Assembly (NCBI GenBank): GCA_946902875.1
Contig: OX336355.1
Coordinates: 7,895,347-7,959,346 of the forward strand
DNA: 64,000 bases
From: Nematopogon swammerdamellus
Taxonomy: Eukaryota > Arthropoda > Insecta > Lepidoptera > Adelidae
Reading direction: 5' to 3'
Part shown: positions 1 through 64,000 of the stretch, one piece after another
Layout: the number at the start of each line of letters is the position of its first letter
Numbering within the stretch: position 1 is the stretch's first letter
Notes under the pieces: model-generated
Database searches by the model: none
Seen by the model: the letters and a program-made list of their open reading frames with translations, nothing else
What the model was told of the DNA's origin: nothing
Program-made: the position numbers and the translations under genes

Positions 1-195
1 CCTGTTTATGCAATCTCGTATGGGTGGTTGAGTGATGATGAGCCAGTGCACATGGTCACACCAGCTATCAGTGACACCGGAGACATACCTTTGGATTAAA
101 TAAATAAATAAATTGCTGGCTATACTGGGACTAGAGGAGAACACAGCCAAAGCTGCTATGCGGCCATCTTTTGTTCAGTACGGTGGTACCGACCC
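1..195 (-). repeat. degenerate tRNA-type SINE fragment
   Basis: Blocks such as tgctggctatactgggac, gaggagaacacagccaaagc and gctatgcggccatc match the 3' part of the tRNA-derived SINE seen better at 44449-44855 and 46920-47375. It is heavily diverged and interrupted by a (taaa)n run. Confidence 0.65.
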
Positions 196-314
196 TTCAA
201 TTTTTATTAATTTATATGTACAAGTAACTTCAATAGCCCTAACTACCAAGACAATGCTGGAAGCTTAATACGCTTTGCGTTTATGCCTCTCGAAGAAGCA
301 GAAGAGCTGTCAGT

Positions 315-480
315 CATGATCGGCCTGTTTCAGCCCACTGCTTGACATACGCCTCTCCCAAGGCGCGCCTCCCACATGCGGTCTTCGCTTTTCTCATCTA
401 TCCATTCCAGGCAACCTTTTTTAGGTCATCTGTCCACCTAGCCGGGGGGCGTCTCACGATATGTTTGTACGTGGTTTCAT
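315..480 (-). mobile_element. LINE 3' coding tail (old fragment)
   Basis: On the - strand the blocks ggtggacagatgacctaaaa and ccttgggagaggcgtatgtc correspond to the end of a common lepidopteran LINE reverse transcriptase (peptide pattern RWTDDLKKVAG...WRALGEAYVQQW). Only the tail is present, with frame breaks. Confidence 0.5.
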
Positions 481-1262
481 CTGCGACAAGTGCCCAACCC
501 GCTGCCACTTCAGTTTGCAAATTTTCTTAGCAATGTCGACTAGCTTGGCTCTTTGTTGTATTGTGCTCATTACCGATTTTATCTTTGCCGAACATTGCTC
601 TTTCCGTAGCTCAGATATTGTACGAGCGAGATGGATAGTGATATAATATTTTATAAGTCGTGGCCAGATGGTACATGGTTGAAATTTGCATTTCAGCTAA
701 GTTCCATCTCGGTCTGAAAGGGCTAAAAATATTTAAAAAAATTATAAATAGATGTTTCACATATAGTTAATAATACATTACTGCACTTAGTAATAATAGT
801 TACCGATGGTAACTACATAGCCGACTAAACGTGTTGCCCACAATGTATAGTCCTCTATCTGGCCAAGCTGTACGATACACATATTGTGTAGAGTTATAGA
901 TGTACACTGTGATTCCCTTATGGCATGGTCTAGCGTGGTATAAGAGGTCCCGTGCTCGATTGAAACGCGAAGCCATGCCGAGTTATGCTAGGTTCAGTAT
1001 TGGGGTAAAATTTTCAAATACAGAATCACTCCAATTTGGCATGAACATAACTAAGTGAATCGCAATGTATAATTATGCAAAAGTACTATTTTATTTGCAC
1101 ATTTATAAAATTAGAATGTAGATTCTATAGTGTAAAATCAATTAAAGTAAAGTAAATTTAAATATGGTTTAAATATCACATCACACGCAGCTTACCCAGG
1201 TATATTATTTACTTCTATGTATATTTTTGTATTCAATAAATAATTTCGAAAATATATATTTT

Positions 1263-1500
1263 TTTTTTTTCATGTGAACCTTTGTTTTTTTTCTCGTAAC
1301 TGACAAGGTTGGCTACATCACCTACTACATCTGTTACGTCAGCCCATAACACCTTGGTGAACTAGGTGCCATGTCAGTGCATCCCTTCGGTCGTGCCGGT
1401 TACAATGAACTGGACGGAAAACACGAACTATTTAACACAGCCATTTCAACCGAGACCTTTCATTCAGTGCGGTGGTATCAATCCAAGTGTGCTGGTAGCA
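1263..1500 (-). repeat. SINE (5S-like family) copy
   Basis: Starts with a T-rich run (the A-tail of a - strand element), then blocks ggttggctacatcaccta, cagcccataacacc, gtgaactaggtgccatgtca, cggaaaacacgaactattt and ttcattcagtgcggtggta, shared with copies at 22551, 31918, 35765 and 59938. The head is missing. Confidence 0.75.
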
Positions 1501-1689
1501 ACGCACTGAATGAAAGGTTGTTTTTCCTTTGTCTTTTTTTTATTACGAAATTGACAGAAAGTATAAACTCATGTTTGGCTCTAATGTCCAAATTGTATGG
1601 AGGCAACTTTTTATACAAAAGCACAGATTGGGAAATAGTTACAGAAGTGTCAAAACACCAAAGTAATAGAAAGCTTAGCTCAATCCAGT

Positions 1690-1872
1690 TGTTTTTTTTT
1701 AAATGGAAACTGACACGTTTGGCTATACTTATCATCTACAACAACCGTGATGTTAGCCCATAACACCGGGTGAACTAGGTGCCACGTCAGTGCTTCCCTT
1801 CATTTTCATGTCGGCTACACAACTGGACGGAAAACACAAACTATTTACATAGCCGTTTCGACCGTACTTGTA
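1690..1872 (-). repeat. SINE (5S-like family) copy, truncated
   Basis: Same block order as the copy at 1263-1500, beginning ttttttttaaatggaaactg and ending at catagccgtttcgaccg. It lies in the same orientation about 200 bp downstream of that copy. Confidence 0.72.
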
Positions 1873-2067
1873 CTCAAAACATCTCTTCTATTGATGTATT
1901 ATCAATATCCTGTAGTGAGACCGCTTTAACTGCCATTACTCGACTTGTTATTCGATATTCAACATTATTCAGCAATTCTTCATGATTTGTCGAATAGCGA
2001 ATAATCCTCTTGAAATAGGTACCTATGAAAGAAAAAAATGCAGATTTAGAAGGAATTAAACTATAAT

Positions 2068-2240
2068 TCATGGCTACCTTTTTTAGGTCGTTTGTCCACC
2101 TTGTCGGGGGGGCTATGGTCCCACACTACATTTGCTTGTTAGTGGATGAATGAAAAGAGCGGAAGACTGCGTGTGGTGGCGTGCCTTGGGAGAGGCCTAT
2201 GTCCAGCAGTGGCACGTTACGGGCTGATGATGAAACTATA
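2068..2240. mobile_element. LINE 3' tail, inverted fragments
   Basis: ttttttaggtcgtttgtcca (2078-2097) is in - orientation, while gtgccttgggagaggcctat (2182-2201) is in + orientation. Both belong to the LINE tail of 315-480, so this copy is internally inverted. Confidence 0.45.
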
Positions 2241-3076
2241 ATTAAGTTGTATTCAGCATTTAGAAAGTAGCAATAAATAATGTTAAATAGGTATAAATAA
2301 ACATCAATTTCGGAAGAATCATTTAAATCATGCACTTAACATTAAATCACCAACGAGACTTGTGGTCCATCCACCATAATAGAATAGGGAATGCCAATCG
2401 ATGGAATGCCATCCATCCATCACCATGCCATCATCATCATACCATACCTAGCCACTTTTCCCTGACTATGCCAATCAATGATGCCAATAGTCGAAAGAGG
2501 GAGGCCGGCCAGTCGAATTAAAAATTAAATAAATACTTAAAGTACGAAAGTTTCACGGAATATGGAATATCTATCCTACTCAGTCTGTGATATGATAATC
2601 AACCAACGAAAGAAGAACTGGGATCGGCTACAAACAAAGGAAATCACCTCAAACGGGCAACAAGACGAGGCCACGACCGTGGCTGCATTTTCGTAGGTAT
2701 GTATGTTTAAGGATTCGTTACAATACAACGCATCAGCAAACGCTGAGGACGTCAGGTCGGTCAGATGGTCAGGGTGTGATGGTGTGATTGATGAATTGAT
2801 GATACGTTTATAATTTTCGCGGTTTATTCAAAGGGTTTATCTTCCTAGAAAAATGTTTTACATTTGTTCAATGCGAGACTAATGAATCTTCTCTCGTTTT
2901 ATCTCAACTATGAAAAGAGATGGAACTATTTAATATCCCATTTCCTCTATAGTCCATTCAACTTTGATAATGTTACCATACTTACAACTTATTCCACACA
3001 AGTCGGTTATTTTAAATAAATATGTGGGCGGTGAAGGGTAATTGAATAGGTACCTCTATAAAAATAATTACGCACA
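2241..3076. other. no gene recognised
   Basis: AT-rich sequence with a short ATCC/CATCC-type simple run near 2400-2450. No coding frame or recognised repeat is visible. Confidence 0.5.
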
Positions 3077-3079
3077 TTA

Positions 3080-3507
3080 GGCCCGGACTTCATGCATTCG
3101 TTTTTCCCCGGAGTCGACTAAAATAGGCAACACCCCACGCCCACCTCCGAGACGGGTACCGCGTTCCAAACAAAATGTATGTACGATAATATCCGTGCTC
3201 GTCGACTACACGCAAGCGGAAACATTCAGAAATTCTGAATGTTCTGCTACTGAATCAGAAGCCTCCCCTTCCCTGACAAAAACCGGGCCGCTCCGGACGC
3301 GCGGAGCGTTTTTTAGGGACGTTCTCTCACAGCCCCGAGCAGCAGAGTGCAAAGCGCGCACGCGACGTCCACCTACCGGTGCGAGCGACAGAGTGAGGAA
3401 AATTTTATTCCGGATACTTAGTCGAGTGCTGTAGACGTGGCCCATTTCTAGCTGGCTCGCCGGTTCCGGGGCGAAACGCTCAGAAACGCATGCATGAAGT
3501 CCGGGCC
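3080..3507. mobile_element. short inverted-repeat transposon (PIF/Harbinger-like MITE)
   Basis: Terminal inverted repeats begin GGCCCGGACTTCATGCAT and are flanked by TTA on both sides (3077-3079 and 3508-3510), a 3-bp target duplication typical of PIF/Harbinger. No transposase is encoded. Superfamily is inferred from the target site. Confidence 0.75.
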
Positions 3508-4185
3508 TTAGACCTACGTAAACAATCAACACAGCTTCTGTATAGTAAGTACCTAACATCGAAAATTAGGAACTTAATATTACGCGTGTCGTATACCCAC
3601 CTATACCTAATAACGGCCATGACAAAGTGCAGAGCGGGACGACGGGATGCCGCCGAATCACAAGAGCACGCCTCGTAGCGAGCGCCGAGCGAAATAATCA
3701 AACGTGTTTGAATTTTCCAATGCCACTCAAAAATACGCCGAGTAGAGAATCTATACAGGGGACTTTAGATGGATGGACACAAATTTGAACTTGTTCGCTC
3801 TTTCTGGATTTCTTTTTGTGGTAGTTATAGGTACCTGCTGGTAGAACCTGCTGCATGAGTCGGTTGAAGGACCGTGCCATAGTGATAGGTGACCATGCTG
3901 TCGCCCTTTAGCAAAGCACTTTGTCCTTATCCCTCAGTCGCCTTTTACTTCAAGAAAATTAAATTGTTTTACGAAATCACCTATTTGAATTTGAGGGAAA
4001 GAATAACTTTTGTTATGGCACATTTATTACTCCATTTCACTCGCGCCAATGCGAAAACCTCAGACTGAATGAAGATAGAACGAAATGGTCATATTATATT
4101 CATAGGATGGGTTGCTAGATGTGATTTAATTTTTTCCTTCAATTACAATAGCCGAGCTATAGTAGGTAGGTTAGGTAATCGTCTA
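3508..4185. other. no gene recognised
   Basis: Mixed sequence; 3920-3950 resembles a diverged copy of the ccttagtcgccttttac repeat block found elsewhere. No coding frame is supported. Confidence 0.45.
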
Positions 4186-4196
4186 GACTCTAGTTA

Positions 4197-5036
4197 CCTC
4201 CATACTCAACCTGCGGCCCGCGGGCCGCAAGTGGCCCGCTAGCCTTTTCTGCGCGGCCCGAAGCCTAGTACAGTATTTTTAGATTAACAGTAGTAGGTAT
4301 TTTATTGATAACGGTAAAAATAATGTTCTTAATTTATTAATTATTTCACTCGCTCACTCTCATTCCTCACTCTTACCAACCAAAACTCTAACCAATACGA
4401 AGAATTCTGGAGATTAACACCTACCCGATAATTTTGAAACGCTCAAAAATTTCGCACACTTGCTCCTGACGTTGTTGGCGTCAACATACCTATGCGAATC
4501 TTCGTATTCAAAAATGAATTATGCGAAAAATGTCTACAGATCTCGGCTTACTGATTTTTTTTTTTTTTTTTTTATTTATTGAGAAAATCTACAGCTTAGT
4601 ATACTTATAAATTAATTAAACTAAAATCTAATATTTTCGCCAATTACAGATTTTCCTTAAAAGCTAATAATTTCATTTACATAAATATTCAATTCAAATA
4701 TTCATTCGCACCTAGATGACGTTTTGAGAATAGCATGCAGTAATTACGTGTCAGAATAATAAAAAAATTGGCAAAAGTTTGTCTCAGTGTCAAAAATCAC
4801 ATTAATTTTTAAATAAATGCTTATTAATTTCAAATGTAATTGTCAAAAGTTTGTCTCAGTGTCAAAAATCACATTAATTTTTAAATAAATGCTTATTAAT
4901 TTTTAATGTTGCGTTTTATTGTACCTAGTTTCATATATGTCATGTAATACACATACAGTGTCAGCTAGATTATTGCGGCCCGCAATGTGTAGCAGTAGCG
5001 ACTATGTGGCCCAAGGGAAAAAAAGGTTGAGTATGG
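4197..5036. mobile_element. non-autonomous hAT-like element
   Basis: Ends are inverted: CCATACTCAACCTGCGGCCC at the left and ...GGTTGAGTATGG at the right, with sub-terminal GCGGCCCGC motifs on both sides. CTCTAGT flanks both ends (about 4187 and 5040), a possible 7-8-bp target duplication. Inside are a T-run (4554-4573) and a 71-bp tandem duplication. No transposase is seen. Confidence 0.55.
4772..4911. repeat. 71-bp tandem duplication
   Basis: caaaagtttgtctcagtgtc and the following 50 bases occur at 4772 and again at 4843, nearly identical. Confidence 0.85.
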
Positions 5037-5089
5037 CTGCCTCTAGTAGATAGATAACCACTGACGACCTCTAGACAAAAATTCATGAA

Positions 5090-5396
5090 TTGGTTTTTTG
5101 ACGTGATAACGTCTTATAAATTGATGAACACCGGCTGCACGCACGAATATCACGTCACGTTCCATCTGAGCCTGTGTGTGCAAGCGAGAGCGCGGAACAA
5201 GCGATAGAGAGGCACAATCGGCCCAAGCGTCGGCTTGTAAAAGTACCAGGGCCGCAGAAATTAAAACGAGGTTACTCGTACCATAATATCTGGCCGGTCG
5301 GAAAATATTTCAGATTTAGAATATTCATGAAACAAGGGTTGTATGACGTTATCACGTAAAAATATCGTCCGTAAACCGACTTTACAGACAACCAAT
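5090..5396. mobile_element. inverted-repeat element upstream of cic
   Basis: AATTGGTT at the left end pairs with AACCAATT at the right, and gacgtgataacgtc (5100-5113) pairs with gacgttatcacgt (5345-5357). Probably a small non-autonomous transposon; class unknown. Confidence 0.5.
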
Positions 5397-5799
5397 TTTT
5401 TTTGTATATAGAATGTTGGCGAGCCCAAGTGTGAGGTACCTTGGACTTTGTTAAACGTCCTCTATCCCTAAGGGACTCTGGACTCTAAGGGGTAGAAAAG
5501 ACAAATAGGTACTATGGGGCTGGTATTAATAAAAGCAAAAAAAAATCATTAAAGTCATGTTATCTTATCGTCGGCCAGTGCGATTTTGGAAAGTGGTTCT
5601 TTTAAATGTTTTTATATATTTTACCGTTACCGTGTCGTTATGTTCCAGTGCCCAAATGGCATTAAAATTGTATTGTGAAACACCCAACTATGGATGAAAT
5701 TCTTAAATTACTTACCCACGACCACGGCCATGGTAAACATTTCGTTCATAATTTGATATAAACAATTTACTGAAATACCCTAAAGAACTGGCAATTTAC

Positions 5800-6426
5800 C
5801 CGTGTTACACACTGCAGTCGCTCGGGGAATGTGAGTGAAGCAGCGAACCAGGCGAGTCGAAAACGAGTCGCTACTTGCTTGATAGTTGCTACTCTTCTAA
5901 ATTTTTGATGTGGGTGTTCCACTGGTCTTGTGTGGTGTGTCAAAATGTTTCCCAGTGATTTGTGAATCGTGTGTTGCGTTAATGGACACGCACCCGCTCT
6001 ATCGTCGGCAGTTAACGTGCTTCCACGCGTTCCAAATTCGAGTGTTCGATCAAAAAAGTGCGAGATCCATGGAGGGGGTCTAAATACTACGATGAGATAG
6101 TAGTAAAAAGGATTTACTACACAGATTCCGGCCGGGCGAGCGTGCCACTTCCATCTTGTCGGCCGCAGCGAGCGTCACACGGAGATGCGCTCACCGATCG
6201 CCTGACACAATGGAGAGCGACGGTGCGTACTATTATAATGTGAGACGAGCACACACCGTGCGCATCCACACCTCACACCCGCGCCGCCCTGACGAGTACA
6301 AAGAAAAAAATAAACACCGCGGCTAAGTACCTACCTACTCGGCTACCGAGTTTGTTGCACGGTTTGGTCGGTCGGTGTAATCGCTCGAAATGTAAAGTAC
6401 CTATAACCAGTTTTGCTTTATTTCAT
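5800..6426 (+). promoter_or_regulatory. presumed cic promoter / 5' UTR region
   Basis: This is a CpG-containing, relatively GC-rich stretch directly upstream of the candidate first coding exons and between repeat-rich DNA on one side and intron on the other. I see no clear TATA box. Promoter function is inferred only from position and composition; the transcription start is not resolved. Confidence 0.35.
6210..6222 (+). CDS. cic: cic alternative first coding exon
   Basis: ATG 6210 in good context (acacaATGG) encodes MESD and then meets a donor (GACG followed by GTGCGT) in phase 1. It would join the second, weaker acceptor at 12375-12376 in phase 1 and stay in frame. It may be an alternative N-terminus or a chance match, since the coding part is only 13 nt. 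Confidence 0.35.
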
Positions 6427-6501
6427 ATGAATTTGGACGGAATGAAGAGATTAGTCATAGGCTCTCGGGACCGGAAAAGCGGCCTTTCTAACCGCACGGC
6501 G
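6427..6501 (+). CDS. cic: cic candidate first coding exon (preferred)
   Basis: An open frame starts at ATG 6427 (a second in-frame ATG lies at 6442), encodes 25 residues including [15 protein letters not shown], and ends at a strong donor (GCG followed by GTGAGA) in phase 0. It fits the acceptor at 12362-12363, which follows a good pyrimidine tract (ctattctccgttccag) and also needs phase 0. The choice rests on phase and splice-site quality alone. Alternatives are the exon at 6210-6222 and the one at 9650-9736. Confidence 0.5.
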
Positions 6502-9500
6502 GTGAGATGAGCACGTTTGGATAGCAGATCGGTTAATGAGGCGAGTGAGTGGTTTTTTTTTTGTGCTGATGAGGAAAGGAACGTGAGTGTGCGGCTACTG
6601 GTATGCTGCAGTGCCGCACACTGGCTGTTATCAGCTGATTACGTTGTATACGCTCGATGCGGCTGCATCGATGCCGTCTGTAGTCACATTTCCTCGATGA
6701 TATATATTTGTTGTTGTGAGTGAACTCATATCGCTGTTGCCATGTGTGGTGGAGTTCACGCGTGTCGCTGCTGTTGCTAATATCTCATCTCATTAGTAAA
6801 CAACGTCGTAGCTGTTTATTGAGTGTAATGTTTGTAAGCCATGTTTTAAGTCTTGACATTCAGTATTGATTTTTTTTTCTTTAGCCCTTTGATTGTTCCA
6901 TTTCTGGGTATGGATCTCCCTTATTGTTATGAGAAGTTTTAGCCGCGTACTCGTAAACAAGAACAATTTATCGTCTAGCGTTTTATCTGTGGGAAAATAT
7001 ATGGGTGCTAATCGACAGTATTTTTGCGTTTCTCGCGATTACGAGGAGAATTACAACAGACGAGGCAGTATGTTTGATAATATCATATTATGACTTTTGC
7101 CTATCACGAAAAGAGACAAATCCAAACAACAACAAAAACCAGACGTTTTCTCGTATGAATATTTACCTATTTAAAAATAACACATTTTTATTTTATTAAA
7201 TATTTCGGCGAAAGAAATAGAATAATAATTATTCTATTAGTATTAGATAATTACTGAAGACGGATTTTATTATTATTCTATCAGATAATCACTGAAGACG
7301 GCTTTCGCCGAAATATTTAATAAAATAAAAAATGGGTTATTTTTAAATAAATATTTAGAAACACTGCAAAGTGATATATATATTTTTTCTTTTAATATAA
7401 AAATATTATCATAAATTCATTATATTCTCGTATGAACACGCAATCCAGACTTGAACACCCTAGACTTGTAGGAGATCAATGGCAAGGTTTTTTAATCATG
7501 AATCAACCATTCTCTCTCGTTCTAATGTGAAAAATTCACTGAAATAGCAAGTACGCTAAGTGTGTGCGAACATTGATACCAGGGAAGGGGTGTGGAGTAT
7601 CAGATGTGGTTGGTCTCTGCGTAGATACCAGGGAAACCTACAGGTTAAATTATTATATTTTTAATAACATTATTATTACCCATTCCCTTTTACTGGGTCT
7701 GGCACCACCGTACTGGATGTAATGCGGCCCCATAGCAGCCTTGGCTGTGGTCTCATCTAGCTCAATATAGGTAGTCAGAAATCCAGTGCCATATTTCCTG
7801 TATGGCACTTTTTCTGAGGTGATATTGGCTGGTTGCAGCTTCTGCTCCTTAGCCCGGTCCTACTGTGAGCTACCCACAGATACAGGATTACATTAGCAAA
7901 TTAAAAGTTTATCTTTATTTTAATGGCCAACATTCCCTGCATACAGATGAAATGCAGAGGGTTCCCATTTAAAATTATATTTTTTTCTTTTTATGTTAAG
8001 ATGAAAAGTAGTTACGTCACTCCCATCTAAATCGGCCTGTTCATGGCAACAACAAGGATATAATATGTAGGTAGGTATTATAAAATGCTAGACTGAAATG
8101 TTCTCCACTCGGTACAGCACACACAGCTCTGATTATTCAAGACATCGAAAGAGATAGATGAAGATAGAAATACTTTAGTGCTCCAAAAATATTCTACAGG
8201 AACAAGCACAATATATACAATTTATATGAGGTGCAAAGTGAACTTATCCCAGAGATTTCGTCCAGTCGACCTTTGAATGTTTGAGAGTTGTATGTAGTAA
8301 AATATAAGCAGGTAGCAAAGCAAAACAATTTCTATATTAGCCTATAATAAGTTGGGAATGTAAAAATAAATATTACAGAAATGTGCTGTTTAGGGGCAGG
8401 ATGAGTGGATACCTACTTTGCTGAACGCGGTAGTCGGTGTTGTGCTGTAATTTAGGGAAGGTGTGGATCTAAGCTTACGATGGCTTCACCGAACATATCC
8501 GGGCCCATCGGCAGTAGAGGAGGGTATTAATCGAGGCCGGGACTAGCGAGTGGCCACTCTAAATTTCCCGCGCATGCTTCACGTTTCGGCTCGCTTCAAG
8601 CCCTCGTCAGCTAGTCTGCGTTGACTAGGACGCGGGGAAACCACCAGTCCCGCTCTCGACCTCCCTCTCTCTACCTATCCATATTCTGTAGGATGCTTCC
8701 AGTGACGTTTTCGAAGCTCTCTCCATATATGAGCTTAGCGTCGATCTTGGGAGCCCTAGATTCTTGAAGAGACTGTAGAGCGACTTCGCTGGTAGTCCCC
8801 TTGCTCCGACTTCCACAGCGAAGAGATCAGTCTTGAATCCGTTTCTCACAATCCGGTCTACTAAGTTGCAGTACTTGTTAAGTTTGATGTTGTGGTCCTT
8901 CGGTATGTTACTTTCCCATGGAACTGTAAGTTCAACAAGTACTACATGCTTTGTCGCTTTTGAGAATATGAGTATATCCGGTCTTAATGCTGTGGTACAG
9001 ATTTCCGAAGGCATTTGGTAATGCTTCTCATGTGTGTCCATCAACAATTCCCAATCCTTTGCTGCTCCCAAAATTGAAGAAGGTTTAGTCCTATCTTTGG
9101 GCAGCTTATTGGCTCCAGGTTTCACAAAGTTGACCTTCTGGAAGCCGCTACTGGTTTGCCCTTTCCTGGTCCGTGCAATTGACAGGTTGATGGCCTCTCT
9201 GATGATTTGGAGGACTTTATCATGACGGTAGGAATACTGGCCTCGCTCAAGTAGTATTTTGCATCCGCATAACAAATGTTTGGCCGTGCCTACGAACTCC
9301 TTACATGACGGGCATAGTTTATTTGTAGATTTCCCCCATCTAACTAGGTTACTCGGGTCGGGGAGAGTAAGCTGGAATGCATTTAAGTAGAACTTAAGCA
9401 GCTCAGGGGACCAGTTGTATATTATGGATTTCCACTTCAATGCAGGAGGGATGCAGAAGTCACCCACTGTTAGCCAATACAAGAGTAATTGCAGCACAAC

Positions 9501-12500
9501 ACCGATTAATCTGCTTACCTCAATTGTCGGAACACAGCGTGTGGTATGTATTCTAGTTTAGTTAGTGTTGAAGGTGATTTACATAGATGTGTGGTTTAGG
9601 GGCAGGATGAGTGGTGCGCGGACGACGTAGCGGCGGCACTAGCCGGGGCATGCAGCGCGCGCACGCGGGCGCCGCGGCCCCGCACCTCCCCTCCCAGCAT
9701 CTCCGGCTGCGCCAGTACGCAGACATCGATGACCAGGTAGAGCTTTTGGTAATCACAAATGAACAAAATACATAGGCATCTTAAACCCTTTGGCTCTGGA
9801 AGCATTAACCAAAACAATCCTTCTGCTACACCAGGTGGCGCGCCGCGATCGGCGCCGGCGCATTACTCTCGAAAAAAAATCATTTTGGAAGATTTTTCCA
9901 TAAAACTTCATGAAATAACATATGGATTGTATTTACAGATAAATATTCTAGCTATAAATGGCATTTTTTTATTTACATTACGTATTCTAGGTGACAAAAT
10001 TATTTTGTAAAGTTGTTCTATGTGAAAAACGCGACCTCTCTCAGGTTTTTTTTTTTATAAATTTATTAGACCGCCAATCGGTCATATAGTATTTTTATTA
10101 TAAACACTAATAAATAACGGACGTAATCATACCTTTCTTGTGTATCAGCAGCCCCCCGTGTCGTTCACAATAAAATTTGTATGTGGAAACTTGTATGGTT
10201 TGTATTGTTTGTATGGAGAAAACTAGGTCACAAAAATTGCTTATTTCTCGTAAATGTACTGTATACAAACACTATACGGCATATATTATTTCAACTACAG
10301 GAACTAAATAACACTTCTATCACCTCACTTTATCCAGAAAACGGATTTATATCGAGAAACAAGCCTCTAAAAACAGCCGAAATTGGTACCGAAAAGGAGG
10401 CATTTTCTTAGTATTTTTACGAAAAATTCAGATCAACTCAGCACAAACAAATGCACTCAATACATCCGGAATATAATGAAAAAGAGAAAAAACATCACTT
10501 ATGGGTTCATCTGCACAAAAAAACACTCAGCAAACCCGAAAACAGAAGAGCAACGTACAACGCCCTCCTATTATAACCGCTGTCTTGATGACACTGACAG
10601 GGCGGTAAATCTGACATTTCTCTATGGGGGAATGGTTGTCGCCTAAAGGGAAATTTATTCTACTATTTGAATTCGTCACTTTCAAATACACACGGCTAAG
10701 TGAGATAAAAGAATAAAATAATTTTGTTGGGGCCACCCAACAAAACAAAGAAAAAAAAGAAAGCGGCCGATATCGGCCGCTCCATTCGTAAAGGTATAAT
10801 GTATAAAGCGACCGATATCGGCCGCTCCAACGGCAAAAGGTTAAAAAAGCAAAAATTATAACAAAATATAGCATAAATAAATTATTAATCTTATTATTAA
10901 AATAAATAAAAAATAAATAAATATTATTAAAAGCTATTGAGAGACTGAACTGAAAGAAGAACTGACAGACTCAACCTGTTTTTTAAAGTACATAAAGCCT
11001 TGGGGCGAGCTCAGGGGGAGAGTTTGAAGTCATACTAAGTTTTTTTGTAAAGTCACAGCCATTGAATCGTGCTGAAGTACATTAAAATATCTATATAGTT
11101 ACTATGGGGCTGGCATAGACCGGAATGGCTATAACCTTAAAAAAAAATTAAGATTAAAAAAAAAATATACAGTATTCTGTGATCGATCAGGTACTTACCC
11201 GCTGTTGTCACTTCCACATACAAGTCGTGGAACAAAAGATGTTCAATTTCATGTAAAGAATCACCTCACTCTCGAGTCCTACCTATTTACGATGGGAACA
11301 TCCATTAACATTATGTACCTGGCACTTCATAAAATAATAGAGGTGTGGTTTCGTACAAAACAATTCACAAATTCTGATACACGTGATCATACTTGTCACT
11401 CGATCGTACGTGAACATGGGCGTGGTTAGAACAGTTACAGTTCCATGGGAAAGTAACATACCGAAGGACCACAACATCAAACTTAACAAAAGTACTGCAA
11501 CTTAGTAGACCGGATTGTGAGAAACGGATTCAAGACTGATCTCTTCGCTGTGGAAGTCGGAGCAAGAGGACTACCAGCGAAGTCGCTCTACAGTCTCTTC
11601 AAGAATCTAGGGCTGCCAAGATCGACGCTAAGCTCATATATGGAGAGAGCTTCGAAAACGTCACTGGAAGCATCCTACAGAATATGGATAGGTAGAGAGA
11701 GGGAGGTCGAGAGCGGGACTGGTGGTTTCCCCGCGTCCTAGTCAACGCAGACTAGCTGACGAGGGCTTGAAGCGAGCCGAAACGTGAGGCATGCGCGGGA
11801 AATTTAGAGTGGCCACTCGCTAGTCCCGGCCTCGATTAATACCCTCCTCTACTGCCGATGGGCCCGGATATGTTCGGTGAAGCCATCGCAAGCTTAGATC
11901 CACACCTTCGATGGGTGACCGTTTGACCATTGAGACTGACCGTGGTTCGGTTTCCTCGTGAAACATAACGTTCCTTCCCGTCACCTGGTTTGGTACCACC
12001 GCACTGAATCAGAGGTTGACAACGACAAGAAACGACTATGTAAATAGGTAGTCCAGCTTAGTGTTGACCGGCAAAACCAAAGGGAAGCACAGTCGTCACA
12101 CCTAATTCGCCGAGATTGTTATGGGCTGACATCATGGGTGTTGTATTTATGTGATGTAGCCAACCGTGTCAGTTTACATTATAAAACCCTAGTTATGCCT
12201 CTTTAAGAACTTTTAATATTTTGCTCGAAGATTTGAGTAACCAAACACAAAAGTAAGACATAAAAGCTAGAAGGCTTAGCTTTATTTTTAACCAACACAC
12301 TACTCTGCATAATCATGAAGTCCAGAATGAACGCACAATGTAGAATGCTATTCTCCGTTCCAGATACCCGCTTCAGTCATAAGCAGCGTGGGGACGGTCA
12401 GCCTCTCCCAATCGGCGATCTCCGCTCCCAGCTCCATAATAACAATGGCGAATCCGACCAACCAGGGCCCGGCGGCGAGCAGCCTCGGGGCCGCCGGCTC

Positions 12501-15500
12501 TAACGTTCAGAACCCACCGGCGCAGACCGCAGTGAGGAACCTGCCGAAGAAGAGAAAGTTCGATCCTTCAGAGTTCGAGGACACCGAGCAGCAGAATATT
12601 CCGGTGGCCACGCCCATGATGGTGGACTATTCGCCGGTGCAGATGTACCAACCGCCTCAGCCGATGCTCGTCGTGCAGAGGGGCTCGCCCGCCGAACCCA
12701 AGCCCTACACTCAGTACCCGAACGTCGATCTCTCGGAATGGTGCGAACACCGCGTGCTGGCGAAACGCCGCGGCCTTTACCTCCCCGGAGTGATACGGCA
12801 GGCGGAGTGCGCCAAAGTGGTGGTGGAGCTGGACCGAAAGGAGGGTGAGCTGGTGGAGTACGAGGATATATTTGGCGCGGGTCGCCTGGACATTATAAGC
12901 GACGCGAGCCCGTCGCGTTGCCACCTGCTGTACGGGTCGCGTTGTGTCGTGCGGACTACTGACAGTGAAAGCGGTGCGCCCAATGTGTTTGTGGAGGGGT
13001 TGGTGTGTGAGGTGCTCAGCTCGCCGATACGATTCAAAGTTAAGGTGAGCTGTCTTACGTTTTTTATTATTTTACTAGAAGGAGTACAAAGAAGAGCGCG
13101 ACGAGGAGAGATTGAAATGGCTCAAACTTACGACATTAGAAGAACTTAGAGCAAGGGGGGAAGGACCTCATAGAAACCAACAAACTCATCAGCGGTCACT
13201 GATTGTCTTGAACTAAAAGATCTCTTCGCAATGAATGCAAATAACAATTTAATAATAAAAATTACAATATGTAAGGTCTTTCATTAGTAGGTAACTTTAC
13301 GCTAAGGGGTGTATGTGTATCACGTTCCCATACCCATTTTTTTTTTACGATATCAAATACCTACCCATCCTACTAAAATAATAGTTTATTGATCAATTAT
13401 TTCATAGCATGGGTAGGTATTTAATATCGTAAAAAAAAATTATGGGTATGGGAATGTGATCAGTATCTGATACACATACACCCCTTAGCGTAAAGTTACC
13501 TACTAATGAAAGACCTTATATATTAATCAATATCTCTACAACAAAAACTTGATATGAACACATCAGATAGAGATGCTTGTTCATTAAAATATAAATAAAA
13601 ATAGTCACTTCCGATCCGAGGCAATAACTTGAAAGTCAATTTAACGTAAAGCTCAACAAATCCACGAAATAACTTCTAATGCAACAGAATTGTTGACAAA
13701 TGTAAGAAATTGACCGAACATCTCGTCCAAGCAACCACTGCAAACTCATTCAAGAACATGCTCGATAAACATTTAGAAGCTCTATACAACCAAAAATAAA
13801 AAACCTCTATGACAGACGGACGGAGACAGAGTGATAATAAACCACTTGTGAACATATATATGAACACAGAGGCATCGACTGCTGTTCCCAGTCTTCTGTC
13901 CGGTAGAAGCGGAAAAATGTGTTAAAATGTATCCCAGCCCACATTATTTCCCCCCTGTTTTCCATTTCAGTCTCAGGGACTTTCAAGAGCGGCGTGAATA
14001 GGCACGTCAGGCAGACATGGCATTCGCAACCCCGCATGCGACCGAATGTCCATGGGCGTCGTTACACACCTTATGGGTGGCTCGGCGTCAAATGTCGAGC
14101 TTTCTATAAAAATAAATATAATTTGAGTGGCGTGTCAATGTCTGTCATAGATGTTTCTCTGTCTGAGATAATAATATGTAGTAATAATTATTATTATTTA
14201 TAGCACTAGCAGCTTGAAGCTGATGCGTGCATATCACTTTTTTTGTTTCCTCCGGAATGCACTCATAATACCTATATAAATATTATTAGTGATAATAATG
14301 GAGGATATTAGTGGAGTGTAAATATCCTCCATTATATACAATCATGGAACCAACAGAGAGTCCTCCTCGTCCTCTACCCATATGTATTAGTTGTCTAATT
14401 AACTTACACTCGTTTTGAAGACAATATATATATCAGCACTTTGATAGAATAAGGATGATTCTAATCTCATAGTTTCCGATGAACCACATGAACTCGTGAC
14501 CTGGCTGATTACTTTATGAAGTAATTCCTTGTAATAATAACTACAAATGTTTTGTACTAAAACGATGACACATGAAATGAGTCAGCTGACTTTGGATTGT
14601 ATGCCGAAGTATTCTATTTCGTGTACAATAAGGTTATGTCAGCCGTTTACGGTTGTTGTTGTTGTTGTTGTTTGCTGCCCAGCCTCTTGGGAAGACGGGT
14701 GGGCCATTCTCCGCACTGAGACCTCAAGACGGTCCGTTGTACGTTGAGCCGTTTACGGTAATGAATTAATTATTATGTCTAATGCATGTGTAATACAATT
14801 ATTTGCATCGCAGAAGGTGGACTTATTGCAGGAAGCATTTTCATCCAATCAGTCTTGTACACAACCTTATTGTGTACACATTTCTTTGTGTGTTTTCATC
14901 CTAGAAGGAAGGTGTGGATCTAAGCTTGCGATGGCTTCACCGAACATATCCGGGCCCATCGGCAGTAGAGGAGGGTATTAATCGAGGCCGGGACTAGCGA
15001 GTGGCCACTCTAAATTTCCCGCGAATGCTTCACGTTTCGGCTCGCTTCAAGCCCTCGTCAGCTAGTCTGCGTTGACTAGGACGCGGGGAAACCACCAGTC
15101 CCGCTCTCGACCTCCCTCTCTCTACCTATCCATATTCTGTAGGATGCTTCCAGTGACGTTTTCGAAGCTCTCTCCATATATGAGCTTAGCGTCGATCTTG
15201 GGAGCCCTAGATTCTTGAAGAGACTGTAGAGCGACTTCGCTGATAGTCCTCTTGCTCCGACTTCCACAGCGAAGAGATCAGTCTTGAATCCGTTTCTCAC
15301 AATCAGGTCTACTAAGTTGCAGTACTTGTTAAGTTTGATGTTGTGGTCCTTCGGTATGTTACTTTCCCATGGAACTGTAAGTTCAACAAGTACTACATGC
15401 TTTGTCGCTTTTGAGAATATGAGTATATCCGGTCTTAATGCTGTGGTACAGATTTCCGAAGGCATTTGGTAATGCTTCTCATGTGTGTCCATCAACAATT

Positions 15501-18500
15501 CCAAATCCTTTGCTGCTCCCAATATTGAAGAAGGTTTAGTCCTATCTTTGGGCAGCTTATTGGCTCCAGGTTTCACAAAGTTGACCTTCTGGAAGCCGCT
15601 ACTGGTTTGCCCTTTCCTGGTCCGTGCAATTGACAGGTTGATGGCCTCTCTGATGATTTGGAGGACTTTATCATGATGGTAGGAATACTGGCCTCGCTCA
15701 AGTAGTATTTTGCATCCACATAACAAATGTTTGGCTGTGCCTACGAACTCCTTACATGACGGGCATAGTCTATTTGTAGATTTCCCCCATCTAACTAGGT
15801 TACTCGGGTCGGGGAGAGTAAGCTGGAATGCATTTAAGTAGAACTTAAGCAGCTCAGGGACCAGTTGTATATTATGGATTTCCACTTCAATAAAGCGGAC
15901 AATCCGTAACGACGCGCCAACCGACCAACGCGAGCGCCGTCATTGATTATATTGTTCGCTTGTAAGTCGAGAACTGCTCAATTAATTTGCATGGGTTTTG
16001 CAGTGACGTTTTCGTTTTTAACAACTTTTAACCAGATTTAGACATATCAGTCAGGCAGCAGTCTTAGTAGTATAAGTTGACAAACAGAGAATCCTTCTTC
16101 CCACAGTTGGGCCTAAAGTGGCATGTTCCTAAAGCGGCGGGTGGCTGAGTGGTTTGGGCATCGACTTCTCATGCGAGAGGTCTGAGGTTCGAATCCGGTC
16201 GGCGTGTACCAATGAGTTTTTTCTGGCGAAAAAAATTAACATGTATACCACCTGCTGCTTCAACGTTCGGAACCGGTGTAAAACTGTAGGTCCCTTCCCT
16301 TGCACCCTACTAGGTGGTAGGCTCAAGTTGTAGCCGACTGGGTTGGTACCCGCGTACTGACTGTAAGATGGCCGCATAGCAACCTTGGTTGTGTTCTCTA
16401 GTCCAGTATAGACAGCATTCCTCCAAGTCTCCGGTATGGCACCTACCTTCACGGAGGTGATATTGGCTGGTCGGAGCATGTGCTTTGGCCCCTCCGACTC
16501 AGTCAGTCACCCATACTGGATTACATAAAAAAAAAATTTTTTTTTATTATTCACCCTTTTCTTACACATTTGTTATTTCTTAATTGTCATCTATTCTTCT
16601 AATTTCTTTTTTGTGACATGGCATTGAATTAATGTTTGATGATTTTAATGAATTTTATTGACTTTAATCTAAGACTTTAACTGTTAATTTATTTTAATTA
16701 TTTTTAATTCTGACAAAATTGGAAAATTTGAAATTGATTTTATGTAAGGGAAATAATATATAAATTAGGCTAATTTTAGATATCGATATATCCAATATTC
16801 TAAGCAAGTCCCTTGTCGTGATTGGGCTCTGATTGAGTGAAATATTTTAAGTAGATATTTCGAATCATAAATTGTTACGAGTTCAAGTGCAATCTGTATT
16901 GCCCACGAATGATTTTCGAACAAATACAAATACAAAAAAAATACATCCAATAATGACTGCGTCCGCTGCAGGTGACGGCGGGCGACGACGCCTGCAAGGA
17001 GATGGTGGAGGTGAAGCGCGCGGACATCCGACTGCTGCAGCCGCCGTGGGCGGACGAGCTGGAGGACGCGGGCCCGCACGCGCCGCCCGCGCCCCACCTG
17101 CGGCTCCATCACGTCTCCGTGCCGGTCTGTTCCGCCATCGATGATTGAACGTTCAGTCGTGCTGTCCGGCCGGCGTTGCTCTTTGGGACTCGCTCTCCAA
17201 ACTGGGACCATAAGTCCATTGTATTGAGGATTGTATGTGTGGTTGTATAACATGAAAATCTTTGGGCCAACACCAGGGACTGCAGGCAATCCCGGGAAAC
17301 CATTCCCAAACTGGACTTGCGACTCAGGAAGCGCCTGCTAAAGTTCCACAGGGGTCAACTCCGTATGGCGGTGGGACTTCTTACAGGTCACTGCCCACTC
17401 AACAGACACTTGTTTACAATAGGTGTCACCGACAGTCCCCTATGCAGAGTTTGCATGGCGGAGGACGAAACAGCCACCCACGTGCTCCTGGAGTGCGCGG
17501 TGGTGGCAGTAGAACGACTGCAGTTTCTTGGGAACGTGGGAACTGCCCATGGAGCGTGGAAGCGACCGAGAAGAGTGCTCCACTTCACGAAAGAGCTTGG
17601 GTGGCTGGAGTAGAACCACCCGAGCGCCAACGTACAACGGACCGTCTAGATGTCTCAGTGCGGAGAATGGCCCACCCACCTTCCCAAGAGGCTGGGCAGC
17701 AAACAAACAAACAAACAAACAGTGTGGTTGTATGCACAGAACATAAAAAAAACTAGTTGAAGTAGCGCAATTATTAGTATGAAGACCAAAGTATATCCAA
17801 ATTTTATACAAACATTTAGATTTTTGTGCGGTTAACATTTCTGCACTGTAATATAAAGAACAATAAGGCAGTTATGTTTTGTTTTAATTTGATGGTTTCC
17901 GTGATAGTAATGACAGGTGACTGACATTGGCTCAGTTCAAGCGCCATGTGCACTGGGTGATCCACTCTCCGCGCGCTGTCAAGAAGTTATAAAATTCCTT
18001 AAAAGTTCTCTCACTTTGAGGGATGTTTAATTAATTTCTGAACTCTATCAACTTAAAAGCCACCATGGGGCTAACATGTCCGAATACAGCTGAAGCCCTA
18101 AACTGAAATTAAGATTTTTAAAAAAGTGCGCGGAGCTACGCTTACTTGTAGTATGCGCAACGAATTATAGCCAGACATCGGAATCCGCGGGGCACGAATA
18201 CGACCTTGTTAGGGATTGACTACGGCGATCAATAAACAATCGACACTGTTATCGATACTCATATTTATTTGTTTATTGTATTTTATTCATGTCATATTTC
18301 AGACCTGAATACTTATATACCTACAGTACTTATATAAACATGTATACTTTATGATAACGATTAAGTAAATATAATACATATTTATATAAGGTCTTTCAAA
18401 ATTAGTTCATAGTACGCTAAGGGGGGGTTCTGTATCATATAGGGAGTAAAACCTATATAAACATTTTTGGACCTTGGGCTTTTTTTAAGTAAAAATTTTT

Positions 18501-21500
18501 TTTATGTAGGTATTTAAATAAAAAATAGGTGGTTGATTTTTATAACCTAATCGATTCAGTTTCATAACAGTAACAAAAAAGTCTTCATGACCATTATGAT
18601 GTAACACGTGTAAGTTGGTAAAAAAAATTAAATTCTTTCTATTCCATACTAATAAAACTAAAATTGTGGTTTTTCACAATTTCTGAAAGAAAGAGATATA
18701 CGTGTTGGAAGACTTTTTTGTTCCTAGCACGAAACCGAAACGATTAAGAAAAATTTTTTTTTACATTTAACATTAAAAAAAACTTTGTGAAAAAAAAATT
18801 CTTTGTTCTTCAAAAGTGATCTATTTCCGATACAGAACCCCCCCTTAGCTTACTATGAACTAATTTTGTAAGACCTATTTTTTGGACCTTGGCCTTTTTT
18901 TTATGTAAAATATTTTTTTATTTGTTAAATAAAAAAATAGGTGGTTGATTTTTATAGCCTAATCGATTCAGTTTCATAACAGTAACAAAAAAGTCTTTAA
19001 TATCATTATGATGTAACACGTGTAAGTTGGTAAAAAAATCAAATTCTTTCTATTCCATACTAATAAAACTAATATTGTGGTTTGAACAGATTTGTATTGT
19101 ACCTACAAAGTAAATACAATATTTGTTTATTATATCTTATTTTCTATAGAAATACTCTTAGTTTTAATAATCGACATTATTTCATATTATTCTAAAATAA
19201 CGATCGATTTTCGATATTTGTGGATACATTGTCCCATCACTAAACAACCTTGAATCATTCGTGCCCCGCGGATTCCGATGTATGATTATAGCGCTACTTC
19301 TATCAAATCAAATCAAAATATACTTTATTGTACACCATAAAAAGTAACACAACAGGCGAGTTTAATGCAAAGTAGCATTCTTTACAAACTAACTTTTGGG
19401 ATGTGGAGAAGCCGATAGGGCGGACAATGCAGTGCAAAAGAGAAGCGTGAAAAATAAAACTATTAAATAAATGGACACAAACATATAGGTACATATATAC
19501 ATACATAAAATAAATACTATAAGGTACGGCTTGTTTTCAGGGTTTGGTATTTCCCTCCCTTTGTTGTTTTGTTGTTCTTTTGGTTTGGGGTTGGCTCTAG
19601 GCCTGCAAACTAATCCCGCTTGGTTGGGGACCTTCGTGCAAAACCCCGCAGTCTCCATCTACCCCAGCCAGCCAATGTCTTCCATGGAAACCACAAGTCG
19701 ACCGGGGTGTCTGCAGGCCGCTTATCCCTTAGTCGCCTTTTACGACATGCACGGGGAGAGATGCAGTGGGACTATTCTTATTAAGTACCGACCCCACCCA
19801 CTGTGCGCAAAGTCACTTGAATAAGATGAACACTGTACAAAATAGAGCGATGAGAATTTGTGGAGGATGCATCAAAAGTACTACAATACATGTGATGCAG
19901 AGTGACTTATGTATACAACCATTGCATGTGCGAAGACAATACCTAGGCAGTAAATACTATTTGAAGATGAAGTCACGCACAGAAAACCCACTGATAAAGC
20001 TGTTACAAGAGCTTTCAGATAAATGTACCTATGCCTACTGGCGACGGAGGAATACTCCTATTCTACTCAAGTGTCATAGCTGCATGAGTGATTGGGAAAT
20101 TGAAAATTATTCTATTCAAAGGATGTTTACATTAGAGGTTTGGCCCTCTAAAATCCAACTAGACGTTCATACTCATGTACCAGGTATAGATAAACCAAAA
20201 AAAGATGAGTCAAAAATAGAAATAAAACAAAAAGCTGACTTTATGATTAGGGAAATGTACAGTGAACACTACAAAATCTATACAGATGGCTCAAAAGATG
20301 ATAATGGGACAGGGGCAGCCTTTTGGGATCCGCAAACCAACGATGGGATGGAGATCAATATACCCGCAAAAGTTCCTATCATGACTGCTGAACTAATTGC
20401 GATTTCAGAGGCCCTTTCGTACAGCACATCGACCAGTTCTAATAAGACAGTCATACTCACAGATTCAAAAAGTGCGCTTCGACACCTCGTGTCCTGTACG
20501 AAGGGCAACCTTGGAAGATCGGTTGCGTGCGAAATTCTAAAATATATATATAAAATGAGCACCGAAAGAAAGAACATAACTCTTCAATGGATTCCATCGC
20601 ACGTTGGTATCGCGGGCAACGAGGAGGCTGACTGCCTGGCTAGTAGGGCTTGTACATCTGATGCAATAATTAGTCAATGTAAAACTTTCTGCACTGACCA
20701 CCTACCCGAAATAAAAAAGAACTGTTATAATATGTGGAAGCAATATTTCGATGAGAGATCAGTGCAGAAAGGTATATGGTACAGAACAATGCAGTGTGAA
20801 CCGTTAATAATTCCCTGGTTTGCCAAGAGCGACAGACCGAGAACAGAAATTGTAATGGGTCTGAGACTACGATCCGGACACATTCCAACAAATGAGACAA
20901 TGTACCTTATGATGATAGCACAATCACCCAACTGCAGCACGTGTGGGATAGAAGAGGACCTACTCCATATACTGTTGGAATGTGCCCGGAACCAAGAACT
21001 GAGGCAGAAGCTATTGAGAGACTTAAGAACTGACAGACTCAACCTGTTTTTTAAAGTACATGAAGCCTTGGGGCGAGCTCAGGGGGAGGAGTTTGAATTC
21101 ATACTAAGTTTTTTTGTAAAGTCACAGGCATTGAATCGTGCTGAAGTACATTAAAATATCAATATAGATACTATGGGGCTGGCATAGCCAGGAATGGCTA
21201 AAGCCTCAAACAAAATAAAGATTAAAAAAAAAAAAAATAGTACCGACCCCACACAGTACCTTTCCCTCCCTTTCTTTGTGATGTGTACTGACGTGTACGT
21301 CGCTGCGACAGCTGGGCGGCAGCGGCGACGGTTTCTACACGTCGTCGCCGATGGCGCACGGCGGCGGCGGCGGCGTGGTGACCGTCTCCGTACCTCCGCT
21401 CTCCAACGGCTCCACGGACGAGCTGCGCAAGCGGCACTACGACGACTACGGAGAGAGCGACGACGACCTGAGGCGGGAGGACATTATGTTCCCCACCGAC

Positions 21501-24500
21501 CCCTCTCATATAGGTACTGTAGCATTTGTTTTTAAAACAAAACAGCTTTACTCACGGTTCATAACGAGCTATGTGGCCGAACAGTAGCCTTTGTTTTAGA
21601 TTCTTAATTTTTTTCCATGTATTGGTGACACAAGGTATGAGTGAAGAAAAGTCTTCGCTTTAGCTGTTAAATTTTTTTTTTATTATGCATTTCATTTTGT
21701 GTTTTTAGTTAGTTTAGTTTCCTCTTTCTTCTGAATTATTATCACATGTTTAAACTTGTAAAGTGTTCCGTGAGTGTATTTGACTAACTCTGACGCATAG
21801 TCACGAGTCAGTCAAATACACTCAAGTTTACTACTAAGTTTACTTTTGAAGTTTAGTAATGTAAAAAGGATGTAAATTATTCTAACTACCCGTGTTGTAG
21901 AGTGTTTTCATTTTACTAAGGCACGAGGGGTATGAGGTAGGAAGTGGTGTGAGACCGCGCGGAGCTCAGTAGGGAATGACTCGGTTCGTCGGAGGGACGC
22001 GGAGACGTGTAGAACGTGTGTACCGACTGGGCACCGAGTTCGTTCTCTACTGAGCTCCGCGCGGTCGCCTGTCGCACCACTTCCTACCTCGTACCCTGCG
22101 TGCCTTCGTAAAATGAAAACACTCTACTGCTGGTACAGTTTTCGCCAAACTTTATTGCCGCTAGTACGACGTTCACTCCTCAGAAGTCAAGTTTTATGTT
22201 AAGAATTTGGGGGCGTAGGAGAAGTAGTGTGCGGGTACGTTTAGATGCAATAAAGTTTATAAAGCAATTTGTGCAAAGATAAAGAATATAGCGATGTGAT
22301 TGTGTGGTCTGACTTCAGACTGCAGCAACAGCAAGCGGAGCAGCCTGCAGAGCCGCGGCAGCACCTCCAGCCTGCTCGAGCGCAGCATCACGCCCCGATC
22401 TCAACCGCCCACCCCCCGGTAAATATACTCCTCCGCTTCCACCTCCCACCTGCCACCCTCTCTTCTCCTACGCTCCTAACCTGCTAACCTGAATATTATA
22501 TAGTTCCAGTTGCCACGGCTCTCTTGCGTGACGGTTTCGCAGCACCCATTTTTTTTTATTTTTATGGAAACTGACACGGTTAGCTACATCACCTACAACA
22601 TCCGTGATGTCAGCTCATAACACCGGGTGATCTTTGTGCCACGTCAGTGCTTCCCTTCGGTCGTGCCGGCTACACTGAACTGGACGGAAAACACAAACTA
22701 TTTACATAGCCGTTTCGACGGACTTTTCATATTAAATAAATTGCACTGTTCCTTTTTTCAGTGCGGTGGTACCAACCCGGGCGGGTTAAACCCTACCACC
22801 TAGTAATATAAGAAGGGAGTCATATCCCTTAGTCGCCTTTTACGACATACACGAGGAGAGATGCAGTGGGGCTATTCTTTTAAAGTACCGGCCCCACACG
22901 GTACAACCTGTACCTATCCTCAGTATTGAAGTCACTGTTCAGTACTTTCAAGTAGGTAGCATGATGGTTTATATACTAAAAATGATGTAGTTTATGAATC
23001 TAATGAAGTATTGATCATGGAATCCTGGTGGATCGTTTTTTGAAAAAAGTCTTCATTTCTCGCAGATCTCAAGCGGCGACGCCGCACAAATACAAGAAGG
23101 GCGATGTGGTGTCTACGCCGACCGGCATCCGCAAGAAGTTCAACGGTAAGCAGTGGCGCCGGCTCTGCTCGAAGGAGGGCTGCTCCAAGGAGAGCCAGCG
23201 GCGCGGCTACTGCTCGCGGCACCTGTCGCTGCGCGGCGTTCCGCGCTCGTCCAATGCGCAGGCGACGACGCATACGCCTCAACATCGGTCAGTTTTTTTT
23301 TGTTTGTTTGGAAACTGACACTGTTTGCTACATCACATACAACATCCGTGATGTCAGCCCATAACACCGGGTGAACTTGGTGCCACGTCAGTGCTTCCCT
23401 TCGGTCGTGCCGGCTACACTTGTTGTTGCACATTTCTTATGTAGAAATATGTCTTCTCACACACGATGTAGAAGGGCTCTTGGTCTGCGAAACCACTTCC
23501 CGCACTTTGCTCATTATGAGCAGTAAGTCCATTGCATGGGTTTTTTAATTACCGTGGTTGGTAAAACAATATTAAAGGTTTGACGTTACAAAGAGTTTTG
23601 TGTTACATGTAGAAGAAGGAGGTGTGGATCTAAGCTTGCGATGGCTTCACCGAACATATCCGGGCCCATCGGCAGTAGAGGAGGGTATTAATCGAGGTCG
23701 GGACTAGCGAGTGGCCACTCTAAATTTCCCGCGCATGCTTCACGTTTCGGCTCGCTTCAAGCCCTCGTCAGCTAGTCTGCGTTGACTAGGACGCGGGGAA
23801 ACCACCAGTCCCGCTCTCGACCTCCCTCTCTCTACCCATCCATATTCTGTAGGATGCTTCCAGTGACGTTTTCGAAGCTCTCTCCATATATGAGCTTAGC
23901 GTCGATCTTGGGAGCCCTAGATTCTTGAAGAGACTGTAGAGCGACTTCGCTGGTAGTCCTCTTGCTCCGACTTCCACAGCGAAGAGATCAGTCTTGAATC
24001 CGTTTCTCACAATCCGGTCTACTAAGTTGCAGTACTTGTTAAGCTTGATGTTGTGGTCCTTCGGTATGTTACTTTCCCATGGAACTGTAAGTTCAACAAG
24101 TACTACATGCTTTGTCGCTTTTGAGAATATGAGTATATCCGGTCTTAATGCTGTGGTACAGATTTCCGAAGGCATTTGGTAATGCTTCTCATGTGTGTCC
24201 ATCAACAATTCCCAATCCTTTGCTGCTCCCAAAATTGAAGAAGGTTTAGTCCTATCTTTGGGCAGCTTATTGGCTCCAGGTTTCACAAAGTTGACCTTCT
24301 GGAAGCCGCTACTGGTTTGCCCTTTCCTGGTCCGTGCAATTGACAGGTTGATGGCCTCTCTGATGATTTGGAGGACTTTATCATGACGGTAGGAATACTG
24401 GCCTCGCTCAAGTAGTATTTTGCATCCGCATAACAAATGTTTGGCCGTGCCTACGAACTCCTTACATGACGGGCATAGTCTATTTGTAGATTTCCCCCAT

Positions 24501-27500
24501 CTAACTAGGTTACTCGGGTCGGGGAGAGTAAGCTGGAATGCATTTAAGTAGAACTTAAGCAGCTCAGGGGACCAGTTGTATATTATGGATTTCCACTTCA
24601 ATGCAGGAGGGATGCAGAAGTCACCCACTGTTAGCCAATCATTCTGCATTTCTAGGTTTAAGGCGTGAAGTTTGAAGCCTTGTTCCATGTCCTCCTGAGC
24701 AAAACCTTTCAGTATTTCTTTATCAGACTTTGCTGTTTCTATGCCCAATCCAGATCTATTGGTGCGTGTACCAACTTGGAATGATTTGTAGAAGTCGAGT
24801 CTCGATTCCAGTTCATCTGATAGTGATGTGTTGGGTAAGGCTTGAATAGCGCTATCATTGGAGTCTTTGAGTATACATCGTTTGGCTATTCTCGCCTTTT
24901 GATAAAATATCGACGGTTTCTTAATGTTCAGTCCAAAGTTATTGTGAGATCTGTATAGCGTTGACGAGTCAGCCGGGTGAGCCAGTCCAAACCATGATTT
25001 CAGGAATCTGGTCACATACGAGTCTAATTTAGTCAGGTTTTGCTTTGTGAAGTCGTAGACGAGAAATGGCCATGAAAGTTTTGATGTCAGGTAGTTATCG
25101 TAAATCCATGCCTTTTGTGTACCCAGGAGGGGAAGATTGTCAGTTTGGCGGAGGCTCTCTTCGAAAAGTTGGACAATATCATCAGTAGGATGCTCCTTTC
25201 CTCTGCTGGTGATCCTTTTGCCCAAGAATTTAAAAGGAGCTTCATCAGCCACAGTTGCGATTGGTTTTCCGGCTACTGTCAGACCTGGATTGCTCGAGGT
25301 AAACTTTGAACCTTTCCTGGTTAAGCTCAAACAGTAGCACTTCGCTGGTTTTATCTTCATCCCTTTGGTCCATTCACAATAGTCATCTACCACCTTAAGA
25401 AGCGCCTGATTTTGTTTTGGATTGCGGGTTAACAGCGTAATATCATCCGCAAATGCCAGGATGGCCGCCATATATGTGTCTCCATATTTGAACCTGTATC
25501 CCCATTTGTTTTCTTTTACGACAAGCGTATCAATTAGAATGTTGATAACAATGTTAAATGTAACAGGAGAGAGGCAGCAACCCTGGAAAAGTCCTATGCC
25601 GTAACGAATTTCCGGTATCTTCTCCGTTTCGCCTTTTACTTGTATTACAAAGGAAAGTTTTTTGTAGTAGGAGGCTATTATATTAAAGATCAGAGGTGGC
25701 ACATTATACCACTCTAGCGCCTTTAATAGTAACTCATGGCGCACCGAACCGAAGGCGTTTTCAAAGTCTAACCACGTGGCAGTTAATTGTCTCTCATTCT
25801 TCCTTGCATCTCTAAGACATTCAGTCAGCAAAGAATTATGTTCGAGACACCCTGCAACTCTTGGGAGAAAACCTTTCTGGTACTTCTTCGGTAAGTAGTC
25901 GTTGGTACACATGTGTTTGAGTAGTCTGGCCTGTATAATGGAGAAGAATATTTTCGAAATTGTGTTCGTAAGGGCTATAGGTCTAATATCCTTGGGATCA
26001 GTAACTTCTTTCTTTTTTGGTAGAAGAACAAACACGGCTTTACCAAGACAGTCTGGCACTTCTCTGTTCGTCCAAATTCTTTTGTAGATGTTCAACATGT
26101 GTTTCCGCACTGATGGACATTTTTTGTATATGATGTATGGTATGCCATCGGGTCCCGGGGCGGAACTATTTGGTTTCCTTTTTATGTGGTATTCCAGCTC
26201 TTCCATCGTCGGTGAATCAGCATCAAATGCTAGAGCAGGTTCTTTGGGTTTTGGAGCTGGTGGATCCCTGTAAGTTATATCTGCCTCCGGGGTGGTATAT
26301 GTGGATTTAAAGTAGTTGAACATCTCGTCCGTACTTAATGTTATTATGTTATCCTTCCGGCCGCGTACGTAACGTGAGTTTCGTAACTGGTTGCGGTAGA
26401 GGAGTGTTTATTCTTCTTTGGTAACTGGTTTCGGTAGAAGAATATTTATTCTTCGTTGGTAACCGGTAGAGGAATTTTATACGTAAAAGTCTGAAAGGTG
26501 AAAAATTTAATCAATATTTAAAAAAACAGTGGTTCAGGAGAGATGAATTTATAAAAGCATGCTGCTGCGAAAGAGAAATGATTCGAACGACTAATAATTT
26601 TGAGGGTTGACACGCGAAACATATCAGAAATTGATATCCTCAATGCCACATCGTTGTCAAGCAGTAATTAAAAACAAAGTTTTTGCTACTGGATATTGAT
26701 TTTCCCAGCAATAGAGCCGGGATGCTCTAGGGAGCATACCCTGTTTTAAGTTTTGTAAAAAAAAAATGCTTCAATTTCTTAATTTAATTTTACTTTGCCG
26801 TCCCTAATTAAATGTCCAGCTAAATAATACCTTACGTTAAATACGTATTTTAGCTTTGAAATCAAACACATTTTTTGCTGCTTTTTATAATACATTCACA
26901 TCGATTTATACATAATAATAATTAAAGCCTATGATTTTGATAATAGGATTTGATAAATCAATAGGATTTTGTATTAATAAGCCCAAAATCGTGTTATATC
27001 CTTTGTTAACCTTAGTGTCCCTAATTAGTTGACCACGACTGTATATAATTTTTTTGATAATGTGTAGTGCAGGCTTTAGAATTATTCTTATATAATTAAT
27101 TAGAGAGTTCATACACTCACAAATACAGTATTTTAAAAAATGCTAGCGGTTTCTGCTTTCGCAAGTGAAGGCGGGATACTAACAGTGTGTCGATGCGTTC
27201 TCAGGAGCAGCAGCAAATCACTCTCGTCGAGCGGCACCGGAATGGAAGGCGACGAGACATCGCGCGAATCGGACACGACCTCGCCTCACCTGCGCGTGGC
27301 GGGCCGGTTCGACCCGGACGAGACGGAGGCGGCCAACATGCTGGTGTCGCTGGGCAGCAGCCGGTCGGGCAGCCCGGGGGTCTCGCCGCCGGGCCACGCG
27401 GGCGCCGAGCCCGCCGGCCTGCGCAGCAACGTGTTCGTGCCCATCTCCAGCCCGCAGCCGCCGCCAGCGCTGCCCCAGCACGCGTGGCCCGACTACCATC

Positions 27501-30500
27501 ACCTCATCAGGTCTGCATGCTTACCGTCAAACAAGGGCCATAGGTATAGAAGATAGCGGGATAGAAGAGGACCTACTCCATATACTGTTGGAATGTGCCC
27601 GGAACCAAGAACTGAGGCAGAAGCTATTGAGAGACTTAAGAACTGACAGACTCAACCTGTTTTTTAAAGTACATGAAGCCTTGGGGCGAGCTCAGGGGGA
27701 GGAATTTGTATTCATACTAAGTTTTTTTGTAAAGTCAGGCATTGAATCGTGCTGAAGTACATTAAAATATCAATATAGTTACTATGGGGCCGGCATAGCC
27801 AGGAATGGCTAAAGCCTTAAAAAAAATTAAGATTAAAAAAAAACACTACTCCGCACGTAACCAAGGTTCAGCAAGGTCAGCTCAGGCAGCCGGCAGAAAG
27901 CAGTACTCTGGCTACATAGTGAGCGATGACAAACTACAACGCTGCATGCGCGGGAGTTGTTGGCAACGCTACTGGTGCGGGTGTCTCATGGAATTTGAGT
28001 AGTACACTGACTGTAACACTGAATAACCTCTTTGTTGTACGTAGGGGTAAACTAGTACCTCTTGTTCGGGGACCTTCGTGCGAAACCCCTCAATCCCCAG
28101 CGACCCCAGCCAGCATATGTCATCTATGAAGGTCACAAGACGACCAGGGCAATTGCAGACCATTTGTTGTTCATTTGGAACCACCCAGGAGGCACGTGTC
28201 ACTTGAGGATCTTCAGGTGTCACGGACGCGAACACCATTACCGCGTCCCCCTGTATAACCTCTTATTAAAATGTTGCTATTCTAATATTTATTATCTGAA
28301 AATACATTGAATGGTTGCAGACCGGAGTTGGTACGTCCCGGACCGGTAGCGGAGAGCTCGCCGGTGGGCGGTGTCGCCACTAGTGTCATCCGTCTCTCTC
28401 CCGCACCTATGCACTATCAGGTTAGGAGAAAATAATATTTTGAATTACTTCCATAGGTCGGAGTTCTCTGCTGACGCACAACCGGGAGTTCTTATTAGAA
28501 AGAAAGTAATATAAAAAAATATTTACATTCACTTTTCGGTGCCGGTCATTTCGACATATGAGCGGTTAATCATTTTTAATTTAAAAGGACAACTTTTAAC
28601 GATAGTCCTCTGTGAAACTGTGTGTCTTTTATTTGATTTACATTACTAAAGCGTTGTCATTTATTTCCAGATTGAAAATCGAAACGGCCCCACGTCTACC
28701 AGTATGGGCGTCCAAGCTACAGGTATGGGAATACAAACCGGCAGCTTGGGAATGCAAAACAACGGCTTGGGAGCACTGAGCAGGGGAATCGACGTACAAA
28801 GCAGAGGTCTCGATGTACAAAACAGAAGTTTGGACGTTCAAAACAGAGGACTGGACGTACAAAACAGAGGAATGGACATGCAGAGCCGAGCTATGGACAT
28901 GCAAAGCCGAGGCCTTGAATTGTCGAATAGGGGAATAGAAGTACAAAATCGGGGACTGGAAATGCAAAACCGAGGGCTGGAGGTGCAGAATCGAGGAATG
29001 GACCTTCAGAATATATCCATAAGTAATAGCTTGGTGCAGTCGACGGGTCTCAGCTTGCAGAACAGCTTGTCTTTGGCAAACAACATCGGTATCCACTCCA
29101 ACAGTCTAGTGAACCAAACCAACAGCCTGAACATTCACGGAGGAAAGCTGACCATTCAGACTGGTTCTCCGAACGCGATCCGTTCGACGAGCAAACCGGA
29201 CGAAGTGCCGCACAGCCTCGTGCTGCAGCGAGCTCTGCTGCAAGCCGGCATCGACAGCGACTCGTTCTACCGGCGCTCGCCGCTCTCCCTGCACCTCCGG
29301 AACGGCATCCACGACAACTATCAGCTGAGAGAGTCGGAGCCGTCTCCGCCTCACCTCAACAACAGAGATGGCATATTTCTAACTAGAAGAGCTATATCGG
29401 ATTATGAGGACGAAGGCCACGCGATGAGAGATCAGAGAGAAATGATAAACAATCTTCACACGCGGAGTATGGAAACGAGACCGCCGGAAATAATAGAGAA
29501 TCGCATAATAGAGGACTCGACGAGGATTGTGAAACCGGCGCCGCTGCAGGCGCGCCTGCTGTCGGTGGCCGAGTCGGACGGGAAGGAGACGGTGCGGCGT
29601 CCGACGCTGTACGTGTTTCCGCAGAACTCGATAGAGAAGAAGTTTGTCATCATCAAGAGTGAGCCGTCGGAGACTATACAGGTTGGTTGGTTATATCATT
29701 CCTGTTGTTTTAAGCTTTCAAAGCCTGCACTGAACAAATTCGGGCGTATTGTAGGTAGAGAGGTATTTGCACAGAGCCATCTTTTTGTACGAGCTAGAAC
29801 CAAATTTCACATAAAAACACATCACCGTCGGGTAACTTACATTGGTTTAGATGTAACACATTACTGACTTCCTGTGTTCATTTCCTGTTACTGCCGATCC
29901 AGATTTTATTGAATATTTCTCAAATTTAATTTGAGACTATTTCCATTAAGTTATTCAGTTATTGATATGAGAGCCAAATCAGTGTTAATTGGTACCACAG
30001 AGCATTTGAGTTTGTTATAGGTAAAAAGGAGGTGTGTTCAGGGCACCGAAAATAAGTACCGGTTCACTTACTTCACACTAGGCACGAGATCGCATGACAG
30101 TGCAGATGTTCAGTCGCAATAGTAACGTGTCTGAGTAGACTACTTTTATCATAGTTTGAACTAAAATGTCGTAAGTGAAATGGTCATCACGGTTTCGGTA
30201 CTAACCGGAATTGGAGTTTTTAAAGCAATCATTTTAGTTTTACTCCTTTTTCAGATTCATGAAAAGACTGTACCCACGATCTCAATGAACACAGATCAAG
30301 ATAATGACCTGCATCGAGGTCTTGACAATGGAGAACATGTATGTATTATAAAGAATTCAATTTGTTAACTGCTCTAAAGTTATAAATTATGTTAATTTAC
30401 CCCTTAACAAATTCAATTGTATTGTCCTACCTACTGCAACTCTGTTTTCTTTATAATTAGTGCTTGTACAACAAGTCAAAATATTTTGAGGACAGTCAGA

Positions 30501-33500
30501 CCTCAATCAAGTAAGACGGTACTTTCCGCCGTCTTACTTGATTGGGGTCTGATCGTCCTCGTGGTCAAGCAGTGGACGCATATACACTGCCTGACTGGCA
30601 AGTCGAAATAACATAATAAAATATAAACTTCTCTCCAATGCTGGAATGGCCTGACCACTCAATGGGAGAGGGATTTCATTGGTGAATGGGTAAATAATGT
30701 CTGGAAAATTTAGGGAATGACTTTTTAACTAATGAACTGACATAGTGGCATGGTCTATCTGACATAGTGGTTCCCAATTATCATTTCATCAATACCCGTT
30801 GTCTAACTTCTGAGACCCAAGTAGTAAAATTTGTAAATAAAACAATTTTCATATGGTCATTAATTTCCTGTGTATCCATCGTATCATTTATTAGATATTA
30901 GCTTGTAATATCTACTTAGTAATCACAACATAATACGAAATGAGTCAATTATCAAATCATTCATCAGTGAAAATGATTTCCACTAAAGAGATAAGTGGGC
31001 CTGTAGTGTCTCGACTGTTGATCCTGTGTACCCTGGGCTGGAAGTACATGTACCACTGTTTGGGAACCGCTTGTCTAGCAGGTGATGTAATTAACCATGT
31101 CATCTAAACTAATATTATAAAGACGTAAAGTTATACAGGGTGTCCCAAAACTCAACGTCAAGCGGGAACCAGGGAGTAGGCCAGTTTATGAGTACCCAGG
31201 GAAAAATAAGAAAAAAAATCGGAGTCATTTGTTTTTTATGATATGAAAATTTTTTGAGAAACGTTGAAAATTGACATTTTTAGGTACTATGACTACAAAT
31301 TTGCAAATATAATTGTTAAAAAAAAATTATTGGTAGCCTAAATAACTCTGCTATTGATCAGTATCCCAATCAAAACCAGAATGCCTGTAGTTTTACCAAA
31401 AAAAATATTCAGTAAAAATTTTTTCTAAAAAAATAAATGACTCAGATTTTTTTTTTCTTCTTTTTCCCTGGGTAGTCATAAACTGGCCTACTCCCTGGTT
31501 CCCGCTTGACGTTGAGTTTTGGGACACGGTGTATAAATAAGACATTGTTTTGTGTTTAGGTAAACAGCAACGGGAGCGCGGTGATCGTTCACCCCAACCA
31601 GCTGCTCCCTGTGCTGCCCCCGCCCACACCACACACAGCTATTATTGGTCAGTTTCCATCACACACTTGCTCTTTTGTTGGGGTGGCAATCTACCTGCAA
31701 ACTAAGTCCCACTCGTGCGAACATTCACAAGAATTTACCCTGTAAAGAGTTAAGCAAACTTTTCAGTTAAGTGAGAATGGTCTTAGGTGTCGAAGGACAG
31801 CACTGACGGCTGTGCCCAACAGTCAGTCTGATCAACGCGACAATAACGCCACTTGCGGAACAACGCTCAGTGTGGTGCCGTGCCAGCTAATCAGGGATAG
31901 TCTGAACAGGTTGACATTTTTTTTTTATGGAAACTGACACGGTTGACTACATCACCTACAAAATCCGTAATGTCAGTCCATAACACCGGGTGAACTTGGT
32001 GCCACGTCAGTGCTTCCCTTCGGTCGTGCCGGCTACACTGAACTGGACAGAAAACACAAACTATTTACATAGCCGTTTCAACCAACCCGGGCGCGTTAAA
32101 CCCTACAACCTAGTAATATAAGTAATATAACCTAGTAATATAGTCATATCCCTTAGTCGCCTTTTACGACATACACGGGTAGAGATGCAGTGGGGCTATT
32201 GTTTTAAAGTACCGACCCCACACGGTACACATACGGTACATGTCTTTTGAATATCCTTAAGGTTATAGGGAATAGGATGGCTTGCGCCAAATGAGTATGA
32301 AAATAATAATATGTATAAATGTTATTGTTACGGCAGTGTCGACGAGCGGGATGGGCGGGGGCGTGTTTCCATGGCAATCGCTCGTGCCCCTACTGTCGGC
32401 GTCGTCGCCACCGCCCCCGGCGCCGCCCGCCCCCTCCGCCCCTCCCTCCCCGCGCACCCCGCACACCCCTCACACCCCGCACACTCCCCACACCCCGCAC
32501 ACGCCGCACGCCCTCAAGACCGAGGAGATCAAGTCTGAGAACTCTGGTGAGTGTTACTCTTCTCTACATTGTATACTATTATATTGTGCACAATATGTAT
32601 AAGGTATATTGTGAAAGTAGACCGCACCTCGCGAACGCGAGTGGCCGAAGCCCTACATAGGGTGCGCTGTAGCGTTGCAAATTATTTATTGTTCAAACAC
32701 AAATTGTGACATCAGGCTATAATAAGAGGCTCTCGCTGAGTGGTTGGGTCAAGGGCCAGATCCAGAAGGCAGCCCTGCTCGACACTGCGCGCATAGTCCG
32801 GAGGTTTCTCTCTTTGGGACCCGACCATTGGTAGCCTGGGCTCGCCCCGCCGCCCGTGGTGGAAAATCCATTTAGTTTTATATTAAATTTGTATATGTTT
32901 TTCTATTTTATATTCTAATGTATACAAAATTTGTTTTAAAAAAAATTTGTAAATAAATGTATGAAATAATAAAACAATATTTTGACAGCCACAATGAGAC
33001 TGCTGTCTTGCGTTGACCACTTGTGTAGAAATTTTGTTTAAGCCATAAAAATGAGTCTAGCATCTGACAAACCTTAGTCTGCACAATGAGTGACTTAACT
33101 TTACCAGACTATAAATAAACTTATTGTGTTTGAACTTATTATATATCCCGGACTTATTATATATGGGTGGATCGCGCCACATGTCACGATTTCTATAAAA
33201 AAAAGTAGCTCGAAGCGCGCGTTAGGTCGCTGAAACACTGCTATAATCAGGTGCTAACGTACGTGGATGCTCGGCAGAGCAAGCGGGAGCGCTGTGCGCG
33301 GAGGAGGACGACGAGGTGTTTGAGTGTGAGGGTGGGGGCGGGGCGACCGACGAGAGCGCCAAGAGACGCAGCCAGAGCATGTCCTCGCTGCCCTCCACGC
33401 CCGGCCACACCTCCGCCGATAAGGTTCGTTCACTTTTCACTTAGTCAACCTCTGGTCTGTGTAAGCACGGATCCGTGATTGCCACCAATGTGTGTAAACA

Positions 33501-36500
33501 TGGATCCATGCGCAGAAACCCTGGCCTTTTTACATGCGATTTCAAAACATATTACTGCCACAATAGGGTTTAAAATGTATTGTAAATAATGCAGAGTAAA
33601 ATAAAGAACACATTACAGAAAGAACGAATCAAATACAAGCGACCGCACACATGCAAAGGCCGAAACAAAAGTGGACAAATTTGGCTAAATAAAAACGTAC
33701 CTTTTCAGAGTCTCTTTTAGAAATGACTTTGTATGAAACAATATTAGAGTTATGACCTTTTTGAACAGATCAGCCTATCTACTTTACCACAGACTTCTAA
33801 GAATTGAATTGTCAAACTTCAAACGCTCATAGCAGTTCTAGGAACTAGAAGGTACCCAAATCACGCCTCCTTGGATGAAACTTCGATGAAACTGTCTAAT
33901 ATGAACTATAAATGTATAATAATATGTTCTATATAGTTCATTAGTTATCTGGCTAACTAAAATAATCGCTAAGTATGTGTCTTCTATACAAATATTTTTT
34001 ATTTTGAATTTTTTGTTCGAAACATTCGCGCGCGCATTCAACTCGCGCCGCCATTTTGTAAAATAAGTTCTGACCAAAAAAAACCCTCCCCACAGACCAG
34101 AGTTTAACCTCTAGAGTTTAACGTCAGATCCTAATCAGTCTATATTTTCTTCAAGAAACCTAGGCTTCTTTAGATAAGCTCCTACATGTAAAGAGCTTCG
34201 CAGGCAACACTGGCAGCCTCATACAGAAATTGAATCAGTAGAGAGAGGGAAGTCCGCATCGTATCATTCACGGAGACATTTTGGTTGACAACATAACAGA
34301 AGGAGAGCCGCATCCGGCGTCCGATGAACGCGTTCATGATATTCTCGAAGCGTCACCGCGGCCTCGTGCACCAGCGGCACCCCAACCAGGACAACCGCAC
34401 CGTCAGCAAGATCCTCGGCGAGTGGTGGTACGCGCTCGGCCCCGACCAGAAGCAGAAGTACCACGAGCTGGCGAGCGAGGTCAATATCCTGTTCTCTTTT
34501 CTCATACTTCTGTTATTTTAACCCACCCGCTGTGGTACCGCCTCATTGAATGAAAGGTTGGTCAACACTTTGACCAACCTTTCATATATAAATAGTTTGT
34601 GTTTCCCGTTCAGTTCTGTATTGCCGACACACCTAAAGGGAAGCACTGATATGGCATCTATAGTTCACTAAGTAGTTATGTACAGATGGTGTAGGTGATG
34701 TAGGTAGACAACCGTGTCAATTTCCATACAACAATTTTTACTACAGATTATTGATGGACCCAGGGTTGCCAGATGGTCCAGATAAAAAAAGAGGACATTT
34801 TTCTTTGATTTTTCGGGTAAAACTTTTACGAAAAATCTATCCCCCCTTTGTTTTGTCCGCGGAAGTCTAAAACTTTTCCGCAGACAAGACTTCAAAAAAG
34901 AGGACTGTCCGCGGTAAAAGCGGACACCTGGCAACCCTGATGGATCCCCACATAGTTTAACTTCATTCAGGGCGGTGGTATCGATCCGGACTGGTTACGA
35001 GCAGCTCAAAACTTGACTTTCATATTGTCTTTTACGAACAGCCTCAGGGCCATTGTCTGAATCATTGTACGCTGCAGGTGAAGGAGGCGCATTTCAAAGC
35101 TCACCCCGAGTGGAAGTGGTGCAACAAGGACCGGCGCAAGTCGTCGGGCGGCCGCGAGCCGGCGGGCTCGACGCCGCAGTCGCCGCGCACGCCGCTCGAC
35201 CCGGCCGGCGTCGGCCTCGCCGCCGACATCCCGCTCTCCGTCGCCACCTTCAACCACGCCTCGCCGCACCCGCCCAGCGACGATGAGCAGATGGTGACAT
35301 ACACTCTCCATCGCGTATTATCTTAGGGTTCCGTTCAATCTGAATTCAGAGACTTGTTTTCGAACTCCACAATTTGTCTTTTTTAGGTTTCCGTATCCCG
35401 TACGGAAGCCTATTACTAAGCCTACGCCGTCTGTCTGTCCGTCCGTCCGTCTGTCCGAGGGCTGTATCTCTTGAACCATAATAGGTAGCCCGTTGAAATT
35501 TTCACAGAATATGTGTTACTATGACGGATATAACAACAAATAAGAAAAATAAGAAAATGTTAAAAATTAAGGGGGCTCCCATACAACAAACGTACGAAAA
35601 ATCGATTAGTCACGCTACTGAATAATATATGGCGCCACAGGCTTTTATACATTGCATTGTTGAAAGACAAAAGATAGCCGCTCAATTGCCAACAACCTCA
35701 TTGAGGTGCTGTCATTTTCCCACCGTCAATTGCCATCGACCTCATTGAGGCTTCTCTCCGATCATTTTTTTTTTTTTTTATGGACCCTGACACGGTTGGC
35801 TACATCACCTACAACATCCGTGATGTCAGCCTATAACACAGGGTGAACTAGGTGCCATGTCAGTGCTTCCCTTCATTTCATGTCGGCTACACTAAACTGG
35901 ACGGAAAACACGAACTATTTACATAGCCGTTTCGACCGACGTTTCGTTCAGTGCGGTGGTACCAACCCGGCCGGGATAAACCCTACCACCTAGTAAGGTA
36001 AGAAGGGAAGGGACCTACAGTTTAACGTGGAATCCGAACCACGGTCAGCCTCCAACGGTCGAGCGGTCACCCATCCAAACACTGACCGCGCTCAGCGTTG
36101 CTTAATAACAGTTGACTAACCAACCGCGCCACTGAGCTACCGAGGCTGACGAATTTTCTTATCCCTTAGTCGACTTTTACGACATGCGACGGGGAGAGAT
36201 GCAGTGGGGCTATTCTTTTTAAGTACCGACCCCACACGGTACAAATCATCATCCTACATATCTTCGAAATTAAAAATCGAAGACCATACCACCTGAGCGG
36301 ATAGGCGAATATTATTGATAGCGGATAGATACGGAAACCTCCGTGCGCGAGTAAAACTCGCACTTGACAGATTTTTTTTCTTATTGTAACAGAACATCAA
36401 TCCTTAATTCAACAAAAATGATGAGACACATTTACCTCCAAGTACTCTTGGGTCGCTCCCTTTTTCCTTTCCCTACTTCATCATTCTGTATACCTTGGAT

Positions 36501-39500
36501 TTTCGGCGCACTTGTTTTCAATATTGATAAGATGCATTGTTGCGTCTCTTGTTCCGTTATCTGTAGAAGTCAAGAACACGGATGACGAATATAAAGGCTG
36601 GCGTCATCCACATTCATTCTGGTAACTACGGAGACCGGTCAAAACAATTAAAGTGTTCAGTTGTCGCAGGTGATCTGCGACGAAGGCGGCGGCGTCGAGA
36701 TCGACCTCAAGTGTGCGGAGAAGGTGACGGACTCTGACTCGGAGAGCGGACACGAGCCGGGCGCTCCGCGGCCCGACTACCAGCAGCCCGCGCCCGCCCT
36801 CTACGGAATCAGTGCGGTCGACCAGACACGTCGTCCGAAACCTATCAAGGCCAGGTAACCTCTTCTTCTTTCAACTGCATAAGCTTAACACATTCCACTC
36901 CACATTCTTAGACATTGTGTCTGAACAAAAGTTATGTTATGGCCGTAATGGCTTAAAGCGCCGGAACGTGTTAAACTCGTACTGTGTACTGATAGAAACA
37001 TAGCAAGCCAGTGAGTTTCACAATGTTCCACGTGTAGATGGTTAAGCCGGCTTTCCACTGCTGCGCACGGACATGCACGCCCACGCGGACGCGAAACACT
37101 TTCTATGCATTTGTATGGGAGACTTTCCATTGCGGCGCACGGCAACGCGTGCGTGTGTGTGACGTCACCGTCCACGATTTTCGTGGGTCTCGGATCGCTC
37201 GGCGAGCGAACACGCTACCCACGTTTTCGTGCGCGGCGCCCTCTACCCGCCCACCCCCGCGCGCTCACCCCCACTCCGCATCGCCGCGTAGCAACGTGTA
37301 TGCACGTGGGTGACAGTGGAAAAGCTCCGTGGGTAGACACACGCCATGCGTGGCCGTGGCTGGCGTAGACGTGCGTGTGCGTACGACGCAGCGAAAGCCG
37401 GCTTTAGTTAGTCAAATTTATTTCCGCAGTGTTTAGGAAAGATTCCACAGAAAATAATTAATTATATTTGCGCAGAGCGGGTTCGTCGGACAACCTGCTG
37501 AGCGGACTGACGGTGTCGAGTCCCGGCGGTGTGAGCGCCTTCCAGCCCACGGGCGGTGCGTTCAAGTCCATGCCGCACTCACAGCCTACCATCAACCTCG
37601 TCTCCGATGCTGGTATAGTATGCTTTTTTATTTCGTAAAAAAAATGTAAGAAGGAAATGTTCATTTTATAAGACAGCTCTTGACCACTCCAGGAAATGAT
37701 GAATTGGAAGGAACAGTTTGATTGAGGTGAGAATAATAGATAATGAAAGTGTGATCAAATGGTGTAAACTATCAGGGGATGTCATCAAAGTACCCACGAC
37801 AAATGCATTCAACTTAAAACTTAAAAAAGCCAATTGGGCATGAATATTTCGAAAACCGTTTAATTTTAGAAATATTTCTACACTATTAATTGTTTTACAA
37901 ATATTTTTTCTTATTTGTTTAGTGTTTTACAATCTGCCGTTTAGACGATCTTGGCTGCTTAGACGTGCCGAGGGGGGTTTTGGGGGTTCCAACCCCCCCC
38001 CCCCCCCCCCCCCCAAACACGCGCACGCACACACACACACACACAGAAACAAACGAAAAACGTGCTTGATGTAATTTTTTTTAAATTCAATATTTGCTTG
38101 TTGCAGTTTTGGAATTCTTCCTTATCCTTCTCCTCCTCGCTTCCTTCGCCTCCCCCACCCCCCATACCTGGGTACCCTGGGGTGGGAATCGTAATCGTTT
38201 TAAATATGAAGATTACATTAAATTTTTTTTTATTCAGGCGATGGCCACAGACAGTGGTCGCCGGCGTCGTTCAACCTGATCAAGACGAGCCTGGCGGGCC
38301 AGCTGGCGAGCCAGTCGCTCTCGGCGAGCACGCAGAGCATCACGAGCAGCGTGCAGGGCATCTCCATCAGCAGCCTCGACTCGCCGGCGTACGTAACGCA
38401 CGCGGGCGGAGCCAGTCAGTATATGCACGCTTATGGTAATTATATTTTTATTTAGAGTGGCCACTCGCTAGTCCCGACCTCGATTATCACCCTCCTCTAC
38501 TGCCGATGGGCCCGGATATGTTCGGTGAAGCCATCGCAAGCTTAGTTCCACACCTTCCTTAATTAGTTTTTTTTTATAAATTAAAATGTTCAAACATTAA
38601 ATGGGCACAGCAGACACAATAACAATGCAAAAAGCAATAGAACCAATTCAGGTGGTTTTTACTAGTTTTACATTGAACTCTGATTTGTGTTTATAACTGC
38701 TTTGAAAATTTTTATTTTTGTTTCTTGGACACGAAAGTAGACACACTGTGCAGAGGCTCATATACTAGCACAATGCAGTGTATAACGCAGTTGTGCCATC
38801 TGCATTATTGCCTTACGTGTTCAGACATTGGCCAGTTGCATATAGTGAAGATTCAAGCTTAAATATGTGATCAATTTAAGAAAATTATATGCTAAGCTCG
38901 CCTGTTGTACCTAATTTTTATAAATTGGTGTTCAATAAAGAATATATACATACATACATATACATAATAACTGTTCACCTCTCCGCAGGCAACCAGCCCC
39001 ACTCAGGCGGCATGCAAGTGATTGCAAGCTCACCACACATCTTCACCACCAGCGCCAGCCACCAGAGCATGGCCTCGTCCGGCGGTCTAGCACAGGACCT
39101 CACCCTCACCACGCAGAGCGTGGCGTCCTCCGTCGCACACACATCCTTCGCAAACACCCTGCTCAAGAGCCCCATGGTGACGCTAGTCAAACCGGTGCTG
39201 AAGAACTCGGACAATAATATTTCCGGTTAGTATAATGTTGTGTACTAAAATAAAGTTTAACACACTTTGTTATACTTTATTTTGGGTTACAATCGACGGT
39301 AGAAAGTGATGTTAGCTTTATGTTATCATTGTATATTGTAGATGGACAAGAGCGCATGCGTTGTTTTCAGCATGCAAAACGTTTTTAGTAATTTCCTTTC
39401 ACAATCAGATATTACAGATATATACAACTAGCGAAAAGGCTGATATATTCATAAAGTGAATAAAGCTAAAAAATTAATTTAAAAAAAAAACTTGAGAAAA

Positions 39501-42500
39501 TGAGGAACATCAGCATCCCCATCTTCACAGAAATGTGAATATAATAATGGATGCTCAGAAGTGGGTTTTGAGAAGGGACTTGCTTTCGAATTTTATTATT
39601 CAACTCAGTCCAGTATAGCCAGCAATCCAGGGAAGTCTCCGGTATGGCACCTACCTTCTCGGAGGTGATATTGGCTGGTCGGAGCATGCGCTTTGGCCCC
39701 TCCGACTCAGCCACCCATACCGGATTACATAAAAAAAAATGTTTTTTCTTCAATCATGAATCTAGCAGGTGAACCATGTCAATTAACAAAACTTGCTTGT
39801 CCAGGCCCACTGACATTGGCGCTGGTGTCAGACGCGTCGGGCACAAACCTGTTCATCAAGAGCAGTCAGAGTAGCGCGGGGAGCGACTCGCTCAGCAGCT
39901 CACAGCCGCTGCAGTACGTGCGGGTGCAGAGCCTCTACCTGCCCGTCAACACTGGTCAGTTGTTGTTATTGTCCTTTTTTTTTAATTTAATTTTTTTTTA
40001 AGGCTTTAGCCATTTCTGGCTATGCCAGCCCCATAGTAACTATATTGATATTTTAATGTACTTCAGCATGATTCAATGCCTGTGACTTTACAAAAAAACT
40101 TAGCATGAATTCAAACTCTTCCCCCTGAGCTCGCCCCAAGGCTTCATGTACTTTAAAAAACAGGTTGAGTCTGTCAGTTCTTAAGTCTCTCAATAACTTC
40201 TGCCTCAGTTCTCGGTTCCGGTCCCATTCCAACAGTATAAGGAGTAGGTCCTCTTCTATCCCACACATGCTGCAGTTAGTTAGTTAATTATTGTTCTTGT
40301 TATGTGCGCTGTCAATGGACAACAACAATAGCTTGGGCCCTGCAGCCCTGGCCAGGGATTGCATCCCTATACGCTGAACTTACAGCGGATGCGTACCGAT
40401 CGGTTCTGCAGATCCTTCCTCCACAGAACCGCTAAACTCTGGAACACTCTCCTTGCCCACATATTTCCCCCCAAGTATAGTCTCGGGTCCTTCAAGAGAG
40501 GCGTAAATGGGCACCTGTCAGGCCGGCTTGGCATTCGCAGCCCCCGCACGAGACCGAATGTCCATGGGCGTCGCTAGTCACCTTATGGGTGGCTCAGCGC
40601 CACATGTCGCGCTTACTATAAAAAAAAAGCTTGGTCTTTCCGTCACATAAAGAAACAACTCTAAACCCCAACTCAACAAAAAAAATTTCAAAATTTCTAA
40701 CGGGGCCATCTGTGCCATGTGATATTGTGTCTCCTATAAAATAAAATAAATAATGTTTGCTTACAGAAGTGGAGACGAGCCGCGGCCAAGCGGTGACCGC
40801 GTCAGCTCCGGTGCCAGCTCCGTCTGTCATCGTGTCGCAGAGCAACCACGCGCCCGTTAAGACAATCTCGTAAGTTTCTTCTTTAAAACTCCAATTTTCG
40901 AGGCCACTCCATGAAATAAAGTTAATATTCGGAAACTTTTCGAAATAGTGGCCACAGCGCCCCTGTCGCAAAAATAGAGGGAGATCGCTGCTCTGTGATC
41001 TGGGGCCTTATTCTGAAACCTAACGCCTAATCAGCGAGAGCGGCTATCGTCTCGTCGCCGTCTGTGTGTGTGTCTGTATTTTGCACACGCACACAAACGC
41101 GGCTCTCGTCTCGTCGCCGTCTATCTGGTGTCTGTATTTTGCACACGCACGCAAACTAATACGCAACGACATGAGAGTGTGGGACCACCACGTATGAGTG
41201 AATGTTGACAGCTATAAATACAAAATTTGCCCAAAATAATAAATTTAAACTATTCGTAAAAATATTTTTCTTTTATCTTACATATTATATTAGTGACCGT
41301 ACCTAATTATAACACCTTTAAAAACATTTCTCTACATGTATTCATTCGCTTTCAGCGGTTTTCATACATTATTAAATACTTGTAGTACAAACCTTTCCTA
41401 AGTGTTGGTAACACTGAACTGTCGATATCGTCCGTGACAAGAGACGTCTAGCGAGAGGGTCTTGGCTGCCGCCGAGTCGGTCTCGATTCTCGCTCTCGCG
41501 GCGATCGACGATACGTCATAGTGGCGTTCGGAATACCAATTTTCATACAAAAGAGAGCTAAGCGATATTCGCTCTCGCCTAAGCGAGATCGATTAGGCGT
41601 TAGGATTCAGAATAAGGCCCCTGAACAGTGTACACGGTCAAACGCCAGCGCCGGTGCCAGCTACGCTCCGCAGAGCGCCGCGAGTTTCCACATCATAGGT
41701 TTGCATGCGCAGGAGCTAATAAAAACTAACAATAATTGTTATTTGAAAAATATTTGTGAACACTGATTTACCATGTGATTGATCTTGACAAAATTCCCTA
41801 CAAAGCTATCTGTACCGTACAGTGTATTGACCTTTGCTTTGATTCCAAATTTGTGAATTGAAAATTTCACTTCACGAATAAAGTGAGGTTATGTTTTGTT
41901 TCGATTTCACACACGTGAATGGATGAAAACCTCCAATAATAACACATTCACTTCAGAAATGATGTTTTTTTTCGAATTTATACACAAACACAACAAACTA
42001 ATGACTAAAAACAACAAAAATAATTATCACAAAAAAAATAATCAGATCAAGTAGGGCGCTCACGTTTTTTCATAAGTATAATTGAGCCGTATTCCCATAT
42101 TGAAAGAGCATGCCAAAAGTCACTGCACTTCGGTCACCTAGTGCCATCCATACCCCGGAATGCAGCGCTTGAACCTGAACAGTCGTAGAACAATAGTTGT
42201 TCAGATCAAAATGTTTTCAGTTTCACATAAAGTTTAAGTTTTCTGTGAAATCTACCCAAAATGTAACACCGTGTATATTATACTCTGTCACCGAACATAT
42301 CGAAAGACCAACAAGAGTTTATTGGTTGAACAGATCAAGCGTTAGCGGTGGCAGTGTGACGTCGGGGGTTCAGTGGTGCACGGACGGCACGGTGGGTGTG
42401 GAGGAGACGCGGCCGTTCCCTCTCGCTCCCACACCCGCGCAACTGGGACGAGCACCTCTGCAGAAGAGACTCAGTAGAGGTAACATCACTATTTCTTCAT

Positions 42501-45500
42501 TAGGTAAATGCAAATCCGATATTAAAGAGAAAATAATAAAAATCGGCCAAGTGTGTGTCGGCCCACGCACAGTGAAGGGTTCCGTAGTTCCAACACACAC
42601 TTGGCCCATTTTTTACTTTCCCCAGGGAAAACAGCATGCAAGGAGTTGGAGGTAGGAGGTGTGGAACTAAGCGTGCGATGGCTTCACCGAACATATCCGG
42701 GCCCATCGGCAGTAGAGGAGGATGTTAATCGGTCGGGACTAGCGAGTGGCCACTCTAAATTTCCCGCGCATGCTTCACGTTTCGGCTCGCATCAAGCCCT
42801 CATCACCTAGTCTGCGTTGACTAGGACGCGGGGAACCACCAGTCCCGTTCTCGACCTCCCTCTCTCTACCTATCCATATTCTGTAGGATGCTTCCAGTGA
42901 CGTTTTCGAAGCTCTCTCCATATATGAGCTTAGCGTCGATCTTGGCAGCCCTAGATTCTTGAAGATACTCTACCTACAGCGACTTTGCTGGTAGCACTCT
43001 TGCTCCGACTTCCACAGCGAAGTCAGTCTTGAATCGGTTTCTCACAGTCCGGTCTAATAAGTTGCAGTACTTGTCAAATTTTATATTGTGGTCCTTCGGT
43101 ATGTTACTTTCCCATGGAACTGTAAGTTCAACAAGTACTACATGCTTTGTCACTTTTGAGAATATGAGTATATCCGGTATCCGGTCTAAATGCTGTGATA
43201 CAGATTTCCGAAGGCATCTGGTAATGCTTCTCGTGTGTCCATCAACAATTCCCTGAAAAATGTTTCTTGGAAGTCATACAGTTGATCTTCGGGACTCTGC
43301 CTACAGCCTGGGAGGTCAAGTCTTTCGGCTAGGCATCGATCGTGTTGCTTCCAAGTGGTCTCGGATATGCTTGGTGAGCTTAGTCGGTCTGTGGGCGAAA
43401 ATGGTTCATGGTGAGAGGAATGTTGCGCAACACTTTGTGACGTGTGAGGTTGTACTCTGTCAATAGTGTCAGGTGGAGAAACTTACAGGCGCTTTCTGCC
43501 CTGCTTCACTGTCACTACTCATAATCATCGGCCTGATGGCGAAATGGTAACGCGCTGGCGGTCCCAGGAGTCCCAGTGCTTAGTCCATGTTGGGCGACAC
43601 ATTATTTTTTTTTATTTTGTTGGTAAACACTAGCAGAGCAGCTGTACGCTGATCGAAGCTTTCTTGGCTTTCAGTAAGCAAGACGACAAACTCAGCACTC
43701 AATGACTTCACCGAACATCCCCAGGCCCATCGAAAGTAGGAGAAGGTCCAAACGAATACGAGACAAGCGATTGGCCAATCTTCCTCCCAGCATACTAGAC
43801 ATTTCGGCTCGCGTCGAGCCCTTATCGGCTAGTCTATACGTAACGCAAAACGTAAGAGCCGATACGCAACGCATGCTGGAGAACTACAGAGTGGCCACTC
43901 GCTAGTCCCGACCTAGATGGAAACCCTCCTCTACTGCCAATGGACCCGGATATGTTCGGTGAAGCCATCGCAAGTTTATTACCTTTAAGTTTTGTTTAAA
44001 CTAACCGAAATGTTATATACAGGAGCATCGGTAGGATCCCAAGGCAGCAACGACGCGGCGCCGCCGCGCGGTTTGTCCGAATCTGGCCCTCCGACGCCTC
44101 GTGCGACGCCCGACGAGCCCCTGCCTTCACCCAAGCAAACTGGCGACACGGTCAGCAGCCCTTCCCTCAAGAAGAGCCTGTTCAGAAGAGCCACAGAGGA
44201 TGGACGCGACAAGTCAGTCTCTTTTCCTTGTTATGTTCAGTTCTTTTTTTGTTGCGGGATAACTGGTGTGTCTGTAAGTGGTCCCCCATCAATCTAATGT
44301 TCCGATTCCGTATAAAGCCCTTACAATCCCTTTATTGCCTTACAATGCCGGATGAAACGGCTATGATCAATCGTTAATGAGATCCTTCCAGTTTAGTATA
44401 ACTGACATCAACAAAAATACTATAATAGCGGGTAATTCCGGTAGCAACTAGCGGCGGGTGGCCGAGTGGTTTGGGCATCGGCTTCTCATGCGAGAGGTCC
44501 GAGATTCGAATCTGGTCGGCGTGTACCAATGAGTTATTTCTGACGAAAAAATTTACGTGCATACCTACACCTGCTGCTTCACCGTTCGGAACCGGTGTAA
44601 AACTGTAGGTCCCTTCCCTTGCCCCTTACTAGGTGGTAGGCTCAAATTGTAGCTGACTGGGTTGGTATCACCGTACTGAATGTAAGATGGCCGCATAGCA
44701 GCCTCGGCTGTATTCTCCTCTAGTCCAGTATAGCCAGCAATCCAGGGAAGTCTCCGGTATGGGACCTACCTTCTCGGAGGTGATATTGACTGGTCGGAGC
44801 ATGCGCTTTGGCCCCTTCGATTCAGCCACCCATACCGCATTACATAAAATAAAAAAATCAACAAAAATACTATAATGGCGGGTAATTCCGGTAGCAGCTC
44901 AGATAGCAGTGGCACTAAGAATAAAGACGTGTGTGTGTTGTCAGGGTGCTGGAGACGGTGAACTTTGAGCAGAAGTTCTCGACGCTGCCGCAGTTCAAGC
45001 CGGACGCCTGCAGCCCGAGCACGCTGGTCGTGCCCAACTCTCCGCAGGTCTACCTACGCAAGAAGCACAACAAGACTCACATCGCCGGTACGCTTCACTC
45101 ATACCTTGTTATTGTTGTTCGGACTCGTTCTCCGCGCTTAAGCCCACTCCATTGCAGGCCTTTTGCGCGTCCTACGGCCTTACTGCAACCAGCCGTTCTT
45201 CCAGGAGGCGGCACACTCTCTTTGGCGCGCCTCTCGGAGTGTATTAGGGCCTCCCAGCTCCTTCGCCCTTATGTCTGCCACCTCCTCGCACTTCAGCAGC
45301 GCGTGGGTGGGTGTCTCGTCCGCCTGCAGGCATTCTCTGCACCGTGGACTGTCCGTTACTCCAATTACATAGAGGTGTCTGTTGAGTGTACAGTGACCAG
45401 TAAGCATACCTATCACCACACGCAGTTTTGCTCTATGGACACGAAGCAGCGTCTTGGTGAGACGGAGGTCCGGCTTCGTCTGTTTGCAGTCACTGCCCGC

Positions 45501-48500
45501 TGCCCATCTGTCTATGTGTAGCTGATACGTACGCTTGTGGATCCAACTTTTCAGTTGGATCCACAAGCGTACGTCACTCATACCTTACTCTCTCTATCTC
45601 TGTCTTTTCCTTCTCTCTCAATCCCCCGCCTGCCTCCCTCTCCTCTCCCTCTCCCTGTCTACCTCTCTATATCTACTCCGGTCCCTCTTCTTCTCAATAT
45701 ATTGTGAGAGCATATTCCGCATTTTGCGACAGACGACGAGGGCGCCGCGTGCACGCCGCTGAGCGAGACGGAGCTGCTGGAGAGCGGGGCGATGCCGACG
45801 CCGCACTCGTACAGCACGCCGCACTCGGGCAACAACGCGGCCAAGCTGGTCGGCAACACATTCTTTGGGCCGGACTTCAACATCGACACCTTCAGGGGTA
45901 CGTACCTACCTACTTACACATGTTTTGACAGACGGCGAGGGCGCCGCGTGCACGACGCTGAGCGAGACGGAGCTGCTGGAGAGCGGGGCGATGCCGACGC
46001 CACACTCGTACAGCACGCCGCACTCGGGCAACAACACGGCCAAGCTGGTCGGCAACACATTCTTTGGGCCGGACTTCAACATCGACACCTTCAGGGGTAC
46101 GTACCTACCTACCTACACTTGTTGCGACAGACGACGAGGGCGCCGCGTGCACGCCGCTGAGCGAGACGGAGCTGCTGGAGAGCGGGGCGATGCTGACGCC
46201 GCACTCGTACAGCACGCCGCACTCGGGCAACAACGCGGCCAAGCTGGTCGGCAACACATTCTTTGGGCCGGACTTCAACATCGACACCTTCAGGGGTACG
46301 TACCTACCTACCTACACATGTTGCGACAGACGACGAGGGCGCCGCGTGCACGTCGCTGAGCGAGACGGAGCTGCTGGAGAGCGGGGCGATGCCGACGCCG
46401 CACTCGTACAGCACGCCGCATTCGGGCAACAACGCGGCCAAGCTGGTCGGCAACACATTCTTTGGGCCGGACTTCAACATCGACACCTTCAGGGGTACGT
46501 ACCTACCTACTTACACATGTTTTGACAGACGGCGAGGGCGCCGCGTGCACGACGCTGAGCGAGACGGAGCTGCTGGAGAGCGGGGCGATGCCGACGCCGC
46601 ACTCGTACAGCACGCCGCATTCGGGCAACAACGCGGCCAAGCTGGTCGGCAACACATTCTTTGGGCCGGACTTCAACATCGACACCTTCAGAGGTACCTA
46701 CCTACCTACCTACACATGTTGCGACAGACGACGAGGGCGCCGCGTGCACGCCGCTGAGCGAGACGGAGCTGCTGGAGAGCGGGGCGATGCCGACGCCGCA
46801 CTCGTACAGCACGCCGCACTCGGGCAACAACGCGGGCAAGCTGGTCGGGAACACATTCTTTGGGCCGGACTTCAACATCGACACCTTCAGAGGTACCTAC
46901 CTACTTACACATTTTATTTTTTTTATGTAATCCGGTATGGGTGGCTGAGTCAGAGGGGCCAAAGCACATGCTCTGACTAGCCAATATCACCTCCGAGAAG
47001 GTAGGTGCCATACCGGAGACTTCCCTGGATTGCTGGCTATACTGGACTAGAGGAGAACACAGCCGAGGCTGCTATGCGGCCATCCAGTACGGTGGTATCA
47101 ACCCAGTCGGCTACAATTTGAGCCTACCACCTAGTAAGGGGCAAGGGAAGGGATCTACAGTTTTACAGCGGTTCCGAACGGTGAAGCAGCAGGTGTAATG
47201 AAATGAAATGAGAATATACTTTATTGCACAAAAAGTGACAAAAGGCGGACTTAAAGCCTACGTATGCACGTAAATTTTTTCATCAGAAAAAACTCCGAAC
47301 GCCGACCGAATTCGAACCGCGGATCTCTCACATGAGAAGCCGATGCCCAAACCACTCGGCCACCCGCTGCTTTGTTTCTCCTTTTGTTGCTGCCAGTATC
47401 CGAGTGGGCATTCATCAGTAGTTTGGTTTAGGGATCAGTCAGTTTCTGTTCTGTCTAACATTCTGACAGGTATTTAACTCTTTGATGATGTATCATTACA
47501 GTTTTTAAATTCATCACATTGAACAGGGGTCGAAAGTTAAGCGTAACAGCAATATTCGATAATGTTTAATAATTTCTAAGTATTAAGGCAGCTGAAACAT
47601 TGATTTGATAGTTGAGGGAATAAAGAACAGAAAATGTGATATGGCCATTGTTTAGTTATCACAATACAATTTCATTTTGTGTGTTTTATAACCTGCATCC
47701 AGCTTCATCTCCAATACAGCTAGACTCAAATTCACTACGGTATAGACCTACAGACTTTACTAAGCACCCCGCATTGTGTTATATGTGTACATAGCATGGA
47801 TACTGAAGCGGCACTATGACTGCCCAGAGCTGGAAAGCATGTTTGTGTTTAATTCAAACACTCACCTAAGAGGTCACAGCTTGAAACTCAATGTAACAAG
47901 CTTCTCAACCGAAGCAAGAAAACACTTCCTGACTAACAGAATCGTAAACAGCTGGAATAAACTGCCCGAGGAAGTTATTGAAGCATCCTCAATAAACACA
48001 TTCAAAAATAGGCTTGACAAGTATTTAAAATCGAAGAAATATAACCAATAGCAACACCAGTGATCATCATAGACATGAACACATCAGCATACTAAGCTGC
48101 TAGTTCATTATTAACAAATAATAATAATAACACAAAGCCGGGTTTTGTGGGTGTTTATGGGTATGTTTGTTGCAACAGTTGTGTCGGAGAGCGTGGAGGA
48201 GATGTCGCCGCGGACGCCGTGCAGCGCGGGCGGCGGCGGCGGCGGGGGCGGGGCGGGCGGCGGGGGCGGCGGCGCGGGTGCGGGCGCGCGCGGCGAGGCG
48301 GGCCACCGGCGCGTGCTGGAGCAGCGGCGGCAGCTCGTGCTGAAGCTGTTCCACGACCACGGCATGTTCCCCTCCACCCAGGCCACCACGCACTTCCAGG
48401 TCACTCGATATTATGATTATAAATTCAAGTGAGAGTAGTTACTTCGTAACAGATAAATCACTCCATATAAAAAGTTCCATACCTTCGGCTTTAATAGCCT

Positions 48501-50165
48501 ACTGATTCACGTCGCCATTCGCTGCGTGCGAAAATGTACCTAAACGATCGAGTGTAAAGTGATTGCTTTGCAGCTGCGCGCAGTAGCATGGGCGAGCGTG
48601 TAGGTATGCTTCGCGCGGCTGGCGAATTTCCGCTGAATTAGACCGCCGGCGGCCCGCTGGGCGGTAGATAGTTAGCGCGCGCAAGTACATAGAGTGCGTG
48701 AGGCCTGGTTAGGGCCCCTGAGCTCTGTTATCACTGCGTCCTTAAGATCTATTGTGATCTTTCCAAAAGGTTACAGCTAACCCCCAAGTACCATTTCCTC
48801 TGTGAACCGAGTTGTATCGTTGGGGTATAAGTAGGTCACTCGATAACGTCACTCTGTTGTGTAGGAAACAGGCAGAAATGCTTTGAAGTTTGTAAGTGCA
48901 TTCTCTGACTGCTACACAGGTCAGAGTGGGTCCAGGTGCATTTTTTGTTTACCGTGGACCCACGGGTGGGGAGTAGTGGTGGGTTCACAGGTCGTGAACA
49001 ATTTCTTTCATGAATGCATTTTTCTCATGTGAGTAAACTACCTAGTAAGACCTTACTAAGTGATATAGGTCTAGTTCAGTGTGGCTGACATAACAGAAGG
49101 GAATCGCTCGCATTGCATCTAGCTCCTAGATTCAATGTTCCAGTATGTGTTCTTGTGAAAGGGTTGTGCAAATGCTGATATCAAGCTGACATGGCATTCA
49201 AAAATCGTCGTGCATAGCTAAATGTCCATGGGCATCGTTAGCTAGGTGGAACAATGCCACATGAAGATGGCCCGAAATGTCGGATCACATAGTTCCACAA
49301 ACAGCTTTGAGTAAAGAAGTTTTTTTTTGGTATTTTAATGCGAGGTTGACACCTATTACACGTGACCAAATCTCAATAAAAGCCAGCCAGATAAGAAACA
49401 TAAGAAACACAAAAAATATGTAATGACGACAATATTGTTGACAGGCGTCGCACATGGACATCTTCCCGAACAAGATGTCGCTGCAGCTGAAAATCCGCGA
49501 GGTGCGGCAGAAGCTGATGGCTCAGAACAGTCTCACGCCACACTCGGACCTCAGCACGCCCACCAGTGAGCATTTACTATTCTCTGTAATATTTTTTTTT
49601 ACTTCTTTTTGCAAGCTTATGCGGCGCGCGAACAGCCATTCTATTAGCATGGTGAGAAATAACAGGCAAGAAAACTCGCCGGCGGTCAAGAAGTCGCCTT
49701 AAGAAGTTAACTGAGAAGTGCTTCTCATTTATCACGTATTTACTTACACCTTGTTCTTAGTGTTCCTCCCAAACATTTGTTTTGTGTTTAGATTGATTTA
49801 AATCCAGTTTAACGCTAAATCGAACACACTATAATGCGACAAAAGTCAAAATTTGCATCGTCCCGTTCAAAGCCGAACATGACGGAACGAACGTGTGCTA
49901 TCCGCTGTCGCACAAGGTCAACTGACGTCACGCGGGTGGCGGCCAATATGCATTGCAGGCGGGAAGAAAGTCGATTCCTATTGGTCACGCCATAGGGTAC
50001 ATCGTTGTATTATTTGTGCTGTGTTGGACTGTACAGTTGTCCCTAAGTTTCGAACCACAGACTTTCGCTCGAGAGGCCACCACCTTAACATGTATAACTC
50101 TTGCAGATGTGAACTCTCCGATGGTCTCAGCGCCGAGCCTGCAGCCCTCCTCAACGGCCAGTTAG
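6427..50165 (+). CDS. cic: capicua (HMG-box transcriptional repressor), multi-exon gene
   Basis: Seen: about 28 GT-AG exons join in one consistent frame from ATG 6427 to TAG 50163-50165. They are 6427-6501, 12364-13044, 16972-17124, 21312-21513, 22319-22418, 23066-23287, 27205-27510, 28321-28420, 28671-29681, 30255-30338, 31560-31647, 32337-32546, 33278-33423, 34300-34479, 35078-35293, 36670-36854, 37476-37612, 38238-38435, 38989-39225, 39805-39954, 40767-40869, 42334-42479, 44023-44212, 44945-45087, one of six copies at 45733-46892, 48179-48399, 49445-49565 and 50107-50165. The sum is 5829 nt, 1942 residues plus stop. Known of the family: Capicua is a nuclear repressor binding TGAATGAA-type sites through its HMG box and C1 domain, and is relieved by ERK signalling. 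Both domains, the N1 motif and long-isoform blocks are present. Least certain are the first exon and the number of repeated exons used. Confidence 0.93.
6502..7157. other. start of cic intron 1, nothing recognised
   Basis: Follows the donor at 6502. It contains several short open frames without homology. I see no repeat or gene. Confidence 0.4.
7158..7357. mobile_element. MITE with ~55-bp inverted repeats
   Basis: The left arm (7158-7214) and right arm (7303-7357) are near-perfect inverted copies, including TATTTCGGCGAAA. The centre carries two direct copies of gataatyactgaagacgg. Confidence 0.8.
7685..7890 (+). repeat. tRNA-type SINE, 3' part
   Basis: Blocks caccaccgtactggatgta, catagcagccttggctgt, gtatggcactttttctgagg and tgatattggctggt match the SINE body and tail of 44449-44855. 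The head is missing. Confidence 0.7.
8458..9478 (-). mobile_element. RLE-type LINE, 5'-truncated copy A
   Basis: On the - strand it has an intact C-terminal frame from about 9490 to the stop at 8625: CCHC-type finger [18 protein letters not shown], then the restriction-like endonuclease core [20 protein letters not shown] followed by VPWE. The 3' UTR ends aagcttagatccacacctt. The reverse transcriptase is missing. Nearly identical to copies C, D and H. Confidence 0.9.
9650..9736 (+). CDS. cic: cic candidate alternative first exon
   Basis: A very GC-rich island at 9608-9736 stands out from AT-rich intron, as the confirmed cic exons do. From ATG 9650 it reads [20 protein letters not shown] and continues to QYADIDDQ at a donor (CAG followed by GTAGAG) in phase 0. 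That is compatible with the acceptor at 12363. An upstream acceptor-like ttag/cag is present at about 9597-9606. I have no homology support for this peptide. Confidence 0.3.
9755..10933. other. cic intron, no gene recognised
   Basis: AT-rich with short open frames lacking homology. It contains the palindromic repeat at 10763-10825. Confidence 0.4.
10763..10825. repeat. two 18-bp palindromes GCGGCCGATATCGGCCGC
   Basis: A perfect palindrome at 10763-10780 and a one-mismatch copy (GCGACCGATATCGGCCGC) at 10808-10825, both followed by tcca. Confidence 0.85.
10934..11168 (+). mobile_element. RNase H-type LINE, 3' fragment
   Basis: Matches the last 230 bp of the LINE at 19800-21240, including actgacagactcaacctg, ccttggggcgagctcagg, actatggggctggcatag and an A-rich tail. 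Frame-disrupted. Confidence 0.85.
11435..11908 (+). mobile_element. RLE-type LINE, 5'-truncated copy B
   Basis: Starts inside the endonuclease domain (ttacagttccatgggaaag), carries a 2-nt insertion in aacttaacaaaagtactgc that breaks the frame, then reads to GGFPAS stop at 11741 and the usual 3' UTR. Confidence 0.88.
11909..12183 (+). repeat. SINE (5S-like family), + strand
   Basis: Starts cgatgggtgaccgtttgacc, the 5S-like box of the family head. It then runs through ggtaccaccgcactgaat and ttatgggctgacatcat, and ends gatgtagccaaccgtgtcag. It abuts the 3' end of LINE copy B exactly. Confidence 0.72.
12364..13044 (+). CDS. cic: cic exon 2, long-isoform N-terminal domain
   Basis: Encodes about residues 26-252. 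An internal ATG at 12445 (MANPTNQGP, context ataacaATGG) could be used for initiation if the upstream exons are non-coding. A basic block [14 protein letters not shown], a possible nuclear localisation signal, precedes a proline/glutamine stretch and then the conserved block [20 protein letters not shown]. That block is typical of long Capicua isoforms, whose N-terminal region is annotated as a DUF4819-type domain. The exon ends FKVK in phase 0 at GTGAGC. Reading past the donor adds an open tail to 13149, which I consider intron. Confidence 0.88.
13273..13517. mobile_element. MITE with ~100-bp inverted repeats
   Basis: aaggtctttcattagtaggt at the left is inverted at the right (acctactaatgaaagacctt). 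The arms extend through tacgctaaggggtgtatgtg. Related ends are seen at 18388-18880. Confidence 0.85.
13885..14115 (+). mobile_element. LINE 3' end (Jockey/CR1-like tail), diverged
   Basis: gggactttcaagagcggcgt, cgaatgtccatgggcgtcgt and ccttatgggtggctcggcg match the better copy at 40320-40628. Both end ctataaaaa. Confidence 0.7.
14654..14750 (-). mobile_element. LINE 3' tail with (CAA)n end
   Basis: (gtt)n followed by tgctgcccagcctcttggga and gggccattctccgcactgag, the reverse complement of the 3' end of the LINE at 17255-17722. Confidence 0.75.
14905..15890 (-). mobile_element. RLE-type LINE, 5'-truncated copy C
   Basis: Same C-terminal finger and endonuclease frame as copy A (stop at 15076). 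A 1-nt deletion (agctcagggaccag against agctcaggggaccag) breaks the frame near 15860. Otherwise only scattered substitutions. Confidence 0.9.
16131..16535 (+). repeat. tRNA-derived SINE, near full length
   Basis: The head has a polymerase III A-box-like ggtggctgagtggtttgg and B box ggttcgaatcc, as in a tRNA gene. The body contains taggtcccttcccttgcacc, actaggtggtaggctcaag and gggttggta. The tail ends ggtgatattggctggtcgg and cccatactggattacat plus an A-run. Confidence 0.88.
16972..17124 (+). CDS. cic: cic exon 3
   Basis: 51 codons, phase 0 at both ends; acceptor gctgcag and donor CCG followed by GTCTGT. It continues the long-isoform N-terminal domain with [17 protein letters not shown], a block I recognise from Capicua long isoforms. 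The frame is open throughout and strongly GC-rich. Confidence 0.88.
17255..17722 (+). mobile_element. LINE C-terminal fragment, (CAAA)n tail
   Basis: Frame [40 protein letters not shown], then the finger [20 protein letters not shown]. This is the typical region after RNase H in insect I/Jockey-superfamily LINEs. It ends in (caaa)n. It lies just downstream of cic exon 3. Confidence 0.85.
17990..18127 (+). mobile_element. diverged LINE 3' tail
   Basis: accatggggctaacatgtcc and ctgaagccctaaactgaaat plus an A-run resemble the actatggggctggcatagcc ... aaagcct end of the RNase H LINE family. Old copy. Confidence 0.45.
18172..19284. mobile_element. non-autonomous hAT element with 8-bp target duplication
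   Basis: Inverted ends CA-ACATCGGAATCCGCGG (left 18172, right 19284) extend about 28 bp. ATTATAGC flanks both sides (18164-18171 and 19285-19292), the 8-bp duplication expected of hAT transposons. There is no transposase; the interior holds a nested inverted-repeat element. Confidence 0.85.
18388..18875. mobile_element. nested MITE inside the hAT element
   Basis: taaggtctttcaaaattagt and gctaagggggggttctgtat at the left are inverted at the right (gatacagaaccccccc, aactaattttgtaagacct). About 200 bp of its left half (18468-18673) is repeated directly at 18889-19083. Confidence 0.8.
19303..19470 (-). mobile_element. LINE 3' end (fragment)
   Basis: atcaaatcaaatcaaaatat followed by actttattgtacaccataaa is the reverse of a LINE end carrying a tttgatttga-type tail. 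A related end lies at 47203-47268. Confidence 0.5.
19620..19798 (-). repeat. repeat fragment with ccttagtcgccttttacgac block
   Basis: Contains ggggaccttcgtgcaaaac, cccttagtcgccttttacga and gaccccac, blocks also found at 22820-22900, 28070-28160, 32150-32225 and 36160-36235. Confidence 0.55.
19800..21240 (+). mobile_element. RNase H-bearing LINE, 5'-truncated (I/Jockey superfamily)
   Basis: An open frame runs to a stop at 21154, about 450 residues. [20 protein letters not shown] is typical of the end of the reverse transcriptase. The RNase H domain starts [20 protein letters not shown], with the catalytic-type acidic residues in [17 protein letters not shown] and ILTDSKSAL, and later [15 protein letters not shown]. 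Then comes a CCHC finger [17 protein letters not shown]. The 3' UTR actatggggctggcatagcc ends in a poly-A tract at 21228-21238. It sits about 70 bp before cic exon 4. The polymerase domain is lost. Confidence 0.92.
21312..21513 (+). CDS. cic: cic exon 4
   Basis: Acceptor gcgacag, phase 0 in, phase 1 out (ATAG followed by GTACTG). Encodes [18 protein letters not shown], a short glycine run, then an acidic stretch [17 protein letters not shown] and [16 protein letters not shown] with an A-rich end sits only about 70 bp upstream of the acceptor. Confidence 0.85.
21768..21825. repeat. inverted repeat gagtgtatttgact
   Basis: gagtgtatttgact(aactc) and gagtcagtcaaatacactc form a hairpin of about 19 bp arms in cic intron 4. 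Confidence 0.7.
21897..22127. mobile_element. MITE with long inverted repeats
   Basis: gtagagtgttttcattttac at the left is inverted at the right end. The arms also include aggtaggaagtggtg and ccgcgcggagctcagtag, giving a nearly complete fold-back of 231 bp. Confidence 0.85.
22319..22418 (+). CDS. cic: cic exon 5
   Basis: 100 nt, phase 1 in (acceptor gacttcag), phase 2 out (CG followed by GTAAAT). Encodes [20 protein letters not shown] followed by [12 protein letters not shown], a Ser/Arg-rich segment matching the block that leads into the cysteine motif in Capicua long isoforms. Confidence 0.87.
22551..22912 (-). repeat. SINE (5S-like family) body with alternative head
   Basis: Poly-T, then the usual blocks to cagtgcggtggtaccaaccc and ctaccacctagtaatataag, followed by tcatatcccttagtcgcctt instead of the 5S-like head. 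Ends gccccacacggtac. Confidence 0.8.
23066..23287 (+). CDS. cic: cic exon 6, conserved cysteine block
   Basis: Phase 2 in (tctcgcag), phase 2 out (CATCG followed by GTCAGT). Encodes [20 protein letters not shown], then a cysteine cluster [20 protein letters not shown] and RHLSLRG. The three cysteines plus histidine suggest metal binding, which is inference. This is among the most conserved long-isoform segments. A SINE poly-T tract begins a few bases past the donor. Confidence 0.92.
23291..23420 (-). repeat. SINE fragment directly after cic exon 6
   Basis: A T/G-rich run then ggaaactgacactgtttgct, catccgtgatgtcagccca and gtcgtgccggctacac. Its A-tail begins within about 4 bp of the exon 6 donor. 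Confidence 0.75.
23618..26360 (-). mobile_element. RLE-type non-LTR retrotransposon, best copy (D)
   Basis: An intact 845-residue frame (23786-26323, - strand). Reverse transcriptase: [29 protein letters not shown], motif [21 protein letters not shown], motif [21 protein letters not shown], motif [15 protein letters not shown]. Then the finger [18 protein letters not shown] and a PD-(D/E)XK-type endonuclease [20 protein letters not shown]. This order (RT, CCHC finger, restriction-like endonuclease) marks the R2/R4/NeSL/HERO group rather than APE-type LINEs. The N-terminal DNA-binding part is absent, so it is 5'-truncated. It lies antisense in cic intron 6. Motif B has QGCCLSP where QGCPLSP is usual. 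Confidence 0.93.
27205..27510 (+). CDS. cic: cic exon 7
   Basis: Phase 2 in (gcgttctcag), phase 2 out (CATCAG followed by GTCTGC). Encodes a Ser-rich start, [20 protein letters not shown], then a Gly/Pro-rich run and [16 protein letters not shown] 3' fragment begins about 48 bp after the donor. Confidence 0.9.
27559..27843 (+). mobile_element. RNase H-type LINE, 3' fragment
   Basis: gaagaggacctactccatat through actatggggccggcatagcc and an A-tail, nearly identical to 20945-21238. It begins 48 bp after the cic exon 7 donor. Confidence 0.9.
28062..28160 (-). repeat. repeat fragment
   Basis: tcggggaccttcgtgcgaaa and gcgaccccagccagcatatg match 19623-19720. Short copy in cic intron 7. Confidence 0.5.
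28321..28420 (+). CDS. cic: cic exon 8
   Basis: 100 nt, acceptor ggttgcag, phase 2 in, phase 0 out (TATCAG followed by GTTAGG). Encodes [17 protein letters not shown] and [12 protein letters not shown], continuing the HLIR end of the previous exon. Confidence 0.85.
28671..29681 (+). CDS. cic: cic exon 9, large exon with 15 heptapeptide repeats
   Basis: 337 codons, phase 0 at both ends (acceptor ttatttccag, donor ACAG followed by GTTGGT). At 28704-29018 there are 15 consecutive 21-bp units with consensus L/M-D/E-V/M-Q-N/S-R-G, for example [21 protein letters not shown] looser Asn/Gln/Ser-rich part follows, then an acidic/charged part and a conserved-looking end, [21 protein letters not shown] know of no heptad array at this place in fly or human Capicua. 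An aliphatic residue at every second position suggests a beta-type repeat rather than a coiled coil. Reading past the donor adds an open tail to 29867 that I take as intron. Confidence 0.88.
28704..29018 (+). repeat. 15 x 21-bp coding repeat in cic exon 9
   Basis: Units code [49 protein letters not shown] twice, [49 protein letters not shown]. The frame is kept in all units. Confidence 0.95.
30255..30338 (+). CDS. cic: cic exon 10
   Basis: 28 codons, phase 0 in (cctttttcag) and out (GAACAT followed by GTATGT). Encodes [20 protein letters not shown] and RGLDNGEH. As a symmetric exon it could be skipped without a frame change. Confidence 0.75.
30488..30560. repeat. fold-back hairpin, 32-bp arms, 9-nt loop
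   Basis: The arms 30488-30519 and 30529-30560 pair with about three mismatches (core aatcaagtaagacgg / ccgtcttacttgatt). Lies in cic intron 10. Could be a small fold-back element or a precursor-type RNA hairpin. Confidence 0.8.
31132..31535. mobile_element. mariner-like MITE
   Basis: Inverted ends TACAGGGTGTCCCAAAACTC and its partner at the right extend about 60 bp (caacgtcaagcgggaacc). TA lies at each end. No transposase. The right end is about 25 bp before cic exon 11. Confidence 0.82.
31560..31647 (+). CDS. cic: cic exon 11
   Basis: Phase 0 in (tgtgtttag), phase 1 out (ATTG followed by GTCAGT). Encodes [20 protein letters not shown] then [11 protein letters not shown] short inverted-repeat element ends only about 25 bp before the exon, so the branch point may lie inside it. 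Confidence 0.82.
31918..32230 (-). repeat. SINE (5S-like family) body
   Basis: A poly-T start, ggaaactgacacggttgact, the usual body, then cttagtcgccttttacgaca and gaccccacacggtac. Ends about 105 bp before cic exon 12. Confidence 0.8.
32337..32546 (+). CDS. cic: cic exon 12, N1 motif
   Basis: Phase 1 in (ttacggcag), phase 1 out (CTCTG followed by GTGAGT). Encodes [18 protein letters not shown], matching the N1 motif of short Capicua isoforms (VFPWHSLVPFL in human), the region that contacts Ataxin-1-family proteins in vertebrates. It is followed by a proline-rich run and six HTP units, then [12 protein letters not shown]. The motif lies inside the long open frame here; a separate short-isoform first exon was not found. 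Confidence 0.9.
32700..32950 (+). mobile_element. possible LINE C-terminal tail
   Basis: The + frame reads [20 protein letters not shown] then FLSLGPDHW stop, resembling the end of some insect LINE polyproteins. No other domain is visible. Confidence 0.4.
33145..33205 (+). mobile_element. LINE tail remnant
   Basis: tatgggtggatcgcgccaca and tgtcacgatttctataaaa match the 3' end of the LINE at 40320-40628. Very short. Confidence 0.45.
33278..33423 (+). CDS. cic: cic exon 13, acidic stretch and 14-3-3-like site
   Basis: Phase 1 in (gctcggcag), phase 0 out (GATAAG followed by GTTCGT). Encodes [16 protein letters not shown], then [25 protein letters not shown] corresponds to the RRTQSLSALP site of human CIC, whose phosphorylated serine binds 14-3-3 and reduces DNA binding. 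Regulation here is inferred from that match. Confidence 0.88.
33424..34299. other. cic intron 13, no gene recognised
   Basis: AT-rich unique-looking sequence. Around 34205-34260 there is weak similarity to the LINE peptide block before GGFPAS (agagagagggaagtccg). Nothing else is supported. Confidence 0.4.
34300..34479 (+). CDS. cic: cic exon 14, HMG box part 1
   Basis: 60 codons, phase 0 in (aacataacag) and out (GCGAGCGAG followed by GTCAAT). Encodes [40 protein letters not shown] and [17 protein letters not shown]. The RPMNAFM start and the GEWWYALGP block are diagnostic of the Capicua HMG box, which binds DNA in the minor groove. An intron splits the box in helix 3. Confidence 0.98.
34535..34735 (+). 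repeat. SINE (5S-like family), fold-back copy
   Basis: gtggtaccgcctcattgaat, tagtttgtgtttcccgttca and gtaggtgatgtaggtagaca are + strand family blocks. A 16-bp hairpin (atgaaaggttggtcaa / ttgaccaacctttcat) interrupts it at 34550-34586. Confidence 0.65.
34761..34939. mobile_element. hAT-like MITE (CAGGGTTGCCAGATG family)
   Basis: Ends CAGGGTTGCCAGATGGTCC and ...GGACACCTGGCAACCCTG are inverted. The same ends are seen at 50620-50947. Flanks are similar (ATGGACC / ATGGATC). Confidence 0.75.
35078..35293 (+). CDS. cic: cic exon 15, end of HMG box
   Basis: 72 codons, phase 0 in (acgctgcag) and out (CAGATG followed by GTGACA). Starts [20 protein letters not shown], the highly conserved end of the Capicua HMG region, then a Gly/Pro-rich part ending HPPSDDEQM. 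Encodes about residues 1187-1258. Confidence 0.97.
35385..36368. mobile_element. gggttccgta-type repeat interrupted by a SINE
   Basis: Starts ggtttccgtatcccgtacgg with a (gtcc/gtct)n run and ends ggaaacctccgtgcgcgag ... actcgcacttgac, typical ends of a repeat common in moths. A complete SINE sits inside at 35765-36155. Confidence 0.55.
35765..36155 (-). repeat. SINE with 5S-rRNA-like head, full-length copy
   Basis: On the - strand it begins near 36150 with gcctcggtagctcagtggcg, then ttaagcaacgctgagcgcgg and gtcagtgtttggatgggtga. The last two match the internal control region of arthropod 5S rRNA closely. Then comes the family body (taggtcccttcccttctta, gttggtaccaccgcactga, gatgtagccaaccgtgtca) and an A-tail at 35765-35780. 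Confidence 0.8.
36670..36854 (+). CDS. cic: cic exon 16
   Basis: Phase 0 in (gttgtcgcag), phase 2 out (CCAG followed by GTAACC). Encodes [20 protein letters not shown] then [11 protein letters not shown]. With the preceding DDEQM it matches the DEERMVICEEE...IDLKCKERVTDS block of human CIC. Confidence 0.95.
37045..37403. mobile_element. PIF/Harbinger-like MITE
   Basis: Inverted ends AGCCGGCTTTC, TTA on both sides (37042-37044, 37404-37406). The interior is rich in cgcacg/cgtgcg in both orientations, giving strong self-complementarity. Confidence 0.78.
37476..37612 (+). CDS. cic: cic exon 17
   Basis: Phase 2 in (ttgcgcag), phase 1 out (GCTG followed by GTATAG). Encodes [18 protein letters not shown] then [18 protein letters not shown]. 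Low-complexity linker; placed by phase and composition. A 359-bp inverted-repeat element ends 72 bp upstream. Confidence 0.85.
37991..38044. repeat. poly-C run followed by (CA)n
   Basis: About 24 consecutive C, then acacgcgcacgc and (ca)n. Simple repeat in cic intron 17. Confidence 0.95.
38238..38435 (+). CDS. cic: cic exon 18
   Basis: Phase 1 in (tattcag), phase 1 out (TATG followed by GTAATT). Encodes [20 protein letters not shown] then a Ser/Gln-rich stretch ending [16 protein letters not shown] 3' tail begins about 14 bp after the donor. Confidence 0.88.
38449..38562 (+). mobile_element. RLE-type LINE, 3' UTR only (copy E)
   Basis: tagagtggccactcgctagt to gcttagttccacaccttcctt, the last 110 bp of the family. 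Starts 14 bp after the donor of cic exon 18. Confidence 0.88.
38989..39225 (+). CDS. cic: cic exon 19
   Basis: Phase 1 in (tctccgcag), phase 1 out (TCCG followed by GTTAGT). Encodes [20 protein letters not shown], a Ser/Thr/Gln-rich region, and [20 protein letters not shown]. Symmetric exon. Confidence 0.88.
39596..39738 (+). repeat. tRNA-type SINE, 3' part
   Basis: tcagtccagtatagccagca, ggtgatattggctggtcgga and cacccataccggattacat plus an A-run. Its end is about 65 bp upstream of cic exon 20. Confidence 0.82.
39805..39954 (+). CDS. cic: cic exon 20
   Basis: Phase 1 in (ttgtccag), phase 1 out (ACTG followed by GTCAGT). Encodes [20 protein letters not shown] then [14 protein letters not shown]. 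It is bracketed closely by retroposons: a SINE end about 65 bp upstream and a LINE about 20 bp downstream. Confidence 0.87.
39974..40272 (-). mobile_element. RNase H-type LINE, 3' fragment
   Basis: Reverse copy of the family end; the frame from 40268 to 40053 encodes [20 protein letters not shown] and ends at the usual stop. The poly-T start is about 20 bp after the cic exon 20 donor. Confidence 0.9.
40320..40628 (+). mobile_element. LINE 3' end (Jockey/CR1-like)
   Basis: The frame reads [20 protein letters not shown], then [20 protein letters not shown], ending PNVHGRR stop. This is the typical end of LINE reverse transcriptases (RTAKLWNSLP...FKR). The tail ends ctataaaaaaaa. Confidence 0.75.
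40767..40869 (+). CDS. cic: cic exon 21
   Basis: Phase 1 in (gcttacag), phase 2 out (ATCTC followed by GTAAGT). Encodes [20 protein letters not shown] and [14 protein letters not shown]. Confidence 0.83.
41003..41620. mobile_element. inverted-repeat element, 3-bp flank duplication
   Basis: Ends GGGCCTTATTCTGAA and its inverse, arms continuing cctaacgcctaatc. CTG lies on each side (41000-41002 and 41621-41623). The interior has mirrored Ctctcgtctcgtcgcc-type blocks. Confidence 0.8.
41632..41701 (+). pseudogene. exon-like remnant in cic intron 21
   Basis: After ctgaacag the sequence is GC-rich and codon-like. It reads [19 protein letters not shown] before a donor-like AG/GTTTGC, or in another frame [17 protein letters not shown]. 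At 70 nt it fits neither neighbouring phase, so it is not used in the main frame. It may be a decayed exon or exon duplicate. Confidence 0.35.
42334..42479 (+). CDS. cic: cic exon 22
   Basis: Phase 2 in (gttgaacag), phase 1 out (AGAG followed by GTAACA). Encodes [20 protein letters not shown], then [18 protein letters not shown] and [11 protein letters not shown]. Confidence 0.85.
42536..42618. repeat. short inverted repeat (cggccaagtgtgtgt)
   Basis: aaaaatcggccaagtgtgtg pairs with acacacacttggcccatttt around a gggttccgta core, a small piece of a repeat family common in moths. Lies about 55 bp after the cic exon 22 donor. Confidence 0.65.
42652..43256 (-). mobile_element. RLE-type LINE, 5'-truncated diverged copy F
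   Basis: Same 3' UTR and endonuclease-region sequence as copy A but with several indels (for example an insertion in gaagatactctacctacagc, a duplicated tatccgg). The frame is broken. Older than A, C, D and H. Confidence 0.88.
43698..43977. mobile_element. head-to-head LINE 3' UTR pieces
   Basis: 43698-43880 resembles a diverged - strand 3' UTR (cttcaccgaacat, ttcggctcgcgtcgagccct). 43886-43977 is a + strand piece (agagtggccactcgctagtc ... tgaagccatcgcaag). They form an inverted pair that ends about 45 bp before cic exon 23. Confidence 0.7.
44023..44212 (+). CDS. cic: cic exon 23
   Basis: Phase 1 in (atatacag), phase 2 out (GACAA followed by GTCAGT). Encodes a Pro/Ser-rich part with several SP/TP dipeptides ([19 protein letters not shown]), candidate proline-directed kinase sites, then [19 protein letters not shown]. 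This aligns with the LKKTFDSVDNR lead-in of human CIC. Confidence 0.9.
44449..44855 (+). repeat. tRNA-derived SINE, full length
   Basis: Head gcgggtggccgagtggtttg (A box) and gagattcgaatct (B box), resembling a tRNA with long variable arm (Leu/Ser type). Then taggtcccttcccttgcccc, actaggtggtaggctcaaa, gggttggtatcaccgtactg, and tail cacccataccgcattacat plus an A-run. The flanking atcaacaaaaatactataat occurs at 44408 and 44857, a target duplication of about 20 bp or more. Confidence 0.9.
44945..45087 (+). CDS. cic: cic exon 24
   Basis: Phase 2 in (gttgtcag), phase 1 out (GCCG followed by GTACGC). Encodes [40 protein letters not shown]. It matches [20 protein letters not shown]...YRKKRKNS of human CIC. 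It is the constant exon spliced to the repeated exons that follow. Confidence 0.95.
45108..45573 (-). mobile_element. LINE C-terminal fragment with target duplication and 5' fold-back
   Basis: The - strand frame [40 protein letters not shown], then the finger [19 protein letters not shown]. Related to the LINE at 17255. The direct repeat TCACTCATACCTT flanks it at 45095-45107 and 45574-45586. At its 5' end lies a perfect 21-bp palindrome. Confidence 0.9.
45528..45573. repeat. perfect hairpin, 21-bp arms, 4-nt loop
   Basis: Arms 45528-45548 and 45553-45573 (core cttgtggatccaact / agttggatccacaag), loop tttc. Confidence 0.95.
45587..45715 (+). promoter_or_regulatory. long pyrimidine-rich tract before exon array
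   Basis: Mostly C/T over about 100 bp (ctctctatctctgtctttt, ctccctctcctctccctctc) upstream of repeated exon copy 1. Such tracts bind splicing regulators of the PTB type; a role here is inferred. Confidence 0.5.
45733..45897 (+). CDS. cic: cic repeated exon, copy 1
   Basis: 165 nt, phase 1-1, reads [20 protein letters not shown] then [20 protein letters not shown]. It is preceded by a 645-bp intron whose last 150 bp is strongly pyrimidine-rich, so it has the best acceptor context of the array. Confidence 0.88.
45932..46096 (+). CDS. cic: cic repeated exon, copy 2
   Basis: Reads [20 protein letters not shown] and has NNTAKLV where others have NNAAKLV. Its acceptor is tgttttgacag, the same as copy 5. 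A 34-nt intron lies on either side. Confidence 0.82.
46131..46295 (+). CDS. cic: cic repeated exon, copy 3
   Basis: Reads [20 protein letters not shown] and has AMLTPHS where the others have AMPTPHS, losing one proline. Acceptor ttgcgacag. Confidence 0.82.
46330..46494 (+). CDS. cic: cic repeated exon, copy 4
   Basis: Reads [20 protein letters not shown]; the intron after it is identical to the one after copy 1, supporting a three-unit duplication. Confidence 0.82.
46529..46693 (+). CDS. cic: cic repeated exon, copy 5
   Basis: Reads [20 protein letters not shown] as copy 2 does, with NNAAKLV. Its donor differs slightly (AGAG followed by GTACCT), shared with copy 6. Confidence 0.82.
46728..46892 (+). 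CDS. cic: cic repeated exon, copy 6
   Basis: Reads [20 protein letters not shown] with NNAGKLV. It is followed by a 1286-bp intron containing a nested SINE/LINE, so it is the only copy with a normal-length downstream intron. Confidence 0.86.
46920..47375 (-). repeat. tRNA-derived SINE interrupted by a LINE end
   Basis: The - strand SINE with tail (46920) and tRNA-like head (aattcgaaccgcgg, ccactcggccacccgctgc near 47309-47370). At 47200-47268 it is split by aatgaaatgaaatgagaata and ctttattgcacaaaaagtga, another LINE's 3' end. Confidence 0.85.
47690..48110 (+). mobile_element. LINE reverse-transcriptase C-terminus (CR1/L2-like)
   Basis: The frame to the stop at 48051 reads [40 protein letters not shown] and [14 protein letters not shown], the characteristic end of this LINE group. 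Ends in (taa)n about 50 bp before the cic exon 26 acceptor. Confidence 0.8.
48179..48399 (+). CDS. cic: cic exon 26, start of C1 domain
   Basis: Phase 1 in (gttgcaacag), phase 0 out (TTCCAG followed by GTCACT). Starts [17 protein letters not shown], then a long glycine/alanine run, then [20 protein letters not shown] and [12 protein letters not shown], matching [23 protein letters not shown] of human CIC C1. C1 acts with the HMG box in DNA binding. A LINE remnant ends about 70 bp upstream. Confidence 0.95.
49150..49270 (+). mobile_element. diverged LINE tail
   Basis: ctgacatggcattcaaaaat, taaatgtccatgggcatcgt and aacaatgccacatg resemble the tail at 40530-40615. Confidence 0.4.
49445..49565 (+). 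CDS. cic: cic exon 27, core of C1 domain
   Basis: Phase 0 in (tgttgacag), phase 1 out (CACCA followed by GTGAGC). Encodes [20 protein letters not shown] then [20 protein letters not shown]. The [16 protein letters not shown] block is the hallmark of the Capicua C-terminal domain. Reading past the donor stays open to a stop at 49702. Confidence 0.97.
50107..50165 (+). CDS. cic: cic last coding exon
   Basis: Acceptor aactcttgcag, phase 1 in; encodes [18 protein letters not shown] and ends at TAG 50163-50165. Short Ser/Pro-rich tail as in other Capicua C-termini. No clear polyadenylation site can be assigned. Confidence 0.85.
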
Positions 50166-50619
50166 CACTGCGGGATAACCCTCTCGGTGATCGCACGTCG
50201 CGCCTGATCGCACCCCCGCACCGCACACACCGATCGAAGGTCACATCAGCTATAGCAGACATCTGCAACTGGGACTGTAAACACTACTTTGTACGTCATG
50301 TAATGTTGAAACACACGGCGTCTTCTACTTCTACACCTACAAGCTGTGTTAACTAAACTACAGAGTGTTGAAATGGTGTGCTACAATCTAGACCAGAGCA
50401 TTTTAGGACATTTTCTGCGGCTTCCAAGAGGATTTCAAGATTTTTTCTGTCGCTCAGCTTCAGTGAGTTGGACGTGTGTGAAAACCGCAGGTGGAACGAG
50501 ATTCGAAATGCGGTTTGTTAGCATCGCACGCATACATTTCCAGGCAGGCCTGTAGTGTGAACCTCTGGAGAATTGAGTGATAGAATAGTGTGTGAAAATG
50601 TCCTTTCAAGATACGTATT
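50166..50619 (+). other. presumed cic 3' UTR
   Basis: Follows the stop codon directly. It contains an imperfect coding-like stretch without homology. No polyadenylation site can be assigned with confidence. Confidence 0.5.
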
Positions 50620-50947
50620 CAGGGTTGCCAGATGGTTCCGGACATTTTTCATCAAAGGGCCTTTGATTTTTCAGGTACAAAATGAAATTAGATTTTATGT
50701 ACCAAATGTTTCATGACCTTTACTTTTGAAAATGGATGGGAGATAGAGTAATAAATAAAAGGGTTGAATTGATCGAACTTACTGCAAAATCGAAGAACAC
50801 AGTATGATTAGTATTAAAATGTTCTGAAAAAGTAAATATTTGCGTTATATGAAGAAAAAACTGAACGTTTTGGTGTCCGGTTTTTCATTATTTTGGAGAC
50901 CAGTCTGACGGACTGTCCGGTCCAAAACCGGACATCTGGCAACCCTG
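50620..50947. mobile_element. hAT-like MITE with 8-bp target duplication
   Basis: Ends CAGGGTTGCCAGATGG and ...CATCTGGCAACCCTG. Flanks TACGTATT (50612-50619) and TACGTATG (50948-50955) agree at 7 of 8 positions. Same family as 34761-34939. Confidence 0.83.
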
Positions 50948-50955
50948 TACGTATG

Positions 50956-53900
50956 CACTAATTAGTACTACTATCACTACCTATTCACACGTATGTATGT
51001 ATATGTATCGTAAAATTATTATCAGTCTTGAGGTAATGGATTGTGTAGAAAGGGCATAGTCATATTTATGTGTATAAATATTTGCTTGAAGCACAAGACA
51101 GGCTTAAAATAAGCAAATATACTCGTATGTCAGCTGTCATTAAATGGTTCTCCAAAAGCTATGAGCAGGACTCATCCAGACATATGCTACAGAAAAAAAA
51201 TTTATGTATCAAGAGCCCACACTGAGAGATCCTCTCAGAGGGACTCAGATTAAAGGTCAGCTAAGTTGCAAACAATCTAGAAATTTTGTTAGAAATATGG
51301 AGTACTACTTTCTGAGCACTATATTTGGTCACCTAAACTTGTAAGGCCCTCATTTGGTTCTATGTAGTTGGGCCAGTGAAGCTCATCATTCACTAGTGTA
51401 GAAAATGATATGACACAGTATGTATTACAATAAAATCAAATGAAGTGATGAAAGAGAGGGGTTCAGTCTTTTTATCTCAAATAAATAGAAGCAACTGTGG
51501 TATTTAGTCTCCATATTCACGTAAAAACATAACGTGATGAATGGAAATTTCTTAAGTACCGGTACTATTCTAAGCTCAACAAACCGCCCAATCAACATAA
51601 ACCACAATAATAGCTAATAATACAAATTGCTGCAGGGTCAATAACAGAGCATACCGAGATAAAAAGACTACAAAAAAGTGCCAATGTTGTGGGATTCCAG
51701 TTGAAAACGTACGAATCGAGTGCCATCTATAATAAAAAGAAATTATAAAAAATAACGACAGGAAGAAAGTGTCTGAACCTTATAACACTTGCGTAGCTCA
51801 ATCCTCCGGGGCATGTAAATATGTTTAGTTAGGCAAATGTTCATATTGTCTCGTAGACTTGGACTAATGTCCATTTGGTAACCAGGGAGCGGAGTTTTCG
51901 TGACATTACACGAGTCGAATTTTTTAGAGTTCACAGATGGAATTTCAATGTTCAATTTCATCCACCCAAATTGTGAACATTCTATGTACTGTGAAATTTC
52001 ATTTGGCATCAGACGAGACCATTATAGGGTTCCGTAGTCAGCGACACTGGCAGTGACCTTTATAAAATCGGTCAGGAATCTTATCTGTCTGTCCGTTCTT
52101 CTGTCTGTCACACGCGCTGCCCGAGGCGGTTGCTCCGGAATGTAAACCTCAAAAAATCTAAAAGTAATACAACATGGAATCTGTGAACCATATTGAATGA
52201 ACACACAAACTTCCATCCTTTAATGTTCTGAAAAATTCAGCTCCCTAGTAACTACATAGCAGCTACAACAAAATAATACTATGCGATACGATCGAATTAT
52301 TCACGAAATATACTTGTAATGAATTAGCACAGTAAAGTTTTGTGTTAACAGAATAAAGTGACAAAATATTAAATCACCATGATCATGTGTATTGTTTCAA
52401 GTTAAAATGTCAGTAACATTGAATACTGATTAAATGTTATGTTTTTCATGTGCACTAGCGTTCTCCATAAATCATCACAAAAATATAAATACATTTCATA
52501 AAAATGAGAAGCACAATCTTATAAATATCTAGTAGATACTGAAACGTTTTGATAAGTGACTGGACATGTAGCTGTAGTTTCCTATCTATGAGCTGTATTA
52601 TGTATTGAAATACTCCTTGCAACTTTAAAGGAATGACTTTTGTGCATGAAACAATGGATATTTTATGAGGAATATGAACATAATATAAAAAACTTGTCCA
52701 ATTTAATGTCTAAGTCAGACCTTTTTAGATGCAAGTCGATTATGAAAATTATGGAACTATTATTGTATGAAATTATTTGTCGAAGTAGAATTTTTTTTCT
52801 TCTTACTCAAAAGGACAAAATGTTTAGTGTGAAAAATTATCTTGTATTAAATTTTTTTTTATGTTGAAATCAGTTGGGAAAATGTATGTTTAACGCCTTA
52901 TTGGGCCTAGAGGTGGATATGAAGTGTTCTATTAGAGCTTGATTTTTTGTTACATTTAACAAATGCAGGCAATGACGTCCGGCTTGGTGCTATTATTTCT
53001 ATTTTGTGCAGCCGTTATATATAATATGCGAGATGTCCCAACATTTATGTACTTTCTTTTGGGAAAGGAGTGTACGTAGGCCTTCATTTTTTGCACTACC
53101 GTGCACTACAATTATTACTTCATCAATTAGCGACAATTTTATATGAAAATTTGTTGTCTCACAAGACAGTTTCACATAAACACCTTTGTGTTATTTTCGT
53201 AATAAAACAATGACGAGATTTTCATAGTGCTGCATGGAGTCACAAATAGTAATACATAAAACACTTTGCACATCCATAGAAACAAATTCACCGTGCGATG
53301 CAAATGTGTCACCCGTGCGGTCGGGCGCAGCTCGGTGCCCCCTTCCCCTCGCCACCAAAATGTATTTATCCTTTTTGCGCAGTCACTCTCTCGACTTTAG
53401 GTTCAAGTTCAAAGTAAGTCCACGTCTGTATAAGTCCTAAGAACCCACAATATATTGAATTTATTCTGAGAATTTTTTTTAAAGTGTGTTAATCCCACTA
53501 AAATTCTGTGTAAATGTTTTAATATTAGGTTTCGTACGGTCAACCTAAAAAGAAGTACATTATTATTATGAACATCTCGCATCAACGTCTCAACGGCCAC
53601 ATTATCCAGACAGTGTTTCATACATAACCGTTGAAGCGAGAGGAAGTAACCTTTTTTTATGAGATGTGTTTGGAATGGTTTAAAACTTAATTTGATTAGA
53701 TACCTATTGGTATATTTTACTTTATTTATGTTGTATGTACGTTTACATATAAGTGTTTTGTTAGTTTTCCATCTGGTTTTGGAAACGTTAGGTATTGTGT
53801 TGTGATCTGTTTTAGCTGGGTCTGTGCTGGAAGTATGTTCGTCATACATCTGTGTCCTCGGAATTGGGTGTCACTTCTGTTTACTTACATAGAGTTCCCT

Positions 53901-56652
53901 CCTCTCTTTGTCAGCCTAATTTCGGGGCCCCAGAGTACGGATTGCGGTCTTTATTGCTGATCTCAATAATTGATTACTAAATCTCATCGGATTGTTACAT
54001 TTAGGTTTGCCTGTAGCTAATTTATACTATGTTCATTCATTTATTGCTTTTCGCTATAAGGGATCTGGTTTCATTTGAATTTTCGAAAACATCTGATTTC
54101 ATATAATCAGAGAATCTGCAAGCAAATACATTGAACAAGTAGATCGGTGTGATTACATTAGAATTTTATTAACATAGTTATTAAATTATTGTTCAAAGTT
54201 TTTCATGATTCTACTCACCAAATCAATTTGTGTTGAAACCACAGACTTAGCATTCGGCGGCGCGGTGGTTGAAACATTAGTCCTAATGCCGTTATTGCAA
54301 GCACCATCTATGTGCTGACAGCTTCCAAGAATCTATTCTATGGTCTCTGCCAACAGTGTAATCTTTTATTCAATTTTAAATGACCATTATAAACAAAAGT
54401 TTCTGCTGATCTATTAATTCAAAGGTACATAACATAACTAAATTTGTATTTGAATGTGTTTTACAACCAGTGTATCCCTTATAATATTTATTGCTTGTTT
54501 TATACGTACATTTTATTTAAAAGACTGGAATGTTTCTTGTAACAAATGGGAAAGAATTAATGAATTTGGTACACAGATAAACATTGTCTCATCAAGGCAT
54601 GCACGCGCGCCGGTATCCGGTAATTAACTTTGCACTGTGTTCACTGCTTTAGGAGTGCATGTCAAAAAGACAGCAGCCTGTTTGTATTAAAATTATATAA
54701 ATGTTAACATACTATAATTGAAACTATGGAGACCGGAATTCCGAACTCCTGATTGACACAGGAGAAATATACTGCTCACTATTAACATTGAAACGTGTGC
54801 AAGTGTTTCAGAACAGGAGCCGGTTTCCATTAGTTGTTGACAGTGTTATGGTTATTTTGTGTTTTCACATTAGTTCTAGTGAACCACGGTAATGTTTTTA
54901 ATATGTGAAATTGTTTTAAATTATTTACACAAATGACTTAATTGGTTTTTTGTTGTGATGTACGTCTTCCACGCGAGTTGCATGTAGCGTTATGTTATGT
55001 ATACCTCCATATTATACTAACTATACTACATATACTTTTAATAGATTTTAAGTTGAAAAATTAAATTACTTATTTTAAATAAACCAAAGGGTCTTTCTTC
55101 TGAACTATGGGCCGTTGCCAGTGATAGATACCTGAAATAATCAAATATTGCTTTGGTATTGCCACTGTCGACGATCAATCGTGATTTCTTAAAGTGTTGC
55201 TGGCAACCCCTGAAGTACAGACTCCTTTCAAGGTTAAAGTTATTTGAGCATTGGTTTTTTTTATTACAAATCAAATAATGTGCAATGTGTCTCTAATCCT
55301 ATCGTTACGAATGTACCTCTTGTGTTTGTAGGTATCTCCGTTCACGAGTTAATCCAACGACCGCTCAAATCGCTAGGCCCATCATTTGAATGAACGTTTA
55401 TTTAAAATATATCTGTAAATAACTTACTATAAAGTTCATAATTTTATCTTTAGTGTTAAGTGTTCCCGGCTCTCAAAGTAATTACTTTTATTTGACGAAA
55501 AAAAAAATGTTAAAATTATATGAATATATTTATCTAATTATACTGGAGCATTCGGCTGATATGGTATTTATGTATATCAAAATTGTATTTATATAATTTT
55601 TTGTCTCTTTGGTGTGATGTCGCATAAAAGGTTGCTTTAGGAGTCCGGAAAGTCAAAATGAATTTATTAAATATGAAAAAAAAATATTTTCGCACTGTTA
55701 ACATTCATACAATCACTTACAAGTTTAAAGGAGTAGTCAATTTCTATAATAGATGAGTACATAGAGGAATTCATTTGTGAACTAACGTAATAATAATAGT
55801 TGACAGCAATAAGATGTCGCGAGCTTGTTGACGTAGGCTAGGTGATAGTTGAGCCGTAGCCGCTGCTCCTGTACCCACATTATCACCAAATATAATATTT
55901 GTCAAATCAATTTGTATGCGATTTATAACAAATGGGAGTTTTATAGTTTAAGAGTTGTGAAGTTATTTCACGAGAGGGTCCGTTCGAGCGATGGTGTGCA
56001 ATGCGTTAGATATATTTTAGTTCATCCATTATTTAATTTTAAGCCAATGAAATAACGATAGGTTTTAAGTTTAGCTCCCTATGCTTTGCTTGTATGTGCT
56101 GTTGGATTTGACGGTCGCTCTTAGCACTGATTGCAGGAAAGGGATAAACTTTTGAACAAATTCAAATTTGCACACTGGACCGTATTGTGGCTGGTTGACA
56201 TGAGTCAAGTGATTTAGTAGTTAAGTAAACACCAATAAACAGTTTAGTGAACATGTACTAATCACGCAGGCGCTGGAGGGAGCAAGTCATCTGCTATATA
56301 TATCTTATATAGATCTTGCTATAGATAGATTACTTCACAGAAAAATATTCTCCTTGACTAAATTGTTACTTGCCGTCTTGCGCACTTGCTAATAAATGTG
56401 CTGTTTACGCGTGTACACAACATTTCACTTAAAATTTATTTAAAATTTTAATTAATCATTGTATCACTTGACTCCTGTAAACTACACATAGACCGAATTT
56501 ATGTTTCCGATGTTAACTTTCCTCAATGATGTATCAGCTATATAACTGGCTATCTTCACATCGTATTCCTGTTGTACCAAGTGTCATGCTAGTTTTGTCA
56601 TTTTTTTTTTCGACTACTGACTGGTTAACAATTATTGAAATTGTTTGTGTAA
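50956..56652. other. 5.7 kb with no gene recognised
   Basis: AT-rich, with few recognisable repeats (52023-52200 resembles the gggttccgta repeat with a gtctgtctgtccg run). Numerous AATAAA-type signals. Could be long cic 3' UTR or intergenic DNA. No coding frame is convincing on either strand. Confidence 0.5.
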
Positions 56653-57001
56653 AGGAGACTACACACCAAAGTCGCTGACACAGCCTGGCGGCTTTGTTGT
56701 CGGCGGGCTAGTCGGCGGCTTTGTTGTCGGCGGGCTAGTCGGCGGCTTCACATCAAGGACTCTACACACCGAACCCGCCGACCCTTGTCGGCGGCACGAA
56801 ATCATGAACAACTTCAAATAGTAGCACGTCACTATACCTCGAGTGTCGCCGTGCAACTGAGCGCGTACGCAAGTCGCGGACATGCCCCCGACATGTCGCC
56901 ACAAGTCGCCGGGTAGCACGGTCGCCGACATGATTCTCTAAAGTAACGCCGCCGACACTAACCCGCCGGGCTGTGTCGGCGGCGTCGGTGTGTAGACTCC
57001 T
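56653..57001. mobile_element. PIF/Harbinger-like MITE
   Basis: Ends AGGAG-CTACACACC inverted, TAA on both sides (56650-56652, 57002-57004). The interior has direct copies of ggcggctttgttgtcggcgg and mirrored gccgac blocks. Confidence 0.8.
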
Positions 57002-57394
57002 TAAGTAATATCAGAATTTGGAAAAGTACCTGTTTTTTCCTGCAATTGAAGCTTAAAATATATGAACCTGCTATAAACAATCCAACGTATCCTCAGGTAG
57101 TGTTATCAAGGGATGTTAATTTCCTTGACGAATTTTAATGAACGAGTAAAATTGTGCAATTTCAAGAAATTCACATGTTACTATAATAATCCACTATTAC
57201 ATCGAGCAATGCTTTTTTTATTGTATCAGCTTGTTATGGTTCTGTGGATACGACATTACATAATACAATTTGGTTCAATCTAATAAAAAGCTGCCTTCTA
57301 GCGACTTAGAAGTGCTGTGATCGCAACGCAATAGTAGCGTGAGGTGGCAAGGACACCTGTTATAGTGTTCAGAAATAGTTCCAGCTATATATAA

Positions 57395-57861
57395 AGGTGC
57401 GTACAGACATCGCTAGGCATGCGGCGCGAATGGTTCGTCACGCATGCCTCGGGCTGCGTGGACGTGAGTGCTCACTGTGAGCATTCGCCGCATACGCTCG
57501 TTGCGAGGCTGCCTCAGTGCGAGCCGTGCGTTCCGTGTGGACGGCGCACGCAACACAATAACAGCCGTCCACACGGAACGCACGGCTCGCACTGCGGCAG
57601 TGCGTTAATTGCCTGGCAACGAGCGTATGCGGCGAATGCTCACAGTGAGCACTCACCTCCACACAGCCCGAGGCATGCGTGACGAACCATTCGCGCCGCA
57701 TGTCAGCGTCAGCTTGAGCATGTGCGTGCGTGGTTCTTTGCGTGCTCAGCTTGAGCATGTGCCGTTCAGGAGTTATGAATAAGTGTTGCGCGCATGCCTC
57801 AGGTTGAAGCATGCGTGACGAACCATTCGCGCCGCATGCCTCGCGATGTCTGTACGCACCT
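57395..57861. mobile_element. PIF/Harbinger-like MITE, long arms
   Basis: AGGTGCGTACAGACATCGC at the left and its inverse at the right, arms continuing gcggcgcgaatggttcgtca. TAA on both sides (57392-57394, 57862-57864). A second inner palindrome around ggctcgcactg/cgtccacacggaacgc is present. Confidence 0.85.
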
Positions 57862-57864
57862 TAA

Positions 57865-58250
57865 GGTGTTTCGTTAGTCATGTTAATAACTTCGGGAGGG
57901 TTACATACACACTCAAATAAACAGATTACGCAAAAAAAGTATATGTTTTTAGCATTACTTTTCGAGAAATTTAACAAAACATGTTTGCTACCTTAACATT
58001 AACCTGTGTGTAACAGTAGGTAACATGCACTGTACGGGGTCAATGCCCGTACTATGTTCAAACGCAGAACAGCTGTTTGTTGTAAGTGAGTCGCAAGGTC
58101 ACTATGATTGGTTTTTACAGCTACTTTGATTTTATTTTTTTTGTTAGGAGAAAAAATGCTCCTATAAACATATGTTTTTTTTTGCGTAAAGTGATTGTTT
58201 GAGTGCGTATGTAACCCTCCCGAAGTTATTGACATGACTAACGAAACACC
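57865..58250. mobile_element. second inverted-repeat element abutting the previous one
   Basis: ggtgtttcgttagtcatgtt and ataacttcgggagggttaca at the left are inverted at 58205-58250. The interior is AT-rich. It starts at the very end of the preceding element. Confidence 0.85.
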
Positions 58251-58810
58251 TTATATTATGTGTCTTCACTATTGAACGACAGTTCAATGCATCTAACACT
58301 GCGACTACATACTCGAGAGCATGTGCAGTCTACGAGGTGAGTGGGGGAGGGGTAACGTTTTAAGTCGCTAGACCACAGCTAATGTTGGCTATTGTCGAGA
58401 GGTCTCGTATGACAGCTGTCAGTTTAATGCAATAAGTGGATGCTATCTCTGTCCTACATGAATAAACTATATGAATCCTTACCCGCTGTCATGCAGGTTT
58501 TGTTACAACAACCAGGTCTTGTAAATAAGGCTGAGTGCTATAGATTTGTGATTCACAGGTGTGTGTACAGCCTTCGTTGCTGGGGTCGATGTTTGTTGTT
58601 GATTTGCATATTATGCTATTTACACTTAACATTTTAAGCATAATTTTTTTAACGTACAATATGAAAGGTGTCACCCTATTCGATATTTCACTTAAATACA
58701 CTTCATTGCAAGTAAAATGCATAGAAAATAGTGTTGCAAGAAGCAGAGCTAAAATACTGTCAACATCACTTGATAAATGTTTCTTTTGACTGCATGAAAA
58801 ATCTACTTAA

Positions 58811-59083
58811 AGCCGGGTTCATTTGCCCGATCCAATCATCGTATCTGTATCAGCGTATAACATATAAGGCCCGTATCATGTCATGACCGTATCCGTATCA
58901 CCTTTGATGGTCGGACAAGAACCGACTCGCGATGGATCGGACCGTATCATAGCGGCGTATCGAGACCGCGTATCACCACCCGTCCACATTCCGTATCATG
59001 ATCGCATATTATGCGATCATGATACGAGTCGGCGATACGGATACGTTGCCTGGATCTGGCAAATGACATGTCTGGACCCGGCT
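58811..59083. mobile_element. PIF/Harbinger-like MITE
   Basis: Ends AGCCGGGTTCATTTGCC and inverse (AGCCGGGTCCAGAC...), TAA on both sides (58808-58810, 59084-59086). The centre forms a hairpin cgtatcatgatcgcat / atgcgatcatgatacg. Confidence 0.8.
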
Positions 59084-59086
59084 TAA

Positions 59087-59937
59087 TGCAAATTAAACTT
59101 AGTTACTCTTGTAATTTTTCTTTGCAAAAGCATCACTGCATGATGCAGCTTTCGTTCTTTACACTCCGTCCCGAACACCTCATCAATGGCACACAGGTCG
59201 TGTCGCACACGTCCCGCGTGCACCAACCCTCAGTGTATAACCTAAGACAATTTTGTGTTATGTCTAATCCCTTACAATTATGAAAGAGTGAATCTGATGC
59301 ATTTTACAATCGCATATAACTATGTTTCTAGGTGACAATTGTTTATGAGAGCATTTGTTGTATTGTTTGTGAGATATTTGTAACAACTGTTGTTTTGTAG
59401 AAGTTATCGCTGTCACTGGGAGATGTAAACGGTAGCGGAGCGCCCGGCTCGCGACGCCGAGCCTGTGGCAACGTTCCAGTTATCATATTTTAACGAAGAC
59501 AAAATAACCGTTTAGTCAAATGGCGTGAATGTAAATAATAATGGTTTAGACATTTTATTTAGGTTTTAAGCATTTGATTAAAGTATATTAGATGGATGTA
59601 GCTGAGGACGAGAGATTTTTAGACAGAATAAGTGATTACAGACCTAAGAGTTTTTTATTTATGAATCCAACTAATGGACCAATAAATGGCACTTAATGTT
59701 AGAATCAATAATAAGCAATGACAAAAGTGAAACACGTGGACAGATAGATAATCAGAAGCCATTTTTCAGGCCATAAAAGAAATTTGTATCACTGTATTGA
59801 ACCATTGTATGATCGTATATTATAAAATCCTTAAAGCAAAGTTGTTGCTTTCATTTTCTGACCTCTTTTGACTCGGTAGGTACTGATGGTGCTGCATTCA
59901 TTTATTTTGTTGGTGGTCATTTATACTCATGTGGTAA
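59087..59937. other. no gene recognised
   Basis: Unique-looking AT-rich sequence with a small GC-rich patch at 59430-59470. No coding frame is supported. Confidence 0.45.
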
Positions 59938-60240
59938 TTTGTTTTTTTTTTTCATGGAAATTGACACGGTTGGCTACATCACCTACTATTTCTGTGCTAT
60001 CAACCCATAACACCTTGGTGAACTATGTGCCAGTCATGTCAGTGATTCCCTTTGGCCGTGCCAGCTACACTGAACTGGACAGAAAACACTATTTACATAG
60101 CCGTTCAACCGACCTTTCATTCAGTGTACCAACCCGGGCGGGTTTAACCCTACCACCTAGTAAGGTAAGATGGAAAGAAACCTACAGTTTTACATGGAAT
60201 CCGATCCACGGTCAGCCTCCACCTGGCCAAATATTCAAAG
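59938..60240 (-). repeat. SINE (5S-like family) copy
   Basis: Poly-T, ttgacacggttggctacatc, aacccataacacc, then cctaccacctagtaaggtaa and gatccacggtcagcctccac; truncated in the head region. Confidence 0.78.
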
Positions 60241-60898
60241 GTTGACTAAGGAATTTCTGCAAGGGATAAGTCCGCCTTTGCACTTTATCTAAATTATCTA
60301 TAAAGCAAGAAGAGCATTTTCTATCAATAATTTGGACCATTCTCGGAGTATGATTCTTAAGGTGAGGCCGCACTCTTACAGCGGAGCGGCGCAGAGCTTT
60401 CTTTATAAGGAAACTGGCACGTTGGCTGTGCCCAGGAGTCCAACGGATAATCAGAAACAGCGAATACGAGCACTCCATGCAAAACCACGCTCAAGTGAAG
60501 GGCCACGCTAACAACAAGGTGGACGAAAAGATTTTCTTTTATTTCATTGGCACACCTTACGAAGACCCCAGATTTTAGGAGCTAGTGATAGTGTAGGAGA
60601 TAGTGTGTTCCCCACTCTTCGAAAGACCATTCCATATTTTTGCCGTACAACACGAAATTTCCAGAACCTATATGTTCTGAGAAGATTGCTGTACAGCACG
60701 GCAAGCAATTTGAACAGTTTTGTGCTGCGTCGCTCCTAACCTTTAGTCATGTCATATAATAAAATAACATGCACACCTTGTACCAGTCACATTTGAATAG
60801 CTAAACACGCATTTACCAAAATCCTATTACTTTAAGTGAGCTAAACTTGGTATATTATAGTAATTTTTTGTATATTCTTGATGAAAGTAAGTACCTAA
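60241..60898. other. no gene recognised
   Basis: On the - strand 60250-60480 shows traces of LINE-type tail (caccttacgaagacccc later on), but nothing that can be named. Confidence 0.35.
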
Positions 60899-61235
60899 GG
60901 GTGAGGCCGATGGCCGAGCTACGTTCATGTAAACAATAAACCTTGGAGAAAGTAACTAAGGGCGAGGCCAAAAGCCGAGCTGCGTTCACGTAAACGATAA
61001 ACCTTCTCCCGCCCTCGAGCCTAGCCTTTAATGACTTCCTATCTTAGATAGAATACAATATCATTTACGCGAACGCAACTCGGCGTTCCGCAGCACCATA
61101 ACTTACTTTATTTGAGAAGGAGTATCATTTACCTGAACGCAGCTTGGCCTTCGGCCTCGCCCTTTGTTACTTTCTTTGAGAAAGTATATGGTTTAACTAT
61201 ACGGAGCTTCACCTTCGGCGTCGCCATTAGTTACT
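60899..61235. repeat. tandem and inverted ~60-bp repeat array
   Basis: Five related units around ggcgaggcc-aa-gccgagct and acgtaaacgataaacctt. Two are in + orientation (60899, 60958) and three in - orientation (about 61064, 61125, 61195). Confidence 0.75.
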
Positions 61236-61671
61236 TAGTTTCGTTGAGAAAATATTGTTCACCTTAGTTACATACTATTTGAAAGTCTATAGCGAGTTAA
61301 AACTGATTAATACGCTAAATTTGTGTTGGTGCAAGTGGGCCTAAGTTTATTGGAATAAATAATACTATCACAATACAAAAATTGAGGATACTAAAAATTG
61401 TTTATGGTATTTTTTTTAATGTTCTAAACGCTGAGCTAGGACCTAAAATCTATTATTAAGTGGTACACGGCAACGGCTATCAAACCCACTATCTATAGCA
61501 AAGTAGGCAAGGCATTTACCAAACATAATCATAAATCCATTAACTAGCAAATACATTCTAACTCACAAGCTATGGAAAACTCAAGACAAACATTAACAAT
61601 ATATTTTGAAGCGCATCATCTATCTATCTATGCACTAGAACGTGCAAGTATGCTGTTGACTATCAGAGAAG

Positions 61672-62110
61672 CTACTCTTCATGCGACTCATATTTAATGA
61701 TAAGGTTCGGTTTCTCTTCTTCGAGTGCGGCCAGACCTGTTTCCATTTCCTTATCATCGCCAGGATCTGTCACAACTAATATCTTTAGAGCTGTCATCCT
61801 AGCCAACGCTATAATACTGCCCGGCTTCACCGTACAACCCGATATGTCCAAGTACTCCAAAGATTGACTAATTAGTCCTGCGATTCTATCCATACACCAT
61901 TCGTCAATATGTGTGTTGTTGCGGAGAGAGAGCCATTTCAACAAAGTGAGATTGGCTAAATTCTCGAGTCCCTCGTAGCGAAGACCTCCATTGTGAAAGG
62001 TGCTAGCGTCTATTGCCTCAATGTAGAATCTCTCGTTGAAGCGATTGGGCACCTGCGGCAATTCATCTGTTGTCGGATCTCCTTTGATCCATGTTTGGCT
62101 GCCTTTCAGT
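61672..62110 (-). CDS. ATP synthase subunit s / DMAC2 (ATP5SL)-like protein, last exon
   Basis: A - strand exon starts after a tttgttttcag acceptor (exon begins at 62110, phase 2) and runs to a stop at 61672. It encodes about 146 residues: RFNERFYIEAIDASTFHNGG, then leucine-rich-repeat-like segments LTLLKWLSLRNNTHIDEWCM and SQSLEYLDISGCTVKPGSII, ending NLIIKYESHEE. This layout resembles the mitochondrial leucine-rich family comprising ATP synthase coupling factor s (ATP5S) and distal membrane-arm assembly protein 2 (DMAC2), the latter a complex I assembly factor. I cannot separate the two. The upstream exons are not visible and probably lie beyond 64000; a LINE occupies 62418-63783. The gene is convergent with cic. 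Confidence 0.75.
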
Positions 62111-62417
62111 CTGAAAACAAATAGTTTACAGACGTAAAAAGTCAAAACTACACTACAGTTTGCAACTTGCTGGAAATTACATCAAGCATCAGGAAACATT
62201 CATATAAATAGGATCAGATCGCAGAGTGACTGCGAAAGAGTTGCACCATACTTGTGCAAAGAGGTCAGAATGATCACTCAGAATGAAAATAAAAGTAATA
62301 ATTTTTTTTATTTTATTGAGCATGGCCTCCACGTTTCGCGGTACGTCACAAGGCTAGTGGGAGGTCAGTACGGGGTTCCTCTTCCGTATAGGGAATTCAA
62401 TTCCGTAATAGGACGAG

Positions 62418-63783
62418 TCACCCGGCTGACTCGTCAACGCTGTACAGATCTAACAATAACTTTGGACTGAACATTAAGAAACCGTCGATATTTTATCAAA
62501 AGGCGAGAATAGCCAAACGATGTATACTCAAAGACTCCAATGAGAGCGCTATTCAAGCCTTACCCAACACATCACTATCAGATGAACTGGAATCGAGACT
62601 CGACTTCTACAAATCATTCCAAGTTGGTACACGCACCAATAGATCTGGATTGGGCATAGAAACAGCAAAGTCTGATAAAGAAATACAGAAAGGTTTTGCT
62701 CAGGAGGACATGGAACAAGGCTTCAAACTTCACGCCTTAAACCTAGAAATGCAGAATGATTGGCTAACAGTGGGCGACTTCTGCATCCCTCCTGCATTGA
62801 AGTGGAAATCCATAATATACAACTGGTCCCCTGAGCTGCTTAAGTTCTACTTAAATGCATTCCAGCTTACTCTCCCCGACCCGAGTAACCTAGTTAGATG
62901 GGGGAAATCTACAAATAGACTATGCCCGTCATGTAAGGAGTTCGTAGGTACGGCCAAACATTTGTTATGCGGATGCAAAATACTACTTGAGCGAGGCCAG
63001 TATTCCTACCGTCATGATAAAGTCCTCCAAATCATCAGAGAGGCCATCAACCTGTCAATTGCACGGACCAGGAAAGGGCAAACCAGTAGCGGCTTCCAGA
63101 AGGTCAACTTCGTGAAAGCTGGAGCCAATAAGCTGCCCAAAGATAGGACTAAACCTTCTTCAATTTTGGGAGCAGCAAAGGATTGGGAATTGTTGATGGA
63201 CACACATGAGAAGCATTACCAAATGCCTTCGGAAATCTGTACCACAGCATTAAGACTGGATATACTCATATTCTCAAAAGCGACAAAGCATGTAGTACTT
63301 GTTGAACTTACAGTTCCATGGGAAAGTAACATAACGAAGGACCACAACGTCAAACTTAACAAGTACTGCAACTTAGTAGACCGGATTGTGAGAAACGGAT
63401 TCAAGACTGATCTCTTCGCTGTGGAAGTCGGAGCAAGAGGACTACCAGCGAAATCGCTCTACAGTCTCTTCAAGAATCTAGGGCTCCCAAGATCGACGCT
63501 AAGCTCATATACGGAGAGAGCTTCGAAAACGTCACTGGAAGCATCCTACAGAATATGGATAGGTAGAGAGAGGGAGGTCGAGAGCGGGACTGGTGGTTTC
63601 CCCGCGTCCTAGTCAATGCAGACTAGCTGACGAGGGCTTGAAGCGAGCCGAAGCGTGAAGCATGCGCGGGAAATTTAGAGTGGCCACTCGCTAGTCCCGG
63701 CCTCGATTAATACCCTCCTCTACTGCCGATGGGCCCCGATATGTTCGGTGAAGCCATCGCAAGCTTAGATCCACACCTTCCTT
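62418..63783 (+). mobile_element. RLE-type LINE, 5'-truncated copy H
   Basis: Starts within the reverse-transcriptase C-terminal region (acccggctgactcgtcaac) and keeps an open frame to GGFPAS stop at 63612: finger [18 protein letters not shown] and endonuclease [20 protein letters not shown]. Note LDIL where other copies have PDIL, so the catalytic proline is changed. Usual 3' UTR to cttagatccacaccttcctt. Confidence 0.92.
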
Positions 63784-64000
63784 CTCTATATGTATAGACT
63801 TTATAACGTACGCACAAGTCTACGTGAAATCGAGGCGGCGCATTTTGCTTTGGCTAGAAAGTCATCTTGAATAATTTATTTTTAGTATGAAGAAATATTT
63901 GATATTTTTTTTATACAAAGGCGTGATTTCACAGTCCAAAAATACACCTATGAGTTCCTAAAAAGTAAATCCATTATACCAGCTAGCTGCTAGCAAATAG
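63784..64000. other. end of window, nothing recognised
   Basis: AT-rich sequence; no coding frame or known repeat. Confidence 0.4.

Follow-up and report, generated by a model that had tools for sequence, protein, structure and literature searches.

The capicua (cic) gene of Nematopogon swammerdamellus carries one of its exons six times in tandem, in an array at 45733-46892 of the 64,000-nucleotide stretch of DNA analyzed here (the window). Each copy is 165 nt long and encodes 55 residues, and the five spacers between the copies are each exactly 34 nt long and all run from GT to AG. Our preferred explanation, which we hold tentatively and at somewhat less than even confidence, is that this is a real, lineage-specific tandem duplication of a single cic exon that grew by unequal exchange, and that its splicing would be governed by nearest-neighbor exclusion rather than by a strict choice of one copy out of six.

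The array and its gene

Capicua is a growth-control gene that acts as a central brake on receptor-kinase signaling. The window contains most, if not all, of the coding sequence of a plus-strand cic gene, whose spliced model comprises 1552 residues in 19 pieces, with approximate boundaries and gaps; the closest homologues are more than 1200 residues long. The gene encodes an HMG box (PF00505, 57.3 bits, 34300-34482), part of DUF4819 (within 12445-13044) and a C1 domain that is split over two exons (48179-48399 and 49445-49565) and matches the solved chain 7m5w_A, 'Protein capicua homolog' (phmmer E 6.8e-20). Its stop codon ends at 50165. Among the matches listed, the last 235 residues of the model are most similar to capicua from Trichoplusia ni (70%, E 3.4e-91), followed by capicua matches from Papilio xuthus (69%), one unnamed source (67%), Ostrinia furnacalis (67%) and Hyposmocoma kahamanoa (67%). 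These are the five closest homologues referred to below, and we take the four named species to be Lepidoptera. Since HMG box, DUF4819, C1, exon order and peptide agree with the closest homologues among CIC transcription factors, we assign the gene, on similarity, to lepidopteran capicua. It departs from that family at the array locus, where the exon is present in six copies, whereas its motif never occurs more than once in the 120 listed homologues.

Two further expansions are visible in the model. In another cic exon, coding 21-bp repeats (28726-29002) give rise to a seven-residue, GLDVQNR-like repeat, and this simple motif has 11 matches in the model versus one or two in the five closest homologues. 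Directly before C1, a Gly-rich expansion (48224-48286) contains a longest Gly run of 8, versus 2-4 in the same homologues when whole proteins are counted. The introns of cic also hold an open reverse-transcriptase reading frame of 873 residues (23786-26407, minus strand; PF00078) and a 473-residue reading frame (19733-21154, plus strand) that is presumably RNase H-like. Pieces that by eye are very similar to the C-terminus of the reverse-transcriptase frame lie at 8625-9557 (minus), 15076-15939 (minus) and 62392-63612 (plus), and a leucine-rich-looking reading frame lies downstream of cic on the opposite strand (61672-62181, minus).

The features of the array and its surroundings are, in order along the window:

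44450..44857 (+): mobile-element copy, left arm of an inverted pair
44945..45087 (+): cic exon 15 in our numbering, the last before the array, ending in phase 1; aligns with the five closest homologues
45527..45574 (+): perfect intronic hairpin (22-bp stem, 4-nt loop) ahead of copy 1
45720..45725 (+): CATTTT at the left array end; the same six bases recur at the right end (46910-46915), possible duplication microhomology
45733..45897 (+): exon copy 1; three TP; codons 2, 9 and 22 intact
45898..45931 (+): 34-nt spacer 1
45932..46096 (+): exon copy 2; D2G, P9T, A36T; two TP; CTTAC branch-point-like site 15 nt upstream
46097..46130 (+): 34-nt spacer 2
46131..46295 (+): exon copy 3; P22L, where the five closest homologues have Pro; three TP
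46296..46329 (+): 34-nt spacer 3
46330..46494 (+): exon copy 4; P9S; two TP
46495..46528 (+): 34-nt spacer 4, same sequence as spacer 1
46529..46693 (+): exon copy 5; D2G, P9T; two TP; CTTAC branch-point-like site 15 nt upstream
46694..46727 (+): 34-nt spacer 5
46728..46892 (+): exon copy 6; A37G; three TP; codons 2, 9 and 22 intact
46913..47371 (-): same mobile element inverted, right arm; begins 20 intronic nt after copy 6
48179..48399 (+): next cic exon after the array, with a Gly-rich stretch and the first part of C1
49445..49565 (+): cic exon with the remainder of C1
50107..50165 (+): last coding cic exon, stop codon included

The original prediction had placed six tandem copies of one cic exon, separated by 34-nt introns, at 45733..46892, and both TRF and a comparison of the copies bore out these exact coordinates. 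TRF returned a period of 199, 6.0 copies, 96% matches and a score of 2203, figures that rule out chance. The copies had further been described as complete, phase-symmetric (1-1) 55-codon exons with their own splice sites, which is true of all six: they are homologous, equal in length and in the same phase, the reading frame is open throughout, CAG precedes and GT follows each, and the GT and AG dinucleotides are intact at every copy. On either side, the preceding exon ends in GCC G before gt (45087), and the following exon begins with TTGTG after cag (48179). The array also sits where it was expected, just before C1, as the next exon carries the first part of this domain by its similarity to 7m5w_A.

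Variation, origin and reality of the copies

The six copies vary at 9 of 165 exon positions, without indels, and all six peptides are distinct. Amino-acid changes fall in codons 2, 9, 22, 36 and 37, and silent ones in codons 24, 31, 41 and 55. The last 18 codons show zero amino-acid variation across the copies, and in its core this invariant block is conserved in many of the 120 listed homologues. When constraint was tested by the ratio of amino-acid to silent events among the six copies, there was no significant signal (6 vs 4, ratio 0.47, p = 0.26, with few events). Two hits at codon 9 in ten events look striking, yet by our own estimate they are fairly often expected by chance. Variable positions make up 5/34 of the spacers vs 9/165 of the exon (p = 0.07), which is suggestive only of greater variation in the spacers.

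At six informative two-state sites, all four combinations occur in 11 of the 15 pairs, which points to exchange of sequence between copies. Identity within the array peaks at a distance of 597 nt (96.7%), with 95.9% at 199 and 398 nt, 93.7% at 796 nt and 94.5% at 995 nt. This peak, the identity of spacers 1 and 4 and the presence of both D2G and P9T in copies 2 and 5 hint at a block duplication of three units. The spacers look like a fusion, near CAT, of the right flank with the left flank, and at its right end the array borders the T-rich terminus of a mobile element. The sequence fits a scenario in which one cic exon would have been duplicated in tandem via short microhomology, after which unequal exchange would have expanded the array to six copies. 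That the copies are so similar supports the earlier suggestion of a recently expanded array.

We consider the array to be genuine, with little doubt. An assembly artefact appears extremely improbable: while a single assembly is our sole source, the array spans just 1.2 kb of a 19.7-Mb contig (C24) and the window contains no N. The copies moreover differ by substitutions only, and variants are recombined among them, which speaks for a real array. A DNA search of the whole assembly (699 Mb, 39 contigs) returned at least six matches to the exon, and all the listed ones lie inside the array.

The 120 listed homologues, out of 176 found, all contain the FFGPDF-type motif of the exon exactly once (one mismatch allowed); several of them are isoforms of one gene or nameless, and annotated models may hide copies with tiny introns. 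The homologues were drawn from 7981 candidates sharing most words, at protein lengths of 0.55-1.75 times that of the model. The earlier remark that no such array is known in fly or human cic can be extended to insects, in the sense of a single motif in 120/120 listed homologues, a set assembled by similarity rather than by naming human or Drosophila melanogaster proteins. We met no published cic exon array of this kind in the open-licence PMC literature, which is not proof of absence.

Splicing and the 34-nt spacers

Whether adjacent copies can be joined depends on how short an intron this species can remove. In human splicing, donor and branch point must be at least 46 nt apart (PMC11291888), and the shortest intron described for Bombyx carboxylesterases is 68 nt (PMC3017765). 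Steric hindrance, with less than 50 nt between donor and branch point, has been described for 57 human clusters, or 9% of clusters of mutually exclusive exons (PMC5740500); between neighboring cic copies the whole spacer is 34 nt, with the branch point placed by motif only. In spacers 1 and 4, a predicted branch-point-like A lies 18 nt from the donor of the neighboring copy; the A ahead of copy 5 is separated by 217 nt from the donor of copy 3. Within 45 nt upstream, the yTnAy motif precedes copies 2 and 5 only, and some acceptors may be weak or unused, since it is missing upstream of copies 1, 3, 4 and 6. Contrary to these limits, Plutella introns of 28 nt (PMC4358871) and 33 nt (PMC5333385) are on record; they may be gene-model errors or real, and on their account Lepidoptera may be able to splice introns so short. 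The claim that neighbors probably cannot be joined is therefore plausible, given the predicted 18-nt distance and the human and Bombyx values, yet unproven in view of the Plutella introns. The same evidence bears on a reading in which all 34-nt introns are spliced and the six copies are joined, adding 275 residues. The canonical GT and AG ends of the spacers and the published Plutella introns speak for it. We nevertheless regard it as highly unlikely, given that 34 nt is below the human donor-to-branch-point need, that a search of spacers 2, 3 and 5 found no yTnAy and that the listed homologues have a single motif, although this last point is uninformative on the present species.

The arithmetic of the array is permissive beyond single copies. 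Joining copy n to copy n+2 leaves an intron of 233 nt. There are 21 sets of copies without neighbors (one empty, six single, ten double and four triple, hence 20 non-empty), and in our computation all 21 remain in frame and keep the normal C-terminus, giving 21 different proteins; each extra copy would thus add 55 residues with the frame unchanged, as had been proposed. If one spacer is retained, the frame changes and C1 is lost in all five adjacent pairs, again as foreseen, and retention of two or more leads to an early stop 178-189 residues into the model (10/10). A mutually exclusive choice of one copy, one of the options proposed, does not follow from the spacers. Short spacers bar neighbors only, and ten two-copy and four three-copy sets keep the frame and leave no intron below 233 nt, so that geometry bars neighbors at most and does not force one-of-six.

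On the explanation we prefer, each 34-nt spacer, which contains the donor of one copy as well as the acceptor of the following one, would serve one neighbor at a time. An mRNA could then carry one copy, or two or three non-adjacent ones, always in frame. Most transcripts would probably contain a single copy and encode a nearly normal Capicua; additional copies would each contribute 55 residues with two or three TP sites just before C1. The likeliest state, in our assessment, is a young, real array whose neighbors are not joinable and most of whose mRNA has one copy.

Comparison with known exon arrays helps to place this rule. Classical cases of steric hindrance are typically pairs, and Dscam exon 17 is reportedly such a case (Yue et al. 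2013). The cic array shares with them donors that lie too close to the following copy's branch point, but it has five successive 34-nt spacers, so that the rule would be a chain. Dscam1 arrays consist of divergent copies and employ RNA docking; the cic copies, in contrast, differ at just 9/165 positions. What the two have in common is a large exon array in an insect gene, as in the exon 4, 6 and 9 arrays of Dscam1 (PMC8042237). Tandem exon duplication has also been described as a source of mutually exclusive exons (PMC6071210, PMC5740500), and according to these sources such exons are adjacent, homologous, equal in length and phase and arise by local duplication together with bits of both flanking introns, much like the cic copies. 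The cic array differs in its six near-identical copies, its uniform 34-nt spacers and its want of a convincing docking site, and in that only neighbors are barred.

Strict one-of-six splicing, by steric exclusion combined with docking and selector pairing as in insect Dscam, is a reading we consider unlikely. That the exons match in length and phase and are highly similar is in keeping with it, and in pairing with the upstream intron spacers 2 and 3 outperform 98 of 100 shuffles. Spacers 1, 4 and 5, however, beat only 84, 94 and 95 of 100, the best downstream pairing beats 92, and the spacers are so nearly identical that selectors would hardly discriminate among them; spacing alone, moreover, permits n to n+2. 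The docking signal was weak: with five spacers against two flanking introns (10 tests) and simple base-composition shuffles, 2 of the 10 reached the 2% level, none better. A closer and strong rival is that the duplication is passive, with nearly all mRNA coming from a single copy, probably one of the outer two (1 or 6), and the others tolerated as slowly decaying decoys. We find this doubtful, though clearly the most serious of the alternatives. Each outer copy has one full-length neighboring intron. The acidic residue of codon 2 and the Pro residues of codons 9 and 22, common to the five closest homologues, are all intact only in copies 1 and 6, with one or two altered in each of copies 2, 3, 4 and 5; that the intact pair should be the outer one has a chance of 1/15, for a pattern spotted post hoc. 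The seven-residue repeat and the Gly run likewise look as though repeats simply accumulate in this gene. Against passivity, frames and splice dinucleotides are intact in all six copies, albeit after few mutations so far, and the yTnAy sites precede copies 2 and 5 rather than 1 or 6. The hints on copy use thus conflict, codons favoring the outer copies and yTnAy copies 2 and 5, and neither is strong.

The surroundings of the array raise a further possibility. Exon 15 and the array are enclosed by inverted copies of a mobile element of about 400 nt, whose arms match at 92% over 292 nt and 85% over 118 nt, with a predicted duplex of -613 kcal/mol. A 43-nt direct repeat, 95% identical, flanks the left element (44407-44449 and 44857-44899) and resembles a long target-site duplication. 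Inverted repeats in flanking introns have been described as a route to circular RNA (PMC6769675); here, complementary inverted elements lie in both flanking introns, a layout that can favor circular RNA or skipping, by analogy. The elements might fold the pre-mRNA into a hairpin that leads to circular RNA or to skipping of the block, the array mainly feeding that pathway, which we think improbable. The same family is found at six other places in the window, three in each orientation (left-arm-like near 7692, 16133 and 39597; right-arm-like near 112, 35949 and 60143), so the arrangement around the array may be a coincidence and other copies may pair as well, and omission of the 143-nt exon 15 would shift the frame. 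This route is compatible with nearest-neighbor exclusion, and its probability overlaps with that of our preferred explanation.

Possible kinase sites beside C1

Copies 1, 3 and 6 contain three TP dipeptides each, and copies 2, 4 and 5 contain two, having lost the first. The five closest homologues likewise have three TP in the 38 residues before FFGPDF. Across the 120 listed homologues, the number of SP/TP dipeptides in those 38 residues is 0 in 10, 1 in 82, 2 in 22, 3 in 5 and 4 in 1. For non-adjacent, non-empty sets of copies the TP total ranges from 2 to 9, so the choice of copies could alter how many kinase sites lie next to C1. In fly Cic, ERK must phosphorylate several sites at once (PMC13086492), and EGF-driven export of the mammalian protein depends on S/T-P residues near C1, among others (PMC9814488). 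By analogy, the TP dipeptides of the exon may be ERK sites, and the copy-dependent TP number would make for a testable dial. It is conceivable, though rather unlikely, that any non-adjacent set of copies is used, placing 2-9 TP kinase sites beside C1 as a length- and dose-coded dial of the ERK response, to which the inverted elements may add a circular-RNA or skipping route.

Nearest-neighbor exclusion itself would leave a simple signature. If neighboring copies exclude each other, junctions from n to n+2 but never from n to n+1 would be found, and these can be read from ordinary RNA-seq. The array therefore offers a natural test of the smallest gap that an insect spliceosome removes, and of what becomes of exons that are packed below that limit.
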